A DNA stretch of 64,000 nucleotides from Pseudohongiella acticola (GCF_001758195.1 NZ_MASR01000001.1:1426001-1490000), one strand, 5' to 3'; numbered from the stretch's first letter, positions 1 through 64,000 are shown. Program-made: numbers and translations. Notes: a model not told the origin generated them from the sequence alone.

Positions 1-2
1 AC

Positions 3-1520
3 GGGCGCTATTATTTCCGCGTCCGGATTCCAGCACGCTACCTTGCCCACTTTGGCAATAGCTCAGAAGTGCGTAGTCCATTACATACTAGTGACAGGAC
101 GACTGCCAAGCGATTGGCGAGGGCGTATATGGTCGCTTTCGATAATCAACTGAATGGACTCGATGAGATGAAAAAAACTCGCAACAAACCTCTGAGGACG
201 GATTACACGGTTAGCTTCAATGTCACAAAGGACGACGAGTGGACACTGGACATCGACATGCCTGACGAAGAGCACACCAAGATGGGCGATGAGGCTGTAG
301 CGAGAATAATCAAGTCCAACCTTGATGAGTTAGAACAACGAAGGGATGAGTCATACAGTGGTGAGAGATCTAATCCACGTCCGCTGCCCGGCCGCGCTGC
401 GAGACTTCCACTCCTACGCGACGCAGTCGAGGACTACCTAAGCTGCAAAACCTGGGACAGCCAAACTACCAAAGTGCAACAAACAGCAACTCTCAGACTT
501 CTGACAGATTTCTTTGGCGACCGCCCTATAGATGATATTAAGCGAAGCGAGGCCAACCTATTCGTTGAAAAGCTGTCTTTGCTGCCCCCTAGAATGCACG
601 GCGTTAATTCGCCCTACAAAGCCCTCTCGATGCAAGAAGTGATCAAGCAACACAAAGGCGAAACCATATCTCCTAAGACCCAAAAAGACCACTTAACACG
701 GACGAAGTCGTTCTTTACTTGGCTGTCACTCAGGTACGACGACCTGCCTGACAGCCCATTTAAAGACTTAAAGCTTAAAGACCGGCGTGTTGGCCGACGA
801 AGGCACGCATTTTCAGACGACGATCTGATGCGGGTTTTCACAAGCTACCTCTACAACCAAGATCCGTGGCCAGCGCAAAAGCAAGGGAAAGAGCCATCCA
901 AGTTCTGGATACCCCTCATACTTGCTTACACCGGCTGTCGACTAAACGAGGCCTGTCAACTATATGTAGACGACATAATTACAGACGCTCAGGGTAAGAC
1001 TGCTCATTTTTACTTGAACGAAGACCGACCCGATCAAAGCATAAAAGGTAGGCTCCCTCGCAACGTTCCAATTCACAAAGCACTAATCGATGCAGGGTTT
1101 CTAGAATATGTAGCTGCAATGCGCCGGAAAGCAGAGCCGCGCCTATTCCCCGAGCTTATATATACAGATAAAGGTGACGGATACGGCAAAGCTATCGGGG
1201 AATTCTGCCGAAGCTTCTTCAAGTCCTTAGGTGTGAAGGGTACTCCCCACTGCTTTAGGCATAATGTCGTTGAGCGGCTAACCAAAGCAAATGTCACTAA
1301 AGACCTCATCCAGTCCATAGTTGGGCATATTGGCCAAGGCAGCACCGATGTCACGGTGAAAAGTTATGGAGGTGGAGAGTTCGACTTCAAACAAAAGCTC
1401 ACGGCATTGCACAAACTTAGATACCCTTTTGACGACCTAGTGATCACATACGCTGATTTCGAGCAGCGGACCAAACGAGCATACCGCTTGAATTCACAGA
1501 AGCCTGGGAGTAGTCCGTAA
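3..1520 (+). CDS. Tyrosine recombinase (integrase), 5' end outside window
   Basis: Site-specific tyrosine recombinase. The reading frame is open to the window edge. Codons 3-68 upstream of the first candidate start (GTG at 69) read YYFRVRIPARYL followed by HFGNSSEVRSPL, which is the usual N-terminal core-binding opening of integrases of the DUF6538 type, so the gene is truncated by the window and the GTG is probably not the start. Catalytic residues are visible: Arg in TGCRLNEA (codon 939-941), HCFRH (His at 1248), a GH box followed by the Tyr candidate in KSYGGG. The central SAM-like domain is at about residues 110-240. It is probably the integrase of an element extending leftwards. Family certain, target unknown. 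Confidence 0.9.
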   Translation, partial: GRYYFRVRIPARYLAHFGNSSEVRSPLHTSDRTTAKRLARAYMVAFDNQLNGLDEMKKTRNKPLRTDYTVSFNVTKDDEWTLDIDMPDEEHTKMGDEAVARIIKSNLDELEQRRDESYSGERSNPRPLPGRAARLPLLRDAVEDYLSCKTWDSQTTKVQQTATLRLLTDFFGDRPIDDIKRSEANLFVEKLSLLPPRMHGVNSPYKALSMQEVIKQHKGETISPKTQKDHLTRTKSFFTWLSLRYDDLPDSPFKDLKLKDRRVGRRRHAFSDDDLMRVFTSYLYNQDPWPAQKQGKEPSKFWIPLILAYTGCRLNEACQLYVDDIITDAQGKTAHFYLNEDRPDQSIKGRLPRNVPIHKALIDAGFLEYVAAMRRKAEPRLFPELIYTDKGDGYGKAIGEFCRSFFKSLGVKGTPHCFRHNVVERLTKANVTKDLIQSIVGHIGQGSTDVTVKSYGGGEFDFKQKLTALHKLRYPFDDLVITYADFEQRTKRAYRLNSQKPGSSP

Positions 1521-1835
1521 TCATAGAATAATCTGGCCATGCTCCGAAAAACAGTATTCGGGCCGGACGATTTTTTGAGCTTCAAAGAGGCTCAGATCTC
1601 AGTTTTTTGGTTTTTCAGTGGAACGTAAAAGAGAAATTTCGTAGCTATTAATTAAATTAATATTATTGTTGCAATTATATTGTGACAACAGGCGCGCTGC
1701 CTTCAGCTAGAAGCTAGCACTCCATATCTACAACTAAGAAAGGCCGACGTTAAAATCTCGCCTCCCGCCTCTTTTTTCCCGCGATCCGCGCTGCTAGGAT
1801 AAAAGCCATGTTTGTATTTCACTGGTGAATAACCT
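1521..1835. other. AT-rich intergenic region
   Basis: No gene seen. The stretch holds T-runs at about 1599-1617 and a very AT-rich block around 1645-1685, suitable for a promoter of the downstream HUH gene, but no clear -35/-10 pair can be assigned. Confidence 0.5.
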
Positions 1836-2639
1836 ATGCAGCTTCGACACGAAATCAGCCCATTTGACATACCTTCCGTACCGCCGATGTCATCTGGCTC
1901 GCCACGAAAAACCCGAAAAAAGGCCGCGGCAAAGAAACGCTACAAGCCAGTAAAATCCGGAACCTCAGCCAAATTCAGAGAAGCCCACGCAGTAGTTAAA
2001 TTTATAGACCCCCTTACACGAGAGTATAGGGCAATAACTAGTGAGTCAGATCCATGCCTACCCTTTCAATTCAAGTCAAAAGTAGAAATCGAGGTGGCCT
2101 GCTCAGTACACTGCCTTCTAAACGATCAATCATTGGTGACTATAGCTCTTACTGTAAATGTATCCCCCTCCAATCAAGCCAAGATCTTAAAAGGTTGCTC
2201 GCTGGATTACATTCGAGACTGTATACGGAATGCTCTTCGACCATTCTTCCAAGGACATCCTATCCCAATCATTCTAGTGTTGGAGATGCATTCCCGACAA
2301 GGACGCCCTCACTTTCATGGTTCCTTCGGGATTCCAGTGGAACTCTATGCACCCGAACTCTTGGTTGAAATGGCAGCAGCTATCGAAAAATGTCCTGCAT
2401 GTAGGAAGTATGTCAAAGTTGGAAACAATGAGACCGTGGTCCTGAAAATTTCCTATAACAAGAGGGATGACGCTCCAGGAACCGAACCCCGTCCGGTTGA
2501 TGCTGGCTGGATAACTTACCTTATTAAGAAGTTACGCATGACGACCCGTCTTAGACTAGGTAGCCAAGTGGTCAGTATTAGTAACGACTTGAGAGCCCAA
2601 ATTGACTGGGAGATCTCAAGCGAGGGCTACCTTCACTAG
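1836..2639 (+). CDS. Predicted HUH endonuclease / rolling-circle Rep-like protein
   Basis: 267 aa. Residues 149-162 read LE-MHSRQGRPHFHG, matching the metal-binding motif 2 of rolling-circle initiators and relaxases (acidic residue, Gly, then His159-Phe-His161). Downstream, Tyr228-Leu-Ile-Lys231-Lys232 fits the single catalytic tyrosine motif (YxxxK or YxxKK). The first 45 residues are basic and low complexity, possibly DNA binding. A CxxC pair (Cys186, Cys189) may bind zinc. Its 3' end overlaps the convergent recombinase gene by 24 nt. By family knowledge such proteins nick single-stranded or supercoiled DNA in replication of plasmids, filamentous phages or integrated elements. The role here is inferred from motifs only. 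Confidence 0.65.
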   Translation: MQLRHEISPFDIPSVPPMSSGSPRKTRKKAAAKKRYKPVKSGTSAKFREAHAVVKFIDPLTREYRAITSESDPCLPFQFKSKVEIEVACSVHCLLNDQSLVTIALTVNVSPSNQAKILKGCSLDYIRDCIRNALRPFFQGHPIPIILVLEMHSRQGRPHFHGSFGIPVELYAPELLVEMAAAIEKCPACRKYVKVGNNETVVLKISYNKRDDAPGTEPRPVDAGWITYLIKKLRMTTRLRLGSQVVSISNDLRAQIDWEISSEGYLH

Positions 2640-3605
2640 AGTGTCTAATCGCTTCACCAGATGCTCCGGCTTGATGTGTGTATATCTCTGCAGCATTGAC
2701 AGACTCTGATGGCCACTGATAGCTGCTACCTCCACAGTGGTCAATCCCTTCTCAAAGAATCTACTAACTGCTTCATGACGAAGATCATGGAATCTCAACC
2801 CACCAATCCCGGCATTCTTACTTATAGCTGCAAATCGCTGAGAGACCACTGACGGGCTTAAATTGAAAACCTTAACACCATCACTCATACGTCTCTGAAT
2901 TGCCTCCAAAGCAACCATAGACAGCGGTATGACCCTTTCCAATCCGCTCTTGGTCTTTCTCAGAGTCAACGTCCGGCGATCAAGGTCTACATCTGTCTTT
3001 TCAATGCTTAGAAGTTCAGAGCGCCGGGTAGCACATTCCATTGCCAGCAATATAATGTCATGCATCTCCGGGTCGCTTTTAGCAGCCGCAAACAGTCTTT
3101 GCTCCTCGTCTTCTGACAGACGACGGATTCGACCACACGGCATCTTAGGTAGTCTTATACTAGGGACTCCCTGAGGCAGCGGAATGCCAAAATCAGTCCC
3201 CGCTAGTCTCAGCAATCTCGTCAGCAAACTAAGCTCATGAATGACCGTCGCGGGATTCGCTTCCAGGAGTCGCTGGTCGCGATATCCACTCAGAGTATAG
3301 ACTGACAGCCTGCTCAAGCTAACGTCGCCCAAAACGCGCCCCAAGCGCTTTAAACGCGAGGTCTCAGGCTTGCTCTCCCTCCCCTGCTGTCTGATTCGAT
3401 CAAGATAGAGATCAATCAACTTTGACAGGGATACATTGTCTGATGCTCGGGGATCAACGAACGTCCCCAGCGTGACCTTCGACTCTGTGACACGCACCCA
3501 GTTAACTGCGTCAGACTTCTTATCAAATGACTTAGCAATGGGCTTGATTCCCTTTAGACGAATCTGAGCTTGCCACTTGTCCCGAAGCTTTCTGATCGTT
3601 GCCAC
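2616..3605 (-). CDS. Tyrosine recombinase (integrase), complete
   Basis: 329 aa, the usual size of a compact phage/island integrase. An N-terminal arm-binding region (about 1-55, opening MATIRKLRDKWQAQ) precedes a SAM-like core-binding domain (55-155) and the catalytic domain. Catalytic set: Arg194 (ATRRSEL), Lys near 219, His273-x-x-Arg276, His299 and Tyr308 (LQRYTHI). All present, so likely active. The start is GTG with AAGGAG about 10 nt upstream. It converges on the HUH gene with a 24-nt overlap, suggesting that the two were inherited together as one element. The short palindrome CTATCT-N5-AGATAG lies just upstream (near 3622-3640) and could be an operator. Confidence 0.92.
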   Translation of the reverse strand: MATIRKLRDKWQAQIRLKGIKPIAKSFDKKSDAVNWVRVTESKVTLGTFVDPRASDNVSLSKLIDLYLDRIRQQGRESKPETSRLKRLGRVLGDVSLSRLSVYTLSGYRDQRLLEANPATVIHELSLLTRLLRLAGTDFGIPLPQGVPSIRLPKMPCGRIRRLSEDEEQRLFAAAKSDPEMHDIILLAMECATRRSELLSIEKTDVDLDRRTLTLRKTKSGLERVIPLSMVALEAIQRRMSDGVKVFNLSPSVVSQRFAAISKNAGIGGLRFHDLRHEAVSRFFEKGLTTVEVAAISGHQSLSMLQRYTHIKPEHLVKRLDTLVKVALA

Positions 3606-4020
3606 CTGAGGTCTCCTTATAGCTATCTATGAGCAGATAGTAGGACAGAGCCAACACGGTGTCGGGTGTTTTCCTAGCTTAAATAATTGGCAATGTGACC
3701 AGATTGTGCCGTACGATTTATTAACCTTGTTAGAATGCAATAGAACAAGGCCTACCCTTTTGTTTTATATGAATATATTCAAAGGGTTACGCCAGCATTG
3801 AATTGGTATGTAAAACCAATTCCTGACCAGATGCGGCTCGATATGTTTAAGAATTGGTTTGTTAGGGCGGGGTTCTGATCATATGGGAACGAAGTAATCT
3901 TAGACCACACCAATGACCTAGGGCCAGGGACTGGCTTGATGCTAAGAGCCGGAGCGATATCACGAACAAACGATAATGCGAACTATTATTACCTAAGGAA
4001 TGAGTGTCAGAGGAAGTTGT
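3606..4020. other. Intergenic region with three inverted half-sites
   Basis: No coding sequence recognised. It contains GAATTGGT (3800-3807), ACCAATTC (3815-3822) and GAATTGGTTT (3851-3860), which can form alternative hairpins (see repeat entry), and an imperfect inversion around 3756-3787 (CCCTTTTG ... CAAAGGG). These could be recombination or replication signals of the adjacent element. Nothing more can be supported. Confidence 0.4.
3800..3860. repeat. Alternating inverted repeats GAATTGGT/ACCAATTC
   Basis: AAACCAATTC at 3813-3822 is the exact complement of GAATTGGTTT at 3851-3860 (28-nt loop), and also pairs with GAATTGGT at 3800-3807 (7-nt loop). The three sites allow two mutually exclusive hairpins. 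It lies about 200 bp upstream of the minus-strand recombinase gene. Function unknown: operator, att region or replication signal are all possible. Confidence 0.55.
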
Positions 4021-4103
4021 TACTCTTAGAACCAATCCGAATACCCTGATGATGATGGCCCCATATTTCGCCGGCTCCTATGGATTCATTTCCCTTATAC
4101 AAG
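4021..4103 (+). repeat. 80-bp dispersed repeat, copy A
   Basis: Shares a core reading CTGATGATGATGG, then CCATATTT, GCCGGCTCCTATG and CCCTTATACAAG with copies B (6219-6299) and C (9192-9271). This is the most diverged copy. No terminal inverted repeat or reading frame of interest is visible. Confidence 0.8.
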
Positions 4104-4137
4104 TCGTTAGACGAGCAGCTTCCCACACACTCTAGAG

Positions 4138-4465
4138 CTAAACCCCCAATCCCGTGATTTGCTCGATTCCGCCCACGATGATCTGAAACCGCCTATGGTC
4201 GTCCCAATCGTAACTTTCATGATCTTTGAGATACACCTGTATCACCACTCCACTAGGACTGACAATGATTTTAAGTAAAGCGTAAGGCACTGCGACTAAA
4301 GACTCACCCTTTTAATGCTCTTCAATCTACTGCCCTGGAATCCTTGAATAGAACACGGGACCAACGATAACCCATACTTCCCCAAACCGGGCAACCATAG
4401 CTGCGGGTCTATCCTCCATGTCGAGACGAATCCCTGCCTTGAAGCGCTGGCGCTGGAACTACAAA
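4138..4465 (-). pseudogene. Broken NUC1-type DNA/RNA non-specific endonuclease
   Basis: On the minus strand two frames encode recognisable pieces of the C-terminal half of a secreted DNA/RNA non-specific endonuclease. The first has FKAGIRLDMED then ARFGEVWVIVGPVFY, matching the family's 'NRGIW..LE....FG.VWVITGPVF' segment, and stops near 4350. After a frame change the second has VAVPYALLKIIV ending in GGIEQITGLGV, matching the usual 'VAVP..F.K' and 'IE.LTGL' tail, with a stop at 4138-4140. The catalytic DRGH part is missing. The gene is therefore both 5'-truncated and frameshifted. No function is expected. Confidence 0.6.
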
Positions 4466-4519
4466 CCACGGTATAAAGGGACCTACGGGATTTTTAGACT
4501 AACGAAAAGAGAATAAGTT

Positions 4520-5023
4520 ATGCGGTATCTATATTGCGCTTTGTTAGTAATTGGCATCAGTACAAACGCAAATTCAGACGAAATCGAATCAGACTTATAC
4601 TTGCTATGCGCACCAGACCTTGAGATTTATTATTCAAGTCTGATTGCAGTTCATTCCGAAGACAAAACTTGGTTCAGCCTCGCTCTCGGCGACCGGAATT
4701 TTGAATTTAACGTCAAGACTTTTTCTCGACTCTTAACTGAAGGAACCGCGGCTAACACCGGAGATACAGCGTTCTTCTCTCCAGATTCCATAACACTTAA
4801 ACAAAAAGGCCCTTTTACCGATGAAGAAGAGATTTGGCGCATTAACAGAATGAGCGGCGCCGCATCAACTATGCGAGCCGGCAATAGAACTAGATACGAT
4901 TGCACACCTATAGAACTGAAAGAAGTTTATACGACTATCGATGCAGAACACGAAAAACGCTTGGAGGCAGAGAAGGCAAGAGAAGCTAGAAAGAATACAC
5001 TGAGAGAAACAAGGCTGTTTTAG
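4520..5023 (+). CDS. Secreted hypothetical protein
   Basis: 167 aa. An N-terminal hydrophobic segment (about residues 3-17, ending TNANSD) looks like a signal peptide, so the protein is probably periplasmic. Two cysteines (CAPD near 30 and YDCTP near 126) could form a disulfide. The C-terminal 30 residues are a charged helix rich in Glu, Lys and Arg. AAAAGAGAA precedes the ATG. I do not recognise the family. It lies in a patch of mobile-element debris and may have arrived as a single-gene insertion. Confidence 0.6.
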   Translation: MRYLYCALLVIGISTNANSDEIESDLYLLCAPDLEIYYSSLIAVHSEDKTWFSLALGDRNFEFNVKTFSRLLTEGTAANTGDTAFFSPDSITLKQKGPFTDEEEIWRINRMSGAASTMRAGNRTRYDCTPIELKEVYTTIDAEHEKRLEAEKAREARKNTLRETRLF

Positions 5024-5283
5024 ATTTAGCGGGAAAGGGTTCTACAGCGATTGTAATACCCCACGCAAACAATTGCTTTTCTGCAGTTTTTGCTCTAAAC
5101 GTATCTCTATGCTCGTGCTTGCACGACTCTATGAATAAGCGTGCGCGCGCTGATCTGACAGGAACGTGCTAGCGGCATTTGGGTTCGTTGTCTTTCAGCT
5201 AGCTAACAACGACACTTGAGAAAACAGTCTATTGAGATGTCGCGCAGAAAGACTGGATAACCGTGCTGGCGCACGATATAGAT

Positions 5284-5290
5284 GTTGGGC
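5284..5290 (+). other. Integron-type core site (GTTGGGC)
   Basis: GTTGGGC fits the GTTRRRY core that marks the 5' boundary of integron gene cassettes, placed 10 bp before the ATG of the YkgJ-like gene as is typical. Its inverse, GCCCAAC, follows the gene at 5892. The upstream partner site of this attC is not clearly visible. Confidence 0.5.
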
Positions 5291-5300
5291 GGCTTGAGCC

Positions 5301-5852
5301 ATGATTGAATTGGAAAGCAAATTGGTCCCTGGCAGAGAGTGCGGTGGATGCACCGCGTGTTGCGTAACTCTGCGTATTGAGCAGCCGACCCTAAAGAAGC
5401 TAGCCGATGTGCCTTGCCAAAATCTGTTGCCTGAGGGTGGTTGTGGAATCTACAAGAACCGGCCGGAGGTTTGTCGCACTTGGTACTGCGGATGGAGAAT
5501 CATGCCTCAACTTGATGATGGGTGGCGTCCTGATCGATCAAAGATTATTGTTAGGCTAAATGGCGGAGAGGAAGGCGGTCTGACCTTGCAGCCTCTTGGA
5601 AAGGCAAGCGAATTGCTCACTTCCGAAAAAGTCTTGAGAATTGTCGGGGCCTGCGTCGAAGGCGGTGTGCCAATCTACATTTCGGTTCCAACTAAACCCA
5701 ATAAATGTCATGCGCTACTGCATTTGAACAATGCATTCAAAGATGCCGTCGCTTCCCGTGAGCTGCAATTAGTACAGATCGAAATGCTTAGGGCCTTAGA
5801 ACATGCCTATCAGGTGGAGACGGACCCCATTGTTCCGATCAATGATGATTGA
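5301..5852 (+). CDS. YkgJ/CxxCxxCC-family cysteine-cluster protein
   Basis: 183 aa. The N-terminus has the signature of the zinc- or iron-chelating cysteine cluster family: Cys14-x2-Cys17-x2-Cys20-Cys21 (GGCTACC), then CQNLLPEGGCGIY, RPEVCR and TWYCGW. The remaining 110 residues lack motifs I know. The biochemical role of the family is poorly defined; metal binding is inferred from the cysteines. The gene sits between an integron-like core site (5284) and an attC-like sequence (5892-5973), and so looks like a gene cassette. No strong Shine-Dalgarno is visible (TTGAGCC before ATG), also common in cassettes. Confidence 0.8.
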   Translation: MIELESKLVPGRECGGCTACCVTLRIEQPTLKKLADVPCQNLLPEGGCGIYKNRPEVCRTWYCGWRIMPQLDDGWRPDRSKIIVRLNGGEEGGLTLQPLGKASELLTSEKVLRIVGACVEGGVPIYISVPTKPNKCHALLHLNNAFKDAVASRELQLVQIEMLRALEHAYQVETDPIVPINDD

Positions 5853-5891
5853 GCGGCCAGAGGTCCTTCCGGAAGCTGTCAGTGCGGCGCC

Positions 5892-5973
5892 GCCCAACAA
5901 GGCGATGCAGGCGGAAAGAGTCAACATGTCACGCCTTATGCGGGCGCAAAGCCGCGCCACCTTAACTCTTCCG
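5892..5973 (+). other. attC-like site truncated by an IS3-type end
   Basis: Starts with GCCCAAC, the complement of the core at 5284. Imperfect inverted arms follow: CGGAAAGAGT at about 5910-5920 pairs with ACTCTTCCG ending at 5973. The expected closing GTTRRRY is missing because the sequence switches after TCCG to TGAACTAG, the start of an IS3-type terminus. Interpretation as a cassette recombination site is an inference from layout and partial pairing. Confidence 0.5.
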
Positions 5974-6004
5974 TGAACTAGCCCCCAATTAAACCGGACA
6001 CTTC
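5974..6004 (+). mobile_element. IS3-type terminal sequence
   Basis: TGAACTAGCCCCC then AATTAAACCGGACAC. The same end recurs at 17289 with three differences. It resembles the left end of IS3 (TGATCT...GGACAC). The rest of the element has been replaced by an IS66-type fragment. Confidence 0.55.
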
Positions 6005-6054
6005 GTTTGATGTTAGGACCTAGGCATAGCACTAGGCTTAAGAAGTGTCTAAGA

Positions 6055-6198
6055 ATGGATAGAATCGAAGTCATAACCGGGGTACAGCGTCGCAGACGGT
6101 ACACCGCAGAAGAGAAGGCGGTGATGGTGGCCGAATGCCTCAAACCGGGCATGTCAGTCTCGCTTGGCGCTCGAAGACATGGTATATCTGGTAACGTC
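6055..6198 (+). pseudogene. IS66-family TnpA fragment
   Basis: Encodes MDRIEVITGVQRRRRYT then AEEKAVMVAECLKPGMSVS and ARRHGIS. This is the N-terminal helix-turn-helix of the small TnpA/OrfA protein of IS66 elements. Similarity stops after HGIS (about 48 codons), where the normal WRRQ continuation is replaced by unrelated sequence and a stop at 6217-6219. No TnpB or TnpC is present. Dead remnant. Confidence 0.75.
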
Positions 6199-6218
6199 GA
6201 AGCCCATCAAAAGTTGTA

Positions 6219-6299
6219 ATGCTTAGGACCAACGCGGATGTCTTGATGATGATGGTGCCATATTTTGCCGGCTCCTGTGATTGACTTCCCTTATACAAG
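6219..6299 (+). repeat. 80-bp dispersed repeat, copy B
   Basis: ATGCTTAGGACC ... GATGATGATGGTGCC, ATATTTTGCCGGCTCC ... CCCTTATACAAG. Closely matches copy C (9192-9271) and, less closely, copy A (4021-4103), all in the same orientation. It directly follows the IS66 fragment and precedes the 3' end of the minus-strand nuclease gene. Confidence 0.85.
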
Positions 6300-6467
6300 C
6301 TTAGAACCGAGCGCCTAACCTATAAAGACCTACTGAAGTGCCCGTGAAGTCGGTGTAGAACATGCCTCAAAAATGATAGGTGACTTGCCAGTTCCTTCTC
6401 ACCATATGAACTAGCCCGCATTCACTTAAGACTACTGTAATACTTGCCCCTCAGTAGTTGCGGCTGA

Positions 6468-7070
6468 CTACGATTCACTGACGTGGACGACGTAGAGATT
6501 GTGCCTGCAGTCGGGCTTGATTCCTGGCTCAACGAACACCACTGCCTCTTTGTGCCGCTTCAAATTTTTGACAAGATGCCTTGTCGCAGCTCTTACCTCA
6601 GGTGTGTCTAGAAGAACGAGAAACTTAAGACAGTTGGTGGGATCGATCCGTGATTTGCTCTTGCCCTCCATGAGAGCGTCTATATCTTTCACGATCCCGT
6701 TGCGTTGAGCAGAACCGTAAACCGAACCTCCGTTTATCGGTACATTGCACTTTACTTCGGCGACTACGCCGACAGGCTCTGGAATTTCTAGATCAAAGCC
6801 GTTGGTGTTGGGTTGGCTTTGTAGAATCGAATTTCTAAGTTCACCTCGAGTTTTAGCATCCAATTGAAGGGTTTCGCCGAGCCAAGTACCAAATTCCAAG
6901 CAAATTTTCATAGTAAAGATGTTATTGATATCGCTAAGAACGGCCTTCAGCCCAGCAAGTGCCTTTCTGTCCAGGCGGGAATAGTAGTCCAAGTCAGGTA
7001 GAGCAAAATTTTTATGGAAAAATGAATTAAGGCGTTCCTGCAGTGCGCGCTCGCGATCGTAGACGGTCAT
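6468..7070 (-). CDS. Putative PD-(D/E)XK-fold nuclease
   Basis: 200 aa. The centre reads NGFDLEIPEP then VVAEVKCNVP (residues about 90-112): a conserved-looking Asp followed by a hydrophobic strand ending in Glu-Val-Lys, the D...ExK metal site of PD-(D/E)XK nucleases. The N-terminal 85 residues are helical and contain FGTWLGE. The C-terminus (KFLVLLDTPEV, AVVFVEPG) looks like core beta strands. The start ATG has GGAGGGG 8 nt upstream, inside the flank of the 125-bp IS-derived repeat. It stands alone between IS fragments with no methylase or ATPase partner. An orphan restriction or defence role is a guess. Confident it is a real gene, moderate on the fold. Confidence 0.55.
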   Translation of the reverse strand: MTVYDRERALQERLNSFFHKNFALPDLDYYSRLDRKALAGLKAVLSDINNIFTMKICLEFGTWLGETLQLDAKTRGELRNSILQSQPNTNGFDLEIPEPVGVVAEVKCNVPINGGSVYGSAQRNGIVKDIDALMEGKSKSRIDPTNCLKFLVLLDTPEVRAATRHLVKNLKRHKEAVVFVEPGIKPDCRHNLYVVHVSES

Positions 7071-7088
7071 TGCACCACCCCTCCAAGG

Positions 7089-7213
7089 GGTTTTACCCCG
7101 ATTTTACGGAGATTTCAGAAAAGCCTGATTATAGGCAAACGTAGTGTTTAAGTCGAAGAGAAGAAAGTTCAGCCCCGAGTTCAATCTAGATGCCATTGAG
7201 CAGGTTCGACAGC
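7089..7213 (+). repeat. 125-bp direct repeat, copy 1
   Basis: Near-identical (two mismatches) to 7946-8070. It covers the upstream region and first 23 codons of an IS3-family OrfA. The two copies flank a 732-bp segment holding a second IS3 fragment and a small membrane protein gene. Confidence 0.92.
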
Positions 7214-7404
7214 ACGGCGTCAGCTGTGCCCCGGTTGCCCGTGAGCTGGGTATAGGCTCCAATTTTTTGTCACGCTGGAAGCGGCAGACAGAGACCGAGG
7301 GCACACAAGCCTTTGGCGGCACCGGCAAGTCCAGAGACGAGGACATGGCCCGCCGCACGCGTGAAGAAAGACCGGGTGAACCGACGACGTCACCTCATAA
7401 TTGA
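7144..7404 (+). pseudogene. IS3-family transposase OrfA, frameshifted
   Basis: From the GTG at 7144 the frame reads FKSKRRKFSPEF, QVRQHGVSCAPVARELGIG and SNFLSRWKRQ, then FGGTGKSRDED. This is a typical IS3-group OrfA helix-turn-helix. The frame is lost after about codon 60: the alternative frame continues ARVKKDRV, equivalent to the family's RVTKERDF. No OrfB follows. Inactive remnant. Confidence 0.8.
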
Positions 7405-7452
7405 GTAGCAGTGCGATTTAGAGCCAAATACCCCTAGCAGAGTAGATTGAAC

Positions 7453-7570
7453 GTGAAGAAGCGATATACAGACGAACAGATCACCGATTGCTGCAAGAGA
7501 CTGAGTGCGGCGTGCCGCCCAAGGATTTGCGCCACCGGCGCCGATTCACTGGCGAGCAGCGGCCCACCTA
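7453..7570 (+). pseudogene. Second IS3-family OrfA fragment, frameshifted
   Basis: GTG at 7453 gives VKKRYTDEQI, the usual start of IS407/IS3-type OrfA. After one frame change the sequence reads LLQETECGVPPKDL then RHRRRFT, matching the family's 'EAEAGVP.KDLCRRHGFS'. About 40 codons remain. It is a different IS from the OrfA fragment just upstream, so two insertions are stacked here. Confidence 0.65.
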
Positions 7571-7897
7571 ATCTTTTGGGGCAAGAATGATAACAAGTAC
7601 GGACATCACTGCAAAAATACTAGTAAGCGAGAATAAATATATCGTGCGAAATGACACGCCAGCTCTATCTTCTGCATAGATTAAGGGCCTAACCACGCTA
7701 TTAGGGGATTCAGGTTCACCGTAGTGATATATTCGCTCGCTCTGTCTGAGAACTATTCTGATTTGTTGCAGGTTTTGCACTACTCCCGCGTCTGTTCTCC
7801 ACCCGTCAGAAAAAAATACCGCATTGATCCAGATAAAAACTACAATGCCGGCCGTGATTATCCCGTGTCGCTTTTTTAGCTTAGGTGACATTTTCAT
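7568..7897 (-). CDS. Small two-helix membrane protein, hypothetical
   Basis: 109 aa. Two hydrophobic segments at about residues 12-30 (GIITAGIVVFIWINAVFF) and 84-105 (TIYLFSLTSIFAVMSV...). Between them lies a 50-residue soluble loop, probably periplasmic. The family is not recognised. It lies between the two copies of the 125-bp direct repeat and so may have been carried in as a passenger gene. The ATG at 7897 is preceded by an AGAAGG-type ribosome site. Confidence 0.5.
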   Translation of the reverse strand: MKMSPKLKKRHGIITAGIVVFIWINAVFFSDGWRTDAGVVQNLQQIRIVLRQSERIYHYGEPESPNSVVRPLIYAEDRAGVSFRTIYLFSLTSIFAVMSVLVIILAPKD

Positions 7898-7945
7898 TCG
7901 CCTTCTATGATTTGCCGAATTGCCAAGTCCATTATATGCCAGATA

Positions 7946-8070
7946 GGTTTTACCCCGATTCTACGGAGATTTCAGAAAAGCCTGATTATAGGCAAACGTA
8001 GTGTTTAAGTCGAAGAGAAGAAAGTTCAGCCCCGAGTTCAATCTAGATGCCATGGAGCAGGTTCGACAGC
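7946..8070 (+). repeat. 125-bp direct repeat, copy 2
   Basis: Copy of 7089-7213 with two mismatches. The OrfA frame continues only to GTTCGACAGC, then switches to unrelated sequence, so this copy is a truncated IS3 5' end. Confidence 0.92.
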
Positions 8071-8239
8071 CTGATGTTCGCTATACCCCAGTCGCCTGCC
8101 AGACTAGCGTCGGTAGCAATCTGCTGTTCTCCTGTACTATCACGAGCCTCCGCTAATCGTACACGGATGAAGCTTTTCCTCCCTGCCAAACAAAAAAACA
8201 CTATACTCACCGCGAAAACAACGAAAAGCAGGCAACCCC

Positions 8240-9019
8240 ATGGGCAATAAAGCATTAACACGAGCACCTATAGCTGTATTCCTGGTCTTTGTTGCCCTGA
8301 TAGCCACATCTCCTCAAGCTCTCGCTCAGAGCCAAATCGTCAAGAAATCGAACTCTGACATTTGTCACCCACCGGAGAGTAGTTACTACGAGCGGACTCG
8401 AAACTACCGGCCCTTTGAGACCCTTCAGGCGTGCCTCGACAGTGGCGGGAGGCTCCCAGCTAACCTGAGTCGCTCAGCAGTCTCAAAGGTCTCCTCAGAG
8501 CCTCTACCACGCTCCACGACAAGATCTGCATCGAGTAGCGGCTATGACCGATCTCGGTTCGGCCAAGGGTGGGATGACGCTGACGGGGATTGCCAGGATA
8601 GTCGAGCAGAGGCATTGATTGCGACCTCTAACACTCAGGTGCGATTCGCGGACAGCCGGCGCTGCAGGGTCACAACAGGTCGTTGGGTATCCCCGTTTAC
8701 GGAAAATATCATTCAGAACTCATCAGAGATCGATATTGATCATGTTGTGCCACTGCGCTGGGCTTGGGACCGGGGTGCCGCTCAGTGGTCTCAGCAGGAA
8801 CGAGAGAATTTCGCCAACGACCCCGTAAACCTAATACCTGTGGAAGCGAGTCTCAATCGAAGCAAGGGTGCCCGAGGCCCTGATGAATGGCTGCCACCAT
8901 CAGGCCAGTGCAGCTATGTAGCAAGGTTTGTACGGATCGTAAGAGTCTATGGCCTGAATATGAAGGCGAGTGAAGAGCGCAGTATTCAGGCGCTTCTAGA
9001 TCGATGCCAGGACAATTAA
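8240..9019 (+). CDS. Secreted HNH-family (DUF1524-like) nuclease
   Basis: 259 aa. Signal peptide in the first 30 residues (hydrophobic IAVFLVFVALIATSP, cleavage near ALAQS). A low-complexity Ser/Arg linker (about 80-110) is followed by the nuclease domain with EIDIDHVVPL, RWAWDRGA, FANDPVNL and NRSKGARGPDEWLPP. This is the DHxxP/N...N pattern of DUF1524-type HNH nucleases. Related secreted proteins digest extracellular DNA; that role is inferred. The gene ends 45 nt before a hairpin/terminator module that is duplicated after the next gene (10564-10650). Confidence 0.85.
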   Translation: MGNKALTRAPIAVFLVFVALIATSPQALAQSQIVKKSNSDICHPPESSYYERTRNYRPFETLQACLDSGGRLPANLSRSAVSKVSSEPLPRSTTRSASSSGYDRSRFGQGWDDADGDCQDSRAEALIATSNTQVRFADSRRCRVTTGRWVSPFTENIIQNSSEIDIDHVVPLRWAWDRGAAQWSQQERENFANDPVNLIPVEASLNRSKGARGPDEWLPPSGQCSYVARFVRIVRVYGLNMKASEERSIQALLDRCQDN

Positions 9020-9063
9020 TCGGGCCGCGGCTACTGACGATGATGTAATCCAAAGCCACAAAT

Positions 9064-9155
9064 TAGTGAAAAACTAAGCACGACTGTAAATCGCCTGCTA
9101 TAACCACAGTATAGCCAGCAGGAAGCAGCAGGACCCCGCCCTTCGGGGCGGTTTT
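9064..9155 (+). repeat. 3' hairpin/terminator module, copy 1
   Basis: AGTGAAAAACTAAGC..., then a hairpin CCTGCTATA-N7-TATAGCCAGCAGG, then a GC-rich terminator. It matches 10564-10650 over almost the whole length (see that entry). Both copies follow genes read on the plus strand. Confidence 0.8.
9136..9155 (+). terminator. Rho-independent terminator with UUCG-type loop
   Basis: Stem CCGCCC (9136-9141) and GGGCGG (9146-9151) closed by TTCG, followed by TTTT. Ends the secreted HNH nuclease transcript. Confidence 0.85.
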
Positions 9156-9191
9156 AACGTTAGTGGCTCAGGCTCTCCACCCCCGATTGTT

Positions 9192-9271
9192 ATGCTTAGA
9201 ACCAGTGATGAACGCCTGATGATGATGGTGCCATATTTTGCCGCACCTATGATTCACTCCCCTTATACAAG
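9192..9271 (+). repeat. 80-bp dispersed repeat, copy C
   Basis: ATGCTTAGAACC ... CCTGATGATGATGGTGCC, ATATTTTGCC, CCTATGATTCACTCC, CCTTATACAAG. It lies 80 bp upstream of the next gene. Confidence 0.85.
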
Positions 9272-9353
9272 TGCCATCAACTGCCAACCCCAGTGACGCA
9301 AATTCCGATATAAACTATAAGATCAGCCCTTATATCAACATCGGAGGCGACTC

Positions 9354-10532
9354 ATGAAAACCCACATATTTACTCGCAAGGAGCTTTACGATCTGGTCTG
9401 GCAAACGCCAATGACGAAACTCTCAAAAGAAGTCGGGCTGTCAGATCAAGGTTTAGCAAAGCTTTGCAGACGAAGACATATTCCCATTCCCCCACGCGGA
9501 TACTGGGCCAAACACGCAGCAGGACAAAAGGTTACCCAGACACCGTTGCCGGAACTCGCAGATGATGTCGCACGCGACCCAATAGTGATAGAACAGGTTG
9601 ATAAAGCGCTGACGAAACCCAGGCCAGAGGTAGTAAAGGCTCTTGCTTCGACCCCTACACCCGATATCAGTGTACCTAGAAAGCTAGTAAAGCCGCACCC
9701 GGTAGTTAGCCGTTGGCGCGACGAACGAGAGGCGTCGATCCAGCGCAACAAACGGTGGCAAGCTCACCTTCCTGTGTCAATGCGCGACCATTCCCGGAAG
9801 CCCTTCACTAACCTTGAAATGAGGCGCCACCGTATATTGGACACTATATTCAAAGCTATTGAGAAGTGCGGGTACAAGGTCGGGCCAGGAAGCTATGACC
9901 AATCGTGGGAACTAACCTACGAAGGGATACCAGTGGAGTTCAACATCACTGAGCGGTACAAACAAGTAAAAATGCCGCTTACGAAGGAAGAGCTTGTCGA
10001 GCCTTGGAACAGAGGCAAAACCCACAAAATTGAGCGCCAATTCAGCGGCAGATTGATGCTCAATATAAAGACCTGGCTCCCCAGAGGCCTTGCGACTCGC
10101 TGGGCAGAGGAAAACGACGAGCATACCCTAGAAGAAGATGTTCCGGATATTGTGAGGATATTCAAGGCTGCCGGACCCTTGCTGGTAGAGCAAAAGCGGG
10201 AAAGAGAGGACCAACGCCGTCGAGATGACGAGGAGCGGAGCCGACGGCATCGAGAGGCACAGCGAATCAAAGCTGACGAGGAGTGCTGGGAGCGCTTCAT
10301 TGCTGCTTCCAACAGGAGCCAAGAGGCCGCCCGAGTGCGAGAGCTGATTCAAAGGATAGAGGAAATGGCGGCCACCCAAGACTCAACAATAGATGTCGAC
10401 GGCAAGGCGATAACGGAGTGGATACAGTGGGCGAAAGGCTGGGCAGTGCGACATGACCCGCTATCTGGGAACATAGTAGATTTTTTCGCAAGAATCTCTG
10501 AACCAAAGAATGGCAGCCCTTGGCTCATTTAG
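9354..10532 (+). CDS. Conserved hypothetical with N-terminal HTH-like domain
   Basis: 392 aa. Residues 5-60 (FTRKELYDLVWQTPMTKL, VGLSDQGLAKLCRRRHIPIPPRGYW) form a helix-turn-helix-like opening that I know as recurrent in uncharacterised proteins of proteobacterial islands. The middle (about 155-250) is a mixed domain with EGIPVEFNITERY. A strongly charged coiled coil (about 275-320, EKREREDQRRRDDEERSRR) precedes a short C-terminal domain. No catalytic motif recognised. GGAGG lies 7 nt before the ATG. It has its own terminator module, copied from, or copied to, the preceding gene. Confidence 0.75.
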   Translation: MKTHIFTRKELYDLVWQTPMTKLSKEVGLSDQGLAKLCRRRHIPIPPRGYWAKHAAGQKVTQTPLPELADDVARDPIVIEQVDKALTKPRPEVVKALASTPTPDISVPRKLVKPHPVVSRWRDEREASIQRNKRWQAHLPVSMRDHSRKPFTNLEMRRHRILDTIFKAIEKCGYKVGPGSYDQSWELTYEGIPVEFNITERYKQVKMPLTKEELVEPWNRGKTHKIERQFSGRLMLNIKTWLPRGLATRWAEENDEHTLEEDVPDIVRIFKAAGPLLVEQKREREDQRRRDDEERSRRHREAQRIKADEECWERFIAASNRSQEAARVRELIQRIEEMAATQDSTIDVDGKAITEWIQWAKGWAVRHDPLSGNIVDFFARISEPKNGSPWLI

Positions 10533-10563
10533 CTGTATTAGTTCAGATCAAAAATCTCAACTT

Positions 10564-10650
10564 ACTGAAAAACAAAGCGCGACTTAGAATCACCTGCTAT
10601 AAACATAGTATAACCAGCAGGAAGCTGCGGCCCACCCCTTTGGGCGGTTT
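10564..10650 (+). repeat. 3' hairpin/terminator module, copy 2
   Basis: ACTGAAAAACAAAGC..., hairpin CCTGCTATA ... TATAACCAGCAGG, then CCACCC-CTTT-GGGCGG-TTT. Homologous to 9064-9155; differences in the stems partly compensate each other, so the hairpins are conserved. Confidence 0.8.
10632..10650 (+). terminator. Likely rho-independent terminator
   Basis: CCACCC/GGGCGG stem (one A-C mismatch) with a CTTT loop and TTT tail, after the 392-aa protein gene. Confidence 0.7.
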
Positions 10651-11004
10651 GTTACAATATTGTCAAATGAATAATGAAACTTGTGATATGTTGCTCCCGG
10701 AAACGCATAGGATCTGTGATGCCAAGTCCGCTCCGTACTATTGCATGCATGCTCGATAATGTAGCTTCTGACAAAAGATCATCCGATTGAGACTTCCAAT
10801 GCGCCCACTCCCAGATAATAGTTAAGCCCAGTGATCTTCCCTGTTGTTGACATGAAACTATATCTCAATTCTAACTAAGATCTAGCTCGATATTTTTTTA
10901 CAAACTGTGTTATTTGCAATTCGCCTCGGCGAATTGCGCAGTCCTGTGGGCGACCCAAACTCGAATTTTTTCGTCGAGCCAGGGATTCACATTGGCCTTG
11001 TATC
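10651..11004. other. Intergenic region, no confirmed gene
   Basis: A 63-codon open frame without a start runs on the minus strand at about 10665-10860 (contains LTIIWEWAHWKSQ and HAIVRSGLG). I recognise no family and it may be a gene scrap or chance. A near-perfect palindrome with arms GCAATTCGCC (10916-10925) and GGCGAATTGC (10928-10937) lies downstream of the tRNA terminator; it lacks a T-run in either direction. Confidence 0.4.
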
Positions 11005-11028
11005 AAAAAAAGTCCGCACAAAGCGGAC
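11005..11028 (-). terminator. Rho-independent terminator of tRNA-Arg
   Basis: On the minus strand GTCCGC-TTTGT-GCGGAC followed by seven T, starting 10 nt after the CCA end of the tRNA. Confidence 0.92.
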
Positions 11029-11037
11029 CATTTTAAA

Positions 11038-11114
11038 TGGCGCACCCGGAGAGATTCGAACTCCCGACCAAGTGGTTCGAAGCCACCTACTCTATCCAGC
11101 TGAGCTACGGGTGC
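11038..11114 (-). tRNA. tRNA-Arg (anticodon TCG)
   Basis: 77 nt including an encoded CCA. Acceptor arms GCACCCG/CGGGTGC, D arm AGCTCAGCTGGATAGAGT, anticodon loop CTTCGAA giving TCG (decodes CGA), T arm with GTTCGAATC. A -10 box TATAAT (complement of 11126-11131) lies 11 nt upstream of the 5' end, and a terminator follows. Its 3' end points towards the element-rich region at lower coordinates, so it is a possible integration site. No second copy of its 3' end is seen in the window. Confidence 0.97.
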
Positions 11115-11648
11115 GTAAAGACATCATTATATAGTGATCAGTGGCATAGATCACCCGTCTGCGGGCAGATTATCAGTCTTCTTCTCGATAGAAGCCTGAT
11201 ACCGTTCCTGCCTTGCAGGATCAGTTGAGCCTGGCGCGAGGGCTCAGCGTGAAATACCATAACACCGGAGTAGAAGCCGGCCAATTGATATGAAACATAC
11301 GGACACTCGCTTGCCGGCGAAAGAGAGCGGCGCTCGCAAGAAAGAGGACACCTCAGTGAAACTGCGGAGAATAGTGGGCACGGCCATCTCTGACCAAAGA
11401 GCGTGAAAAACTGTCTTTCTAACGTAGCTAAATATGGCTTCAAGGATACAACGCGCAATAGTAGACGAAGCGCTCATATCCGAGTGAATAACATCTTACT
11501 AGGGGCGTTCATCCGCCAGCATTACTACATTTTCTGGTTACCGTGCTTGCTACAGGCACCGAACTTCAATATAATTCTATAATAAACTGATTTATTTAGC
11601 TATAATCGCCAGAAATATTATTCTGGTTACCAATAAAAGAGGCTAAGC
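11115..11648. other. Intergenic region: tRNA promoter and methylase promoter
   Basis: No credible gene. The left edge is the tRNA-Arg promoter. The right end carries a TATAAT at 11601-11606 and an inverted repeat at 11609-11626 before the methyltransferase gene, plus an extra TTCTGGTTACC at 11531-11541. Confidence 0.55.
11601..11631 (+). promoter_or_regulatory. Promoter -10 with CCAGAA-N6-TTCTGG operator candidate
   Basis: TATAAT (11601-11606) is followed by the perfect inverted repeat CCAGAA (11609-11614) and TTCTGG (11621-11626), centred about 30 nt before the methylase ATG. TTCTGGTTACC occurs again at 11531-11541. The position at the transcription start suits a repressor or autoregulation, but no controller gene is seen nearby. 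Confidence 0.45.
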
Positions 11649-12974
11649 ATGGCTACTGGCATCACCAAACGTGAGCAGCACTCAAAGGACGCGATTTCCG
11701 CCGCTGATTTCTATCAGGAACCTATTGCCTTGCCGTCGAAAGGTGATGAGGTCACGCTCAGCTATCCTAACAAGGCCGACCGAGCAGACATAATCACGCC
11801 GACTGCGCGTCGGTTTCTGCTATTAAGCGGCACGGACACGACAGAAGTTAGTAAAATCCCAGAGAACGCCTTCATTCTTGACGATAACTTCTTTGTTCTC
11901 AATGAATTGATACGTGAAAATGTAAAAGTAAACCTGTTTTACCTTGACCCCCCATATGGCACAGGTTTTGACTTCCATTCTCGAGATCTTGAGCATGCGT
12001 ATAAGGATAGCATGGGGCCAGCTGCCTACATTGAATTCATGCGACGTCGCCTAATCCTCATGCGCGAAACAATGGCAGACGATGGCTCGATATATGTCCA
12101 TATTGGTCATCAGATGCTTGGTCACTTGAAAGTCGTGATGGACGAAGTATTCGGCTCTGCTAACTTCCGTAACCTCATCACTCGGAGGAAGTGCAGTAGC
12201 AAGAATTTTACTAGCAAACAGTACGCTAACATACATGATTACATTCTCTTTTATTCCAAGTCAAAATCTTATAAGTGGAACAAACCGGGCATTGAACCGG
12301 AGAAAGAATGGATCGAGAAAGAATATCCAAAATTTGATAGCCTTGGGCGACGATACAAGCTCGTCCCTGTTCATGCACCAGGCACTCGTAATGGTGAGAC
12401 TGGACAGCCATGGCGCGGAGTCATGCCGCCGTCAGGGAAACACTGGCAATATACACCTACCAAGCTTGACGAATTTGATCGACAAGGTGATATCCACTGG
12501 TCTAGCAATGGGAATCCGCGCCGCAAAGTCTATTGGACAAAAGGAAAAAAAACATCGCTAACTGATTACTGGGATCAGTATCGCGACGCATATCACCAAA
12601 GCATCAAGATCACTGGCTACCCGACTGAGAAAAACCTAGAAATGATTAAAATGATCGTCGGGGCCAGCTCTGATGCAGGTGACATCGTAGTCGACCCGTT
12701 CTGTGGCTCAGGGACAACGCTTCACGCTGCAAGAGACTTGGAACGACGATATCTAGGTATCGATGCCTCATTCAGCGCGGCCAAGGCAACTATACACCGC
12801 ATGCGACACGGCTTGAAACCGATGGGAGACTATGTAAACGGGACCGCAAAGAAAGCCGGTAATCAACCTCTACTCTTAGAGAGTGAACCCGAGGGGCCAC
12901 TTTGTAGTTTTATAGTCGATAGTCAACTGATTGAGGCGTATCCGAATGAAGTCCGTGATATTTCCAAGATTTAG
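11649..12974 (+). CDS. DNA methyltransferase, beta class (probably N6-adenine)
   Basis: 441 aa. The catalytic motif IV DPPYGTG is N-terminal (residues 100-106). The AdoMet motif I DPFCGSGTT lies near residue 350, with ARDLERRYLGID after it. This order (IV before I) is the beta class, as in type III Mod and many type II enzymes. DPPY rather than SPPW favours N6-adenine. Target recognition should lie between (about 170-320). AGAGG lies 7 nt before the ATG. The gene converges on the next one with overlapping stop codons, suggesting a restriction-modification pair. It is probably the protective methylase of a type II system. Specificity unknown. Confidence 0.9.
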   Translation: MATGITKREQHSKDAISAADFYQEPIALPSKGDEVTLSYPNKADRADIITPTARRFLLLSGTDTTEVSKIPENAFILDDNFFVLNELIRENVKVNLFYLDPPYGTGFDFHSRDLEHAYKDSMGPAAYIEFMRRRLILMRETMADDGSIYVHIGHQMLGHLKVVMDEVFGSANFRNLITRRKCSSKNFTSKQYANIHDYILFYSKSKSYKWNKPGIEPEKEWIEKEYPKFDSLGRRYKLVPVHAPGTRNGETGQPWRGVMPPSGKHWQYTPTKLDEFDRQGDIHWSSNGNPRRKVYWTKGKKTSLTDYWDQYRDAYHQSIKITGYPTEKNLEMIKMIVGASSDAGDIVVDPFCGSGTTLHAARDLERRYLGIDASFSAAKATIHRMRHGLKPMGDYVNGTAKKAGNQPLLLESEPEGPLCSFIVDSQLIEAYPNEVRDISKI

Positions 12975-13858
12975 CCTTCCAACCATTCTGGAGTTATCCT
13001 CGCTGCGGCCAATTTCATCGTGACTACGCGTACTCGTCCGTCCCATTGGCCATCCAGCACACATGACTCTTCCCAGGTATCCCCATGTATGAGGCCAGGC
13101 CCGTCTGACAAGAAAATCAATTTGAGACGAGTCGACGTAAATTCGTCAAAAGCTTTAGCTTTTTCGACTTTATTCGAGTTGCCGCCAGTCCGGTCGTCAG
13201 ACTGCGCACCGCCTCGCGTGGAGTCGTAGCGAGCAAATCCAACGGCTAATACCTCCTGGTCGCTATAGCGACGGATTACAAAGTCACATGGATAAGAGCC
13301 GTCAAAGTCGGGATAGAGTTGTGACAGCTCGATATCACGCCCGGCACCACGTGGACCTTCGATAGAATACTGATCTTTAAAATGATCTTCGAACCAGTCA
13401 AAAAATGTCTCTGTGAGCTGATAACCGAGCTGTCCCCGCATGTCGTATTCCCCAATCAGTGCTGCCAATGCATACTTATACTCTGTTGACAGGCCTGAGA
13501 ATTGAGCTTTTAGCTTCGAGATCGGCTTGAACGTGTTTCCATAATTTTGGATAAGGGACTTAGTGCTAATTTTCCTGATTTTTTTAGTAGTCTCGGTGTC
13601 GAGTACAGGAGAAACGCAGCGGCGATACATCTTTAGAAGTGCCATACGCTGATCCGCATCTCGATCCGTTGATCGGATTTTTTCCAATACATCTGCGCTC
13701 GATTCGGACTCATTGATGATTTCGCAAAACAAATCAATAGCATTACCGTACTTCTTGATCAGGATTTCCAGCACTTCGGGGAACCGAATCGTGCTGTCTA
13801 TCGGTGTAATGATTCTACTTACATCAGTAATGGTCCGAAGAAAATTATCGCCACTCAA
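12971..13858 (-). CDS. Putative restriction endonuclease partner of the methylase
   Basis: 295 aa, not confidently recognised. The region around residues 165-225 has GPRGAGRDIELSQLYPDF, CDFVIRR, EVLAVGFARYDS and RGGAQSDDRTGG. An acidic residue before beta strands and an Arg/Asp-rich loop of this kind occur in several type II endonucleases. A clean D...ExK site is not visible. The C-terminus has KLIFLSDGPGL. The role is inferred mainly from the convergent layout with overlapping stop codons with the DNA methyltransferase. The apparent start is TTG at 13858 with GAGAGG 6 nt upstream; 40 bp separate it from the divergent glycosylase gene. Confidence 0.55.
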   Translation of the reverse strand: MSGDNFLRTITDVSRIITPIDSTIRFPEVLEILIKKYGNAIDLFCEIINESESSADVLEKIRSTDRDADQRMALLKMYRRCVSPVLDTETTKKIRKISTKSLIQNYGNTFKPISKLKAQFSGLSTEYKYALAALIGEYDMRGQLGYQLTETFFDWFEDHFKDQYSIEGPRGAGRDIELSQLYPDFDGSYPCDFVIRRYSDQEVLAVGFARYDSTRGGAQSDDRTGGNSNKVEKAKAFDEFTSTRLKLIFLSDGPGLIHGDTWEESCVLDGQWDGRVRVVTMKLAAARITPEWLEG

Positions 13859-13898
13859 GGTGCAACCTCTCTATTCTTATTTGTTTTTGTAAAAAGTA

Positions 13899-14516
13899 AT
13901 GCGTATCAACTATCTAGGAGAAATACCATTGAGCCAGCTACAGCATCTGATAGGCGCGTACCCACAACTCTCTGACCTGTTTCAGAAACTTTCTCCACTA
14001 GAACCCCTAAAGCCCCAGTCGCTGCCCATAGCGGAAGCTGTTACTAAAATTGTGGTGGGGCAGATGCTATCACGCGCTGCGGCCAATACGATATACTTTC
14101 GCATTCAAGCACGCTGCGCAGACCATAAGCTGGTAGGAAGCTGGAAACTAACCGAAGCGGATTTGATTAGCTGCGGTTTATCTCGCCGTAAAGCCCGAAC
14201 GATCCGAGAATTTTCCGCCTGTTACGAAAGCGACCCTGGCAGCATCGAAGCATGGCGCAGACTCGATTATCAGGAACTTAGGCTAGCAGTATCAGAGCAT
14301 TGGGGGTTGTCCCAATGGTCCGCAGACATGCTAGCAATTTTCTACTTCGCGATGCCTGATGTTTTCCCTGAAAGCGATGGCTCAATTATCCGTGCTCGCA
14401 AAATTCTTGAAGAACGTTTTTTGCCAGCGAAATTAGAGCCAGACCGAAGTCGCCCGTTCCGAAGCTATCTTGCTCGTTACATGTGGGCGCTCCTGGATGA
14501 AGGAGTTCTAAGTTAA
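13899..14516 (+). CDS. AlkA-like HhH-GPD DNA glycosylase
   Basis: 205 aa. Helix-hairpin-helix glycosylase fold: KIVVGQMLSRAAANTI (about 50-65) and CGLSRRKARTI (92-102) match the helices before the hairpin. WGLSQWSADMLAI (135-147) occupies the place of AlkA's GVGPWTANMLAI. DVFPESDGSIIRA (154-166) carries the expected catalytic Asp at 160. AlkA-type enzymes excise alkylated bases (3-methyladenine and others). It is shorter than E. coli AlkA because it lacks the N-terminal domain. It sits divergently next to the putative endonuclease and may belong to the restriction-modification cassette. Substrate unknown. Confidence 0.8.
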   Translation: MRINYLGEIPLSQLQHLIGAYPQLSDLFQKLSPLEPLKPQSLPIAEAVTKIVVGQMLSRAAANTIYFRIQARCADHKLVGSWKLTEADLISCGLSRRKARTIREFSACYESDPGSIEAWRRLDYQELRLAVSEHWGLSQWSADMLAIFYFAMPDVFPESDGSIIRARKILEERFLPAKLEPDRSRPFRSYLARYMWALLDEGVLS

Positions 14517-15211
14517 ATTAGGAAAATAAGAATTAGTGATGGCACGCCACCAAAAGCTGCGAGATGCCATTACATAATGGTATAGGCGATTAGCTCTCGG
14601 GGGGATGCGGTGTTTTATCGACTGCATTGCAGCCAGGAACCTACCTAGCATGTTGAATTTTGGATTAGAGTTAACTTAGTACTTGCTTTGTAATAAATCT
14701 GGCGCTTACCTCAGCCCTTCCGCTCTTAAAAGCCCTATGACGCATGCCCTGCTCCATTGATAGCGATCCTTAATTAGTAATGCGCATCATTATCATTAAT
14801 TTGGACTATAGGCTTCCTGCTTGTTTCTAACAACCTTAAGTCTTATCATCAGAGTTGGGAATAATGTCACAATGGGTATTCACACTGGCCCTCCACGAGA
14901 CAATCAAAAAAAATATAGCCTTACAAATCAAACAGATAAAATGCGGCGTCGAGGTTCAAGTCCTCTCCTGGGCACCATTAGCTTCTATAGAAATTCTAAT
15001 AGATTACCCTCCGCCCCTCTACATATAGGAATTGTTTAGGCTCAAATCCATCGAAAGACCTCATTGCTTCTACTTGCCCCTCAATTTCAGGCTTAAACCA
15101 AATCACCCCAACACCAAAAATTTACACTCTCTTCAGATTTAGACCTGCTCAAAATACCGCCACTCTATTAACGACCCCTGCTCCAGAATCAACCTCCAGC
15201 AGTATTGAAAT
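14517..15211. other. Intergenic region with tRNA scar and reading-frame scraps
   Basis: No intact gene. Contents: AT-rich DNA to 14940, a tRNA-Leu-like 3' end at about 14948-14977, and a 40-codon minus-strand open stretch (stop TAG at 14996-14998; it reads VIWFKPEIEGQVEAMRSF then FLYVEGRRVIY) that looks like the decayed tail of a coding sequence. The latter could be a former gene downstream of the DUF262 gene. Confidence 0.4.
14948..14977 (+). other. tRNA 3'-end fragment, candidate att scar (tRNA-Leu-like)
   Basis: GTCGAGGTTCAAGTCC then TCTCCTGGGCACCA: a T-arm (GAGG-TTCAAGT-CCTC), a 7-nt acceptor strand CCTGGGC and ACCA, with no matching 5' half upstream. The preceding GCGGC is compatible with the end of a long variable arm, as in tRNA-Leu beginning GCCCAGG. 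Such 30-nt scraps are left by tRNA-targeting integrases. The partner site is not in the window. Confidence 0.6.
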
Positions 15212-17062
15212 TCAGTCTTGACCCCATATGACACTGGATAAATCGAACAACAGCCTATGCCTGTAATCCAATTCATCGGGACCAAACTTTGACAGCTCAT
15301 GAAAATCCAAACCGTACCTTTTTCGGAACGCATCAAAGTCAAGCTTTGATTTGTATGTATCCGATCTAAGAGTTTCGTTCCAATAAAGAGTACCGGCATA
15401 GGTTTTTAGCTTTTCGACATACACCTCATTTGAACTAGATATATTGTCTTTACCCTTCAGTAAGAGAATCCCACCAAGCCTGTTTCGTTCAGCATCAAAC
15501 CTCTCGTCATCACCACCAAAAGCATCCAGATTAAACTGGTTATTAGACAAGATATGTTCTACATGGAAACCGGTTTTCTCACCCCGCCTGGAAACTAAAT
15601 CTTGAATAGGATGCTTGGGACTGACCTTCATACCATTTGCGATAAATTGATCAATTCGAGCGAAGTAGTAACGAATGAAACGTTTATTGAGTGATACAAT
15701 CGAAGCACTACGGAAGTAACCCCATTGGAAGCTCTCGCTCACTGCACCTGAGCGCCTCTGCTCCAGAATATGGCGCAAGTGCTTTTCAAAAACCGGAGCA
15801 ATTTCTTCAAGAGACACATCTCTAATCCCTCTCGCCACCAGGAAAAGCTCCGTTATGACCTGGTTACTATCGTAACTGTTTTGCAGTTGCAAAAGAGTGA
15901 AGAATCGATCTAGCTGTCGTGACACTAAAGCTATTTTTTGCGTTTCTTCAGGATCATCCAGCCTGCAGGAAGAAAGAATCAACATGAACTGAGTATCAAG
16001 ATCGTTAAGATTATTATAAAAGACACAGGGATAATCATCGTTTAGTTTCTGGGCGCCATCCCAAACTCGCGCGTATAGATTTGAATAATAACGAAAAGTA
16101 CCTGCTAAGAACGATTTAACAGCAATTGAATTGTGCTCGAGATCAAGCACCTGGTTCATGTCGCTCTTAAACATCTCTCGGTGATAATCACCATCAAATC
16201 GCTGCCCTTCTTTACGAGAAAGGACAAACCTAGCTTTCAACCAAGACCGAAAAAACGCGTCTATTTCATTATCTCGATAGGCATTTACTTTACTAGTTTG
16301 CCGCTCCCATATCTCGTTGTAATTCCCCTTATCTAGCTCAATTTTATCAATCTGCCCAAGTAGTTTACCTTTTAGTATTTCATAGGGCCTCAATCGCACA
16401 CCTCGATCATTGATAACCTCAAACACCATAGGGACATCAGTTTGCTCAACCGCCAAATTAATCAACACTAACCTAGACAAGAAGTAGAATACGAAAGTCT
16501 CTAGCTTATGCTGGCTATCAATACACTTATCAAGCCACTGATCGATAGTCAGGTAGTTGCTAACCATGTTTACGGCAGTGATACCTCCAGACGTTTGAAT
16601 TAAGCCAGGATCTTCTCCCTCGAACAGCCCATCCAACACGCTCTTAAAACGGACATGGTTCATCCAGAAGTTACGCTCCACGCCACTGTAACCTGCAACT
16701 TTGTTTTCTAACCAAGGCGCTGTCTTGGACTCATATGTTTTTGCCATGTGGTGAAGTTTAATCAATATCAACGTCAATGTCGTAAGACGTTGCTGACCAT
16801 CTACGACATACACTCGCCCATCAATCACATTAGTGACATAAGTGTTAAGGTAATACCAAGGGTAATATGCCGTTACTGTTTCTTTACCCGGATCTAGATC
16901 AAGGTGTTTCTGATAAGCCTCTCCAAACTGGTAATAAATATCATCCAACAAGCGTTGAACGGGTTCAGCTGTCCACTTATAGTCACGTTGATAGAAATCA
17001 ATGTAGTAAACGGTGTTTGAGAAAACTGAGTCTATATTCTGTTTATCAGGGGAAATATCCAC
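15212..17062 (-). CDS. GmrSD-like DUF262/DUF1524 protein
   Basis: 616 aa. The N-terminal DUF262 domain has YIDFYQRDYKW (about 20-30) and VVDGQQRLTTL (about 88-98), the ParB-like DGQQR motif associated with NTP use. The C-terminal part has FHVEHILSNNQFN followed by NRLGGILLLKGKDN, the HNH-type DUF1524 nuclease motif. Single-chain fusions of this kind are relatives of the type IV enzyme GmrSD, which cuts glucosyl-hydroxymethylcytosine DNA, so anti-phage defence is the likely role. The start is GTG. The DNA is visibly AT-richer than the operon to its right, indicating a separate origin. Intact. Confidence 0.85.
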   Translation of the reverse strand: MDISPDKQNIDSVFSNTVYYIDFYQRDYKWTAEPVQRLLDDIYYQFGEAYQKHLDLDPGKETVTAYYPWYYLNTYVTNVIDGRVYVVDGQQRLTTLTLILIKLHHMAKTYESKTAPWLENKVAGYSGVERNFWMNHVRFKSVLDGLFEGEDPGLIQTSGGITAVNMVSNYLTIDQWLDKCIDSQHKLETFVFYFLSRLVLINLAVEQTDVPMVFEVINDRGVRLRPYEILKGKLLGQIDKIELDKGNYNEIWERQTSKVNAYRDNEIDAFFRSWLKARFVLSRKEGQRFDGDYHREMFKSDMNQVLDLEHNSIAVKSFLAGTFRYYSNLYARVWDGAQKLNDDYPCVFYNNLNDLDTQFMLILSSCRLDDPEETQKIALVSRQLDRFFTLLQLQNSYDSNQVITELFLVARGIRDVSLEEIAPVFEKHLRHILEQRRSGAVSESFQWGYFRSASIVSLNKRFIRYYFARIDQFIANGMKVSPKHPIQDLVSRRGEKTGFHVEHILSNNQFNLDAFGGDDERFDAERNRLGGILLLKGKDNISSSNEVYVEKLKTYAGTLYWNETLRSDTYKSKLDFDAFRKRYGLDFHELSKFGPDELDYRHRLLFDLSSVIWGQD

Positions 17063-17114
17063 TTTTTAGTACCAAACCTCCTCATTTAAAGCTATCTATC
17101 GCGCCTACAATAAA

Positions 17115-17251
17115 TTAACCGGTTTGCCAACACATCCCGTGCAGCCACTGCAACAAATTCAAACCAGCAGACTGTGCATTATTTAGGGCGCCCTCATCCA
17201 TTGCAGTATCCATTAAAAAGCGAATGATTTCTCGTAAAAGAGCCCTGAAAA
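17115..17251 (-). pseudogene. Possible C-terminal gene remnant upstream of the DUF262 gene
   Basis: Minus-strand open stretch ending in TAA (17115-17117), containing LLREIIRFLMDTAMDEGALN and LNLLQWLHGMCWQTG, with no start. It lies just before the DUF262 start and just after an IS3-type end at 17289, so it may be the tail of a partner gene cut off by the insertion. Length too short for certainty. Confidence 0.3.
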
Positions 17252-17288
17252 ATCAACTATGTTTACTGAAGAGACTTAAACCCCCGGC

Positions 17289-17535
17289 TGAACTAGATCC
17301 CAATTAAACCGGACACGTCGTTGGCGAATGGGTAATGTTCGGTTTATCACGGTCAACTAGAAGTAAGCAGTGTTTTAACATGCAGCTAGCTCTTGATTCC
17401 GATATTGATTCGCCAATGAAGCCTCAGAGATGGAGAATAAAACTACACGAGCAGAGTGTGATGTTGTAGTACAGGGACCGATAGCGCGCAACGACAACGC
17501 CTATGCAGAGTCTTTGTTCCGACCATTGAAATACT
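17289..17535 (+). mobile_element. IS3-family remnant (end plus OrfB scrap)
   Basis: TGAACTAGATCCC then AATTAAACCGGACAC (17289-17315) repeats the terminus at 5974. At about 17478-17535 the plus strand encodes ARNDNAYAESLFRPLKYC, the conserved 'DNA.AESLF..LKY' segment near the third catalytic acid of IS3-type OrfB, closed by TGA. Everything between is deleted. Inactive. Confidence 0.7.
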
Positions 17536-17568
17536 GCTGAGCGGTATTAAGTATTGGTGGCGATTCAA

Positions 17569-18864
17569 TCAGGCTTTATCGAACAATTCTCCGTCCAGCC
17601 AGACACTGATTGTATCGATTAATGCGCCTTGCCCTTCGGGCAGCGTTAACGCCATCAGATTGATTGGCAGTACGGTTAACTCTATATCACTGCCTCCCAA
17701 AGCCGACAGCACCCGCCATATTGTCGGCTCTCGATTCACAGCGACCGGATAGGTCAACGAGACCCGTTGACAGCCGAGGACATGACCCGCAGTCAACACC
17801 TGATAAGTGTCTGCCGCTTTCGGTCTCGAGCCTAGACGCTTATATTTGGAGTCGGTGACAGCGACAGGGATACCCCGGCTGTCTCGGAAAATCACATCCG
17901 GTACAGTTTCCAATCTACTCCCTTCTCCAGCGATTATCTCTCCAAACTTGAGTACACCCTTCTGGATTCGTTTGCCGCGCTGACTAGCCGCGCGCTGGCA
18001 CAACCAGTAGACGTAGTTTTCGTAAATAACGTCTGAGTTCCACAGGAAACCGGACAACGCTTGGTGCCCGGCGGCGTGGTGGACACCAGCTCCCTCCAAA
18101 AGCAACAGCCCGACCATCCGAGCGGCCTCCAGTCCTTGGTGCTGGAGGCCGAGTACATTTCGTTGCGCGTCGAAGAGGTGAGGAGGTTGTCTGCCAACAT
18201 GGTTAAGGCTGGCCGCTATCTCGCGCACTGCCCGGGCTCGTCCAGGTTCTTTCACTGTTGCAGCCAGACACTCAGCAGACCAGCGCAGCAGCCGAGCCAA
18301 AGCATTGTCATCAGTCAAGAGATCAGCGACGTAGGGAAGCTCCCACGGACGCGCCACCCACTCACCAAGTCGCGAGGTGTCCAGATTCCCCCGAAGCGTA
18401 AAGCCAGCTGCTTTCTCCGCAACATATCCGCGCGGAAGACCGCGAGCTGCGCCCTTGGCGTAAGACGCGAGGAACATCTCAGCGAGTAAGTCAGGCATGG
18501 ATAGTGACGTAAGATGATTGGCGCTCGTCAGGTTGTCGTCGACGTGACCGCCCTCGACGACCGTGAGAATTCGCCACAACACCGCCTGCCAGCTGCCATT
18601 AGCGGTACTCAGAAACTTCGGCGCGATCTCGATATCGGTACCGCCAATTCGGACGACACCTGTTACCCCTTCTGCTCGAAGCTTCACGAACCCATTGTCC
18701 ATGTCCATCACCCGGACAGGATCAACTGAGAGTCCCAGTGCTCTACTCCAGCGTTTGTTCGCCTCTGCCAGCAAGCGGAGATCGAGATCCTCAGCAGGGT
18801 GAACGACTGGTACGCCGTATTCTTGGAGCTCTATTCGCGCCGGGGCTGTCAGCGCGTCAGCCAC
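17569..18864 (-). CDS. mcrC-like: McrC-like restriction nuclease subunit
   Basis: 431 aa. N-terminal region with VRIGGTDIEIAPKF (about 70-85) and RGNLDTSRL, typical of McrC. The C-terminal nuclease domain has NSDVIYENYVYWL (about 290) and PDVIFRDSRGIPVAVTDSKYKR (about 330-350), giving the PD...D-x-K site of the family. McrC binds McrB and supplies DNA cleavage. The start overlaps the end of the McrB-like gene by 16 nt, so the two are translationally coupled. It is the last gene of a five-gene minus-strand operon that also encodes two methylases. An IS3 remnant lies just beyond its stop. Confidence 0.85.
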   Translation of the reverse strand: MADALTAPARIELQEYGVPVVHPAEDLDLRLLAEANKRWSRALGLSVDPVRVMDMDNGFVKLRAEGVTGVVRIGGTDIEIAPKFLSTANGSWQAVLWRILTVVEGGHVDDNLTSANHLTSLSMPDLLAEMFLASYAKGAARGLPRGYVAEKAAGFTLRGNLDTSRLGEWVARPWELPYVADLLTDDNALARLLRWSAECLAATVKEPGRARAVREIAASLNHVGRQPPHLFDAQRNVLGLQHQGLEAARMVGLLLLEGAGVHHAAGHQALSGFLWNSDVIYENYVYWLCQRAASQRGKRIQKGVLKFGEIIAGEGSRLETVPDVIFRDSRGIPVAVTDSKYKRLGSRPKAADTYQVLTAGHVLGCQRVSLTYPVAVNREPTIWRVLSALGGSDIELTVLPINLMALTLPEGQGALIDTISVWLDGELFDKA

Positions 18865-20030
18865 CTGAAGGACCTCTTGATGACTTCGATGTCGAGTTCG
18901 CTAACCCGGACGGGCGCAAGGGTACTAGCTGCGACAGTGCTGCCCAGGTTAGTTCGTAACGTCCAAGCGTAGCCGCCGGCTGGCGGCGCAGTGTCGACGT
19001 GTAGGAGATCGAGCAACTGCTGAGGCCGACCTGAATACCTGTCCTCAAGCTGGGGGAACAGCATCTCGTCCCAGGTCTTGGCGAGGCTGCGCCAGGCATC
19101 GTTTTCCTCGACGGGCTGTATGGTCCCGTCGTCTGCAGTTTTCTTAGCCAATACCGGTGTGAGAAGACCGTGGCCGAACTCGAATTCGCGACCTAGGTCG
19201 GTGGAGACGGCGACGTTCAGTCGGTCGAGGAGGAGGTAGCTGGTTACGAACGGGCTGAGCGTTTCCCAGTTTGCATCGGTCGGTGCAGGGATAGTGGTCT
19301 CGTCCAGATCCCAGAGCTGGGCGAGGACGCTGAGGCTGGGGCGCATCTCGATCCGATTGAACCGACGCGCAAGGGCGCTGTCGATGGGCACGGCTGCTCG
19401 GTCTACGCTGTTCATCGTCGAGACAATGTAGATATGCCTCGGGAACGTGAATCCCTCGGGAATCGAGGCGGACTTGCCACCAGGGCGGCTGATCTCCTCA
19501 CTTTGGCCTTCCTCGTAGGTCAGCTGTCGAAGTGGAAGCGGTAGGGGAACGAGCCCGCCATCCCGGTAATCAAAGTCTAAGAAGGTCATGAATTCGCCGA
19601 AAATGCGAGCGGCATTGCCCCGGTTGATCTCGTCGATGAAAATCACAACCGATTTGTACTCGGATTCAGAGTCGGCGAGCTCAAGCGCGGCGTCGAGGAA
19701 GATCCCAGCCCACGGCTGGAGACGGGTGCCGGTGTCGGTGATTTCTGGCCGCAGCCCCATCACAAAGTCCTCGTAGCCGTAGGACTGATGGAATGTAGTC
19801 CACACCACCTTGATCGGTTGCGGGATCGTGATTTCCTGTTCAGGCCTACTGAAAGGCTTCGCGGCGTCGGCGACGTCGAGGAGTATGCCTTTATGAGCCT
19901 TCGGCGGGTTGTTCAGAGCATCAAAAAGCTCGCTAATTAGCCGGGTCTTCCCAGTGGCCGGCGGTCCATAGAGAAGCGCGTTCCTGCCTGCACTCCAGGA
20001 GGACAGGATATCGTCGATCTTGTTAGTCAT
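18849..20030 (-). CDS. mcrB-like: McrB-like AAA+ GTPase/translocase subunit
   Basis: 393 aa. Walker A GPPATGKT at 22-29, Walker B with VVIFIDEINRGN (about 128-138), and STMNSVDRAAVPID (about 222) at the sensor position where McrB has TMNTADRS; then ALARRFNRIEMRP. These are the signatures of the McrB branch of AAA+ proteins. Unlike E. coli McrB (about 460 aa) there is no N-terminal DNA-recognition domain: the AAA+ module begins almost at residue 1. Its ATG overlaps the stop of the 189-aa gene (4 nt), so the missing recognition function may be in that separate protein. Nucleotide preference (GTP) inferred from family. Confidence 0.88.
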   Translation of the reverse strand: MTNKIDDILSSWSAGRNALLYGPPATGKTRLISELFDALNNPPKAHKGILLDVADAAKPFSRPEQEITIPQPIKVVWTTFHQSYGYEDFVMGLRPEITDTGTRLQPWAGIFLDAALELADSESEYKSVVIFIDEINRGNAARIFGEFMTFLDFDYRDGGLVPLPLPLRQLTYEEGQSEEISRPGGKSASIPEGFTFPRHIYIVSTMNSVDRAAVPIDSALARRFNRIEMRPSLSVLAQLWDLDETTIPAPTDANWETLSPFVTSYLLLDRLNVAVSTDLGREFEFGHGLLTPVLAKKTADDGTIQPVEENDAWRSLAKTWDEMLFPQLEDRYSGRPQQLLDLLHVDTAPPAGGYAWTLRTNLGSTVAASTLAPVRVSELDIEVIKRSFRWLTR

Positions 20031-20596
20031 GACCTATCTCCTTCCGCATTGATTACGCCACCCACAGCTATGCCTTCTGGGTATAAATCCCATGTCGGAT
20101 CGTTGCGTTTCATGCTCGCTGGCCTCGGCCCCTGCGTAAAACCGGCGTAGTAGTCGCCTTCGATGGTCTTCGCGATGTAGATACGGAGCCCGCCTTCAGG
20201 GAAGTACGAGAGGGCCTCCTGCGTGCTGCCGACGCCGTCGGGTGCGGTTGGAAAGCCTCGCGCCGCGACCCAGGCTGGATGGCGTTGGGAGCCCGGCTGT
20301 TGCCGGTTCTGACGCGCGATACGCATCCGACCGCCCTTCTTCTTATGGAATTCGATCGGACCCGACTCACCTGGCTGGCCGACGACACCGGCATCGATGG
20401 TGATGATCGGCAATTCATCCACGTTGGCTCCGGTAACACCGAGGAAGCTGAGGGTCGCAACAACCATCGAGTTCGGGATTTCGATGTAGAGGGAGCCACC
20501 GCCGCTCTTGATCCGATGGTATCGCTCTATGTTGTAGAACTCGCCCGGCTGGACATTCCGCCACCAAATGCGATCGATATTCTGTTTTTCCGCCAT
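20027..20596 (-). CDS. Unknown 189-aa protein in methylase/McrBC operon
   Basis: No family recognised. Features: an aromatic N-terminus (RIWWRNVQPGEFYN, residues 9-22), a beta-rich stretch with SLYIEIPNSMVVATLSFLGV, a basic loop HKKKGGRMRIARQNRQQ (about 83-100), and LRIYIAKTIEGDYYAGF near the C-terminus. No signal peptide or membrane helix. Start ATG 2 nt after the D12 methylase stop, with GAGG before it. Stop overlaps the mcrB-like ATG. Because the adjacent McrB-like protein lacks its usual DNA-binding N-terminus, this protein is a reasonable candidate for a separate recognition or adaptor subunit. That is inference only. Confidence 0.75.
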   Translation of the reverse strand: MAEKQNIDRIWWRNVQPGEFYNIERYHRIKSGGGSLYIEIPNSMVVATLSFLGVTGANVDELPIITIDAGVVGQPGESGPIEFHKKKGGRMRIARQNRQQPGSQRHPAWVAARGFPTAPDGVGSTQEALSYFPEGGLRIYIAKTIEGDYYAGFTQGPRPASMKRNDPTWDLYPEGIAVGGVINAEGDRS

Positions 20597-20598
20597 GG

Positions 20599-21621
20599 TT
20601 AAAAGGCCTCGATGTGGTATAGATGCTCAAGCACAGATCCATCCTTGACTCCGGCATTGCTGCGGTACCGGACATGCGGATGCTCGTGTAGAGTGACCTT
20701 GCCGAAGTCGCTCAGGATGGCTAACAGCTCCTCCTCATGAACTTGGCCGTCCTGGCTATAGGAGATGAACACGTGTGGTACATCTAGCCGCTTAAGCGTC
20801 TCACGGAATGCCTGGCCGGCGCTACGCCGGTAGCAAAAGTCAGACGCCTGCTCCCTCCACGGCCGCAGCCCGCCGTCGCCGGCAGCTACTGGTTCGTCCT
20901 CGCGAGCTATTGTCTCAAGGACATGATAGTTTCCGGCATACTGTCGCTTGGTGTAAGGCGGGTCGAGGTAAACCGCATCGACGCGGAGAGACGAAGCGTG
21001 CTCTTCAATCGGTCCGTGCAGCACTGTGTGATTACCAGGTGTTCGCTCAAACTCGATCGCGCCGAATGTTAGCGGTTGAAGGGAAGGTTGGGAGAGCTTG
21101 CTCAGGAAATACCCGTAGGTGCCGCTAATGTTAGCGACCTTATTAGTGGCCAGAATCAGATGATGGAGCAGCACGCTGTGCTCGATCTCGGTGATGGCAC
21201 CGGTTGCGGCCAGTTTGCGGATGCCGTCTCGGATACCGTCGATGTGCGCGGCGTTGACCGCCGAGAAATAGAGGCGCGGAGCACGCCCGTTCGCGGGCTT
21301 GCCGGCCTCGCCAAACTCTTGGAAAAAATAGCCCTCTACGGGCGTAGCCGAGAGCATCCAATCCAGCGCCTTGTAGTAGCCGCCTAGGGATTTGAAGGCC
21401 GGAGCCTGCTTCGCGAGCAGACGTGTTCGTGCGTGAATGACGGGGAAGGTTAGTGCATCGGCTGCGGTGACTGAGTAGCCGACACGGGCCAGAGCCAATG
21501 AAACAGAAGCTGTGCCGCACATCGGGTCAGCAATCGATGAGCCCGCCGGGAGTACACGCGTGACCTCCCCGACAATCCAATCGACCAGCCGCGTCTTGTT
21601 ACCTAGGTAGCGATACGACAT
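20599..21621 (-). CDS. D12-class (alpha) N6-adenine DNA methyltransferase
   Basis: 340 aa. Opening MSYRYLGNKTRLVDWI is the usual D12/Dam-class start. Motif I DPMCGTASVSLALA at 32-45. Motif IV AVYLDPPYTKRQYAGNYH near 217-233, with the YxxNYH extension seen in a subset of D12 enzymes encoded next to restriction genes. C-terminal VFISYSQDGQ. It transfers methyl from AdoMet to adenine N6. The gene follows the EcoRI-family methylase by 2 nt and precedes the 189-aa gene by 2 nt: one operon. Two different adenine methylases together suggest an asymmetric target, one enzyme per strand, or two targets. Confidence 0.9.
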   Translation of the reverse strand: MSYRYLGNKTRLVDWIVGEVTRVLPAGSSIADPMCGTASVSLALARVGYSVTAADALTFPVIHARTRLLAKQAPAFKSLGGYYKALDWMLSATPVEGYFFQEFGEAGKPANGRAPRLYFSAVNAAHIDGIRDGIRKLAATGAITEIEHSVLLHHLILATNKVANISGTYGYFLSKLSQPSLQPLTFGAIEFERTPGNHTVLHGPIEEHASSLRVDAVYLDPPYTKRQYAGNYHVLETIAREDEPVAAGDGGLRPWREQASDFCYRRSAGQAFRETLKRLDVPHVFISYSQDGQVHEEELLAILSDFGKVTLHEHPHVRYRSNAGVKDGSVLEHLYHIEAF

Positions 21622-21623
21622 AA

Positions 21624-22685
21624 CTACTCTCTGCTGCTCTGGCAGTCACGACTTTTATTTCTAACAACTACGCGCTCGTACATCCGGCGGTAGGTGCCAT
21701 CGCCTTTTGGGAGATAGAAACGGGGTCCGCCCTGCTGATAGGCCCCCTTCTTCGCTACCTGCGACATTGGCCGGCTGAGGGTTTTGCTGGAGCCGAGAAT
21801 GTCGAACTGATCTGGGCTGTACTTGTCGAGGAAGGTAATAGGCACCCCCATGGGACCATCGTAATCGTACGGAATGTCCATGGTCTTGCTGACCTCAATC
21901 CCGTCGAAGTTAGCATATTTCGGATATTCATCTGGGCAGTAGCGCCTCTGAAGATCCAAGTTCTCGTGCCGGCCGGGATAATCGAGATTGGTGAACCAGC
22001 GGACGCCCTTTACGCGGATATATTTGTTGCCGTGCTCGTCGACTCTCGATCCAGCCGCCGTGATGGGGTAATCGTCCGGCACACGGAACTCACGGTCACC
22101 GCTGCGTACACTGGGGCCATACCAAATCAAGTTTTCCTGGAAGAGCGGAAAGATCTCTGTATAGGTCACGGCATTCATGTTGCCGATGATCACGAACTTC
22201 TTATCGTACTCGACCAGCTGGGCGACATATTCCCGGAATAGCGAGAAAGGCGGGTTGGTTACCACTATGTCGGCCTGTTTGAGCAGTTCGACACTCTCAC
22301 CGCTGCGGAAGTCGCCGTCGCCAGTGAGCAGCTTAATGCCGATTTCCTCAGCACTCGGGATGCTATTGCCATTCTTGCCGCCGGTATACTCTAGGTAGAC
22401 AGCTTGATCAGAGCCCTTCTGCCCGAAGAGGTTAGCGTCTTGGCTTCTATAGCAGGTGGTGACGAGCTTCTTCAGGCCGAGTTTCTTGAAATTGGTGGAA
22501 AAATAGCGAAAGAAATTACTGGATCGCGGATCGTCACAGTTGCAGTAGACAACTTTGTCCTTAAAGTGGCTCGTGTAGTGCTTCAGCTCAAGCTCAATAT
22601 CGCTAAGTGAGGTGTAGAACTCATCCTTCTTCGCTTGCCTAGCTTTCTTAAAGTCACGGTTTCGGGCGGTTCTCGTCATCTGCAT
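21624..22685 (-). CDS. EcoRI-family adenine DNA methyltransferase
   Basis: 353 aa from the first ATG. The second ATG (22679) is better spaced from GGAG (6 nt) and is probably the true start, giving MTRTARNRDFKKARQAKKDEFYT. The KKDEFYT opening, VVYCNCDDPRSSNFFRYF (AdoMet region), IVVTNPPFSLFREYV (motif IV NPPF) and KGVRWFTNLDYPGRHE are characteristic of the M.EcoRI family. First gene of the five-gene operon. The promoter should lie in 22686-22760. No EcoRI-type endonuclease gene is present; restriction would come from the McrBC-like pair. Confidence 0.9.
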   Translation of the reverse strand: MQMTRTARNRDFKKARQAKKDEFYTSLSDIELELKHYTSHFKDKVVYCNCDDPRSSNFFRYFSTNFKKLGLKKLVTTCYRSQDANLFGQKGSDQAVYLEYTGGKNGNSIPSAEEIGIKLLTGDGDFRSGESVELLKQADIVVTNPPFSLFREYVAQLVEYDKKFVIIGNMNAVTYTEIFPLFQENLIWYGPSVRSGDREFRVPDDYPITAAGSRVDEHGNKYIRVKGVRWFTNLDYPGRHENLDLQRRYCPDEYPKYANFDGIEVSKTMDIPYDYDGPMGVPITFLDKYSPDQFDILGSSKTLSRPMSQVAKKGAYQQGGPRFYLPKGDGTYRRMYERVVVRNKSRDCQSSRE

Positions 22686-23298
22686 CTCCTCAAGGTGAAG
22701 AAGGATACCGTCCTTTCGACAAACGTCAAGTTGTCCCCGTATTTACCGCCGCAATCTGCTGAGGCAAATGGCAACTGCGCGGCCTTTATGAATCTGATGG
22801 ATGCCATTAACTCGAAGAGCCATAAAGTCTGGCTGGCGAGTCAAGTTACGGATCATACATGGCGGATGAGCCGGGAGCGCCTTTCAGCGCGCTGCACCAC
22901 GTGGGATGGGTTGCCGCTGGCACACTGAGGCTAGAAGGAGGGATTACGACAGAGCCAGCAAGCTCTAGAATGCCCCATGAAGGATCAAACAGCAGTTCAA
23001 GCTATAAACGCTTCCACGGACTCGTATTCTACAATGACATAAAGTGGAGCACGATGAATTACCAATTACGCGACCGTCAACTTAATTTACAAAGCAAAAT
23101 TGGGCACGCTTACGTCAACGACGGATTGGTAAATTGAGGACTGGAACCCAGGTGATGAAGGGCTCATTTCAGCTCGGATTTTAAGTAACACAAATAGTAA
23201 CATTACCACAAACTCTAACTAAATTAATTAATGTAATTCAATTGCTTATAGACTTTTCAAGAGTCTCTCTTGGCACCATCATTTCTGTTACCCTCCTC
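22686..23298. other. Island/chromosome junction region without genes
   Basis: Contains the presumed promoter of the minus-strand methylase operon and, near 23170-23260, AT-rich DNA before the peptidase gene. A 92-codon plus-strand frame (22859-23137) has no ribosome site and no recognisable motif. No tRNA or direct repeat marking an att site was found. Confidence 0.45.
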
Positions 23299-25584
23299 TT
23301 ACATTGAATTGCCTTCGTTGTTTTCGCCGCGCAAGTACCGGTTAAAAAACGCCATTTGCGTTCTGAGCAAGTGAGTCTGCAGAGGGGGCGGACGGATGCC
23401 GTGGCGCTGGCCCGGGTAGGTCATCATCTCGAACACCTGGCCGCGCTCTTGCAGCTCTGCGAACAATCGGGTGGAGTGATCAAACGTCACGTTGTCATCC
23501 GCCATGCCGTGAATAATCAGCAGAGGGGTCTGGTAACCATCAAGGTGGGCAAAGACCGAGCCGGCGTCATACCCTTCGGCATTGTCCTGCGGGGTCGACA
23601 TGAAGCGTTCGGTGTAGTGTGTGTCGTATAGCGCCCAGTCCGTAACCGGCGCCCCGGCAATGCCTGCGGCAAACCTGCCCGGCGCCTGCAGCGTGGTCAT
23701 CAATGTCATGTAGCCGCCATAGGACCAGCCCCACAGACCCACCCTGTCGGCGTCCACAAAATCGCGCGCCTGCAGCCAGTCCAGCCCGGCCAGCTGGTCC
23801 TCAACTTCAAGAATACCCATGCGCAGATGCAGCGGCGCTTCAAAGGCATGGCCGCGGTTTGAACTGCCCCGGTTATCGACCTTAAAAAGCACGTAGCCGG
23901 ACTGGGCAAGAATCTGATCGCGCAGTGACTGCCATCCCCTGGTGACAGTCTGTACGCCTGGCCCGCCATACACCTGAACAATGGCCGGACAGGGCGTCGC
24001 TGCAGTGCAGTGGTCCGGCCGGTACATCTGCCAGTGCAGTTCGGTCTGCCCGTCTGCGGCCGTCAGCGTGCCATACTCGGGTCGGACATGACGCGCCAGA
24101 TAAGGCGCGTAAGGATGAGCCTGATTCAGTGGGTTTTCCTCCACCCAGGCAATGCGTTCACCTGCAATGGAATACAGCCCGGTGTTGGGTGGGGTGTCGA
24201 TGTCGGAGTAGGTGCCGATAAAGCCTGACCCGCCAGCACCGACCGATACGTTCCAGCGTCCTTCGCCAGACGTAATCCGCTGCGGTTCGCCGCCATCCAG
24301 GTTCACTGAGTACAGGTGGCGTTCCAGTGGTGTGTCCCTCCAGCCGGAGAACCAGACAATACCCGCGTCCTCGTCGACGGCTTCCAGGCTATCGACCACC
24401 CACTCACCCGATGTGATATCGCGGGCTAAGCCATCTGCGCCGACATGACGGATATGGCGAAAGCCAGATTGTTCGCTGAGATAGAGCAGACTGCCCCCGG
24501 CAAGTGTTTGCAGATCGTGCGCCAGATTGATCCAGGTATCTGCCTGCTCTGTGATACGTCGTGTTGTGTCTTCAGCACCCGTGCGCGGATCAAGTGCAAG
24601 CAGGTCCCACTGCGTCTGCGCCCGATTCTGTCGCTGCACCCATAAGGTCTCGCCAGACTCGCTCCAGTTGACGCGGCTGAGGTAGATGTCAGTGTTGCTG
24701 CCCAGATCCATCTCGGCTATCTCACTCATGTCGCCAGAGGCCTCACCGATTCCGCGAGAGCCAAGGTCGATGACGTGCAGTGTCACCAGGGCATTTGGCG
24801 TGCCGGCCCGCGGATACCGCTGTTCTGACACCGAAACGGCGTCGGCAGAAATGCCGAAGCGCTCCACCACCATCACCGGGCTTTCATCAACTCGAGCAAC
24901 CGCGATGCGACTGTCATCGGGCGACCACCAGTAACCGGTGTAGCGGCTCATCTCTTCCTGGGCAACAAACTCGGCCATGCCCCAGCTGATGACACCGCCG
25001 CCTTCGGTCGTCAGGGCACGCTCTTCCCCGGTAGACAGATCATGTATCCATAGATTCTGGTCGCGGATAAAGGAGACGAAACCGCCGTTTGGACTGACCT
25101 TGGCGTCGGTCTCAAACGCCTCGGTTTCGGTCAGGCGGCGGGTTTGTGTACTTTCCACATCGACGTAGAACACATCGCCGTCCAGAGGCACCAGAACCGC
25201 TGCGCCGGTTTCGTCCCATTGATAGGTCACCACCCCGGAAGAGGTGATGCGCGATCGCTCGCGGAACTGGATTTCAGCCTCCGTCAGCTCGCGCTCTTCT
25301 GGTACCAGCTGGCGCGCATCGACCAGCAAGTAGGCCTCGCCGGTGGCAACATCCATTGCCCACAAATCCTGCACGGTGCGGTCATTGTCTTTTGCGCGCA
25401 GGAAGCTGATGCGACTGCCATCGGGTGAGAACTGCACATTGCGGGCAGTTGGGCCGGTCAGATCTGGCGAGCCGTAGAGACGCTCGATGGTCAGTTGTTC
25501 ACCGGACCCGTCGGTAATCGGTGTGGCTGCCCGCTCGCAGGCGACAAGAATGAAGGGCAAGACAACAATTAACGCGCCACGCAT
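23299..25584 (-). CDS. Dipeptidyl-peptidase IV-like S9 serine peptidase
   Basis: 761 aa. Lipoprotein-type signal (hydrophobic IVVLPFILVAC, Cys15), so probably envelope-anchored. The N-terminal beta-propeller (about 40-490) includes QFSPDGSRISFLR and a typical DPP-IV substrate N-terminus-binding Glu pair in EFVAQEEMSRYTGYWWSPD. C-terminal alpha/beta hydrolase: GWSYGG (Ser about 619), HGMADDNV (Asp) and YPGQRHG (His). It cleaves dipeptides from peptide N-termini, typically after Pro or Ala. Length matches the bacterial DPP-IV family. Nutrient peptide degradation is likely. CGAGG lies 7 nt before the ATG. Confidence 0.93.
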   Translation of the reverse strand: MRGALIVVLPFILVACERAATPITDGSGEQLTIERLYGSPDLTGPTARNVQFSPDGSRISFLRAKDNDRTVQDLWAMDVATGEAYLLVDARQLVPEERELTEAEIQFRERSRITSSGVVTYQWDETGAAVLVPLDGDVFYVDVESTQTRRLTETEAFETDAKVSPNGGFVSFIRDQNLWIHDLSTGEERALTTEGGGVISWGMAEFVAQEEMSRYTGYWWSPDDSRIAVARVDESPVMVVERFGISADAVSVSEQRYPRAGTPNALVTLHVIDLGSRGIGEASGDMSEIAEMDLGSNTDIYLSRVNWSESGETLWVQRQNRAQTQWDLLALDPRTGAEDTTRRITEQADTWINLAHDLQTLAGGSLLYLSEQSGFRHIRHVGADGLARDITSGEWVVDSLEAVDEDAGIVWFSGWRDTPLERHLYSVNLDGGEPQRITSGEGRWNVSVGAGGSGFIGTYSDIDTPPNTGLYSIAGERIAWVEENPLNQAHPYAPYLARHVRPEYGTLTAADGQTELHWQMYRPDHCTAATPCPAIVQVYGGPGVQTVTRGWQSLRDQILAQSGYVLFKVDNRGSSNRGHAFEAPLHLRMGILEVEDQLAGLDWLQARDFVDADRVGLWGWSYGGYMTLMTTLQAPGRFAAGIAGAPVTDWALYDTHYTERFMSTPQDNAEGYDAGSVFAHLDGYQTPLLIIHGMADDNVTFDHSTRLFAELQERGQVFEMMTYPGQRHGIRPPPLQTHLLRTQMAFFNRYLRGENNEGNSM

Positions 25585-25784
25585 GAAAACCTCGGTGTAT
25601 CAGTGTGTTAGAGGAGGACAACAGTAGCCCTGAAATCGCCGGAAGTCCAGTTCAACACCACAGATCTCATGTGGTTAGTCGCCGGTGGGCCTATTCACTA
25701 TTGTCATGCTCTTGTCGTCTTACCGAATGGTAAAACTCAGATTGGAAATGAGATAGCCCACCGAATAGTCACATGCGCAAACAA

Positions 25785-25804
25785 AGTGATACTATAGTGA
25801 CACT
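25785..25804 (+). promoter_or_regulatory. Palindromic operator of the toxin-antitoxin pair
   Basis: AGTGATACTATAGTGACACT: 16 of 20 positions are symmetric (AGTG--ACTATAGT--CACT). It overlaps a TACTAT -10-like box and ends 16 nt before the antitoxin ATG. Suits autorepression by a Phd/YefM-type antitoxin. Binding not shown. Confidence 0.6.
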
Positions 25805-25820
25805 TTAGGGGAGTCGCCGC

Positions 25821-26078
25821 ATGAAAGTTGAACTAGTAACCAATCTAAAGCGTCAAGCGACCAGGATCCTTGCTGACTTGCACCAAAGCAAGGAGGCTGT
25901 CCTGATTACCGAGCATGGTCAGCCGTCCGCGTACCTGGTTGATGTGCAGGACTACGAATTTATGCAACGCAGGCTGGCGCTGCTGGAAGGATTATCCAGA
26001 GGAGAAAGGGCTATCCTGGAGGGCAGGACTAGCTCCCATGAGCAAGCCAGGGAGCGGATGGAGAAGTGGCTGAAATAG
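25821..26078 (+). CDS. Phd/YefM-family antitoxin
   Basis: 85 aa. LVTNLKRQATRILADLHQSKEAVLITEHGQPSAYLVDVQDYE is the usual Phd/YefM DNA-binding fold (the stretch spans residues 5-46; quoted key blocks are LKRQATRIL and VLITEHGQPSAYLV). The C-terminal helix (EQARERMEKWLK) would wrap the toxin. AGGGGAG precedes the ATG. The gene overlaps the toxin start by 13 nt. It neutralises the toxin and probably represses the operon at the upstream palindrome. Confidence 0.92.
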   Translation: MKVELVTNLKRQATRILADLHQSKEAVLITEHGQPSAYLVDVQDYEFMQRRLALLEGLSRGERAILEGRTSSHEQARERMEKWLK

Positions 26079-26365
26079 CATGGACTGATCCGGCGCTGGA
26101 GCAGTTGGAAGAAATCGCACAATACATTGCATTGGACAAGCCAGAGGCCGCTTTCGCTTTTGTGAAGCGGATATTTTCTGCGGTTGATCGGCTTGGGTTG
26201 TTTCCTGATTCGGGACATGTTCCGACAGAGCTACCGAGCTCTATCTACCGGGAGCTATATGTCAGGCCCTGTCGCATCTTTTACCGTCAGGAAAACAATG
26301 TTGTTCTGATTGTTTACGTCATGCGGGAGGAAATGCAGTTGCGCAGATTCCTTTTGGACGCCTGA
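26066..26365 (+). CDS. ParE/RelE-superfamily toxin
   Basis: 99 aa from GTG. WTDPALEQLEEIAQYIALDKPEAA, GLFPDSGHVP, YRELYVRPCRIFYRQE and VVLIVYVMREEMQL follow the RelE/ParE fold: two helices, then strands with the conserved 'R.fYR' segment. ParE members poison gyrase and RelE members cut mRNA; the lack of the RelE catalytic set and the helix pattern favour ParE. Translationally coupled to the antitoxin. Confidence 0.9.
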   Translation: MAEIAWTDPALEQLEEIAQYIALDKPEAAFAFVKRIFSAVDRLGLFPDSGHVPTELPSSIYRELYVRPCRIFYRQENNVVLIVYVMREEMQLRRFLLDA

Positions 26366-26544
26366 TTGGATAGCTAGGCCGGTCGTTTGTCGTGGAGAAT
26401 GGGCGACCTGGAGCACAGCGGGCCTGATCGATACCGGCAGTGCAATGCCTTGGGGCTTCCGAAAGGCTGCTTATCCTGCCTACCGATATCAATCAGTATG
26501 ATGCCAGCGGCGCCGGCACCCGCAGCACCGCATGGCTAAACAGC

Positions 26545-27930
26545 TCACCACACCAGATGAAACGCCTCCTGCCGCTTAAACACCCAATGCCGCTCCCCCT
26601 CCGCATCCAGATATGCCTCTTCCTCCTGCCGGCAGTTCGCCTCCTCACCATCCCACTCGGGAATGGCTCGAGTGGCCTGCAACTCAATGGAGTGCCAGGT
26701 CGACGGCAATAGAACGGCATCGCCTCTGACCGGTACGCCGTCCTGCCCGTCCCAGCGGCCGATCAGCGGACCGGCGCCGTGGCCGTGGTCACCGATGGGG
26801 TGAGTATAGACCGTGCCGGTGATGCCTTCGGCGCTGATGCGCGCCAGCGTCGAAGCCAGGATGTCGTTGCCGGTGCGGCCGGGTTCCATCTCTTCCAGCA
26901 GCAGTTCCTGCATGCGGTTGGAATCGGCCAGGCAGGCCTGCAGACCGGCGGGCGCTTCAGTTTCGCCGGGTTTGAGTACATAACCCAGATGCTGGGTGTC
27001 GGTATGCAGGTTCATGGCAACCACGCCGAAGTCGGTCCACAGCAGGTCACCGGGCTGGATGACGGTGTCACCGCTGATGCGACCGCTGCCCTGCCGCGTA
27101 ACATCGACTGAGGGCTGGAACCAGACCTGATAGCCCAGCCCCTGTACGCGTTGGCGCAGCCACCAGCGGACATCGTCGGTGGTGGTTTCGCCCGGTGTGA
27201 TCACGACACTGGAGAAGGCCTCGGAGATTACCGCGTGCACGGTCTCCATGATCATGCGGTAACGCGGCATCATCTCGGGAATGCGCAGTGCGATGTAATT
27301 CATGGCCAGGCGCGGTTCGCGCACCACGCGATCCAGATAAGGGCCAAGTGCTTCTTCCAGCACTTCTCTCTCACCGGCATGCAGTCCGTCCGAGAACGCC
27401 CAGTTTGGATCAATGTTCAGCGCAATACTGTCCGGGTCGCGGTCTTCGATCAGTTCGCGCAGCAGCTGCCATTGCTCATCCCCGACGAGTTCGCCGGTTT
27501 CCTGCGTGGGCGCGGGCCGGGTGGAACGATAGGCTTCAAACACGCCGCCCTGGTCGCCGCCGCCCAGCGCCAGCCGCTCGACTGTGTCGTCCGGCTGCAG
27601 TGTGAAGACATAGATGGAACGGCGCCGGGCGGCGAAGGTGGTGGGCGCGGTGATGGACCAGAACACGGGGTCTTCGGCGTACTCGCGCATGGACAGGACC
27701 CACATGTCGACGTTGTACTCGCGCATCAAGGTCGGCAATACACTCTCTACCCGTGCTTCCAGCCAGGCCTGCTGTTCGGTGGCCTGATCACGCAGCGTGG
27801 GCAGCGGCTGCACGTGGGCCGGGGCGGATTCGGGCACCTGAAGCGGCGGCTGGGCCTGCACCGGCGTGACTGCCAGGGCGGTGACTACGAAGGTGAGCAC
27901 AAGTGTGGTTAACGCGGTGACTGGTTTCAT
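26545..27930 (-). CDS. M24 (Xaa-Pro aminopeptidase-like) secreted protein
   Basis: 461 aa. Signal peptide (TTLVLTFVVTALAVTPVQA). An N-terminal creatinase-like domain (about 50-215) is followed by a pita-bread domain with LLWTDFGVVAMNLHTDTQHLGYV (first metal Asp region), THPIGDHGHGAGPLIG (His ligand) and STWHSIELQATRAIPEW (Glu ligand). Metal ligands look mostly conserved. M24 enzymes remove N-terminal residues, often before Pro. Its neighbourhood with a DPP-IV-like enzyme fits extracytoplasmic peptide breakdown. The ribosome site is weak. Confidence 0.82.
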   Translation of the reverse strand: MKPVTALTTLVLTFVVTALAVTPVQAQPPLQVPESAPAHVQPLPTLRDQATEQQAWLEARVESVLPTLMREYNVDMWVLSMREYAEDPVFWSITAPTTFAARRRSIYVFTLQPDDTVERLALGGGDQGGVFEAYRSTRPAPTQETGELVGDEQWQLLRELIEDRDPDSIALNIDPNWAFSDGLHAGEREVLEEALGPYLDRVVREPRLAMNYIALRIPEMMPRYRMIMETVHAVISEAFSSVVITPGETTTDDVRWWLRQRVQGLGYQVWFQPSVDVTRQGSGRISGDTVIQPGDLLWTDFGVVAMNLHTDTQHLGYVLKPGETEAPAGLQACLADSNRMQELLLEEMEPGRTGNDILASTLARISAEGITGTVYTHPIGDHGHGAGPLIGRWDGQDGVPVRGDAVLLPSTWHSIELQATRAIPEWDGEEANCRQEEEAYLDAEGERHWVFKRQEAFHLVW

Positions 27931-28150
27931 CGAAGGGTCCGTCGGAATAAGTGTACAGCAGAAAGTATCGCGAGATCAGGGAGTTGTCCAGCGCAGCGGA
28001 TAGGGATGCCGCAGATACCGATTGGGTCTGGCAACGACCTGAGTTTGATAACCGTTGGTGTGCAGACGAAGTTACGCTAAGCTCGGCAGCACATGCAGTG
28101 TATGCCGCCGACGCGCAGCTGCTGAAAAACACCCATTCACGGAGCCCCCA

Positions 28151-30250
28151 ATGAATTATCAACGCCGAAGCCGCGCATTACTCGTGATGATCGTCGCAGT
28201 CCTGTCACTGGCCGCCTGCAGGCAGCAGGAACCCACACCACCGGCCGCTGCGGTGTCGCAGGAGACCGCGTTTGCGCGGCCTGCCGGCGCTGAGACGTTT
28301 ACCGCGATTATCTCGGGGACGCGGGTTGGGCAAATGGACGTGCAACACGGCGACGTCACCAATGTGGGTTATGAATACCGTAACAATGGTCGCGGCCCAT
28401 CCGTTGAAGAAGTCATTGAATTTAATGATCAGGGTTTACCAAGCAGCTGGCATATTACGGGCGCAACAACCTTTGGCAATATCATCGCCGAGGACTTTGA
28501 GATTGAAGGCGGCAGAGCGGTCTGGACAGATACCACCGGGGCCAGCGCAGAAGAATTAGCGGAGGCCAATTTGTATGTCGCCCAGGAGTCCAGTCCCTAT
28601 GCCTTGTGGGTATATGCACGTCTGCTATTGGCTGCTGAGGGAAATACTCTGGCGGTGCTGCCAGCCGGCGAGCTTAAACTGGACGCTATTGAGAGCCTGG
28701 ATGTCACCGGCAGCGATGGCGCTTCCATTGCTGTCACCACCTATGCGCTGTCGGGCATTGACCTGAACCCGAGTTACTTTGCGCTGGATGAGGACGGCCT
28801 GCTGTTTGCCTCCATGAGCGAAAGATTTGCGCTGGTGCGAACCGGCTTTGAAGCTGAAGAGCAGCGCTTGCGTGACCTGGCTGCCGAATACGCCACCCGC
28901 CGCTTTGAAACCATACAGGAACAAGTCACCCGCGTGTTTGATAAACCGGTGCGCATCAATAACGTCAGGGTTTTTGATCCGGACAGCTTGAATCTCTCCG
29001 AGCCGGTCTCCGTGCTGGTGGCGGAGAATCGAATCGCATCGATTGACGACGTGACACAGGCGCCGGATGCCGATGAGATTCTGATCGATGGCGCAGGCGG
29101 CACCCTGGTGGCCGGAATGTACGAAATGCATGCGCATGCGGGCCAGGGCAGTGCCCTGCTTAATATTGCCGCCGGGGTCACAAGCTTTCGTGATATGGGC
29201 AACAATAATGAGGTGCTTGATGACCTGATTAATAAAATCGAGTCGGGCCGACTGGTCGGGCCGCGCATTCATCGCAGCGGCTTTATCGAGGGCAGAAGCC
29301 CGTTCAACTCCAACAGCGGCATCCTGGTGTCGACACAGGAGGAAGCACTGGATGCCGTGCGTTGGTATGCCGATCAGGGCGATTTTCATCAGATCAAAAT
29401 CTACAACAGCATGACGCCAGAATGGGTGCCAGCGATGGTGACTGAGGCGCACGATCGCGGTCTGCGTGTTGCAGGTCACGTGCCCGCCTTCACCAATGCT
29501 GATGCCATGATTGCGGCTGGGTACGATGAGCTGACGCACATCAACCAGGTCATGCTGGGCTGGGTGTTGGCACCTGACGAAGATACCCGCACCTTGTTGC
29601 GGCTGACAGCCATGAAGCGATTCCCCGCCATCGACATCAATTCTGACGCGGTGCAATCGACCATTTCCAGCATGGGAGAGCGCGGCATGGGCATTGACCC
29701 GACGCTGGCAATTCATGAAAACCTGATGCTGTCCCGCAATGGCGAGGTGGCGCCCGGCATGGTGGACTACATCGATAACATGCCCGTGGGTATTCAGCGT
29801 AATGCCAGAACTGCGCGTTCTGAAATTGCCTCACCAGAGGATGACATTGCCTATCGGCAGGGCTTTGCCAAAATTCTGGAAACCGTGCGCGAAATGCGGG
29901 ATCAGGGTGTGGTGATTATTCCCGGGACCGATCTGGGCGGCTCGTTTAGCTATCACCGCGAGCTGGAGCTTTATCAGGAGATTGGCATGACGGCCGCTGA
30001 GGTGCTGAAAATGGCGACGCTTGATATGGCCAGTTACCTGGGACAGGACGATGAACTGGGGTCGATTGAGCAGGGTAAACTGGCTGATTTTTTCCTTGTC
30101 CCGGGTGATCCGACGACTGACCTGAAAGCCATCAAGACGATTTCAATGGTGGTTAAAGATGGCAACGTCTATTTTCCCAGCGATATTTATCCTGAGTTTG
30201 GCATTCAACCGTTTACCGACGCGCCGGTGATTGTGTCAGGCGCGGAATAG
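28151..30250 (+). CDS. Lipoprotein amidohydrolase
   Basis: About 699 aa from the ATG at 28151, chosen because CGGAGC precedes it and MNYQRRSRALLVMIVAVLSLAAC is a lipoprotein signal. An N-terminal beta-rich domain (about 30-250) has no known motif. The amidohydrolase domain starts at VRINNVRVFDP and contains MHAHAG (metal HxH), IKIYNS (bridging Lys), GHVPA and THINQ (metal His), and PGTDLGG (Asp). End: LGSIEQGKLADFFLVPGDP, standard for the family. It hydrolyses amide or ester bonds, perhaps of dipeptides or cyclic compounds. Substrate unknown. The promoter region is shared with the divergent M24 gene. Confidence 0.87.
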   Translation: MNYQRRSRALLVMIVAVLSLAACRQQEPTPPAAAVSQETAFARPAGAETFTAIISGTRVGQMDVQHGDVTNVGYEYRNNGRGPSVEEVIEFNDQGLPSSWHITGATTFGNIIAEDFEIEGGRAVWTDTTGASAEELAEANLYVAQESSPYALWVYARLLLAAEGNTLAVLPAGELKLDAIESLDVTGSDGASIAVTTYALSGIDLNPSYFALDEDGLLFASMSERFALVRTGFEAEEQRLRDLAAEYATRRFETIQEQVTRVFDKPVRINNVRVFDPDSLNLSEPVSVLVAENRIASIDDVTQAPDADEILIDGAGGTLVAGMYEMHAHAGQGSALLNIAAGVTSFRDMGNNNEVLDDLINKIESGRLVGPRIHRSGFIEGRSPFNSNSGILVSTQEEALDAVRWYADQGDFHQIKIYNSMTPEWVPAMVTEAHDRGLRVAGHVPAFTNADAMIAAGYDELTHINQVMLGWVLAPDEDTRTLLRLTAMKRFPAIDINSDAVQSTISSMGERGMGIDPTLAIHENLMLSRNGEVAPGMVDYIDNMPVGIQRNARTARSEIASPEDDIAYRQGFAKILETVREMRDQGVVIIPGTDLGGSFSYHRELELYQEIGMTAAEVLKMATLDMASYLGQDDELGSIEQGKLADFFLVPGDPTTDLKAIKTISMVVKDGNVYFPSDIYPEFGIQPFTDAPVIVSGAE

Positions 30251-30370
30251 TCCAGACCGCGCTGACAGGACCGTCTGTCGCGATCGTTGGCATCAGGAAT
30301 GCCTTGAACTGATCGGTTTTAAGGTCTAATCTGTGTACTTCTGTAACAGATAGTTGATAAGGACTATGTT

Positions 30371-32206
30371 ATGAAAACTCCGTTCCGCCTCGCGTTACTG
30401 ACCCTGACGGCCGCTGCGTCGTCTCTTATTCATGCCGGTGAGCGCGTGGGTGACTTCGCCCTGATCGACCACACTGGCTACCAGCACCACATGTCCTGGT
30501 ACGATGATCACGATGCCGTGGTGTTCCTGCCGCAGGCGGTGGGGCTGACCGATCAGGCCTCACTGAGCGCCCTGCAGGCAGTGTACAACGAGTACGCGGA
30601 TCAGGATGTTGCGTTCTTTCTGATCAACCCCGGCCTGCAGACTGACCGCGAGGCGGTGGCCAATGCGATTGCTGACATTCCCCTCCCCGTGTTGATGGAT
30701 GATGCCCAACTGGTATCCGGCGCACTTGGCCTGACGCACATGAACCAGGCGGTTGTGTATGATCCGGCCACCTTCGAGGTGGTGTATCGCGGCCCTGTGC
30801 AACAGGAGCTGGAACAGGCGATTCGTCAGTTGAAGGCTGCAGAATCTGTCGAACTGGTTGAAGTCGCCAGCAACGGCCGCAGCATTGAATACGGTGGCGT
30901 AGATGCCACGGCAATCTCTTACCAGGATGATATTGCGCCGATCATTGCCGAGAACTGCGCTGAGTGTCATCGCGCGGGCGGCATCGCCCCCTTTGCCATG
31001 GACAGTAACCTGGCCGTGCAGGGCTGGTCGCCAATGATCCGTGAGGTGGTGATGACCAAGCGTATGCCGCCGGGTCAGATCGACAACAAGGTTGGCCACG
31101 AGATCAAAAACGAAATGAACCTCAGTGATGCGGAGATGCAGACACTGGTGCGCTGGATTGATGCCGGTGCCACCGTGCAGGACTCGGACGCTGATCCGCT
31201 GACACAATTGGTGTGGTCGGATACCAAGTGGAAAATGGGTGAACCTGACCTGATCATCAAAGTGCCACCGCAGGTTATCCCGGCCACCGGCGTGGTGGAC
31301 TACATGGATATCCCCATCGATCTGGGCCTGACCGAGGATCGCTGGGTCAAGGGCAGCGAAGTGGCGCCGGGCAGCCCGGAAGTGCTACACCACATCATCA
31401 CCTCGGTGGTACCACCGGAGGGTCAGTCGGATCCACAAACGGCCTTCATGGAGGCCATCAACAGCCTGCCGGAAGAGCGTGCCCGCGCCATTCGTACCCA
31501 GATGTTTGCCTCAATCGCCGCTGGCGAGCAGCCTGACATTGACCGTATCTTCCGCGAGAACCCGGACATTGATGTCGGTGTACTGCTGGGCGGCGGTGAT
31601 GCCGATCAGGCTTCCGTGGCCGGTTATGCGCCGGGCAACAGCGTGTCCTGGAACCCAGAGGGTGTCGGCGGCCTGCTGCGCGCCGGGTCTGGCCTGAGCC
31701 TGCAGATGCATTACACCACCACTGGCAAAGAAATGACCGACGCTACTGAGATCGGCATCTACTTCTATCCGGAAGGCGAAGTGCCAGAAGAGCGCATGTC
31801 TGGTGGTGTGGGTAATGCCTTCACGCTGTCCATTCCGCCCAATGCCAAGGATCACGAAATGGAGTTGGTGACCTATGTGCCGGAGGAAGCAGAAATCCGC
31901 AGCCTGATGCCGCACATGCATTTCCGCGGCAAGCGCATGAAGTTTATTGCCGAGTATCCCGACGGTTCGGAAGAGTTGTTGCTGTCAGTGCCGGCCTATT
32001 CCTTCAACTGGCAGCTGTCGCATGAACTGGCCGAGCCGCTGCGTGTGCCGGCGGGTACCAAGATCATCGCCCGCGGCGCCTTTGATAACTCGGCGCAGAA
32101 CCGTTTCAACCCCGACCCGACCACGGAAGTGAACTGGGGCGAGCAGAGCTGGGAAGAAATGTTCATGGGTTTCTATGAGTGGAAACTGGTCAGTCAGAAC
32201 AACTGA
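30371..32206 (+). CDS. Redoxin-like / haem c / PHM-like copper monooxygenase fusion, copy 1
   Basis: 611 aa, signal peptide to about residue 22. Domain 1 (25-165): thioredoxin-fold/redoxin-like, but without the catalytic cysteines. Domain 2 (about 180-270): cytochrome c with CAECH and a possible Met ligand in TKRMPPGQ. Domain 3 (about 285-610): peptidylglycine-monooxygenase-like copper type II domain with VLHHII (two His), LQMHYTTTG (His), PHMHFRGKRM (HxH) and SWEEMFMGF (Met), i.e. all Cu-H and Cu-M ligand positions. Inferred: a periplasmic hydroxylase whose electrons may come from the tethered haem. AAGGAC precedes the ATG. Paralogue at 34327. Confidence 0.85.
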   Translation: MKTPFRLALLTLTAAASSLIHAGERVGDFALIDHTGYQHHMSWYDDHDAVVFLPQAVGLTDQASLSALQAVYNEYADQDVAFFLINPGLQTDREAVANAIADIPLPVLMDDAQLVSGALGLTHMNQAVVYDPATFEVVYRGPVQQELEQAIRQLKAAESVELVEVASNGRSIEYGGVDATAISYQDDIAPIIAENCAECHRAGGIAPFAMDSNLAVQGWSPMIREVVMTKRMPPGQIDNKVGHEIKNEMNLSDAEMQTLVRWIDAGATVQDSDADPLTQLVWSDTKWKMGEPDLIIKVPPQVIPATGVVDYMDIPIDLGLTEDRWVKGSEVAPGSPEVLHHIITSVVPPEGQSDPQTAFMEAINSLPEERARAIRTQMFASIAAGEQPDIDRIFRENPDIDVGVLLGGGDADQASVAGYAPGNSVSWNPEGVGGLLRAGSGLSLQMHYTTTGKEMTDATEIGIYFYPEGEVPEERMSGGVGNAFTLSIPPNAKDHEMELVTYVPEEAEIRSLMPHMHFRGKRMKFIAEYPDGSEELLLSVPAYSFNWQLSHELAEPLRVPAGTKIIARGAFDNSAQNRFNPDPTTEVNWGEQSWEEMFMGFYEWKLVSQNN

Positions 32207-32318
32207 CCATAACAATCAAGACTGCCGGCGGCACATCCTCAGTGCCACCGGCATCCCCGCCTTACGCTCCGCACTGACCTGGCCCTCTCGGCGTTTACCA
32301 GACCTGGCTAGACAAACC

Positions 32319-32346
32319 ATGCATTTTAGAACGACCTAAAATGCAT
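32319..32346. repeat. Perfect 11-bp inverted repeat
   Basis: ATGCATTTTAG (32319-32329), loop AACGAC, CTAAAATGCAT (32336-32346). No T-run of terminator type follows. It lies 119 bp before the FG-GAP gene and 113 bp after the preceding stop; could be an operator, an mRNA-stabilising hairpin or a poor terminator. Confidence 0.7.
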
Positions 32347-32464
32347 AGCTCCCACGCTCACTTCTCGCAGAAATATCTGCTGATCTGCATATTTATATTT
32401 CCTTGCTTAAGAAAAGGGGGCAAGCTACGCATCAGGTCAATAACAAAACTACAGGTAATCACCC

Positions 32465-34138
32465 ATGAAACCTGCCAAAGCTGTCACGCCGTTTCGACAC
32501 ACAGTGCTGTGGTCCATGCTGTTTGCCGCGCCACTGAGTATGCTGGCTGATGCCCAGACATCCCAGCGCTCAACCTACAGCGCGGGCGAAACAGTATTCA
32601 GTCATTTTATTATGAACACGGAAATGACCGATGACCGCTTAGTCTACTTTGAGGATGTAAACGGTGACGGGTTTACCGACATTGTGGTGACCGGGTACAC
32701 GCCCGTCAGTCGGCCGGCACAAGGTGAACAACCGGGCCAGATTCTGCTGAACAATGGCGATAACACCTTCCGCGCCGCGACCGGTGACAAACCACAAACG
32801 GAATGGGCGCGGGAGGTACTGGTCGCAGATTTCAACAACGACACCATTCCAGATATCTTTATTGCTGACCATGGCTGGGATGCAGCGCCCTTTCCCGGCT
32901 TTCGCAACCAGTTAATGCTGGGTACTGGCCAGGGTTTTATCAATGCCACCGACCGACTGCCGAATTTATCCGACTTTTCTCACAACGCCGCCGTCGGTGA
33001 CATCAACGGCGATGGTTTTATCGATATTCTGGTGACCAATTCACCTCAAGGCGACGCAGCGAAAAGCCCCTACTTCCTGATCAACAAAGGCAGTGCGCAA
33101 TTTGAGCTGGATCGCTCGCACCTGCCGGCCAACATTACCCGGGGCGACAACAGCGAATTTGCCTGGGCAGTGGAACTGGCCGATCTGGATGGCGATGGCC
33201 ATACTGACATGATCTTTGGCCGCAAGCAGGGCGTTAACACCCTCCCCACGCGCATTTACTGGAACCCGGGTAACGGCAATTTTACCAACGCCGCGGTCAC
33301 CAACTTGCCGGAAATGCAGCGGTTTGTCAGCGGCGACCAATACGAAATCATTGAGATCAAAGCCTATGATGTCAATGGCAATGGCCGGCGCGACCTGATC
33401 ATGAGTGCCTACAACGCCAGCTTTCGCGGCACCGCCATGCAATTGCTGAGCAACAATGGCAACCGGCAATTTTCCGACAGCACTGACGTCTGTTTGTCGG
33501 GCGTGGATCAGGATCCGGACAATGCGCGCAATACACCGTATTTTCTGCGCCAGGCTGATATCAATTTTGACGGTGTGCCGGATATGCTGGCGATGAGCAA
33601 CAATGACACCTCAGCGCAGACCACCATGTTTTTTGAGCGCGGCAACACACGTCTGCGCGCGATATCGCGTGAGAGCCTGGGCGTTAATGCGGAAACCGCA
33701 CAAAGACTGCAATACGCCCAGGCCATTGTCGGCAATGGTGTATTTGGTTACGCCGAGGTGTTTACGCTGCTGGACAATGGCCAGCGCAAACTGGGACTGA
33801 ATTACGTACCGGTCACGTCGTCAAGCGTCCCACCCGTCGCCAGCCGGTTTGATGTGTGCAGCAATCTGATGACATCTGCGGTGGATGCTGCTGATTTTGG
33901 CCGGATCCAGTTAAGTTTCAGATTGCTCAGCATGGAGCCCAGCGTGCGAATTCAGGTGTTGCCAGAAAGTATCAAGGATCTGACCAGCTTGCCGGGTGCT
34001 CATGCCAGCTTCGATCCTGTATCAGGCCTGCTACGGGTGCCTGAGTTGGTGCTGGACGACGCTGTCGCCTACCGCGGCATGGTTTTTCAGCTGATTGATG
34101 GCGATCAACTGATTTTTGAGCTGGTTGCGACTGACTAA
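32465..34138 (+). CDS. Secreted FG-GAP/VCBS repeat protein
   Basis: 557 aa. Signal peptide ending near LADAQ (residue 31). Repeated calcium-binding FG-GAP motifs: DVNGDGFTDIVV, DFNNDTIPDIFI, DINGDGFIDILV, DLDGDGHTDMIF, DVNGNGRRDLIM, DINFDGVPDMLA, which imply an integrin-like beta-propeller of about six blades. The C-terminal 110 residues lie outside the propeller. No enzymatic motif. It is encoded between the two copper-monooxygenase-like fusions, which suggests a shared envelope complex or substrate, but spacing (over 180 bp on both sides) does not prove an operon. Confidence 0.88.
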   Translation: MKPAKAVTPFRHTVLWSMLFAAPLSMLADAQTSQRSTYSAGETVFSHFIMNTEMTDDRLVYFEDVNGDGFTDIVVTGYTPVSRPAQGEQPGQILLNNGDNTFRAATGDKPQTEWAREVLVADFNNDTIPDIFIADHGWDAAPFPGFRNQLMLGTGQGFINATDRLPNLSDFSHNAAVGDINGDGFIDILVTNSPQGDAAKSPYFLINKGSAQFELDRSHLPANITRGDNSEFAWAVELADLDGDGHTDMIFGRKQGVNTLPTRIYWNPGNGNFTNAAVTNLPEMQRFVSGDQYEIIEIKAYDVNGNGRRDLIMSAYNASFRGTAMQLLSNNGNRQFSDSTDVCLSGVDQDPDNARNTPYFLRQADINFDGVPDMLAMSNNDTSAQTTMFFERGNTRLRAISRESLGVNAETAQRLQYAQAIVGNGVFGYAEVFTLLDNGQRKLGLNYVPVTSSSVPPVASRFDVCSNLMTSAVDAADFGRIQLSFRLLSMEPSVRIQVLPESIKDLTSLPGAHASFDPVSGLLRVPELVLDDAVAYRGMVFQLIDGDQLIFELVATD

Positions 34139-34326
34139 ACGCTTCACCGGCCAAAAGTCACTTTTTACGGCATTCGGCTTTATTTTTAGCTGTTTAGTGG
34201 TAGAGTCGGCAGTGACCGGGTTCAAATATGAATGAGTTCATGAAGCCAGATGCAGTCCATCATAACGAACATGCCCAAAAGTCTGTTAATTAAAATTAGT
34301 TGCTGGTGTAGACGCCGGAGAAAAAT

Positions 34327-36093
34327 ATGATTAAGTTATTGAATGGTATGGTTTTTGGTGGCAGGCGGGCAGTTTATGCCGGTGCTGTCGCATTGGCTGT
34401 CACACTGGGCTCCGGTCCGGCCATGGCGCAGGACCGCGTCGGTGATTTTGCCCTGCTGGATCAGGACGGCAAATTCCACCATATGGCGTGGTATGACAAC
34501 AACAAGGCGGTCGCGTTTCTGGTGCAGGCCAGCAATGATGCGGCGACTCAAGAGTCGCTGGCGTCGTTTAATGCGCTGAAAGAACAATACGCCTCGCAAA
34601 ATATCGTGTTCATGATGATCAACCCGCTGGGTGAGGCGCGCGACATCGTGAAAGCTGACGCCGAACGCCTGGGCATCGACATCCCGGTGCTGATTGATGA
34701 TGCGCAGGTCATTTCTGAATCCATGGGCATCGACAAAACCGGCGAAGCCTTTGTTTACGACCCCAAGTCATTCCGGGTGATTTACCGCGGCCCGGCCGAC
34801 CAGTCACTGGCTGACGCGCTGGCGGCTGTGGTCGCCGATGAAACCATTGCCAATGCTGTGGTCGCCACGCAGGGCACACCGGTCAGCTATCAGGCGCATG
34901 AGCAACTGGCGCAGGCCGGTGTCTCCTACAGCAAGGATGTGGCGCCGGTACTGGCAGAAAATTGCGCTACCTGTCACCGCGATGGCGGTATCGCCCCGTT
35001 TGCGCTGAACAGCCACGCCATGGCACAGGGCTGGTCACCGATGATTCGTGAAGTACTGATGACCAAGCGTATGCCACCGGGACAGATTGACCCGCATATC
35101 GGCGAATTCCGCAATCACTACACGTTGACGCCTGATGAGCAGCAGAAAGTATTGCACTGGATTGCCACCGGTTCCGAGAAAGACGGTGACAGCGATCCAC
35201 TGGCCGAGCTGACCTGGTCCCAGGAAAAATGGGCCTTCGGCGAACCCGATCTGATCATCAAAGTGCCATCACAAAGCGTCCCGGCCACCGGCGTGCTGCC
35301 ATACAGAGACGTGGTGGTGCCGTTGGAAGGCCTGGAGACCGACCGCTGGGTGCGCGCCAGCCAGTATGTGCCGGGCGACCGAACGGTTCTGCACCATACG
35401 CTGAACGCCTTTATTGTGCCGGGTGAGCGTCCTTCGCAGGGCCTGATTACCCGCTTCAGTAATCCCGATCAGGCCTATATCACGCCGTATATTCCTGGCG
35501 CTGATCCCCATGTGGAAGAGCCCAACACCGGCGGCCTGTTGAAAGCCGGCACATCACTGGCACTGAACCTGCACTACACAACCACCGGCCGCGAAACAGT
35601 CGATGAGAGTGAAATCGGTGTCTGGTTCTACCCGGAAGATCAAATTCCGACCGAACGTCGTCTGGGTGACTGTGCCTGTATCTTCACGCCGACCTGGACT
35701 GATATCCCGGCCTACGATCCGGATTTTGAGCAGACGGCGGAAGTGTTGATCACTACCGACGCAGAAATCATGGCCTTTACCCCGCACATGCATTTCCGTG
35801 GCAAGCGCATGGAGTTTGACGCGCATTACCCGGATGGCACCGTTGAACGTTTGTTGAATATTGCCCAGTACAACTACAACTGGCAGATGGAATACCAACT
35901 GGTTGAACCAAAATTTGTACCGGCCGGTACACGTGTGGTGGTCACCGGTGCCTTTGACAACTCAGAGCAGAACAAAGCCAACCCTGACCCCTCACGCGTT
36001 GTACCCTGGGGCCAGCAGAGCTGGGATGAGATGTTCTTTGGTCAGGTTTACTGGAAAGAAGTGAAAACCGGCGAAGAGGTCAGCGTTAACTGA
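34327..36093 (+). CDS. Redoxin-like / haem c / PHM-like copper monooxygenase fusion, copy 2
   Basis: 588 aa, same order as the 30371 gene: signal peptide (cleavage near AMAQD), cysteine-free redoxin-like domain, haem site CATCH, and PHM-like domain with VLHHTL, LNLHYTTTG, PHMHFRGKRM and SWDEMFFGQ. The two proteins share long blocks such as APFA, QGWSPMIREV, MTKRMPPGQID and GEPDLIIKVP. It differs by a loop with two extra cysteines (RLGDCACIF, about residue 447) absent from copy 1. GGAGAAAA precedes the ATG. A strong terminator follows. Confidence 0.85.
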   Translation: MIKLLNGMVFGGRRAVYAGAVALAVTLGSGPAMAQDRVGDFALLDQDGKFHHMAWYDNNKAVAFLVQASNDAATQESLASFNALKEQYASQNIVFMMINPLGEARDIVKADAERLGIDIPVLIDDAQVISESMGIDKTGEAFVYDPKSFRVIYRGPADQSLADALAAVVADETIANAVVATQGTPVSYQAHEQLAQAGVSYSKDVAPVLAENCATCHRDGGIAPFALNSHAMAQGWSPMIREVLMTKRMPPGQIDPHIGEFRNHYTLTPDEQQKVLHWIATGSEKDGDSDPLAELTWSQEKWAFGEPDLIIKVPSQSVPATGVLPYRDVVVPLEGLETDRWVRASQYVPGDRTVLHHTLNAFIVPGERPSQGLITRFSNPDQAYITPYIPGADPHVEEPNTGGLLKAGTSLALNLHYTTTGRETVDESEIGVWFYPEDQIPTERRLGDCACIFTPTWTDIPAYDPDFEQTAEVLITTDAEIMAFTPHMHFRGKRMEFDAHYPDGTVERLLNIAQYNYNWQMEYQLVEPKFVPAGTRVVVTGAFDNSEQNKANPDPSRVVPWGQQSWDEMFFGQVYWKEVKTGEEVSVN

Positions 36094-36111
36094 TCCAGTC
36101 GCAGCAAGCAT

Positions 36112-36141
36112 AAAAAAAGGGGGCTTTTGCCCCCTTTTTTT
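36112..36141. terminator. Strong bidirectional terminator
   Basis: A7 - GGGGG - CTTTTG - CCCCC - T7 (stem 36119-36134). Ends copy 2 of the fusion gene; the A-tract lets it also work for minus-strand transcripts from the GMC operon. Confidence 0.93.
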
Positions 36142-36270
36142 GTCCGCGATTTTTGCCTCAGTCGGGTCCTGTATTGTTCTCCGCAAGGCGTGATCGGCGA
36201 TCATTAATGACAATCGATACTCACAGAGCCTGCGGTGCTGGTCAAGGGAGACAGGCGAGCCTGAGCGCTG

Positions 36271-37002
36271 TCATGCCACCGTCTGCTCCACTCCCAGGTG
36301 TGCCAATACTGCCTCAGGCGGCCCGTCATAGGTCAGTGACGGCTGGTTGCCGACATAACCGATGGCATCCCAACCCTCAGGGGTCGCGTAATAGGCCGCC
36401 GCTGCCAGCGAGCGAAAGCGGCTGAAGAAACGCGCCGCGGCCTGCAATTCATCTGCTGCCCGTGCCTGAAAACAGATGTCGTCGCAGATGGCCTGTTGTT
36501 GTGACAGCGTCAGGCCAGCAAACACATTAGCAAAACGCCTACCAGATTCTGCGTCCAACCAGTCGAGTCCGGGCAGCACGATACCACGATCACGCAGCTG
36601 CGCAGGATACGGTGCACTGACCCACTCATCAACAAAATCGACACAGCGCAGTTGACTGGCAGCCGGACCCAGATTGTCAGCCGGCAAAATGACGTCGGCC
36701 AGGGCGATGGCGGCGGCGCGCTGGGTCGGACTCAGCGTCAGGGGCCACAGATCGCCGGGGTTGTGTGTGTGGTTAAGCAGCGGGTCTTTACCGTAACCGT
36801 TGGCGGTAATCACTGGCTCACCAGGCCCGGGTTCGGCGCCGAACACCTGGGCATCGCCCAGCTTCAGGCTGGCGGCGACAGCAACAAACCATTTTATGAC
36901 AGTACGGCGTGGCAGACGCGACGTCTGACCCACAACAATGGGGACGGCGCTCGGTGATTCCGGTTGCAGATACTGATCCTGATCCTGAAAATTGTGCGAC
37001 AT
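36271..37002 (-). CDS. Gluconate 2-dehydrogenase subunit 3-like protein
   Basis: 243 aa. N-terminal RLPRRTVIKWFVAVAAS is a Tat-like signal (twin Arg, hydrophobic stretch), used to export this subunit with its flavoprotein partner. LTLSPTQRAAAIALADVILPAD, CVDFVDEWVSAPY and QAICDDIC are typical of the small subunit family. ATG overlaps the stop of the GMC gene by one base (TAATG), so the two are coupled. It forms a membrane-linked alcohol/sugar dehydrogenase with the GMC subunit. Confidence 0.9.
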   Translation of the reverse strand: MSHNFQDQDQYLQPESPSAVPIVVGQTSRLPRRTVIKWFVAVAASLKLGDAQVFGAEPGPGEPVITANGYGKDPLLNHTHNPGDLWPLTLSPTQRAAAIALADVILPADNLGPAASQLRCVDFVDEWVSAPYPAQLRDRGIVLPGLDWLDAESGRRFANVFAGLTLSQQQAICDDICFQARAADELQAAARFFSRFRSLAAAAYYATPEGWDAIGYVGNQPSLTYDGPPEAVLAHLGVEQTVA

Positions 37003-38789
37003 TACAGCAGCCCCCTTCTTGACTGATCGACCAGATAGTCACCCGCACGCCAGGCCAGCGCCATGATGGTGAGGGTGGGATTTTTGTCGGCGTTGGACGG
37101 AAACGGTGTGCCGTCGACCAGGAACAGGTTTGGCACTTCCCAGGTCTGGTTGTATCCATTACACACCGAGGTGGCGGCAGCGGTACCCATGATGGCGCCG
37201 CCGACTTCGTGAATGATCTTGCCGCCCGGTTCGATGCGATTGCGGCCATTGGTGACGCTGCGCACGGTGCCGCCCATGGTTTCAATCAGTTCGCGGAATG
37301 TCAGCTCGGCGTGGTCGCACATGCGCTGTTCGTGCTCTGCCCACTGCCAATGCCATTTAAGCACCGGAATGCCCCAGGTATCGCTAACGTTGTTATCAAG
37401 CTCGGCAAAACAGTTGTCGTTGGGAATCATCTCACCGCGACAGGCGAACCCCATAAACGAGCCGTAATACCGCCGTGCTTCCTGTTTGTAGCGACTGCCA
37501 TAGGCGCCATTGCCCAGATCATCGGGCAACGGATTGCCGCCGCCGGGCATGCCACGCGTAGCGCCCATCTCGATATGATAGCCCCGCGGAAAACCAAGTG
37601 CCTGTGCCTGCTGGTACAGCCACCACGGTGCATAAAAATGTGAGCCACCTGCCCCGTCTTCGTTATAGGGTGGCAGATTCTCCAGCGCCGGAATTTGGCC
37701 CTGCAGGCTGGTACCGACGGTGTCCATGATGTATTTGCCGACCAGCCCGGAGCCGTTGGCGATACCATCCGGGAACAGCGTGCTTTTTGAATTGAGCATG
37801 ATGCGCACGGTTTCACCGCTGCTGGCGGCGAGCACCACCGCGTTGGCATTGACCTGTACATCCTGGCCTGTGGTCTTGTCGACAAACAGCACACCACGGG
37901 CTTTGCCATTGTTGCCCACTAGAACTTCGCGCACGTGAGCATTGGCAACAATATCCAGATTGCCAGTGGCCAGCGCGGGCGGCAGATGCACGGTGGTGCT
38001 CTGGTAGTTGGCACCGGTGGAACAGCCACGGCCGCACGGTGTTGCCCAGAAGCAGGCAGCTCGGGCGCGCATGGAGTCACCAACAATTTTCTGCGCCCAG
38101 GCGTTGCCGGGGAACAGCACTGCTGGCAACCGGTCGGCGTCAAGCGTCTGTGTCAGCACCGCACGATGAATGGGAATGATGGGGATGCCCAGGGTCTTGC
38201 CATGTTTCTGCGCCAGCAGCTCACCGGCCCGGGCTTTGGGCGGCGGTTGCAGCACACCGTCGGGTGAGTTGGGTGTGTTTTCCAGACCTTCATTGGATCC
38301 GTAGACACCAATCAGTTGTTCCACTTTTGTATAGTAGGGTTCGACGTCTTCGTAGTCGACCGGCCAGTCCAGACCGAGTCCGTCGCGGCTTTTGGGTTTG
38401 AAGTCGTAGGGGCCATTCCGCAACGAGATCCGCCCCCAATGGTTGGTGCGGCCACCCATCATGCGTGCTCGCCACCACCAGAACTGTTGTTCCGGTTTGT
38501 CGCTGGCCTGGGTGTAGGGTTCGGCGGGCATCTGCCAGCCGCCGTCGACAGTGGCATCAAGAAAACCGAACTCTTTGTCCGGCGTCGAGTTCCCCAGCAG
38601 CGGCGCCTGATCGCGACGCTGGAACATCGGTGTCTCGGCGACCGGATCATAGCCGCGCCCGGCCTCCAGCATCAGGCACTTGATACCTGCCAGCGTCAGC
38701 GTGAAGGCCATCTGACCACCGCCGGCTCCGGAACCGACAATGATGACATCGTAGTCTTTGGTGGCATCTTCGGCTCGAATCATTGGCAT
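37002..38789 (-). CDS. GMC-family oxidoreductase (large flavoprotein subunit)
   Basis: 595 aa from the ATG at 38789, preferred because GGGAAG lies 6 nt upstream; an upstream frame extends to 38879. FAD-binding GxGxxG in VIIVGSGAGGGQMA, then LEAGRGYDP. RMMGGRTNHWGRISLR is the GMC flavin-attachment region. C-terminal HEVGGAIMGTA and FLVDGTPFPSNADKNPTLTIMALAWRAGDYL provide the catalytic His/Asn region. It oxidises alcohols or sugars and passes electrons onward. No cytochrome c subunit gene is adjacent. Substrate unknown. Confidence 0.92.
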   Translation of the reverse strand: MPMIRAEDATKDYDVIIVGSGAGGGQMAFTLTLAGIKCLMLEAGRGYDPVAETPMFQRRDQAPLLGNSTPDKEFGFLDATVDGGWQMPAEPYTQASDKPEQQFWWWRARMMGGRTNHWGRISLRNGPYDFKPKSRDGLGLDWPVDYEDVEPYYTKVEQLIGVYGSNEGLENTPNSPDGVLQPPPKARAGELLAQKHGKTLGIPIIPIHRAVLTQTLDADRLPAVLFPGNAWAQKIVGDSMRARAACFWATPCGRGCSTGANYQSTTVHLPPALATGNLDIVANAHVREVLVGNNGKARGVLFVDKTTGQDVQVNANAVVLAASSGETVRIMLNSKSTLFPDGIANGSGLVGKYIMDTVGTSLQGQIPALENLPPYNEDGAGGSHFYAPWWLYQQAQALGFPRGYHIEMGATRGMPGGGNPLPDDLGNGAYGSRYKQEARRYYGSFMGFACRGEMIPNDNCFAELDNNVSDTWGIPVLKWHWQWAEHEQRMCDHAELTFRELIETMGGTVRSVTNGRNRIEPGGKIIHEVGGAIMGTAAATSVCNGYNQTWEVPNLFLVDGTPFPSNADKNPTLTIMALAWRAGDYLVDQSRRGLL

Positions 38790-39002
38790 GGCGGCTTCCC
38801 GAAGTTTTGTGATTATTTTGTCCGATCTTAGACCGAAGCGTTCAGCAATGCCAATACTGTCATGTCGCTGCCCCAACAATAACCGCCGACACGACTACAT
38901 CCCAGCCGGTAGCGGGTTACTTAAGTCACTTTACACACACACCATATTCCGTTTCACTGGCACACATTCAGTCCATCACGCCCGATCCATGGAGACGCAC
39001 CG

Positions 39003-39950
39003 ATGAACACACTCAAGCGCATGGCAGCACAGATCATCCTGAGCACAGGCCTGCTGGCAGCCGCCACCAGCCTTCACGCCGATGTCTGGGACACGGCGAC
39101 GCACGGTTACGCTGACAACGACGGTGTGCGCATACATTACGCCAGCGTGGGTGAAGGCCCGCTAATGGTGATGATTCACGGCTTTCCGGATTTCTGGTAC
39201 AGCTGGCGACACCAGATGGAAGGCCTACAGGATCAATATCAGGTTGTGGCCATTGATCAGCGTGGTTATAACCTGAGCGGTCAGCCGGCAGGTGATGAGA
39301 ACTATGACATGCGTTTGCTGACCTCGGACGTAGCAGCGGTCATACGCGAGTTTGGCCAGGACAGTGCCATTATTGTCGGTCACGACTGGGGCGGCATGGT
39401 GGCGTGGAATTTTGCCTTTGCCTACCCTCAGATGGTGGATCGGCTGGTGGTGATGAACCTGCCTCACCCCCACGGCATGATCCGGGAACTGAGCATCAAC
39501 GAAGAACAGCGCGCCAACAGTGGTTATGCACGGGCCTTTCAGGGTGGCAGCCCGTCAGATCCCAATATCTTTTTTGGCGGGCCGATGATGCCGCAGACCC
39601 TGGCCGGCTGGGTGCAGGATCCGACCGCACGACAACGGTATATCGAGGCGTTTGCGCAGTCCGACTTTGACGCCATGCTGGCCTACTACAAGCGTAACTT
39701 TCCGCCCCTGCCACCGCTGGCAGAGACGGCTCCGCCGCTCTCACCCGACGTACCACAACTGAACGTGCCCCTGTTGGTGATGCACGGTCTGGACGACACC
39801 GCGCTGCACTCTGACGGGCTCAACAATACCTGGGACTGGAACGATGCCAGCACCACCATCGTGGCGGTGCCGGACGCAGGACATTTTGTCCAGCAGGATG
39901 CGGCTGACACAGTAACTGACACCCTGCGCTGGTGGCTGGGCGCGCAATAG
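39003..39950 (+). CDS. Epoxide hydrolase-like alpha/beta hydrolase, secreted
   Basis: 315 aa. Signal peptide ending near SLHAD (residue 27). HGFPDFWYSWRHQ is the oxyanion-hole motif of epoxide hydrolases and haloalkane dehalogenases. Nucleophile elbow GHDWGG (Asp nucleophile), acid in MHGLDD, and catalytic His in DAGHFVQQD. An Asp rather than Ser nucleophile supports the epoxide hydrolase group. GGAGA precedes the ATG. Divergent from the GMC operon. Confidence 0.9.
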   Translation: MNTLKRMAAQIILSTGLLAAATSLHADVWDTATHGYADNDGVRIHYASVGEGPLMVMIHGFPDFWYSWRHQMEGLQDQYQVVAIDQRGYNLSGQPAGDENYDMRLLTSDVAAVIREFGQDSAIIVGHDWGGMVAWNFAFAYPQMVDRLVVMNLPHPHGMIRELSINEEQRANSGYARAFQGGSPSDPNIFFGGPMMPQTLAGWVQDPTARQRYIEAFAQSDFDAMLAYYKRNFPPLPPLAETAPPLSPDVPQLNVPLLVMHGLDDTALHSDGLNNTWDWNDASTTIVAVPDAGHFVQQDAADTVTDTLRWWLGAQ

Positions 39951-40012
39951 GATGGAAGCGGAGTCTGGGATAACAGATGGCTTGTCAGCTGGCATTTCTG
40001 ACAGGGCTACGG

Positions 40013-41108
40013 TCAGGCGTTGACGTCGGCTACCACCGCGCCCTCGGAGAGGTTGACCGCGATCACACGGTTTCGCCCCTCCTCCTTGCCGGCGTAAAGC
40101 GCCTGATCCGCTGTATCCAACAACGATTCCATGTCATCAATATCAGCGCCAGCAACAGAAACAACACCCAGCGTTAACGTGACGCAGTCTGAATCCTGGT
40201 CGCGGTACGGTATTTTTTGACTCTCCAGACCCGCCCGCATGGCTTCAGCCACCCGATAAGCCCCATTCGGTCGGGTATCGGGCAGCAGAGCGACAAACTC
40301 TTCGCCACCGTAACGACAGACCAGATCATGAGGTCGACGCGCCGCAGCCTTTAGCACATTAGCCACTGCAATCAGGCAAGTATCGCCAGCTGAGTGACCA
40401 TGAAAATCATTGTAATGTTTAAAATGATCGACATCACAGATGATAAGTGACACCCAGCCCTTGGAGCGACGGGCGCGACGCAGCTCCTTGGCCATGGATT
40501 CTTCCAGAGCCCGACGATTCTTCAGGCCGGTCAGGTGATCGGTTAGCGCTTGCCCGCTCATGACACCCAACATCGCATGATTCATTCTGGCGAACTCCCA
40601 AGCAACCAGACTACAGACCAGCACCGTAGCCAGCAAGGCAATAAAACGGGTAACCAGCTGCGCCTCTGCAGACTGCGGATTAGGTGATATCAGGCCATTG
40701 ACTTCGGCAACAAAAAGAACGGAGAGAATGAGAATGACGACTGCGCAGGCGATCAAACCGGCTCGGGTACCGATCAGCAATAACGCCAGTACCGGCAGCA
40801 TCGGCGCCATCAGGATGGTAGGGCCTTCAAAACCGCCGGTATTAATACCTGAACTGACCAGACCAAGGGCCATCACGACTAACAACAGCCAGCTGGCAAT
40901 TATGGGTGAGCCCCGAAAGTGTACGTAAAGAAAGTTGCAGACTGTCAGAACAAAAACCAGTCCGGCAGGGATAGGGGGGGCGATCAAACCCCAGTGTAAC
41001 GAGCCTTAGGATCACAAATACGAACACAGCCAGCATCAGTAACAGATTGGCGTACTGAACCAACGTTGCCCGGCGCTGACTGAAAGAACTGATGCTAGTG
41101 TTAGCCAA
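40013..41108 (-). pseudogene. Diguanylate cyclase (GGDEF) split by a frameshift in a C7 tract
   Basis: Two overlapping minus-strand frames. The N-terminal frame starts at TTG 41108 (AGGAG 9 nt upstream) with ANTSISSFSQRRATLV and the first membrane helix. The second carries more helices and a full GGDEF domain: CRYGGEEFVALLPD with an RPHD inhibitory site five residues before it. The frames meet at seven G (plus strand 40974-40980). One base fewer would give continuous LGFDRPPIPAGLVFV and a protein of about 365 aa. As written the gene is broken, unless initiation at TTG 40987 yields a shortened 324-aa cyclase. Phase variation or a sequence error are both possible. Confidence 0.75.
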
Positions 41109-41131
41109 TTAAATGCTTCTCCTGTTTCCTG

Positions 41132-42661
41132 CTACCACCTCGGCACCTCACTGCGCTTGGCTTCGCGAATCACATCGGCACCGTCTTCTGCCAACAGGAA
41201 CCCCTGCTCTACCAGCGCATTGACACTGTTGGTGACGGCGCTGACGTAGGCGTCATGGGACGGATAAAGCCGCCGCAGTTTTTCCTGACTGAAAGGAATT
41301 TCATGGCCGGCGATACGGCAGAAAGACTCGCCGGTGGAATTTCCATTCCAGGTACTTGTGGGCACGTCAACGTAGGGGGAGCGCAGACCGCCAACAACAT
41401 TGCCATGTTCATCCAGTACGGGTTCGCCATCCACCACGTCAATCAGATCGGCCCGTGGTGGCGCAATATCATCACGCGCCCATTGATCCAGCCACACCAA
41501 CGCGGCATTAAACGCCAGCCGGTTGGGGAAACGGCTACGTGGTCCTTCGTTACAGGCCAGCGGCGGCACCGCGCGACCGGCCTGGATCAGATCCTGTGGT
41601 TTTGGGCCCCAGTACAGTTCGTCCGGTGAGGCATGGCCAGATCCAGCGATTTCATAACGCCGAAAGCGGTTACCAGGCGCATCACTGTCCGGTTGCCGAC
41701 TGCCAATGCCGGCCAGATAGTCGGACTGACTCATGACATGAATAACGGGCACACCGGCATTCTCGATGGGGCGACGCGGATCATCTCTGGGCACACGCTC
41801 AGCGCACTGATGAATGGGTGCCGGGCCACTGGACACCGCCACCAGATAACCGTCAAACAGTGACTCGCCGCGGACACTTACCACTTCGGGGTGAATGGCG
41901 TTGATGTAGGTGTAAAGGAAACTGCCGGTCTGTGAATAACCCCAGGCGTAAAGCATCTCGGCGGCGCTGGCCGTGCCGTCATAAACAAACGGATTGTCGG
42001 CGTTGGCGCTGCGCAGCCACGCCGCCACCTGGCTGTGAATGTCCCAGACCAGTCCGTTCTCGGTCGCCTGCGTGGTATCACGGCTGACTTCACAGTTCAG
42101 CGGGTCGCTGGCGGCCAGTGGGTTGGCCCAGGACAGGTCCGCGTAGCGCTCGGCATCAAACTGCTTCAGGGTCTCCACCGCAATCGGTTTGGCGGTGATA
42201 CCGACCCAGGCATCGCCGTTGCGCAGCATCTGTGTATGCGACATGGCCCAGCCGATATTGAGGTCAAACAGATTGGACGGGTTGAGCATTTCCACCACCA
42301 CGTTTCCGCTGAAACGTTCAGCACGGACCGGGCGCCTGACCAAGACGCGAGTGGTGTAAGGCACATCAGCGGTGCGCACGGTCAGCGTGCCACGTTCGGG
42401 CCAGTCATACACATTGGCCTGCCCGCTGATGAAATACTCTTCTTCAATATAACCCATCTGCGCAAGATCCTGCGGCTGCAAGGTATGCGCGGCGGCGCCA
42501 AAGGGATGTGACTCAGCGCTAACTGGCACCGGCCCACTGACCTGTGGTACGGGAATGTCGGTTTGCACATCACCGGCTGACTGCGCGTGTACTCCACCTA
42601 TGTGAGCTGCCAGCGCGAGCAGACCGGCACTAAACGCTGTTCGCTGTCTGATTGTTTTCAT
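41132..42661 (-). CDS. Secreted alpha/beta hydrolase-domain protein
   Basis: 509 aa. Signal peptide (AFSAGLLALAAHIGGVHAQ). YDWPERGTLTV, TRVLVRRPVRAERFSGNVVVEMLNPS and WAMSHTQMLRNGDAWVGIT are typical of a family of large secreted hydrolases with an alpha/beta fold. LYAWGYSQTGSFLYTYI carries the nucleophile GYSQTG (Ser). VIHVMSQSDY and GSGHASPDE may supply acid and His. Start ATG overlaps the stop of the upstream FG-GAP gene (ATGA), so they are co-translated. Substrate unknown (esters likely). Confidence 0.78.
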   Translation of the reverse strand: MKTIRQRTAFSAGLLALAAHIGGVHAQSAGDVQTDIPVPQVSGPVPVSAESHPFGAAAHTLQPQDLAQMGYIEEEYFISGQANVYDWPERGTLTVRTADVPYTTRVLVRRPVRAERFSGNVVVEMLNPSNLFDLNIGWAMSHTQMLRNGDAWVGITAKPIAVETLKQFDAERYADLSWANPLAASDPLNCEVSRDTTQATENGLVWDIHSQVAAWLRSANADNPFVYDGTASAAEMLYAWGYSQTGSFLYTYINAIHPEVVSVRGESLFDGYLVAVSSGPAPIHQCAERVPRDDPRRPIENAGVPVIHVMSQSDYLAGIGSRQPDSDAPGNRFRRYEIAGSGHASPDELYWGPKPQDLIQAGRAVPPLACNEGPRSRFPNRLAFNAALVWLDQWARDDIAPPRADLIDVVDGEPVLDEHGNVVGGLRSPYVDVPTSTWNGNSTGESFCRIAGHEIPFSQEKLRRLYPSHDAYVSAVTNSVNALVEQGFLLAEDGADVIREAKRSEVPRW

Positions 42662-44133
42662 GGAATCCTCATCTCCTCACTGTCCTGTTGTCGTGCCCGT
42701 TCGAATCGATTGCCTGGCGTTGGCGACCGCAGCTGCTCCAGCCAGAATACGCCGTCATAGGGGTAACTGTTGCCACGCGTACCAATAAAATCGGCATCAC
42801 CATCGCCGTCCAGGTCATGGGCAATGAATTTGTCGAACATGCCACGTTTGCGCCGTGACACGTCGTGACGCGTCCACGCCGTGGTGACCTCATCCGGCTG
42901 CTCAAACCAGCCCAGGCGACCGAGCGGATCACTGATTCGGGTATTGGCATCGTCGGCTTCGCGCTCGCCGCGGCTGTAGCTGCCAGCGAACACATCCATA
43001 TCACCATCACCATCAATGTCCGTCACTTCCAGTCCGGTGATGCTGTCGGGCAAAAACGTGCCGATGTAGTGGGCATTCCAGGCATCACCGGTTCGCGCCG
43101 GCTGCTCAATCCAGACCAGGCCGTTGCCGACACGGCCGTTACCGGCACCGATGATATCCAGCCGCCCGTCACCGTTAAGATCGGCATATTCCAGATTGAA
43201 GCCGGCCATGCGGGCACCGTTGATGCCGATGGCATGCTCAATAAAATCGAGTGAGCCGTCGCCCGGATTTTCGAACCAGGCCAGACGTTCTTCGCCACGC
43301 GAGCCGATGACAATATCAAGATCACCGTCGCCATCCAGATCTACCGGTTCAGAATTCTGTGGGATACTGTAATGACCCAGTTCGTGCTCCTGCCAGTTGA
43401 TGCCCTGCAGGGGATCGCCGTTGACCTTGAATACAGACACCGGATTGGACACGGCAAAATCTTCCGGCCCCGGAATCTGGGCGCCTTTATTAGGCGCTAT
43501 CACCTCGGGTGTGCCATCGCCGTCCAGGTCGGCGGCAAAAACACGGATATAACTGCCGCGCCCTTCGGTCATGGGCAATTTCAGTCGTGGCCAGGGTGTG
43601 TTTCTGACACCGGTGCCCGGATTCTGCAGATACAGTATGTGAGATAACTCGGCGGCGATAAGAATGTCGAGAAAACCGTCACCGTTGATATCGGCAATGG
43701 CGGCGTCTTCAGGGGCAGCGGCATCCAGACCTTCGGCGACCGTAATGTTATGCCACTGTTGTGGACCGGCGCTGCCAAAAGCAATGCGGACATGGCCTTC
43801 GGGCGGTGCTTCAAAACCAGGCGTAAAGTTGGCGGAATCATAACTGGAATCGGATTCGTGCACGGAGACAATATCCTGATAGCCGTCTCTATCCAGATCT
43901 GCCATCACCAGTCCGTCGCCACCACTAAGCACGAAATCCAGCGTAGCGACATCATCAATCAAATGTTCACGCCAGCTGATGAAGTGGCCGTCACGGGTGG
44001 TCGCGTCTGTCGCCCGCTCGCCGACGCCCTGCGCCGATACAGTACTTACGCTTGCCAGTGTGAGCAGTAACAGCAAGCCTCTGGCTGTTGTCAGGCGGAA
44101 AATTGTCAGGCTGCGATTGTCAAAGATTGGCAT
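42658..44133 (-). CDS. Secreted FG-GAP/VCBS repeat protein
   Basis: 491 aa. Signal peptide to about residue 35 (LLLLLTLASVSTVSA). Repeated Dx[DN]xDG motifs: DLDRDGYQDIV, DINGDGFLDILI, DLDGDGTPEVI, DLDGDGDLDIVI, DLNGDGRLDII, DIDGDGDMDVF, DLDGDGDADFI, consistent with a seven-bladed propeller binding calcium. No catalytic motif. GGAG lies 9 nt before the ATG. Coupled by a 4-nt overlap to the downstream hydrolase, implying a common function at the cell surface. Confidence 0.9.
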   Translation of the reverse strand: MPIFDNRSLTIFRLTTARGLLLLLTLASVSTVSAQGVGERATDATTRDGHFISWREHLIDDVATLDFVLSGGDGLVMADLDRDGYQDIVSVHESDSSYDSANFTPGFEAPPEGHVRIAFGSAGPQQWHNITVAEGLDAAAPEDAAIADINGDGFLDILIAAELSHILYLQNPGTGVRNTPWPRLKLPMTEGRGSYIRVFAADLDGDGTPEVIAPNKGAQIPGPEDFAVSNPVSVFKVNGDPLQGINWQEHELGHYSIPQNSEPVDLDGDGDLDIVIGSRGEERLAWFENPGDGSLDFIEHAIGINGARMAGFNLEYADLNGDGRLDIIGAGNGRVGNGLVWIEQPARTGDAWNAHYIGTFLPDSITGLEVTDIDGDGDMDVFAGSYSRGEREADDANTRISDPLGRLGWFEQPDEVTTAWTRHDVSRRKRGMFDKFIAHDLDGDGDADFIGTRGNSYPYDGVFWLEQLRSPTPGNRFERARQQDSEEMRIP

Positions 44134-44258
44134 CTCGTCGGGCTCCCGATCTAATTATTATCCCCTAGTCTATAAACATTCCGGCTAAAGAGCCATTGGC
44201 AAACGTCAGCGACCGCGCGATACTCCAATCACTGAGTCCTGCTAGAGAGCGTGATGTG

Positions 44259-45344
44259 ATGCGAGGTTTGCTGCTTGTGATTGGCGCAATGTGCGCCCTG
44301 CTTGTTGCCTATGTGATGTATCTGGCGAATGATGCCGGTGAGTTCCGCACGCTTGCCGATCAGCATCCCGACCAATGTCGTCGGATCACGGGTATGCCCG
44401 GCAGCGAAGATATCACCCTGCATCCTGAGAGCCGCTTTGCCTATATCTCCAGTGATGACCGGCGCGGCGTCATTAACGGGAACCCGACGCCGGGCGCCAT
44501 CTTTCGCTACGACCTGAGCTCTGCTTCCACCACACCGTTGAATCTGACGCCCAATGCCGACCTGCAATTCCGGCCGCACGGCATTTCACTGTTTGTTGGC
44601 GACGATGGCCGGGAAACCCTGTTTGTGGTCAATCATCCTGGTGAATCGCTGTTTGGTGCTCCCGAAGGAGAAAATAACGAAGCACTGCACACCATTGAGG
44701 TGTTTGACGTGGTGGACAATGCACTGATGCATCGCCAGACCCATGCCAGTGAGTGGCTGATCAGCCCCAATGATGTGGTGGGCGTTGATCATGATCGCTT
44801 CTACGTTACCAACGATCACGGCGCCGGGCCGGGACTGATGCGCCAACTGGAAGACTACCTGCGCCTGCCCTGGGCCAATGTGGTTTATTTTGATGGCGAC
44901 GTGTTTAAAGAAGTGGGCGATGGCCTCAGTTTTGCCAATGGCATCAACATGTCCCCTGACGGCACACAGCTGTATGTTGCGGAAGTCAGTCGTAACCTTG
45001 TCCGTATCTATCAACGCAACCCGGGCACTGGTTCACTGTCGTTGCAACAAACAATCGATGTGGGGTTTGGTGCCGACAATATCGAGATTGATCCTGCTAC
45101 CGGCGACCTCTGGATAGGGGGACATCCGCGCCTGTTGACTTTTTTGCGCCACGCCGCTGATGGCAGTGTCGATTCACCGTCACAGGTAGTGCGGATACGC
45201 CAGGTCGGTGCCGGTTACCAGATTACGACTGAATTTATGGACAGCGGCGAACTGATTTCCGGGGCCAGCGTCGGCGCATCAGACGGACGCCGGCTACTCA
45301 TCGGCTCGGTATTTGAAGATCACATCATGGATTGTTCTCTGTAA
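44259..45344 (+). CDS. Paraoxonase/arylesterase-like (SMP-30 type) propeller enzyme
   Basis: About 361 aa from ATG 44259; an upstream TTG frame begins at 44196 but the protein reads naturally from MRGLLLVIGAMCALLVAYVMYL, a signal anchor. Motifs of the paraoxonase group: GSEDITLHPE (calcium Glu), RPHGISLF, SPNDVVGVDHDRFYVTND (calcium Asn), SFANGINMSPDG and GADNIEIDPATGDLWIGGHPR. Six-bladed calcium-dependent propellers of this kind hydrolyse lactones and aryl esters. It converges on the SDR gene with a 20-nt overlap. Confidence 0.82.
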   Translation: MRGLLLVIGAMCALLVAYVMYLANDAGEFRTLADQHPDQCRRITGMPGSEDITLHPESRFAYISSDDRRGVINGNPTPGAIFRYDLSSASTTPLNLTPNADLQFRPHGISLFVGDDGRETLFVVNHPGESLFGAPEGENNEALHTIEVFDVVDNALMHRQTHASEWLISPNDVVGVDHDRFYVTNDHGAGPGLMRQLEDYLRLPWANVVYFDGDVFKEVGDGLSFANGINMSPDGTQLYVAEVSRNLVRIYQRNPGTGSLSLQQTIDVGFGADNIEIDPATGDLWIGGHPRLLTFLRHAADGSVDSPSQVVRIRQVGAGYQITTEFMDSGELISGASVGASDGRRLLIGSVFEDHIMDCSL

Positions 45345-46128
45345 AGCGCGTGGAGCTGGACCGCGCCAGCGCGGCATGCATCCAGCTTGTGGGCAGGTGC
45401 CGCATCAGAAACACCAGCAGTTTGTAGTTCCATCCCTGCACCGACACCAGGCGGCCTTTCTCCAGGTCTTTGAATGACTGGCTGACTACCTGCTGGGCGG
45501 TCCACGCGCGGGTAAAACCTTTGTCCTTGTAGAACGTGTCCGGATCAATGCCCATGCGCGAGTGAAAATCGGTGATGGTAAATCCCGGGCACAACGCCAG
45601 CGCTTTCAGCCCATCCTGACGGTAAGCCAGGCCAACACTTTCGGTAAAACTGCGCACGTAGGCTTTGGTCGGTCCGTACAGCACACTTTGAGTGGTGGGC
45701 AGCCAGCTGGCGACAGACGCGACATTAATCAGAATACCTTTGCTTTGCAACAGGTGCGGAATGCCCGCATGGCTAAGCTGGGTGGTTGCGGTGACGTGCA
45801 CATCCAGCAGCGCACGGTGTTTTTCCCATTCAATCTCACCCAGCCGGCCATCCTCGGCGTACCCGGCATTATTGACCAGTGCATCCAGATTTGGCAACTG
45901 ACTGATGGTATCAACTAGGGCCTGTAAATCGTTGCGATAGGACAGGTCACCGGTCTGTACAGTAACCTCAATGTCGCATTCTTTTTTTAATCGCTCAGCC
46001 AGTCGGGTCAGTTCCTGCTCCCGGCGACCGGTCAGTAACAGATGATAGCCCTGACGGGCAAACGCATCAGCGTAGGCGGCGCCAATGCCGCTGGTGGCGC
46101 CGGTGATAACGGCCAGTCGTGGTGACAT
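45325..46128 (-). CDS. Short-chain dehydrogenase/reductase
   Basis: 267 aa. NAD(P)-binding TGATSGIG at 9-16. LTGRR at the end of beta 2 favours NADP. NNAGY and active site Ser...YGPTK (Tyr about 152, Lys 156). The C-terminus has an extra hydrophobic segment (LLVFLMRHLPTSWMHAAL) that may tether it to the membrane, as in the DHRS/hydroxysteroid-like subgroup. AGGAG precedes the ATG. Substrate unknown. Confidence 0.9.
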   Translation of the reverse strand: MSPRLAVITGATSGIGAAYADAFARQGYHLLLTGRREQELTRLAERLKKECDIEVTVQTGDLSYRNDLQALVDTISQLPNLDALVNNAGYAEDGRLGEIEWEKHRALLDVHVTATTQLSHAGIPHLLQSKGILINVASVASWLPTTQSVLYGPTKAYVRSFTESVGLAYRQDGLKALALCPGFTITDFHSRMGIDPDTFYKDKGFTRAWTAQQVVSQSFKDLEKGRLVSVQGWNYKLLVFLMRHLPTSWMHAALARSSSTRFTENNP

Positions 46129-46246
46129 GGTTGACTCCTGCAGTCAGAAAACCCAGAGTATACCTGACGACTCAATACTTCTCGCGCTTTACCCCGGGAG
46201 CATTGAGTTTAGCTAAAACTCCAGTCATAACAGGAAGGAGACCGTC

Positions 46247-46723
46247 ATGAAAATGAACACACTTAAAACTTTTGCCCTGCTCTGCTGTTTCTGGCTCAGC
46301 CCGGCAACACTGTCAGCCCAGGCAACAGATACCGATGTCAACGCCGAGGCGCTCGACGGCGCCATGGCGGCACTGGATGAGTTCATGGTCGCTTTTAACG
46401 GTCGTGACATGGAGGCCTGGGCTGCCACGCTGAATTATCCGCATGTGCGCTTCGCCAGCGGCACGGTGACGGTGTGGCAGAACGCCGAAGAGTTTGCCCG
46501 GGAAGCCACGTTTGCCAATCTTGAAGCAATCGGCTGGGACCATTCGCACTGGCTGAGCCGTGAACCGGTGCTGGTATCACCTGGCAAGGTGCATATCCAC
46601 ACGGTGTTTGAACGCTTCAATGGTTTCAACCAGCAGATCGGCACTTACCAGTCGCTGTATATCGTCACGCGCGACGAAGACGGCAACTGGGGTACGCAGG
46701 CACGCTCCAGCCTGGCACCGTAA
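46247..46723 (+). CDS. Secreted NTF2/SnoaL-like protein
   Basis: 158 aa. Signal peptide (TFALLCCFWLSPATLSAQ). The mature part has ALDEFMVAFNGRDMEAWAATLNYPHVRFASG and HTVFERFNGFN..YQSLYIVTRDEDGNWGTQAR, the cone-shaped NTF2/SnoaL fold with YPH and SLYIVT blocks. Enzymatic residues cannot be assigned. Strong AGGAAGGAG before the ATG. Confidence 0.75.
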   Translation: MKMNTLKTFALLCCFWLSPATLSAQATDTDVNAEALDGAMAALDEFMVAFNGRDMEAWAATLNYPHVRFASGTVTVWQNAEEFAREATFANLEAIGWDHSHWLSREPVLVSPGKVHIHTVFERFNGFNQQIGTYQSLYIVTRDEDGNWGTQARSSLAP

Positions 46724-46780
46724 CCCTCACCGTGAAAAAGCCTGAGAATGATCCTGCCAGGCCGGCAGCAATGAATTGCA

Positions 46781-46805
46781 AATAGTAACGATTATCACTA
46801 CTATT
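46781..46805 (+). promoter_or_regulatory. Fur-box-like site
   Basis: AATAGTAACGATTATCAC then TACTATT, an A/T-rich imperfect palindrome resembling the Fur consensus GATAATGATAATCATTATC, 28 nt before the next ATG. Supports iron control of the following two genes. Confidence 0.5.
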
Positions 46806-46832
46806 ACGCATTTCGCAGCAGGATAACCCGGC

Positions 46833-47450
46833 ATGACCGTCTTTTACTGGCAACACATCAGCGCGTTCTGGGCCGTCGCTGCCACCGGGGTGATGCTGAT
46901 CGGCATCTGGCTGATTTACCGTTCCTGGCGCTGGCAAAAGCGCGGCGGCTTGCTGCCAGGCTGGGCGCTACTGGCGCTGTCACTGGCAACCTGGAGCCTG
47001 GCAGGTGGCACCTGGATTGGCCTGCCCATTGGCGCCTGTGCATTGATGCTACTGGTGCTTGCCTGGATTGCGCTGCAGGGGCAATGGACAACACTCGACC
47101 GGGTGCCATCGATCCGATCACCTGCAAACGCTCCGGTTGGCGACAGCACGTTGTCGTCCTCTTCAACTCAGATACCTTCCCTGCCATTACGGGTCTGGCT
47201 TCGTGGCGGCGCCCGTGTCCTGGTGGCCGGCCCGTTGGCCGCGGTATTTGCACTGACCACTGGCGTGTTACTGGCACAACTACTCATGGCGGTAGATGCT
47301 GACCGTGTTTTTACAGAACGACTGGCAGTGACAGTTATCTGGACCGCAGGCATGGCCTGGGCCAGCATCGCCACCAGACTGCTGCGTCCGACCATGATCA
47401 TGGCAGGCAGCTCCGCAGCGGCGCTTGGCCTGCTAATGTTAGTACGCTGA
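46833..47450 (+). CDS. Iron-uptake-associated membrane protein
   Basis: 205 aa, mostly hydrophobic with about five to six helices (10-28, 42-58, 62-82, 128-150, 165-180, 187-203) and a Ser-rich linker near 100-115. I do not recognise a catalytic motif. Fused halves of this type (small 3-helix units) are often encoded between siderophore receptors and PepSY proteins; placement here, behind a Fur-like box and 28 nt before the PepSY gene, supports that. Exact function unknown. Confidence 0.65.
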   Translation: MTVFYWQHISAFWAVAATGVMLIGIWLIYRSWRWQKRGGLLPGWALLALSLATWSLAGGTWIGLPIGACALMLLVLAWIALQGQWTTLDRVPSIRSPANAPVGDSTLSSSSTQIPSLPLRVWLRGGARVLVAGPLAAVFALTTGVLLAQLLMAVDADRVFTERLAVTVIWTAGMAWASIATRLLRPTMIMAGSSAAALGLLMLVR

Positions 47451-47478
47451 GCTCTCAATTATCGACAGGAAGTTCGAC

Positions 47479-48975
47479 ATGACCCGTGTAAAAAAACCCG
47501 ACGCCAATTTTTTCCGGCAGATGTTATCCGGTCACTCGGTGATGGGGTTGACGGCGGCGTTCCTGATGTACGTCATCTGTGTCAGTGGCACGCTGGCGGT
47601 GTTTTACAAAGAGTTCTGGCGTTGGGAGCAGCCCACCGCCACCGTCGAAACCATGGAGGTCAACGGTCAACGCATCGAGCAGGCGCTGCGCAACGCCATT
47701 GCTGACCTGGGCGCTGATCCTGACGCCGATCTTGGCGAAGCACCTGCCAGAATCGGAATGGACATGCCCACCTCGGACTGGCCACGCATGTCCATCAGTT
47801 ACGGTGAGCATCGGCGTTATGTCGCCGCTGACGGTTCGCTGCTGGGCGATGTCGAGCGGCCATGGACATCGTTCCTGGCGCGACTGCATTTTGCCCTGAA
47901 CCTGCCTCTGGAACTGGGCGTGGTGATTGTGGGCATTTTTGGGGTACTGCTGATGGCGCTGATTGTGTCAGGTTTTCTCGCCCATCCGGGCATTCTGCGC
48001 GATGCGTTTTCGCTGCGCCTGGCGCGTTCGCGGCAACTGCAGCAGACCGACTTACATAATCGGCTCAGCGTCTGGGCAGCCCCTTTTCACCTGATCATTG
48101 CGATCACCGGGGCCATACTTGGGCTCGCGGGCGCCATCAGTCTGGCAACGGCATTGTTGACCTCACCAGATGCGGGCGACCCGGTACCTGCTGACCAGGG
48201 CAGCGGAACTCAGGTTGCTACGGCGACAGCAGCACTGCCGGACTTCGATACCATCTGGCGTTCCTTCAGCACACGGTCGCCCAATGACCAGGTGTTTTAC
48301 CTGACGGTTTATCAGCCTGCTAGCAGCCAACAACGGGTCGAGCTCAACGCCATCCGCCCGGACCGTCTGTTCTGGTCGCAAAGCCATCATTATGCTGCCA
48401 ACGGCGAGTATCAGGGACCTGGTGGCGGTGATGCTGCCAGCATCGGTGGCCAGATGCAGGCATCTCTGTACCGGCTGCACTTCGGTCATTTTGGTGGCAT
48501 GCCAGTGAAAATCATGTTCCTGCTGTTGGGCACCGCGCTTTGTGTGGTCACCGTCACCGGTGTCAACATCTGGCTGAGTAAACGCCGCCAGCGCAAACTG
48601 CCCACCGACACCATCGACCGGTTATGGCAGGTGAGTGTGTGGGGAACGCTGTTGCTGTTGTCACTGTCGGCGGTGCTGCAACTGGCACTGGGCATACCGC
48701 CCATACCGGTTTTCTGGATTGGGCTGCTGGTGCTTGTCGCCACTGCCTGGCGCTGGGGGACGCCAACGTTATGGGCGTGGCGATTGCGACAACTGGGTGG
48801 CTTGGTGACAGCACTGGTACCCTTGGTGCACACCCTGCGATATGGACAGGCGGCGTGGCAAGGCGGCAGCCTGAGCATCAATCTGGTGTGGCTGGCACTC
48901 GCGGCCAGCCTGTTTATCTTACAGACAACAACAGCCCGATCAGCAGCGAAACAGACACAGCCGGCCGGTAGCTGA
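47479..48975 (+). CDS. PepSY-associated TM-helix protein (iron-regulated reductase-like)
   Basis: 498 aa. Four main membrane segments: about 20-40 (GLTAAFLMYVICVSGTLAVF), 150-175, 195-220, 350-375, plus three to four helices in the C-terminal 120 residues. FLARLHFALNLP, LHNRLSVWAAPFHLIIAITGAILG and LYRLHFGHFGGMP carry the conserved His residues of the PepSY-TM family, which may bind haem. Family members are thought to reduce ferric siderophores at the inner membrane; that is inferred here. AGGAAG precedes the ATG. Confidence 0.82.
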   Translation: MTRVKKPDANFFRQMLSGHSVMGLTAAFLMYVICVSGTLAVFYKEFWRWEQPTATVETMEVNGQRIEQALRNAIADLGADPDADLGEAPARIGMDMPTSDWPRMSISYGEHRRYVAADGSLLGDVERPWTSFLARLHFALNLPLELGVVIVGIFGVLLMALIVSGFLAHPGILRDAFSLRLARSRQLQQTDLHNRLSVWAAPFHLIIAITGAILGLAGAISLATALLTSPDAGDPVPADQGSGTQVATATAALPDFDTIWRSFSTRSPNDQVFYLTVYQPASSQQRVELNAIRPDRLFWSQSHHYAANGEYQGPGGGDAASIGGQMQASLYRLHFGHFGGMPVKIMFLLLGTALCVVTVTGVNIWLSKRRQRKLPTDTIDRLWQVSVWGTLLLLSLSAVLQLALGIPPIPVFWIGLLVLVATAWRWGTPTLWAWRLRQLGGLVTALVPLVHTLRYGQAAWQGGSLSINLVWLALAASLFILQTTTARSAAKQTQPAGS

Positions 48976-49065
48976 GTCAAACCGCTATCTAAGCCAGGCC
49001 GGTAACAGAGACAGACGCCCCGGCCACCAGCCTGTGGTTAATGAATCATGAGTTCGTAACAGGAC

Positions 49066-51243
49066 TCAGAAGTCGTAGCGCAGCGTGCCGGTGATGTTGC
49101 GCGGCTGGCCGTACTCCAGCTGACTGTAGAAACCAATCTGGCTGTAGTAGGTTTCGTCCAGCAGGTTATCCACGTTCAACTGCGCCGACAGATTGCTACT
49201 GATGTCGTAACGCGCCATCAGGCTGACCAGGCTGAACGCGTCCTGCTCCAGGCGATTGGTGGCACCGGTCACCGGGTTGGTGGCGTTCATGTACTCACGC
49301 CCCTGCCAGTTGACACCACCGGCAACAGTCAGTCGCTCAAGCGCACCGCCAAACCGGTAGGTGCTGTAAAGTTTCAATAGTTCGCGCGGATTGTCTGTGT
49401 TGACATCGTTGCCCGCAGCATCTTCCACATCAAAGCTGGTGTAGCTGAAGCTCAGGTCCCACGCCTGTGTCAGCTGCCCCACCACTTCGAGTTCGTACCC
49501 GGTGCTGTTGGCGCCCTCTGCAGCAAAATAGGCCTGGCTGTTATCCGAGCCCGGTACAATGAAGTTGCCGTCGGGCTGACCCAGATCATCCTGCAGAATA
49601 TCGAATACAGCGACAGTGGTTTGCAGGGCGCCATCAAAAAACAGGCTTTTCAGACCCAGCTCCTGGCTTTCCCCGGTGACCGGATCCAGAAAGTCGCCGT
49701 TGCGGTCCTGCAGATTCTGCGGCTGGAAGATCTCGGTATAACTGGCATAAACGGTATGCTGATCATTGAACTCGTATAGCGCGCCAACGTAGGGAATCAG
49801 CACGTTGGTGTCGCCAAACGTGCGTGGCGTACCGTAGTAGAGGCCGTCCTGCTCCCAGTCTGCCAGGCGAGCACCGGTAATCACTTTGAACTGCTCGGTC
49901 AACGACAGACGCGTTGCCGCGTAGACACCAAATTGTTCGGTGGTGACATCAATGTCTACGTTGCGGGCACCCCACGTCGGCTGTGGGTAACTGCCATCCC
50001 AAAGATTGAAGTTACCGACCGGCGCGATGTTAGTACGGGCGCGGGAAAAGGCAATATTGTCTTCATTGTGATCCACGACACCGAAGGTTAACTCATGGCT
50101 GCGACCAAACAGCTGATAGTCACCATTGACGTTCAGGCTGATGCTGGTCTGCTCGCGATCGGTATCCGCATTGCGGGGCGACGCTCCCATCCCCAGCCCG
50201 GTTTCGCGATCAGGCGTGCCAGACATGTACAGCAACATCTGTTTTGAGGCGTTAACGTTATTGTTCAGGCTGAGCTTGGCGTTCCAGCCATTGCGAAATT
50301 GATGAACCACGTCTACGTAATAGTTTTCCACTTCAGAAGACCAGGTGGTCCAGTCGGCACCAATGGTTTTGCTGCGCGCCCAGTCGGTACGCGAGCCATC
50401 CGCGTGCCAGGTGGGCAGGCCGCCCCAGGTGGACGCTGTTGGTTCATTGTCCTGATAGGTGGCGCCCACGCGTAACAGGGTCTGGTCAGTGACATCGATA
50501 TCAACAACACCATAAAGCACTGTCTTGGTATCACCACCCAGATCACGGAAGGAGTCACCATCCTGATAATGTGTCACCACCCGGCCGCGAACGGTGCCAC
50601 TGGCATTCAGGGCAGTACCAACGTCGGCAGTGACACTGTAATTGTTCCAGCGCCCGGCTGAGGCGCTCAACGAACTGGTAAATTCGCGGCTATTGGCATG
50701 TTTGCGCACCAGATTGATGGACGCTGACGGGTTGCCGGCGCCGGTCAGCAGACCGGTGGCACCACGCACCACTTCGACACGCTCGTACAGGCTGGTATCA
50801 GACTGGGTTTCACCGGCGTTGTTGCCCGGCTGCCAGTAGATGGGCACACCATCAATCTGATAGTTGTTGACGGAGAAACCACGCGATGAATAGGTGGAAC
50901 GGGTGCTGTCCTGAGCCCGGGCAGACACACCGGCGGCGTTGTCGACAACATCGGTCAGCGAGCGCAGATTCTGGTCAGCGATACGTTCGGCGGTCATCAC
51001 GCTCACGGACTGCGGCGTTTCATAAAGACTCAGGCCCAAGCCGGTGGCGGAATCAAGACGCTCGTTGGTGGTGTAACGGCTGGTCACCACAATTTCGTCA
51101 ACGCCGTCACTAGCGTCGGCATCGCGTTGCGAGGACTGGGCATGGCCAGCACTGGACAGTGCCAGCGTCAGCAGCGAGGCGAATGAAGTGATAACGGCGG
51201 CGTGGCCTGAGAGTGGTCCACGCGAAAAACGGGATGCAAACAT
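49066..51243 (-). CDS. TonB-dependent siderophore receptor
   Basis: 725 aa from ATG 51243, chosen over an upstream in-frame ATG (51276) because AAGGA is well placed and it gives a proper signal peptide (ending SSAGHAQ). Plug domain: DEIVVTSRY near the TonB box, SVSVMTAERIADQNLRSL, TRSTYSSRGFSVNNYQIDGVPI, VEVVRGATGLLTGAGNPSASINLVRK: FhuE/FpvA-type hallmarks. The beta-barrel ends with aromatic RYDF. It imports ferric siderophores using TonB energy. A Fur-like box overlaps its promoter. It converges with the PepSY gene. Confidence 0.93.
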   Translation of the reverse strand: MFASRFSRGPLSGHAAVITSFASLLTLALSSAGHAQSSQRDADASDGVDEIVVTSRYTTNERLDSATGLGLSLYETPQSVSVMTAERIADQNLRSLTDVVDNAAGVSARAQDSTRSTYSSRGFSVNNYQIDGVPIYWQPGNNAGETQSDTSLYERVEVVRGATGLLTGAGNPSASINLVRKHANSREFTSSLSASAGRWNNYSVTADVGTALNASGTVRGRVVTHYQDGDSFRDLGGDTKTVLYGVVDIDVTDQTLLRVGATYQDNEPTASTWGGLPTWHADGSRTDWARSKTIGADWTTWSSEVENYYVDVVHQFRNGWNAKLSLNNNVNASKQMLLYMSGTPDRETGLGMGASPRNADTDREQTSISLNVNGDYQLFGRSHELTFGVVDHNEDNIAFSRARTNIAPVGNFNLWDGSYPQPTWGARNVDIDVTTEQFGVYAATRLSLTEQFKVITGARLADWEQDGLYYGTPRTFGDTNVLIPYVGALYEFNDQHTVYASYTEIFQPQNLQDRNGDFLDPVTGESQELGLKSLFFDGALQTTVAVFDILQDDLGQPDGNFIVPGSDNSQAYFAAEGANSTGYELEVVGQLTQAWDLSFSYTSFDVEDAAGNDVNTDNPRELLKLYSTYRFGGALERLTVAGGVNWQGREYMNATNPVTGATNRLEQDAFSLVSLMARYDISSNLSAQLNVDNLLDETYYSQIGFYSQLEYGQPRNITGTLRYDF

Positions 51244-51282
51244 GGTCTTTATTCCTTGCCAATGTAACGAAAACACGAATGC

Positions 51283-51301
51283 TATCGATAATCGTTATCG
51301 T
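51283..51301 (-). promoter_or_regulatory. Fur-box-like site upstream of the receptor
   Basis: TATCGATAATCGTTATCG(T): contains GATAATCGTTATC, a near-perfect inverted repeat close to the Fur consensus, 40 nt before the receptor ATG. Iron repression inferred. Confidence 0.7.
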
Positions 51302-51370
51302 TTGCAAGAAAAGCGATTAAATTTGGCTTATTGTCTTAATGGCGCTTTCATTGGCCCGTGATCGGATGCA

Positions 51371-52810
51371 CTAGTTGCCCTGATTGACCGCTTTCACCAC
51401 CTCACGGGTCAGATCCCACTGGCTGAACCCCTGTCGTCCATAATCCAGCCCCCGGCGAACAATCACCAGGTCATGGGACGGCACTACCACGGTGTACTGC
51501 CCACGGTTGCCGTTGGTCGAATAGGCGTCTGCCGGAATGTCATCGCGGCCTTCCGGCACCAGCCACCACTGTCCGCCGTACTGACTACCCCGGCCGACTG
51601 TTGCTGGGGCTGGCGTACGGGAGAATTCAATCCAGTCTTCAGAGATCAGCCGCTCACCATCCCAGACGCCATTGTTGAGGTAGAGCAGACCAAAGCGGGC
51701 CAGGTCGCGGGCGTTGGTATACACCTGACTGCTAAGAATGAAATCACCAAAGCGATCAGTGCTCACCAGGGTGTTGCGCATGCCAATGCGGTCCAGCAAT
51801 GCTTTGCGTGGGAACTCGGCATAGGTGTTCTCGCCGCCCAGCGCCAGTTTCATGGCATATATCGCCAGCAACGTATCGTAGTTCTCGTAGTCCCAGCGTG
51901 TGCCCGGTTCACGGATCAGCGCGCGTGCAAGCGCCCCCTGCACCGAACTGCTGCCGGCCCAATAAGAAAGGCCTGACCCCGTAGCATACTCCATACCGCC
52001 ATTATCGATACTTTCCAGCCCGGTGCTCATGTTGAGAGCGTGACGCAGAGTGATGTCTCGTCTTGGATCCGAGCCGGCTGAACCGGATTGCGGCAACCAG
52101 TCCAGCCCCAGTGGTTCGTCCAGCGCCATCAGCCCCTGATCCACGGTCATACCGATCAATGTCGAGGCAATGCTCTTGGCCGTGGACCAGGTCCGGGTGC
52201 GGGTATCCATGTTGATACCGTCGGCGTAACGCTCATGGATAATCTGACCCTGATACACCACAATCAGGCTGAGCGTGTCCTGCTCGGGCGTGGGCCGATT
52301 GAAGGCCCAGTCTGACGCGGCCTGCAGCGCCCCGGCATCAATACTGGCCGGTAAGGGTTGCGGCTCAATCAGGTCGCCGTCAGGCCAGGGAATCTGCGCT
52401 GGGTCGCCGGCAGGCAGCGGCAAGGTCAGTTCCGGCAGCTCATCGATGTCAGCCAGGGTCTGGTCTGGTGCCAGAATGATGCAGCCGATGCCGTCGCGAA
52501 ACGCTGCCCGCATCACCGGCACGGCACCGGGTGTGCCAACTTCAACTGCGCGGCGTTCGTAGTCAACATGATAGTCACCGCCCAGCACCGTGCCGATGGG
52601 AGCGCGCAAAAATGCCAGTTCCTGACTGAACACCTGTTCCAGTGTGCGCTGGCTGGTGAACAGCCCGTTGCACATGAAAACAGCCTGCTGACCGCGTTGC
52701 ACCATGGCCCGTTGCGGTGCCCAGTAATCGTAATTCTCGGCCTGCTGGGCAAAACCATCGGCTGACAGCACCAGGCTCAATATCGCGGCTGACATCATGG
52801 ACCTTTTCAT
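51371..52810 (-). CDS. Serine hydrolase of the beta-lactamase/PBP family, secreted
   Basis: About 479 aa from ATG 52810 (AAAGGAG 7 nt upstream; an in-frame ATG at 52831 is less likely). Signal peptide MMSAAILSLVLSADGFAQQ. Catalytic SxxK in TWSTAKSIAST and YxN in WDYENYDTL. The third motif lies in GNRGQYTVVVPSHDLVIVRRG. A 180-residue N-terminal extension carries AVFMCNGLFTSQ. Class C-like esterases/peptidases of this kind are common; true beta-lactamase activity is not implied. Confidence 0.85.
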   Translation of the reverse strand: MKRSMMSAAILSLVLSADGFAQQAENYDYWAPQRAMVQRGQQAVFMCNGLFTSQRTLEQVFSQELAFLRAPIGTVLGGDYHVDYERRAVEVGTPGAVPVMRAAFRDGIGCIILAPDQTLADIDELPELTLPLPAGDPAQIPWPDGDLIEPQPLPASIDAGALQAASDWAFNRPTPEQDTLSLIVVYQGQIIHERYADGINMDTRTRTWSTAKSIASTLIGMTVDQGLMALDEPLGLDWLPQSGSAGSDPRRDITLRHALNMSTGLESIDNGGMEYATGSGLSYWAGSSSVQGALARALIREPGTRWDYENYDTLLAIYAMKLALGGENTYAEFPRKALLDRIGMRNTLVSTDRFGDFILSSQVYTNARDLARFGLLYLNNGVWDGERLISEDWIEFSRTPAPATVGRGSQYGGQWWLVPEGRDDIPADAYSTNGNRGQYTVVVPSHDLVIVRRGLDYGRQGFSQWDLTREVVKAVNQGN

Positions 52811-53018
52811 GTGAGTGCTCCTTTCCGGCAAACCTTATTGTCTGTGCAATGCCCCGAGTTATACCAGCCCATTGTCGTTGTGAACAGGTCGTTGTGAACA
52901 GATCGTAGTGTACAGATCGTTGTTTACAGTCTGTGCCCGGCCGGGATGGTGTTTACCATTGATCTGGGCGACAATTCTGTCAACCAGGGAATGCGCAGCA
53001 GCAAAGGTGAACAGCGCC

Positions 53019-54656
53019 ATGATCAGACTGGCGGTTTTTTTAATGTGCATTTTTTGCCTCGCATCACCCGGCCTTGCCCAGTCAGGCGATGTTGCATGGC
53101 AGATATGGGCTGATGCCCAACCTGACTCGCGAACAGCTGCCGACAGCCGGCAGAGAAGCCAGAACCGACAAAGCCTGCTGAGGTCACTGCAGTCGCCGCT
53201 CGCGGTGCTGGTGCCCGATGGGCGTGAGCTGTCATCCATCACTCTCAATGGCGAGATCCTTACCCTGGCGATGTTGCCAGCACATAAGGGGCACACCGGC
53301 AGCCTATACCTGCTCCCATCTGAAGCAGAGCCCGCCCGCTCGCTGTCCTTGACCGTTAGCACCCCTGCGCCGCCGATACCGGCCGTTCCGGTACTGGTCG
53401 GTAACTACAGTGCTCTGCAATCCGTGCTACAGCAGCGCGACATATTATTCTGGCAATTGCCAGCCTGGGCTGCCTACGCCAGTGCGTTTCTGGTGTTGGT
53501 GATGTGGCTGGCCTGGTCTGCGCAATTTGATAGCCGGCTGCACCGAACACTGTTCCAGGCGCAACTGACCGCCTGCGTCTATCTGTGCTGCCAGCTGGGC
53601 AATTCCGTACTCTGGCTGCTGGCCGGTTACCTGTCCATGGCGGTTTGGGCCTTACTGTTGGTGGCAGTGTTGCTACACAACAGACGTCTCAGCGGTGTGC
53701 TGCCTTCGCCAGCGGCGCGTCAGTCCGTTGTGTTCGCGGCGGTGCTGCTGCTGTTGCTGATATTGGTTGATGCGGGGCTCGGGCTGTTTTTCGCTGACGC
53801 TGGGCTCGGACTGTATCTCGCTGACGCTGAGCTCAGGCTGTTTCTCGCTGACGCTACGCTCGAGCTGTTCGAACTGAGCCTGGCAGTGCAGCCTGGCATG
53901 TATCTGCCACTGCCTGCCGTAGGTCAGGTGGTGATGATTCTTGCAGTACTGTATTTACTGGTGTCGCAGCATGTGAACAATCAGGTTGAGTTGACTCAAT
54001 TAAACGTCTCACTGGATCAGCGCGTACAGCGGGCCACCGGCGAGCTGGAACGGCGCTACGCGGAAATGAAAGCGGATGCTCTGGATGCTGCCGGCCTGCA
54101 TGAGCGCAAGGTCATCTTTCAGTCATTGCACGAAGACCTCAGCGACAAATTGCTACACCTGATTTATACTGCCGCCGACGCGGATGCGGAAGAGCTGGCG
54201 CGAGCGGCCCTGAAAGATCTGCGGGACACCCGGAATCTGCAAAGCGAGTCGCAGCAGAACCTGGGTGAATTGATGGCAGATGTGCGCAATGAAATCGACA
54301 CCCGATGCGAGCAGGCGGGTGTCAATCCAGGCTGGCACCTGTCCGACTCCTTATATGCAACAACGCTGACCGCCCTGCAGGCATCCTGTGTTACCCGTAC
54401 GCTACGAGAAGCACTCAGCAATGTATTAAAACACGCCAGCGCAGCGTCGGTGCAGATTGGCGCGGAGCTGACAGCGGGACAACTACATTACAGTGTCAGT
54501 GACGACGGTCACGGCATCCGCCCATCGCCCATGGCCGGGCGTGGTCTTGCCAACATGCAGAACCGCGTGCGTGACCTGGGCGGCTCAATGCAGGTGACAT
54601 CCTCCAGCGCTGCCGGCACCACCCTCAGCTTCAGCTTACCGGTGGAACAGCCATGA
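53019..54656 (+). CDS. Sensor histidine kinase (NarL/HisKA_3 type) with intact ATPase domain
   Basis: About 545 aa from ATG 53019 (AAAGGTG upstream, signal peptide FLMCIFCLASPGLAQS). A periplasmic part is followed by six or so membrane helices (150-345), a coiled coil, phospho-acceptor box SLHEDLSDKLLHLIY, and HATPase with N box LREALSNVLKHA, G boxes DDGHGIRPS and GRGLANMQNRVRDLGG, and GTTLSFSLP. It contains four tandem 9-residue repeats in the membrane domain (53769-53876). Its stop overlaps the ATG of the next kinase (ATGA). The partner regulator is probably encoded at 56551. Confidence 0.85.
   Translation: MIRLAVFLMCIFCLASPGLAQSGDVAWQIWADAQPDSRTAADSRQRSQNRQSLLRSLQSPLAVLVPDGRELSSITLNGEILTLAMLPAHKGHTGSLYLLPSEAEPARSLSLTVSTPAPPIPAVPVLVGNYSALQSVLQQRDILFWQLPAWAAYASAFLVLVMWLAWSAQFDSRLHRTLFQAQLTACVYLCCQLGNSVLWLLAGYLSMAVWALLLVAVLLHNRRLSGVLPSPAARQSVVFAAVLLLLLILVDAGLGLFFADAGLGLYLADAELRLFLADATLELFELSLAVQPGMYLPLPAVGQVVMILAVLYLLVSQHVNNQVELTQLNVSLDQRVQRATGELERRYAEMKADALDAAGLHERKVIFQSLHEDLSDKLLHLIYTAADADAEELARAALKDLRDTRNLQSESQQNLGELMADVRNEIDTRCEQAGVNPGWHLSDSLYATTLTALQASCVTRTLREALSNVLKHASAASVQIGAELTAGQLHYSVSDDGHGIRPSPMAGRGLANMQNRVRDLGGSMQVTSSSAAGTTLSFSLPVEQP
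53769..53876 (+). repeat. In-frame 27-bp tandem repeat (4 units)
   Basis: Units encode DAGLGLFFA, DAGLGLYLA, DAELRLFLA and DATLELFEL. At DNA level the block repeats CTCGCTGACGCT-GxGCTC. It lies within the membrane domain of the histidine kinase; unit number changes would insert or delete exactly nine residues. Confidence 0.85.
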
Positions 54657-56554
54657 GCGAGGAGACAGCCATGAGCGGAACAACAGCCATGAGCGGGAAG
54701 AAAGCCATGAGCCCACTTACTAAAGTCATCAGCGGCCTGTTTGCCGCCCTGATCCTGATCAGCGTGACTCTGGTCTGGCTGCTGACCGCAAACCCCAACT
54801 ACGTCTTCATCACCGACGCCGACGTTATGGATCCCGCCTCGTATGATTACCCGGATGCCAATGCTCAATGGCGCCCCACGTCACTGCCCCGATCCTGGTC
54901 CCGGGACCCACAGCACGACAATGCGTTGGAATATGCATGGTATCGCATTCCATTGCCCGAGGCGGTTCGTGAAAATGGATGGACACAGATTTTGATGCTG
55001 CGCCACATCATGAATGTCGAAATCTGGTTGGATCAGCATTACCTGGGTAGCGGCGGACCGGCCTCACCAGACAATCTGCAGCGCAACTGGAACCGCCCGG
55101 TGATGTGGCATATTCCTGAAGCGTGGCTAACCGGTGAAAATCAGATGCTGTACTTCCGTCTGCATTCTGTGTCAGATTTTGGCGTCATGAGCCCCTTTTT
55201 TATGGGACAGACCGAGGCGTTGCAGCAGCGCTATCGTATCCATCATTTTCTACAGATAGAACTGGTCAAGATCGGTTTAATGGCAATGTTCTTTATAGCC
55301 GCCCTGAGTCTGTTTGCGTGGCTGGAAACACAAAACCCGCGCTGGATGCTGACCCTGCTGATGAGTTTAAGCTGGTCGCTGCCCTTGTCCTACATCGTCG
55401 CGCCCAGTGTGACTTTCGGGGAGATGAATTTTCTACGCCTGACACACTGGGGCACGGTCACCGGGGCCGTTTGTCTGCTGGCGTTTGTCTATGCATACTA
55501 CCTCAGCACTCCACTACGACGGTTGCGTTGGCTGGCCCTATTGCCGGTGTTGCACGGCGCCGTATTGATCGCTACACCTAAATTGCAGATTGTTGCTGTG
55601 GGCAGTGCCGGGCAACTGCTCCTGCAACTACTGTTTGTGGTCCTGCTGGTGAAACTGTTTCGTCACGGCACAGCACCCAGACGGCAGTTGCTGGCAGTCA
55701 GCGCCGGCCTGCTCATCATGCTGTTGGCAGCGCTGCATGACATAACGCTGGTACTGAGCACAGCGACCACCCGATGGCGCTGGGACATGCTGTGGGCCTA
55801 TATCACCCAACCCGTCATGCTGCTGATTCTGACCTGGCTGGGCCTGGCTGCATTCAAGAAAGGTACATCGGCTCTCAGGAATTTAAACAGACTCCTCCAG
55901 ACTCGCCTGTCCGCAGCGGAGAACAATATCAAACAGGTTTATGCCGACCAGGAAATACTGGAACGTGAAGTTCGTGTCGCCGCCGAACGCGAGGCAATCT
56001 ATCGTGACCTGCATGACGATCTCGGCGCCAAGCTGTTATCGCTGGTACTCAAGTCAGAGCGTGGCCCGATCCGCGATCTGGCACGCAGTGCGCTGCAGGA
56101 CCTGCGCGACATTGTCAGTCGCGTCGCCAACAATGACTCCGTGCTCGCGGCGGCACTGGCCGACAGCATGGCCGAGCATGAGGGCCGGGCCTCCGGTCTG
56201 GGCATAGCGTTCGATTGGGATATCGATGCGGCAACAGAGGACCTGATCTGCCATAGCAGCCTGATTCTGAAAATGCGTCTGTTGCTGCGTGAGTTGATCA
56301 GCAATACCTTATGGCAGGAGGACGTGCAACGCATCGAATTTGTCGCCCGACTGGATCAACAACAGCTGACACTGCGACTGAGTCATGACGCGCCCACAAC
56401 AATTGCCTTGTCGCCTTTGCTGCGCAAACGCCTGGCGGCACTGAATGCAACGCTGCAGCCGACATTGCCAGCGCCAGCAGCGCAGCAGGATCTGCCGCAT
56501 TGCCTGAGCGTTTCATTACCGGTGGTTACAGAACCGGCAGCGGCATCAGCCTAG
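54653..56554 (+). CDS. Histidine-kinase-like protein with degenerate ATPase domain
   Basis: 633 aa from the overlapping ATG. The N-terminus repeats MSEETA, MSGTTA, MSGKKA, MSPLTK: four in-frame ATG codons at 21-bp spacing, so the real start is unclear. A membrane helix (about 27-45), a periplasmic beta-rich domain resembling a 7TMR-DISM sensor (60-200; RIPLPEAV, MNVEIWLDQHYLGSGG), and about seven helices (205-420) precede a coiled coil and DHp box YRDLHDDLGAKLLSLV with phospho-accepting His. The expected ATPase has an N-box-like RELISNTLWQ but no recognisable DxGxG or GxG boxes. It may not bind ATP alone and could work with the preceding kinase. Ends 4 nt into the convergent regulator gene. 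Confidence 0.78.
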   Translation: MSEETAMSGTTAMSGKKAMSPLTKVISGLFAALILISVTLVWLLTANPNYVFITDADVMDPASYDYPDANAQWRPTSLPRSWSRDPQHDNALEYAWYRIPLPEAVRENGWTQILMLRHIMNVEIWLDQHYLGSGGPASPDNLQRNWNRPVMWHIPEAWLTGENQMLYFRLHSVSDFGVMSPFFMGQTEALQQRYRIHHFLQIELVKIGLMAMFFIAALSLFAWLETQNPRWMLTLLMSLSWSLPLSYIVAPSVTFGEMNFLRLTHWGTVTGAVCLLAFVYAYYLSTPLRRLRWLALLPVLHGAVLIATPKLQIVAVGSAGQLLLQLLFVVLLVKLFRHGTAPRRQLLAVSAGLLIMLLAALHDITLVLSTATTRWRWDMLWAYITQPVMLLILTWLGLAAFKKGTSALRNLNRLLQTRLSAAENNIKQVYADQEILEREVRVAAEREAIYRDLHDDLGAKLLSLVLKSERGPIRDLARSALQDLRDIVSRVANNDSVLAAALADSMAEHEGRASGLGIAFDWDIDAATEDLICHSSLILKMRLLLRELISNTLWQEDVQRIEFVARLDQQQLTLRLSHDAPTTIALSPLLRKRLAALNATLQPTLPAPAAQQDLPHCLSVSLPVVTEPAAASA

Positions 56555-57192
56555 AAGACATCAACACCGACGATGCCCATGCGAGAGGCCTGCATCGCAG
56601 CTTCTGCCCGACTGGAAATATTCAGTTTGCTGTAGATGGTTTTAACATAACCGGCGGCGGTGTGTTTGGAGATATCAAGCATGTCCGCCACTTTCGGAGA
56701 CGAATAACCCTTGGCAATCAGGCCCAGTACTTCGCGCTCGCGTGCGGTCAACGGCGGGCCTTCCGGGGTTTCCCGTGGCGCAAAAAAAGCCAGCAGATGA
56801 CGGGCCATGGAGGGTGACAATGGCGGTTGGCCATCGGCAATCTTCTGCAGCATGGTGGTCAGTTCCTGGCGGCCCTGATCTTTCAGCAGATAGCCTGAGG
56901 CGCCTGCGCCGAGCGCAGCAAACAAATGCGCGTCATCATCAAAAACACTGGTCACAATCGACATCACTTGCGGGTGATTGCGGTTCAGCGCATCAATCAG
57001 ATCAATGCCCGATCCGTCGGGTAAACCGATATCCACCAGTGCAATGTCGGGCACCTGTTCAGCTATTTCCCGACGCGCATCCGCCAGCGTTGGCGCAGCC
57101 ACCACGCTAATGCCGGGGAAGGCATCCTGCAGCGCCGCTCGCAGCCATTCTCTGGCATCCGGCAGATCCTCGACTATCACGCCATATTTCAA
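56551..57192 (-). CDS. NarL/LuxR-type response regulator
   Basis: 213 aa. Receiver domain with acidic pair VEDL, phospho-acceptor Asp54 (LVDIGLPDG), Thr near 81 and Lys104 (YLLKD). LuxR-type HTH at about 148-205: LTAREREVLGLIAKGYSSPKVADML and VKTIYSKL. The start is TTG with GGGAG 6 nt upstream. It converges on the kinase pair with a 4-nt overlap and is their likely partner. Target genes unknown. Confidence 0.93.
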   Translation of the reverse strand: MKYGVIVEDLPDAREWLRAALQDAFPGISVVAAPTLADARREIAEQVPDIALVDIGLPDGSGIDLIDALNRNHPQVMSIVTSVFDDDAHLFAALGAGASGYLLKDQGRQELTTMLQKIADGQPPLSPSMARHLLAFFAPRETPEGPPLTAREREVLGLIAKGYSSPKVADMLDISKHTAAGYVKTIYSKLNISSRAEAAMQASRMGIVGVDVF

Positions 57193-57363
57193 AGTTACGC
57201 TCCCGGCAGACGCCCACGACCGCTAATATCGTTAATCTTAGCATTTGCGGTAAAAGAAGGCTTTTCGCCCATTAAATGTTTATCGGGCCACCATCTTGGG
57301 TAAAAACCTGTCTGACGGCTATCACTGAGGGCGGGGATTGACAAGTGCCGGCAAAAGTGGGAA

Positions 57364-57397
57364 GAAAAAACGGCCGACACCCTGAGGTGTCGGCCGT
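57364..57397 (-). terminator. Strong terminator of isocitrate dehydrogenase
   Basis: ACGGCCGACACC-loop-GGTGTCGGCCGT perfect 12-bp stem (57370-57397), followed on the minus strand by TTTTTT. Confidence 0.95.
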
Positions 57398-57431
57398 CAT
57401 AACAGCGTTTACAGGCTGGAAAAAGGGAGCT

Positions 57432-59726
<2,295 letters not shown>

Positions 59727-59781
59727 CTAAGTGTGGCAGTCTGTTACCAGTTGCGTGACATTCGCAGAGGCCGGATGCGTA

Positions 59782-60525
59782 CTAACGGACCCACATCCAG
59801 ACCGCTGCCAGGATCATGAACAGGTTCTCGGTCAGTGACACAAAGCCCAGCGGTACATTGCTGTTACCGCCGACGCAGGCGCATTTAAGCTCCCGTTTGT
59901 CGATGTAGACCGCCTTGAATACGGACACGGCGCCTATACCACCAATCAGCAGCGCCACCGGATACACCAGCCAGGCGCTCAGTCCGGCCAGCATGCCGAC
60001 ACCGACATAGAACTCGGCAAAGGGGTAAACATAGGCGTAACGCACCACGCGCATGGCCAGCAGGTCGTAAACGATAAACTGATTGGAGAATGCCGTCAGG
60101 TCGCGCAGTTTCTGTATCGCCAGCACACACATGGTGATGGCCACAAACCATTCAAGAACGGGAATAAGCTGCGGCGCACCACGAATGTTCCAGATCAGCG
60201 CCAGCGACATGGCAAAGGCGGACACGAAGATGGCCAGCACCGGGACGTAGGTGACGCCCTCTTTTTTCTCGGGCGCCATGCCAAAGTGCTTGCGCAAGGC
60301 TTCATAACCACCAATGCGCTGACCATCAATGAATGTCTGAGGCGTGGTGTCGACCTGATGCTCGGCCTTGAACGCGTCCGTCTCTTCGCGGGAGGTCAGA
60401 TGCCGGTCATCGACCTGATAACCCTTGCGTTTGAGCAGGTCCAGCGACTTGAGCCCGAACGGGCACAGGTGTTTGTCCATCACCATTCGGTGCAGGGTTG
60501 CGGTGTGCTCCTTGTTGTCAGCCAT
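59782..60525 (-). CDS. Glutaredoxin - MauE/DoxX-like membrane fusion
   Basis: 247 aa from ATG 60525, preferred to an upstream frame start (60627) because AAGGAGGG lies 3-4 nt before it. Residues 10-85 form a glutaredoxin domain with CPFG (single Cys21, so monothiol), TPQTFIDGQRIGGYEAL. The rest has five helices with QKLRDL and VYDLLAMRVVRYAYVYPFAEFYVGVGMLAG, the MauE/DoxX pattern, and KCACVGG near the end. MauE-type proteins help disulfide formation or electron transfer during maturation of periplasmic redox proteins. Role in this strain inferred. Confidence 0.82.
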   Translation of the reverse strand: MADNKEHTATLHRMVMDKHLCPFGLKSLDLLKRKGYQVDDRHLTSREETDAFKAEHQVDTTPQTFIDGQRIGGYEALRKHFGMAPEKKEGVTYVPVLAIFVSAFAMSLALIWNIRGAPQLIPVLEWFVAITMCVLAIQKLRDLTAFSNQFIVYDLLAMRVVRYAYVYPFAEFYVGVGMLAGLSAWLVYPVALLIGGIGAVSVFKAVYIDKRELKCACVGGNSNVPLGFVSLTENLFMILAAVWMWVR

Positions 60526-60687
60526 ATGCCCTCCTTCCTCGTTGCTGAACCAGCAGCTGAACCAGCAGCTGAATTGTCCGCCGAGCTGTCTGATGCACCG
60601 CTCGTTGACAGATTTCTGCCTGATCACGACACAAAAACCGTAACATATCGGCCGCAGGCGCTCAAAAACCGTGATTAAAAGCGGTGT

Positions 60688-61149
60688 TTAAAGCCAGCGC
60701 CGGACCTGTGCCTGATAGGCCTCAAATTCGGCTCCAAACTTTTCCAGCAATACCCGTTCTTCCGGTTCAATCTGATAACGACTGATAAAACGCACAAACA
60801 GCGCCAGGCCCAGATAGGCGGTGATGTCAGCTAGGTACAGCGCCACCCCGAGCAGTACGATTGCCATCCCCAGATACATGGGGTTGCGGGTACGCTGGTA
60901 AATACCACCGGTGACCAGACGCGAGGTCTGCTCCGGGTGCAGTGGATGAACGGTGGTGTGGGCGCGGCGGAAGGCGTTCGCCCCCAGACTGGCCACCGCG
61001 ATCCCGACCAGTGCCAACGCGATCGCCAGCGGCAATACCCAGGCTGCCGTCAGCCAGCTTAACGGATAAAAACCCTGCATGTACCACATCAGCAAAACAC
61101 ACAACAGTGCGACCAGGGGTGGCGGTATTTTTAACTCCAGCGATTTCAT
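60688..61149 (-). CDS. Isoprenylcysteine carboxyl methyltransferase-like membrane protein
   Basis: 153 aa from ATG 61149 (GAAGG 6 nt upstream); in-frame starts exist up to 61209. Three to four membrane helices. LVTGGIYQRTRNPMYLGMAIVLLGVALY is the ICMT/PEMT AdoMet-binding signature (GxYxxxRNPMY), and RYQIEPEERVLLEKFGAEFEAYQAQVRRW is the conserved C-terminus. Bacterial relatives methylate unknown small substrates or lipids. Confidence 0.85.
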   Translation of the reverse strand: MKSLELKIPPPLVALLCVLLMWYMQGFYPLSWLTAAWVLPLAIALALVGIAVASLGANAFRRAHTTVHPLHPEQTSRLVTGGIYQRTRNPMYLGMAIVLLGVALYLADITAYLGLALFVRFISRYQIEPEERVLLEKFGAEFEAYQAQVRRWL

Positions 61150-61324
61150 GGTCATCCTTCTGTTGATTTGACGAGGGTGGTTTGCCTGTGGACGGTGCCA
61201 ATGTGACATTTTGTCTCACAATCAGGCTGCCCGCTACCGCTCGCGACAGACGGCGGTTATAGTAAGACCTGAATAACAAAGCCGGAACCGCAGGCCCGAG
61301 ACTCACCACAGGATAATACACCAC

Positions 61325-63337
61325 ATGTTTGCCAACCGATTGTATGCCGTTGTCATGGCGCTGACCATGATGCTGACGGCAGGTTCTGCCCAGGCCCAGC
61401 CACCACGCCAGCCCGTTGAAGGCAACCCGGTTCGCACACCCTACTCCACCGATGTGCAACCGGAATGGTTAACGCAGGTGATGCCGGCAGCCGATTCATT
61501 CTCCGACAAACAGGGAGAGCCGCCCGTCTACGAAGCGTTTCAGGCAACCGACAACGGTGGTCGGGAACTGGTTGGTTATGTTTTTCTGACCGCGGATGTG
61601 CCACCGGAAGAGCGTGGTTTCAGCGCTCCGATCCCGATGCTGGTGGGTATGAACCTGAACAATGAACTCACCGGCATGAAGATCCTCAGCTATGTTGAAT
61701 CCTATTCCAGTACACTGGGCGACTTCCTTGCCGACCCGGTGTTTCAGGGTCAGTTTGCCGGGAAATCGATTGCCGATGACTTTCGCCTCAACAGCGATAT
61801 CGATGGCATTACCGGCGCCACCGTGAGCACCTTTGCCATTACCCGCGGCATTCGCGAAGCCGCGCGCCGCGTTGCCGGTGCCTATAACGGCTTTACCCCG
61901 GGCTCAGCACTGGAGCGAGCCCGGCACGCAAAAATTCTGGAAGAAATGCAGCAGTCCAGCTGGGATGATCTGGTTGAGCAGGGCGTCATCAAGCAGATCA
62001 GCATGACACTGCCGGCAGGTGAAATCCTGACGCTGACCTTCATCTATATGGGCCACCCGGCGCTGGGTGAATATTTAATTGGTAACACCGCCTACGCGCG
62101 CGCCGAGCGTGATGCCAGCGCCCGACTGGGCGGCAACCAGATGATCCTGATGGCTGTGGGCGGTGATGGTTTTCAGCAATTCCGGCAGGACCGCTTGCAG
62201 TTGCAGCAGGGCGATCTGCCCATGCGACGCCTGACCGCCAATCTGCTGGTAACTGCCGGCAATGCTGATGCAGGCCTGATCGCCGACCGCGCTGAATTTG
62301 CCGGTGCCATTGTGCTGGATGATCGTTACGACCTGTCACAGCCCATCAATATCTTTTATCAGCCACTGGGCAGCCTGGAGCCTTACGAGCTGCAATATGA
62401 AATCCTGGGCCTGGGGCAGCGCCTGGCCAGTGGCGAGGCGCTACTCAGTGAGGCGGAAATTGAGCGTATCATCCGCCAGGAAAACAGTGCCCTGCATCAG
62501 TTTCTCAATGATCCGCCGTGGGGTGTGACGCCCTGGAACGAGGTCGCCATGCTGCTGCTGATCTTTGCCCTGGTGCTTATTGCCTTTTTCCGCAAGGACG
62601 CACGTTGGCGCTGGGCGGCACTGACACTGGTGATGGTCTACCTGGGCTTCATGAAGGCTGGTTTTCTGTCGGTGGCGCATATTACCGGCGTCATGCTGCA
62701 GGGGCCGGGTTTTCTGCTCAGCAACCTGCCGCTGCTGATGATCGTGGTGTTCACCGTGGTTACCACACTGATCTGGGGTCGCCTGTTCTGTTCATCGCTG
62801 TGTCCGTTTGGCGCCGTGCAGGACTTCATTACCCGTTTTTCACCGCGGCGCTGGCGCGTAAAAGTACCGCAGAAATGGCACGATGCCGGCATTTACCTTA
62901 AATACGGCTTCCTGGCCGTCATTATCGGTGCTGCGCTGTTTGCCAATAACGTTGGCATATTCCAGTATTTTGAGCCCTTTGGCACCCTGTTTTTCCTGAG
63001 CGGATCCATACTGCTGTTTGCCATTCTGGCGGCGATTCTGGCCGCCTGCGTGGTTGTGCCCCGCTTCTATTGCCGATACGCCTGCCCGCTGGGTGCAGCA
63101 CTGGGCGTGGTGTCGTTTGTCAGCCCGCTTCGTATCAAGCGTGTGCCGCAGTGCACTGTGTGTACCGTCTGCGAACACGCCTGTCCGACGGGCGCGATCC
63201 GTCGCGAGAACATCGACTTCAAGGAATGTGTGCGTTGCGATATCTGCGAACGCAAACTGATCGACAAGGCCGGTTCATGCCGTCACGACATGAGCAAAAT
63301 CATTGTGCGCCACAAGGAACTGAAAGCAGCGCCGTAA
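61325..63337 (+). CDS. NosR/NirI-like FMN-binding iron-sulfur membrane protein
   Basis: 670 aa. Signal peptide ending SAQAQ. Periplasmic FMN-binding domain with GITGATVSTFAI (flavinyl Thr motif, about residue 160). Five to six helices from about 400. Two cytoplasmic CxxxCP boxes (CSSLCPFGA, CRYACPLGA) and two ferredoxin-type clusters (CTVCTVCEHACPTGAI; KECVRCDICERKLIDKAGSC). This is the NosR/NirI/RnfD-like electron-transfer architecture. No nosZ or other nos gene is nearby, so the partner oxidoreductase is unknown and the nosR symbol is not justified. CAGGA lies upstream of the ATG. Confidence 0.85.
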   Translation: MFANRLYAVVMALTMMLTAGSAQAQPPRQPVEGNPVRTPYSTDVQPEWLTQVMPAADSFSDKQGEPPVYEAFQATDNGGRELVGYVFLTADVPPEERGFSAPIPMLVGMNLNNELTGMKILSYVESYSSTLGDFLADPVFQGQFAGKSIADDFRLNSDIDGITGATVSTFAITRGIREAARRVAGAYNGFTPGSALERARHAKILEEMQQSSWDDLVEQGVIKQISMTLPAGEILTLTFIYMGHPALGEYLIGNTAYARAERDASARLGGNQMILMAVGGDGFQQFRQDRLQLQQGDLPMRRLTANLLVTAGNADAGLIADRAEFAGAIVLDDRYDLSQPINIFYQPLGSLEPYELQYEILGLGQRLASGEALLSEAEIERIIRQENSALHQFLNDPPWGVTPWNEVAMLLLIFALVLIAFFRKDARWRWAALTLVMVYLGFMKAGFLSVAHITGVMLQGPGFLLSNLPLLMIVVFTVVTTLIWGRLFCSSLCPFGAVQDFITRFSPRRWRVKVPQKWHDAGIYLKYGFLAVIIGAALFANNVGIFQYFEPFGTLFFLSGSILLFAILAAILAACVVVPRFYCRYACPLGAALGVVSFVSPLRIKRVPQCTVCTVCEHACPTGAIRRENIDFKECVRCDICERKLIDKAGSCRHDMSKIIVRHKELKAAP

Positions 63338-63358
63338 GCGCTGCCTACAATCCAACAC

Positions 63359-63904
63359 TCAGTCCAGCACAATGGGCAGGCGCTCGGTATAACGGGCGTC
63401 ATTGATGCGCGCTGGCGCCAACTCACCGGCCAGCAGGCGCTCGACGTCATCGGTAATCAAGGCGATGGCGTCAATGCGCACTTCAGGATCCAGCGCCGCC
63501 ACCATGACACCGCCCCACAGGCTGAGCATCCGCGTATCGATAATCCGCTCGTCATTGTCCTTGGCCCACTCGGCTGCAATCAATACGCCCAGGTTGTCAC
63601 GCATCTCCGCCACCTGCTCGCTCTGCTGCGGACTCAGATCGCTGAGCACTACCGGTGTCATGTCGTTCCAGCCCGTTGCCATCATTTCCCAGCCTTCGTA
63701 GAAACGCACAACCCAGGTCAGGTACTCAACATCGGACTGCTGTGCCTGATTGTCCAGATCCTGCTGATAGGCCTGCAGGAAAATTGACTGCTCTGGTACT
63801 GTCTCCGGCCATTCACTGAGCACGCGCGAACTGGCACAGCCAGCCAGCATCAGCAAACACAGCACGATCAGGGGTATACGACAGCGAGGTAAACGCACAA
63901 ACAC
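63359..63904 (-). CDS. Lipoprotein, hypothetical
   Basis: 181 aa from GTG 63904 (a second GTG at 63898 has better spacing from GGAG). Lipobox LAGC near residue 22 after a hydrophobic stretch. The remainder is helical with VEYLTWVVRFYEGWEMMATGWNDMTP and SLWGGVMVAAL; it is a small conserved-looking lipoprotein I cannot assign. The gene converges on the NosR-like gene 21 nt away. Confidence 0.7.
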   Translation of the reverse strand: MFVRLPRCRIPLIVLCLLMLAGCASSRVLSEWPETVPEQSIFLQAYQQDLDNQAQQSDVEYLTWVVRFYEGWEMMATGWNDMTPVVLSDLSPQQSEQVAEMRDNLGVLIAAEWAKDNDERIIDTRMLSLWGGVMVAALDPEVRIDAIALITDDVERLLAGELAPARINDARYTERLPIVLD

Positions 63905-64000
63905 TCTCCAACAGACGGTTGATTCAATTGACGACTATCGCCATTATAAGCAAATCGAGCGCGCATGCGAGACGCCGCGCCAAACCCGACAGGATCCAGC

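What the first reader, a model, noticed from the sequence alone, without database searches (positions are those of the whole stretch)
17569..22685. Five-gene operon: two unlike adenine methylases, an unknown 189-aa protein and a McrBC-like pair
Seen: five genes in one direction, joined by 2-nt gaps and 4- and 16-nt overlaps. Order: EcoRI-family methylase, D12 methylase, 189-aa unknown, McrB-like, McrC-like. Known: McrBC alone is a type IV system that cuts modified DNA, and carrying methylases beside it would be self-defeating. In LlaJI, LlaI and BsuMI, however, McrB/C-like subunits act with two methylases as modification-protected restriction. Inference: this is such a system, but with two unrelated N6-adenine methylases (EcoRI-type and D12-type) and an extra subunit. 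This combination is one I do not know as described. The GC-richer composition relative to the flanks supports transfer as a unit.
Basis: partly seen in the sequence, partly recalled or inferred. Interest (0 to 1): 0.78.

Follow-up and report, generated by a model that had tools for sequence, protein, structure and literature searches.

The report
McrBC-powered two-methylase restriction-modification system
Five bacterial genes form a conserved, horizontally spread immune cassette in which two different adenine methylases probably mark the cell's own DNA and a separate DNA-reading protein steers a McrBC-type motor nuclease against unmarked DNA; it is a new variant of the rare LlaJI kind of restriction system, with the reading domain detached as its own subunit.

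Summary
The GC remark is wrong for one side: operon 57.0%, right flank 57.3%, left flank 47.3%. The order EcoRI-type methylase, D12 methylase, small protein, McrB, McrC recurs in all 15 nearest D12 relatives among 84,980 species, in four phyla, with congruent divergence and intact catalytic motifs. The "unknown" 189-aa protein is confidently predicted to have the B3 DNA-reading fold; its best structural match is the recognition domain of H. pylori LlaJI.R1. Homologues are fused to McrB-like AAA proteins (some next to LlaJI-family nucleases), to HNH nucleases and to NOV_C proteins, beside a related D12 and a second adenine methylase. Best explanation: modification-protected restriction. The B3 subunit finds the unmodified site, McrB/McrC translocate and cut, and the two methylases protect the site, probably one strand each. 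It works like LlaJI, but the McrC is PF10117 rather than PF09563, the methylases are adenine-specific and recognition is a separate subunit. New variant of a known kind; recognition sequence and activity are untested.

The parts
21624..22685 (-). EcoRI-family N6-adenine methylase (353 aa), first gene; NPPF motif intact; 48% identical to genuine M.EcoRI, 63% to the EcoRI-type methylase of a Gordonia plasmid
   Evidence: Pfam PF13651 1.6e-136; invariant motif VVTNPPFSLF apart from one variable position, in the 16 copies; tree and identities
20599..21621 (-). D12-class N6-adenine methylase (340 aa); motifs DPMCGTA and DPPYTKRQY intact
   Evidence: Pfam PF02086 2.5e-24; 58-84% identical to 15 relatives; motifs
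20027..20596 (-).
   Evidence: AlphaFold2 pLDDT 89.6, pTM 0.87; top structural match 6c5d, LlaJI.R1 N-terminal domain, Z 8.9, rmsd 2.9, 120 aligned; all rows with Z of 4 or more are B3 domains; homologues fused to McrB, HNH and NOV_C
18849..20030 (-). McrB-like AAA+ NTPase (393 aa) with no N-terminal recognition domain; Walker A GPPATGKT, Walker B FIDEINRGN, NxxD signature TMNSVDRA
   Evidence: AAA_5, NCBIfam McrB-like 9e-21, PDB McrB matches 1.5e-20, invariant motifs
17569..18864 (-). McrC-like nuclease (431 aa) with intact PD...DxK motif (PDVIF...AVTDSKYK)
   Evidence: Pfam PF10117 2.4e-29; catalytic residues invariant in 16 copies

Best explanation
A five-gene type II-like (modification-protected) restriction-modification system. 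The 189-aa B3 protein binds the unmodified target sequence and docks onto a McrB AAA+ ring, taking the place of the N-terminal domain that McrB itself lacks. Binding licenses NTP-driven translocation (probably GTP, by analogy with McrB) and cutting by the PD-(D/E)xK nuclease of McrC. The D12 and EcoRI-type methylases put N6-methyladenine on the same site, most likely one on each strand of an asymmetric sequence, so that the B3 subunit no longer binds and host DNA is spared. Shown: gene content, conserved unit, intact motifs, predicted B3 fold and the natural B3-McrB, B3-HNH and B3-NOV_C fusions. Inferred: site binding, NTP use, cleavage, strand assignment.
For: The order EcoM-D12-B3-McrB-McrC occurs in 15 of 15 nearest D12 relatives, in Actinomycetota, Bacteroidota, Pseudomonadota and Thermodesulfobacteriota, with the B-C overlap at 16 nt in 11 of 15 by the starts chosen automatically. 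Pairwise distances of the five proteins correlate at r 0.76-0.96, and 0.78-0.93 without the outlier L035. The D12 copies form one clade (99% SH-aLRT), and so do the EcoRI-type methylases (91/93). B3 fold by prediction and structural alignment, best match LlaJI.R1 NTD. The same domain is fused N-terminally to McrB-like AAA proteins (L056: B3 residues 4-151, residues 191-574 aligned to the window's McrB at 34%, followed by McrC), to HNH and to NOV_C, beside a related D12 and a second adenine methylase. The AAA and nuclease of one B3-McrB fusion locus (L066) are 57% and 49% identical to R1 (AAA part) and R2 of LlaJI on pNP40. LlaJI restricts unmethylated DNA, needs both R1 and R2, and has an asymmetric site and two methylases (PMC1459862); its R1 uses a B3 domain (PMC12707154, PMC7680126).
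Against: No biochemistry. The B3 assignment rests on a predicted structure; no sequence similarity to LlaJI's own N-terminal domain was found and Foldseek E-values are weak, best 2.9e-3. M.EcoRI alone protects a palindrome, and the nearest EcoRI-type methylases outside this system sit in apparent two-gene systems with one methylase, so 'one methylase per strand' is not certain. Purified R1.LlaJI showed no GTPase activity (PMC1459862), so nucleotide use is by analogy.
Confidence: 0.82

Rival explanations
1. Type IV system: McrBC with the 189-aa protein as a reader of modified bases, the methylases being unrelated neighbours or a lure.
For: McrB and McrC families are best known from type IV enzymes; a GmrSD-type gene lies 506 nt downstream.
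Against: Two active-looking methylases are locked into the operon in all 15 relatives and would make suicidal substrates. The recognition protein matches B3 domains, which read unmodified sites in LlaJI, BfiI, EcoRII, UbaLAI and CglI/NgoAVII (PMC4267653). The same domain also drives HNH and NOV_C proteins beside two methylases.
Confidence: 0.07
2. Two fused systems: an EcoRI-type methylase acting as an independent or orphan modifier (own palindromic site) in front of a D12-B3-McrBC system that needs only the D12 enzyme.
For: EcoRI-type methylases exist as single-methylase systems with a GmrSD_N-HNH nuclease. The EcoRI-type gene has the lowest GC of the five, 52.6% against 57-59%. The D12-B3 core also lives with three other kinds of second methylase.
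Against: The EcoRI-type gene is present in 15 of 15 relatives and co-diverges with D12 (r 0.95; 0.89 without L035). In the sister class the slot is filled by another adenine methylase (PF01555) in all 4 cases, which points to a required second methylase.
Confidence: 0.1
3. A decayed or silent passenger without function.
For: Flanked by AT-rich spacers, with an apparent short transposase-like remnant downstream; one relative (L033) has a frame break in McrB.
Against: All five reading frames are open and all catalytic motifs intact; junctions that suggest translational coupling are kept.
Confidence: 0.03

Closest known systems
LlaJI (Lactococcus lactis pNP40; H. pylori LlaJI)
   Same: Two methylases in one operon with a McrB-like AAA protein and a PD-(D/E)xK nuclease; site recognition by a B3 domain; restricts unmodified DNA (PMC1459862).
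   Different: LlaJI has two 5mC methylases; its B3 domain is fused to the AAA protein and has no detectable sequence similarity to the window's; its nuclease is PF09563, whereas the window's is PF10117 and does not match R2.LlaJI.
E. coli McrBC (type IV)
   Same: McrB AAA (E 1.5e-20 to McrB structures) and PF10117 McrC.
   Different: E. coli McrB carries its own DUF3578 reader of methylcytosine (PMC7680126); the window's McrB has none and its operon carries two adenine methylases.
BsuMI (B. subtilis) and LlaI (pTR2030)
   Same: Operons with methylase activity and, from memory, three restriction genes including a McrB-like one; LlaI has adenine methylase domains.
   Different: From memory, not tested here: BsuMI uses 5mC methylases; LlaI uses one fused methylase. 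Whether one of their extra subunits is a B3 protein was not tested.
CglI / NgoAVII
   Same: B3 domain for site recognition with a separate NTPase subunit (PMC4267653).
   Different: PLD nuclease fused to B3, DEAD-family ATPase, one 5mC methylase.
Methyltransferase-associated McrB clade of Bell et al. 2024 (PMC11090510)
   Same: NxxD-signature McrB GTPases next to predicted DNA methyltransferases; the window's McrB has NSVD.
   Different: The paper reports only the association and defers it to a later publication; no B3 subunit or methylase types are described in the sections read.

Membership tests
LlaJI-type restriction-modification | McrB-like AAA subunit plus separate nuclease subunit in an operon with two methylases | tested here: met
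   McrB matches R1.LlaJI at E 1.7e-11
LlaJI-type restriction-modification | B3-fold site-recognition domain | tested here: met
   Fold only, from a predicted model; present as a separate protein, not fused to the AAA subunit
LlaJI-type restriction-modification | Nuclease of the LlaJI R2 family (PF09563) | tested here: not met
   Window nuclease is PF10117 McrBC; no match to R2.LlaJI. Relatives with B3-McrB fusions do carry PF09563
LlaJI-type restriction-modification | Two 5-methylcytosine methylases | tested here: not met
   Both are N6-adenine families PF13651 and PF02086
LlaJI-type restriction-modification | Restricts unmethylated DNA at an asymmetric site | not testable with these tools
   Needs restriction assays and a methylome
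Type IV McrBC | McrB with N-terminal modified-base reader (DUF3578/SRA, YTH, EVE) | tested here: not met
   AAA domain starts near residue 5; no reader domain by Pfam
Type IV McrBC | McrB AAA with Walker motifs and NxxD signature; McrC with PD-(D/E)xK | tested here: met
CoCoNuT | NxD signature and coiled-coil McrB | tested here: not met
   Signature is NSVD, an NxxD; McrB is 393 aa, AAA only by Pfam
EcoRI-type methylase PF13651 | Profile match and catalytic NPPF | tested here: met
EcoRI-type methylase PF13651 | GAATTC specificity | not testable with these tools
   48% identical to M.EcoRI, with a divergent stretch around residues 195-240
D12 methylase PF02086 | Profile match and DPPY | tested here: met
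B3 DNA-binding fold | B3 pseudobarrel | tested here: met
   Z 8.9 to 6c5d; rows 1-24, all Z 4.4 or more, are B3 proteins; next unrelated row Z 2.2. Predicted model, not experimental

The most novel reading that the evidence does not exclude
A D12 methylase and a matching B3 reader form a portable specificity core that has been coupled in evolution to at least four unlike cutting engines (McrB+McrC, LlaJI-type R1/R2, HNH, NOV_C) and several unlike second methylases.
Probability: 0.45. Interest if true: 0.7.

Novelty: new variant of a known kind. Interest (0 to 1): 0.55.

Why it matters
McrBC is the textbook machine that cuts modified DNA, and only a few systems such as LlaJI are known to use it the other way round. 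This cassette supplies a reader-less McrB with its reader as a separate protein, so the question of how site recognition is passed to the McrB motor can be tested with purified parts. The wider family shows the same reader domain joined to four different nuclease engines, a natural set for asking how restriction specificity moves between engines.

Tried and rejected
GC content as evidence of transfer as a unit: rejected, the operon equals the right flank. Looking for an empty site in sister genomes: G007 carries the neighbouring gene (94% identical) but flanking synteny is scrambled, so no clean empty site. Repeats bordering the operon: none of note. Sequence-only search of the 189-aa protein against Pfam, PADLOC, NCBIfam and PDB: no match. 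First profile comparison of the two free-reader subfamilies with 3 sequences each: no signal; with larger alignments weak support (E 2.9e-4, probability 40%), and both models match B3 domains. The H. pylori LlaJI.R1 structure paper is not held; its B3 claim is taken from PMC12707154 and PMC7680126.

Full report
WHAT IS THERE. The five ORFs are at the stated coordinates on the minus strand, in the stated order and with the stated junctions. Profiles give EcoRI_methylase (1.6e-136), MethyltransfD12 (2.5e-24), AAA_5 (2.9e-9) and PF10117 McrBC (2.4e-29); the 189-aa protein has no family match in Pfam, PADLOC or NCBIfam. The McrB-like protein is AAA only: its Walker A lies near residue 22 and there is no N-terminal reader domain. 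The composition remark needs correcting: operon 57.0% GC, right flank 57.3%, left flank 47.3%. The odd stretch is the left 17.5 kb, which holds integrase genes and other restriction genes.

IT IS A UNIT. The D12 methylase alignment was used as query in 84,980 bacterial and archaeal species. All 15 best relatives (58-84% identity) have the same five genes in the same order. They lie in Actinomycetota (9), Bacteroidota (2), Pseudomonadota (3) and Thermodesulfobacteriota (1). The pairwise distance matrices of the five proteins correlate at r 0.76-0.96 (Mantel p at most 0.0005) and still at 0.78-0.93 without the most divergent member. The 16-nt McrB-McrC overlap is found in 11 of 15 with automatically chosen starts, and a 2-nt D12-reader gap in 11 of 15. 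Walker A and B, the NxxD signature, the PD...DxK motif, DPPY and NPPF are invariant in all copies compared (L033 has a frame break in McrB). The unit is sporadic: the reader protein is absent from 144 sampled relatives and, by profile, from 397 other genomes of the phylum; in 320 other genomes of the class the D12 enzyme has only relatives of 32% identity or less. This patchiness across phyla, not GC content, is the evidence for horizontal spread.

WHAT THE UNKNOWN PROTEIN IS. A first search, with the protein alone, found it as the N-terminal part of a 372-aa HNH protein on Roseobacter plasmids, next to a D12 methylase 46% identical to the window's and a second N6 methylase. In the 80 loci (fetched by their D12 gene, so the presence of D12 there is by construction) the same domain appears in four settings: free, beside McrB and McrC (19 loci: 15 with the EcoRI-type methylase, 4 with a PF01555 methylase convergent to McrC); fused in front of McrB-like AAA (15 loci, followed by McrC in L040 and L056 and by a LlaJI-type nuclease in nine others); fused to HNH (13); fused to NOV_C (9). 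A further 18 loci have a second, probably related free reader with a D12 and an Eco57I-like methylase, most with McrBC following. Six loci were unresolved. The fusion in L056 covers both the window's reader (residues 4-151) and its McrB (residues 191-574, 34% identity): Rosetta-stone evidence that the window's two proteins act together.

FOLD. AlphaFold2 on the 49-row alignment gave pLDDT 89.6 and pTM 0.87. VIA-align places 6c5d, the N-terminal domain of H. pylori LlaJI.R1, first (Z 8.9, rmsd 2.9, 120 aligned), tied with other B3 domains; rows 1-24 are all B3 proteins (plant B3 factors, UbaLAI, BfiI, EcoRII) and the next row is at Z 2.2. Foldseek alone is weaker (best E 2.9e-3, also B3). The second reader subfamily also matches B3, with the BfiI C-terminal domain first (Z 8.3).

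HOW IT PROBABLY WORKS. LlaJI has two 5mC methylases, an R1 subunit that binds its asymmetric site and carries the McrB-like GTPase domain, and an R2 nuclease; both are needed in vivo (PMC1459862). Later papers state that R1 recognises its site through a B3 domain (PMC12707154; PMC7680126). Two methylases of unlike families suggest an asymmetric site with one enzyme per strand, as in LlaJI; this step is the least secure, because M.EcoRI (48% identical) needs no partner and the nearest EcoRI-type methylases outside the clade live in apparent two-gene, single-methylase systems with a GmrSD_N-HNH protein. That the slot is filled by a different adenine methylase in each sister class (EcoRI-type, PF01555, TaqI-like, Eco57I-like) argues that a second methylase is required.

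EVOLUTION. On the D12 tree the window's class is one clade (SH-aLRT 99), grouped with the PF01555 class (93); reader/nuclease architecture changes at least 6 times and the second-methylase type at least 3 times (quick tree, several long branches). The AAA and nuclease proteins of the Enterococcus fusion locus L066 are 57% and 49% identical to R1 (AAA part) and R2 of LlaJI on pNP40, although its reader and methylases are of the window's kind. So LlaJI's engine has been combined with two unlike sets of reader and methylases.

KNOWN OR NEW. Works like LlaJI: yes, probably. Member of LlaJI by strict features: no, since the nuclease family and methylase type differ. Bell et al. 2024 (PMC11090510) noted a large McrB clade associated with DNA methyltransferases and left it for a later paper; none was found in the library. 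The library holds only open-licence papers, so a description elsewhere, or an entry in REBASE, cannot be excluded. I judge it a new variant of a known kind, with the modular B3-D12 core as the more novel claim.

Noticed in passing
L004:7001-9231, L005:7001-9153, L006:7007-9111, L007:6968-9098, L106:2995-5122, L107:2998-5262: EcoRI-type methylase genes on plasmids of several phyla are followed directly by a DUF262 gene of about 370 aa (GmrSD_N plus HNH in L005): a candidate two-gene modification-protected system built on a GmrSD-type nuclease.
   Followed up: partly
L044, L060, L066, L071, L072, L073, L074, L076, L077: Loci with a D12 methylase (and, where the contig holds it, a TaqI-like adenine methylase), a B3-McrB fusion and a LlaJI-type nuclease (PF09563 in the four tested): an adenine-methylase version of LlaJI.
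   Followed up: partly
L049:2520-3725, L050, L051, L053, L055, L057, L059, L062, L064: The B3 reader is fused to a NOV_C domain beside D12 and TaqI-like methylases, suggesting that NOV_C acts as the nuclease of a type II-like enzyme.
   Followed up: partly
window 11649-13858: Another likely restriction-modification pair: PF01555 methylase (PADLOC type II model 1e-142) and a convergent, overlapping 295-aa protein without family match, next to an HhH-GPD-like gene (13899-14516) and tRNA-Arg (11038-11114).
   Followed up: no
window 15212-17062: 616-aa GmrSD_N/GmrSD_C protein on the same strand, 506 nt downstream of McrC; probably a separate type IV-like enzyme in the same defence cluster.
   Followed up: no
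window 1-10532: AT-rich left region with two integrase-like genes (69-1520, 2616-3605) and a GmrSD_C/HNH gene (8240-9019): an integrated element or defence island.
   Followed up: no
window about 17470-17545: Short open stretch reading RNDNAYAESLFRPLKYC beside the operon's 3' end, resembling the C-terminal end of an IS3-type transposase (recognised from memory); possible insertion-sequence remnant.
   Followed up: no
L015:10928-11689: In Pimelobacter a gene annotated as endonuclease VII domain protein follows McrC with an overlap, a possible sixth component in that class.
   Followed up: no
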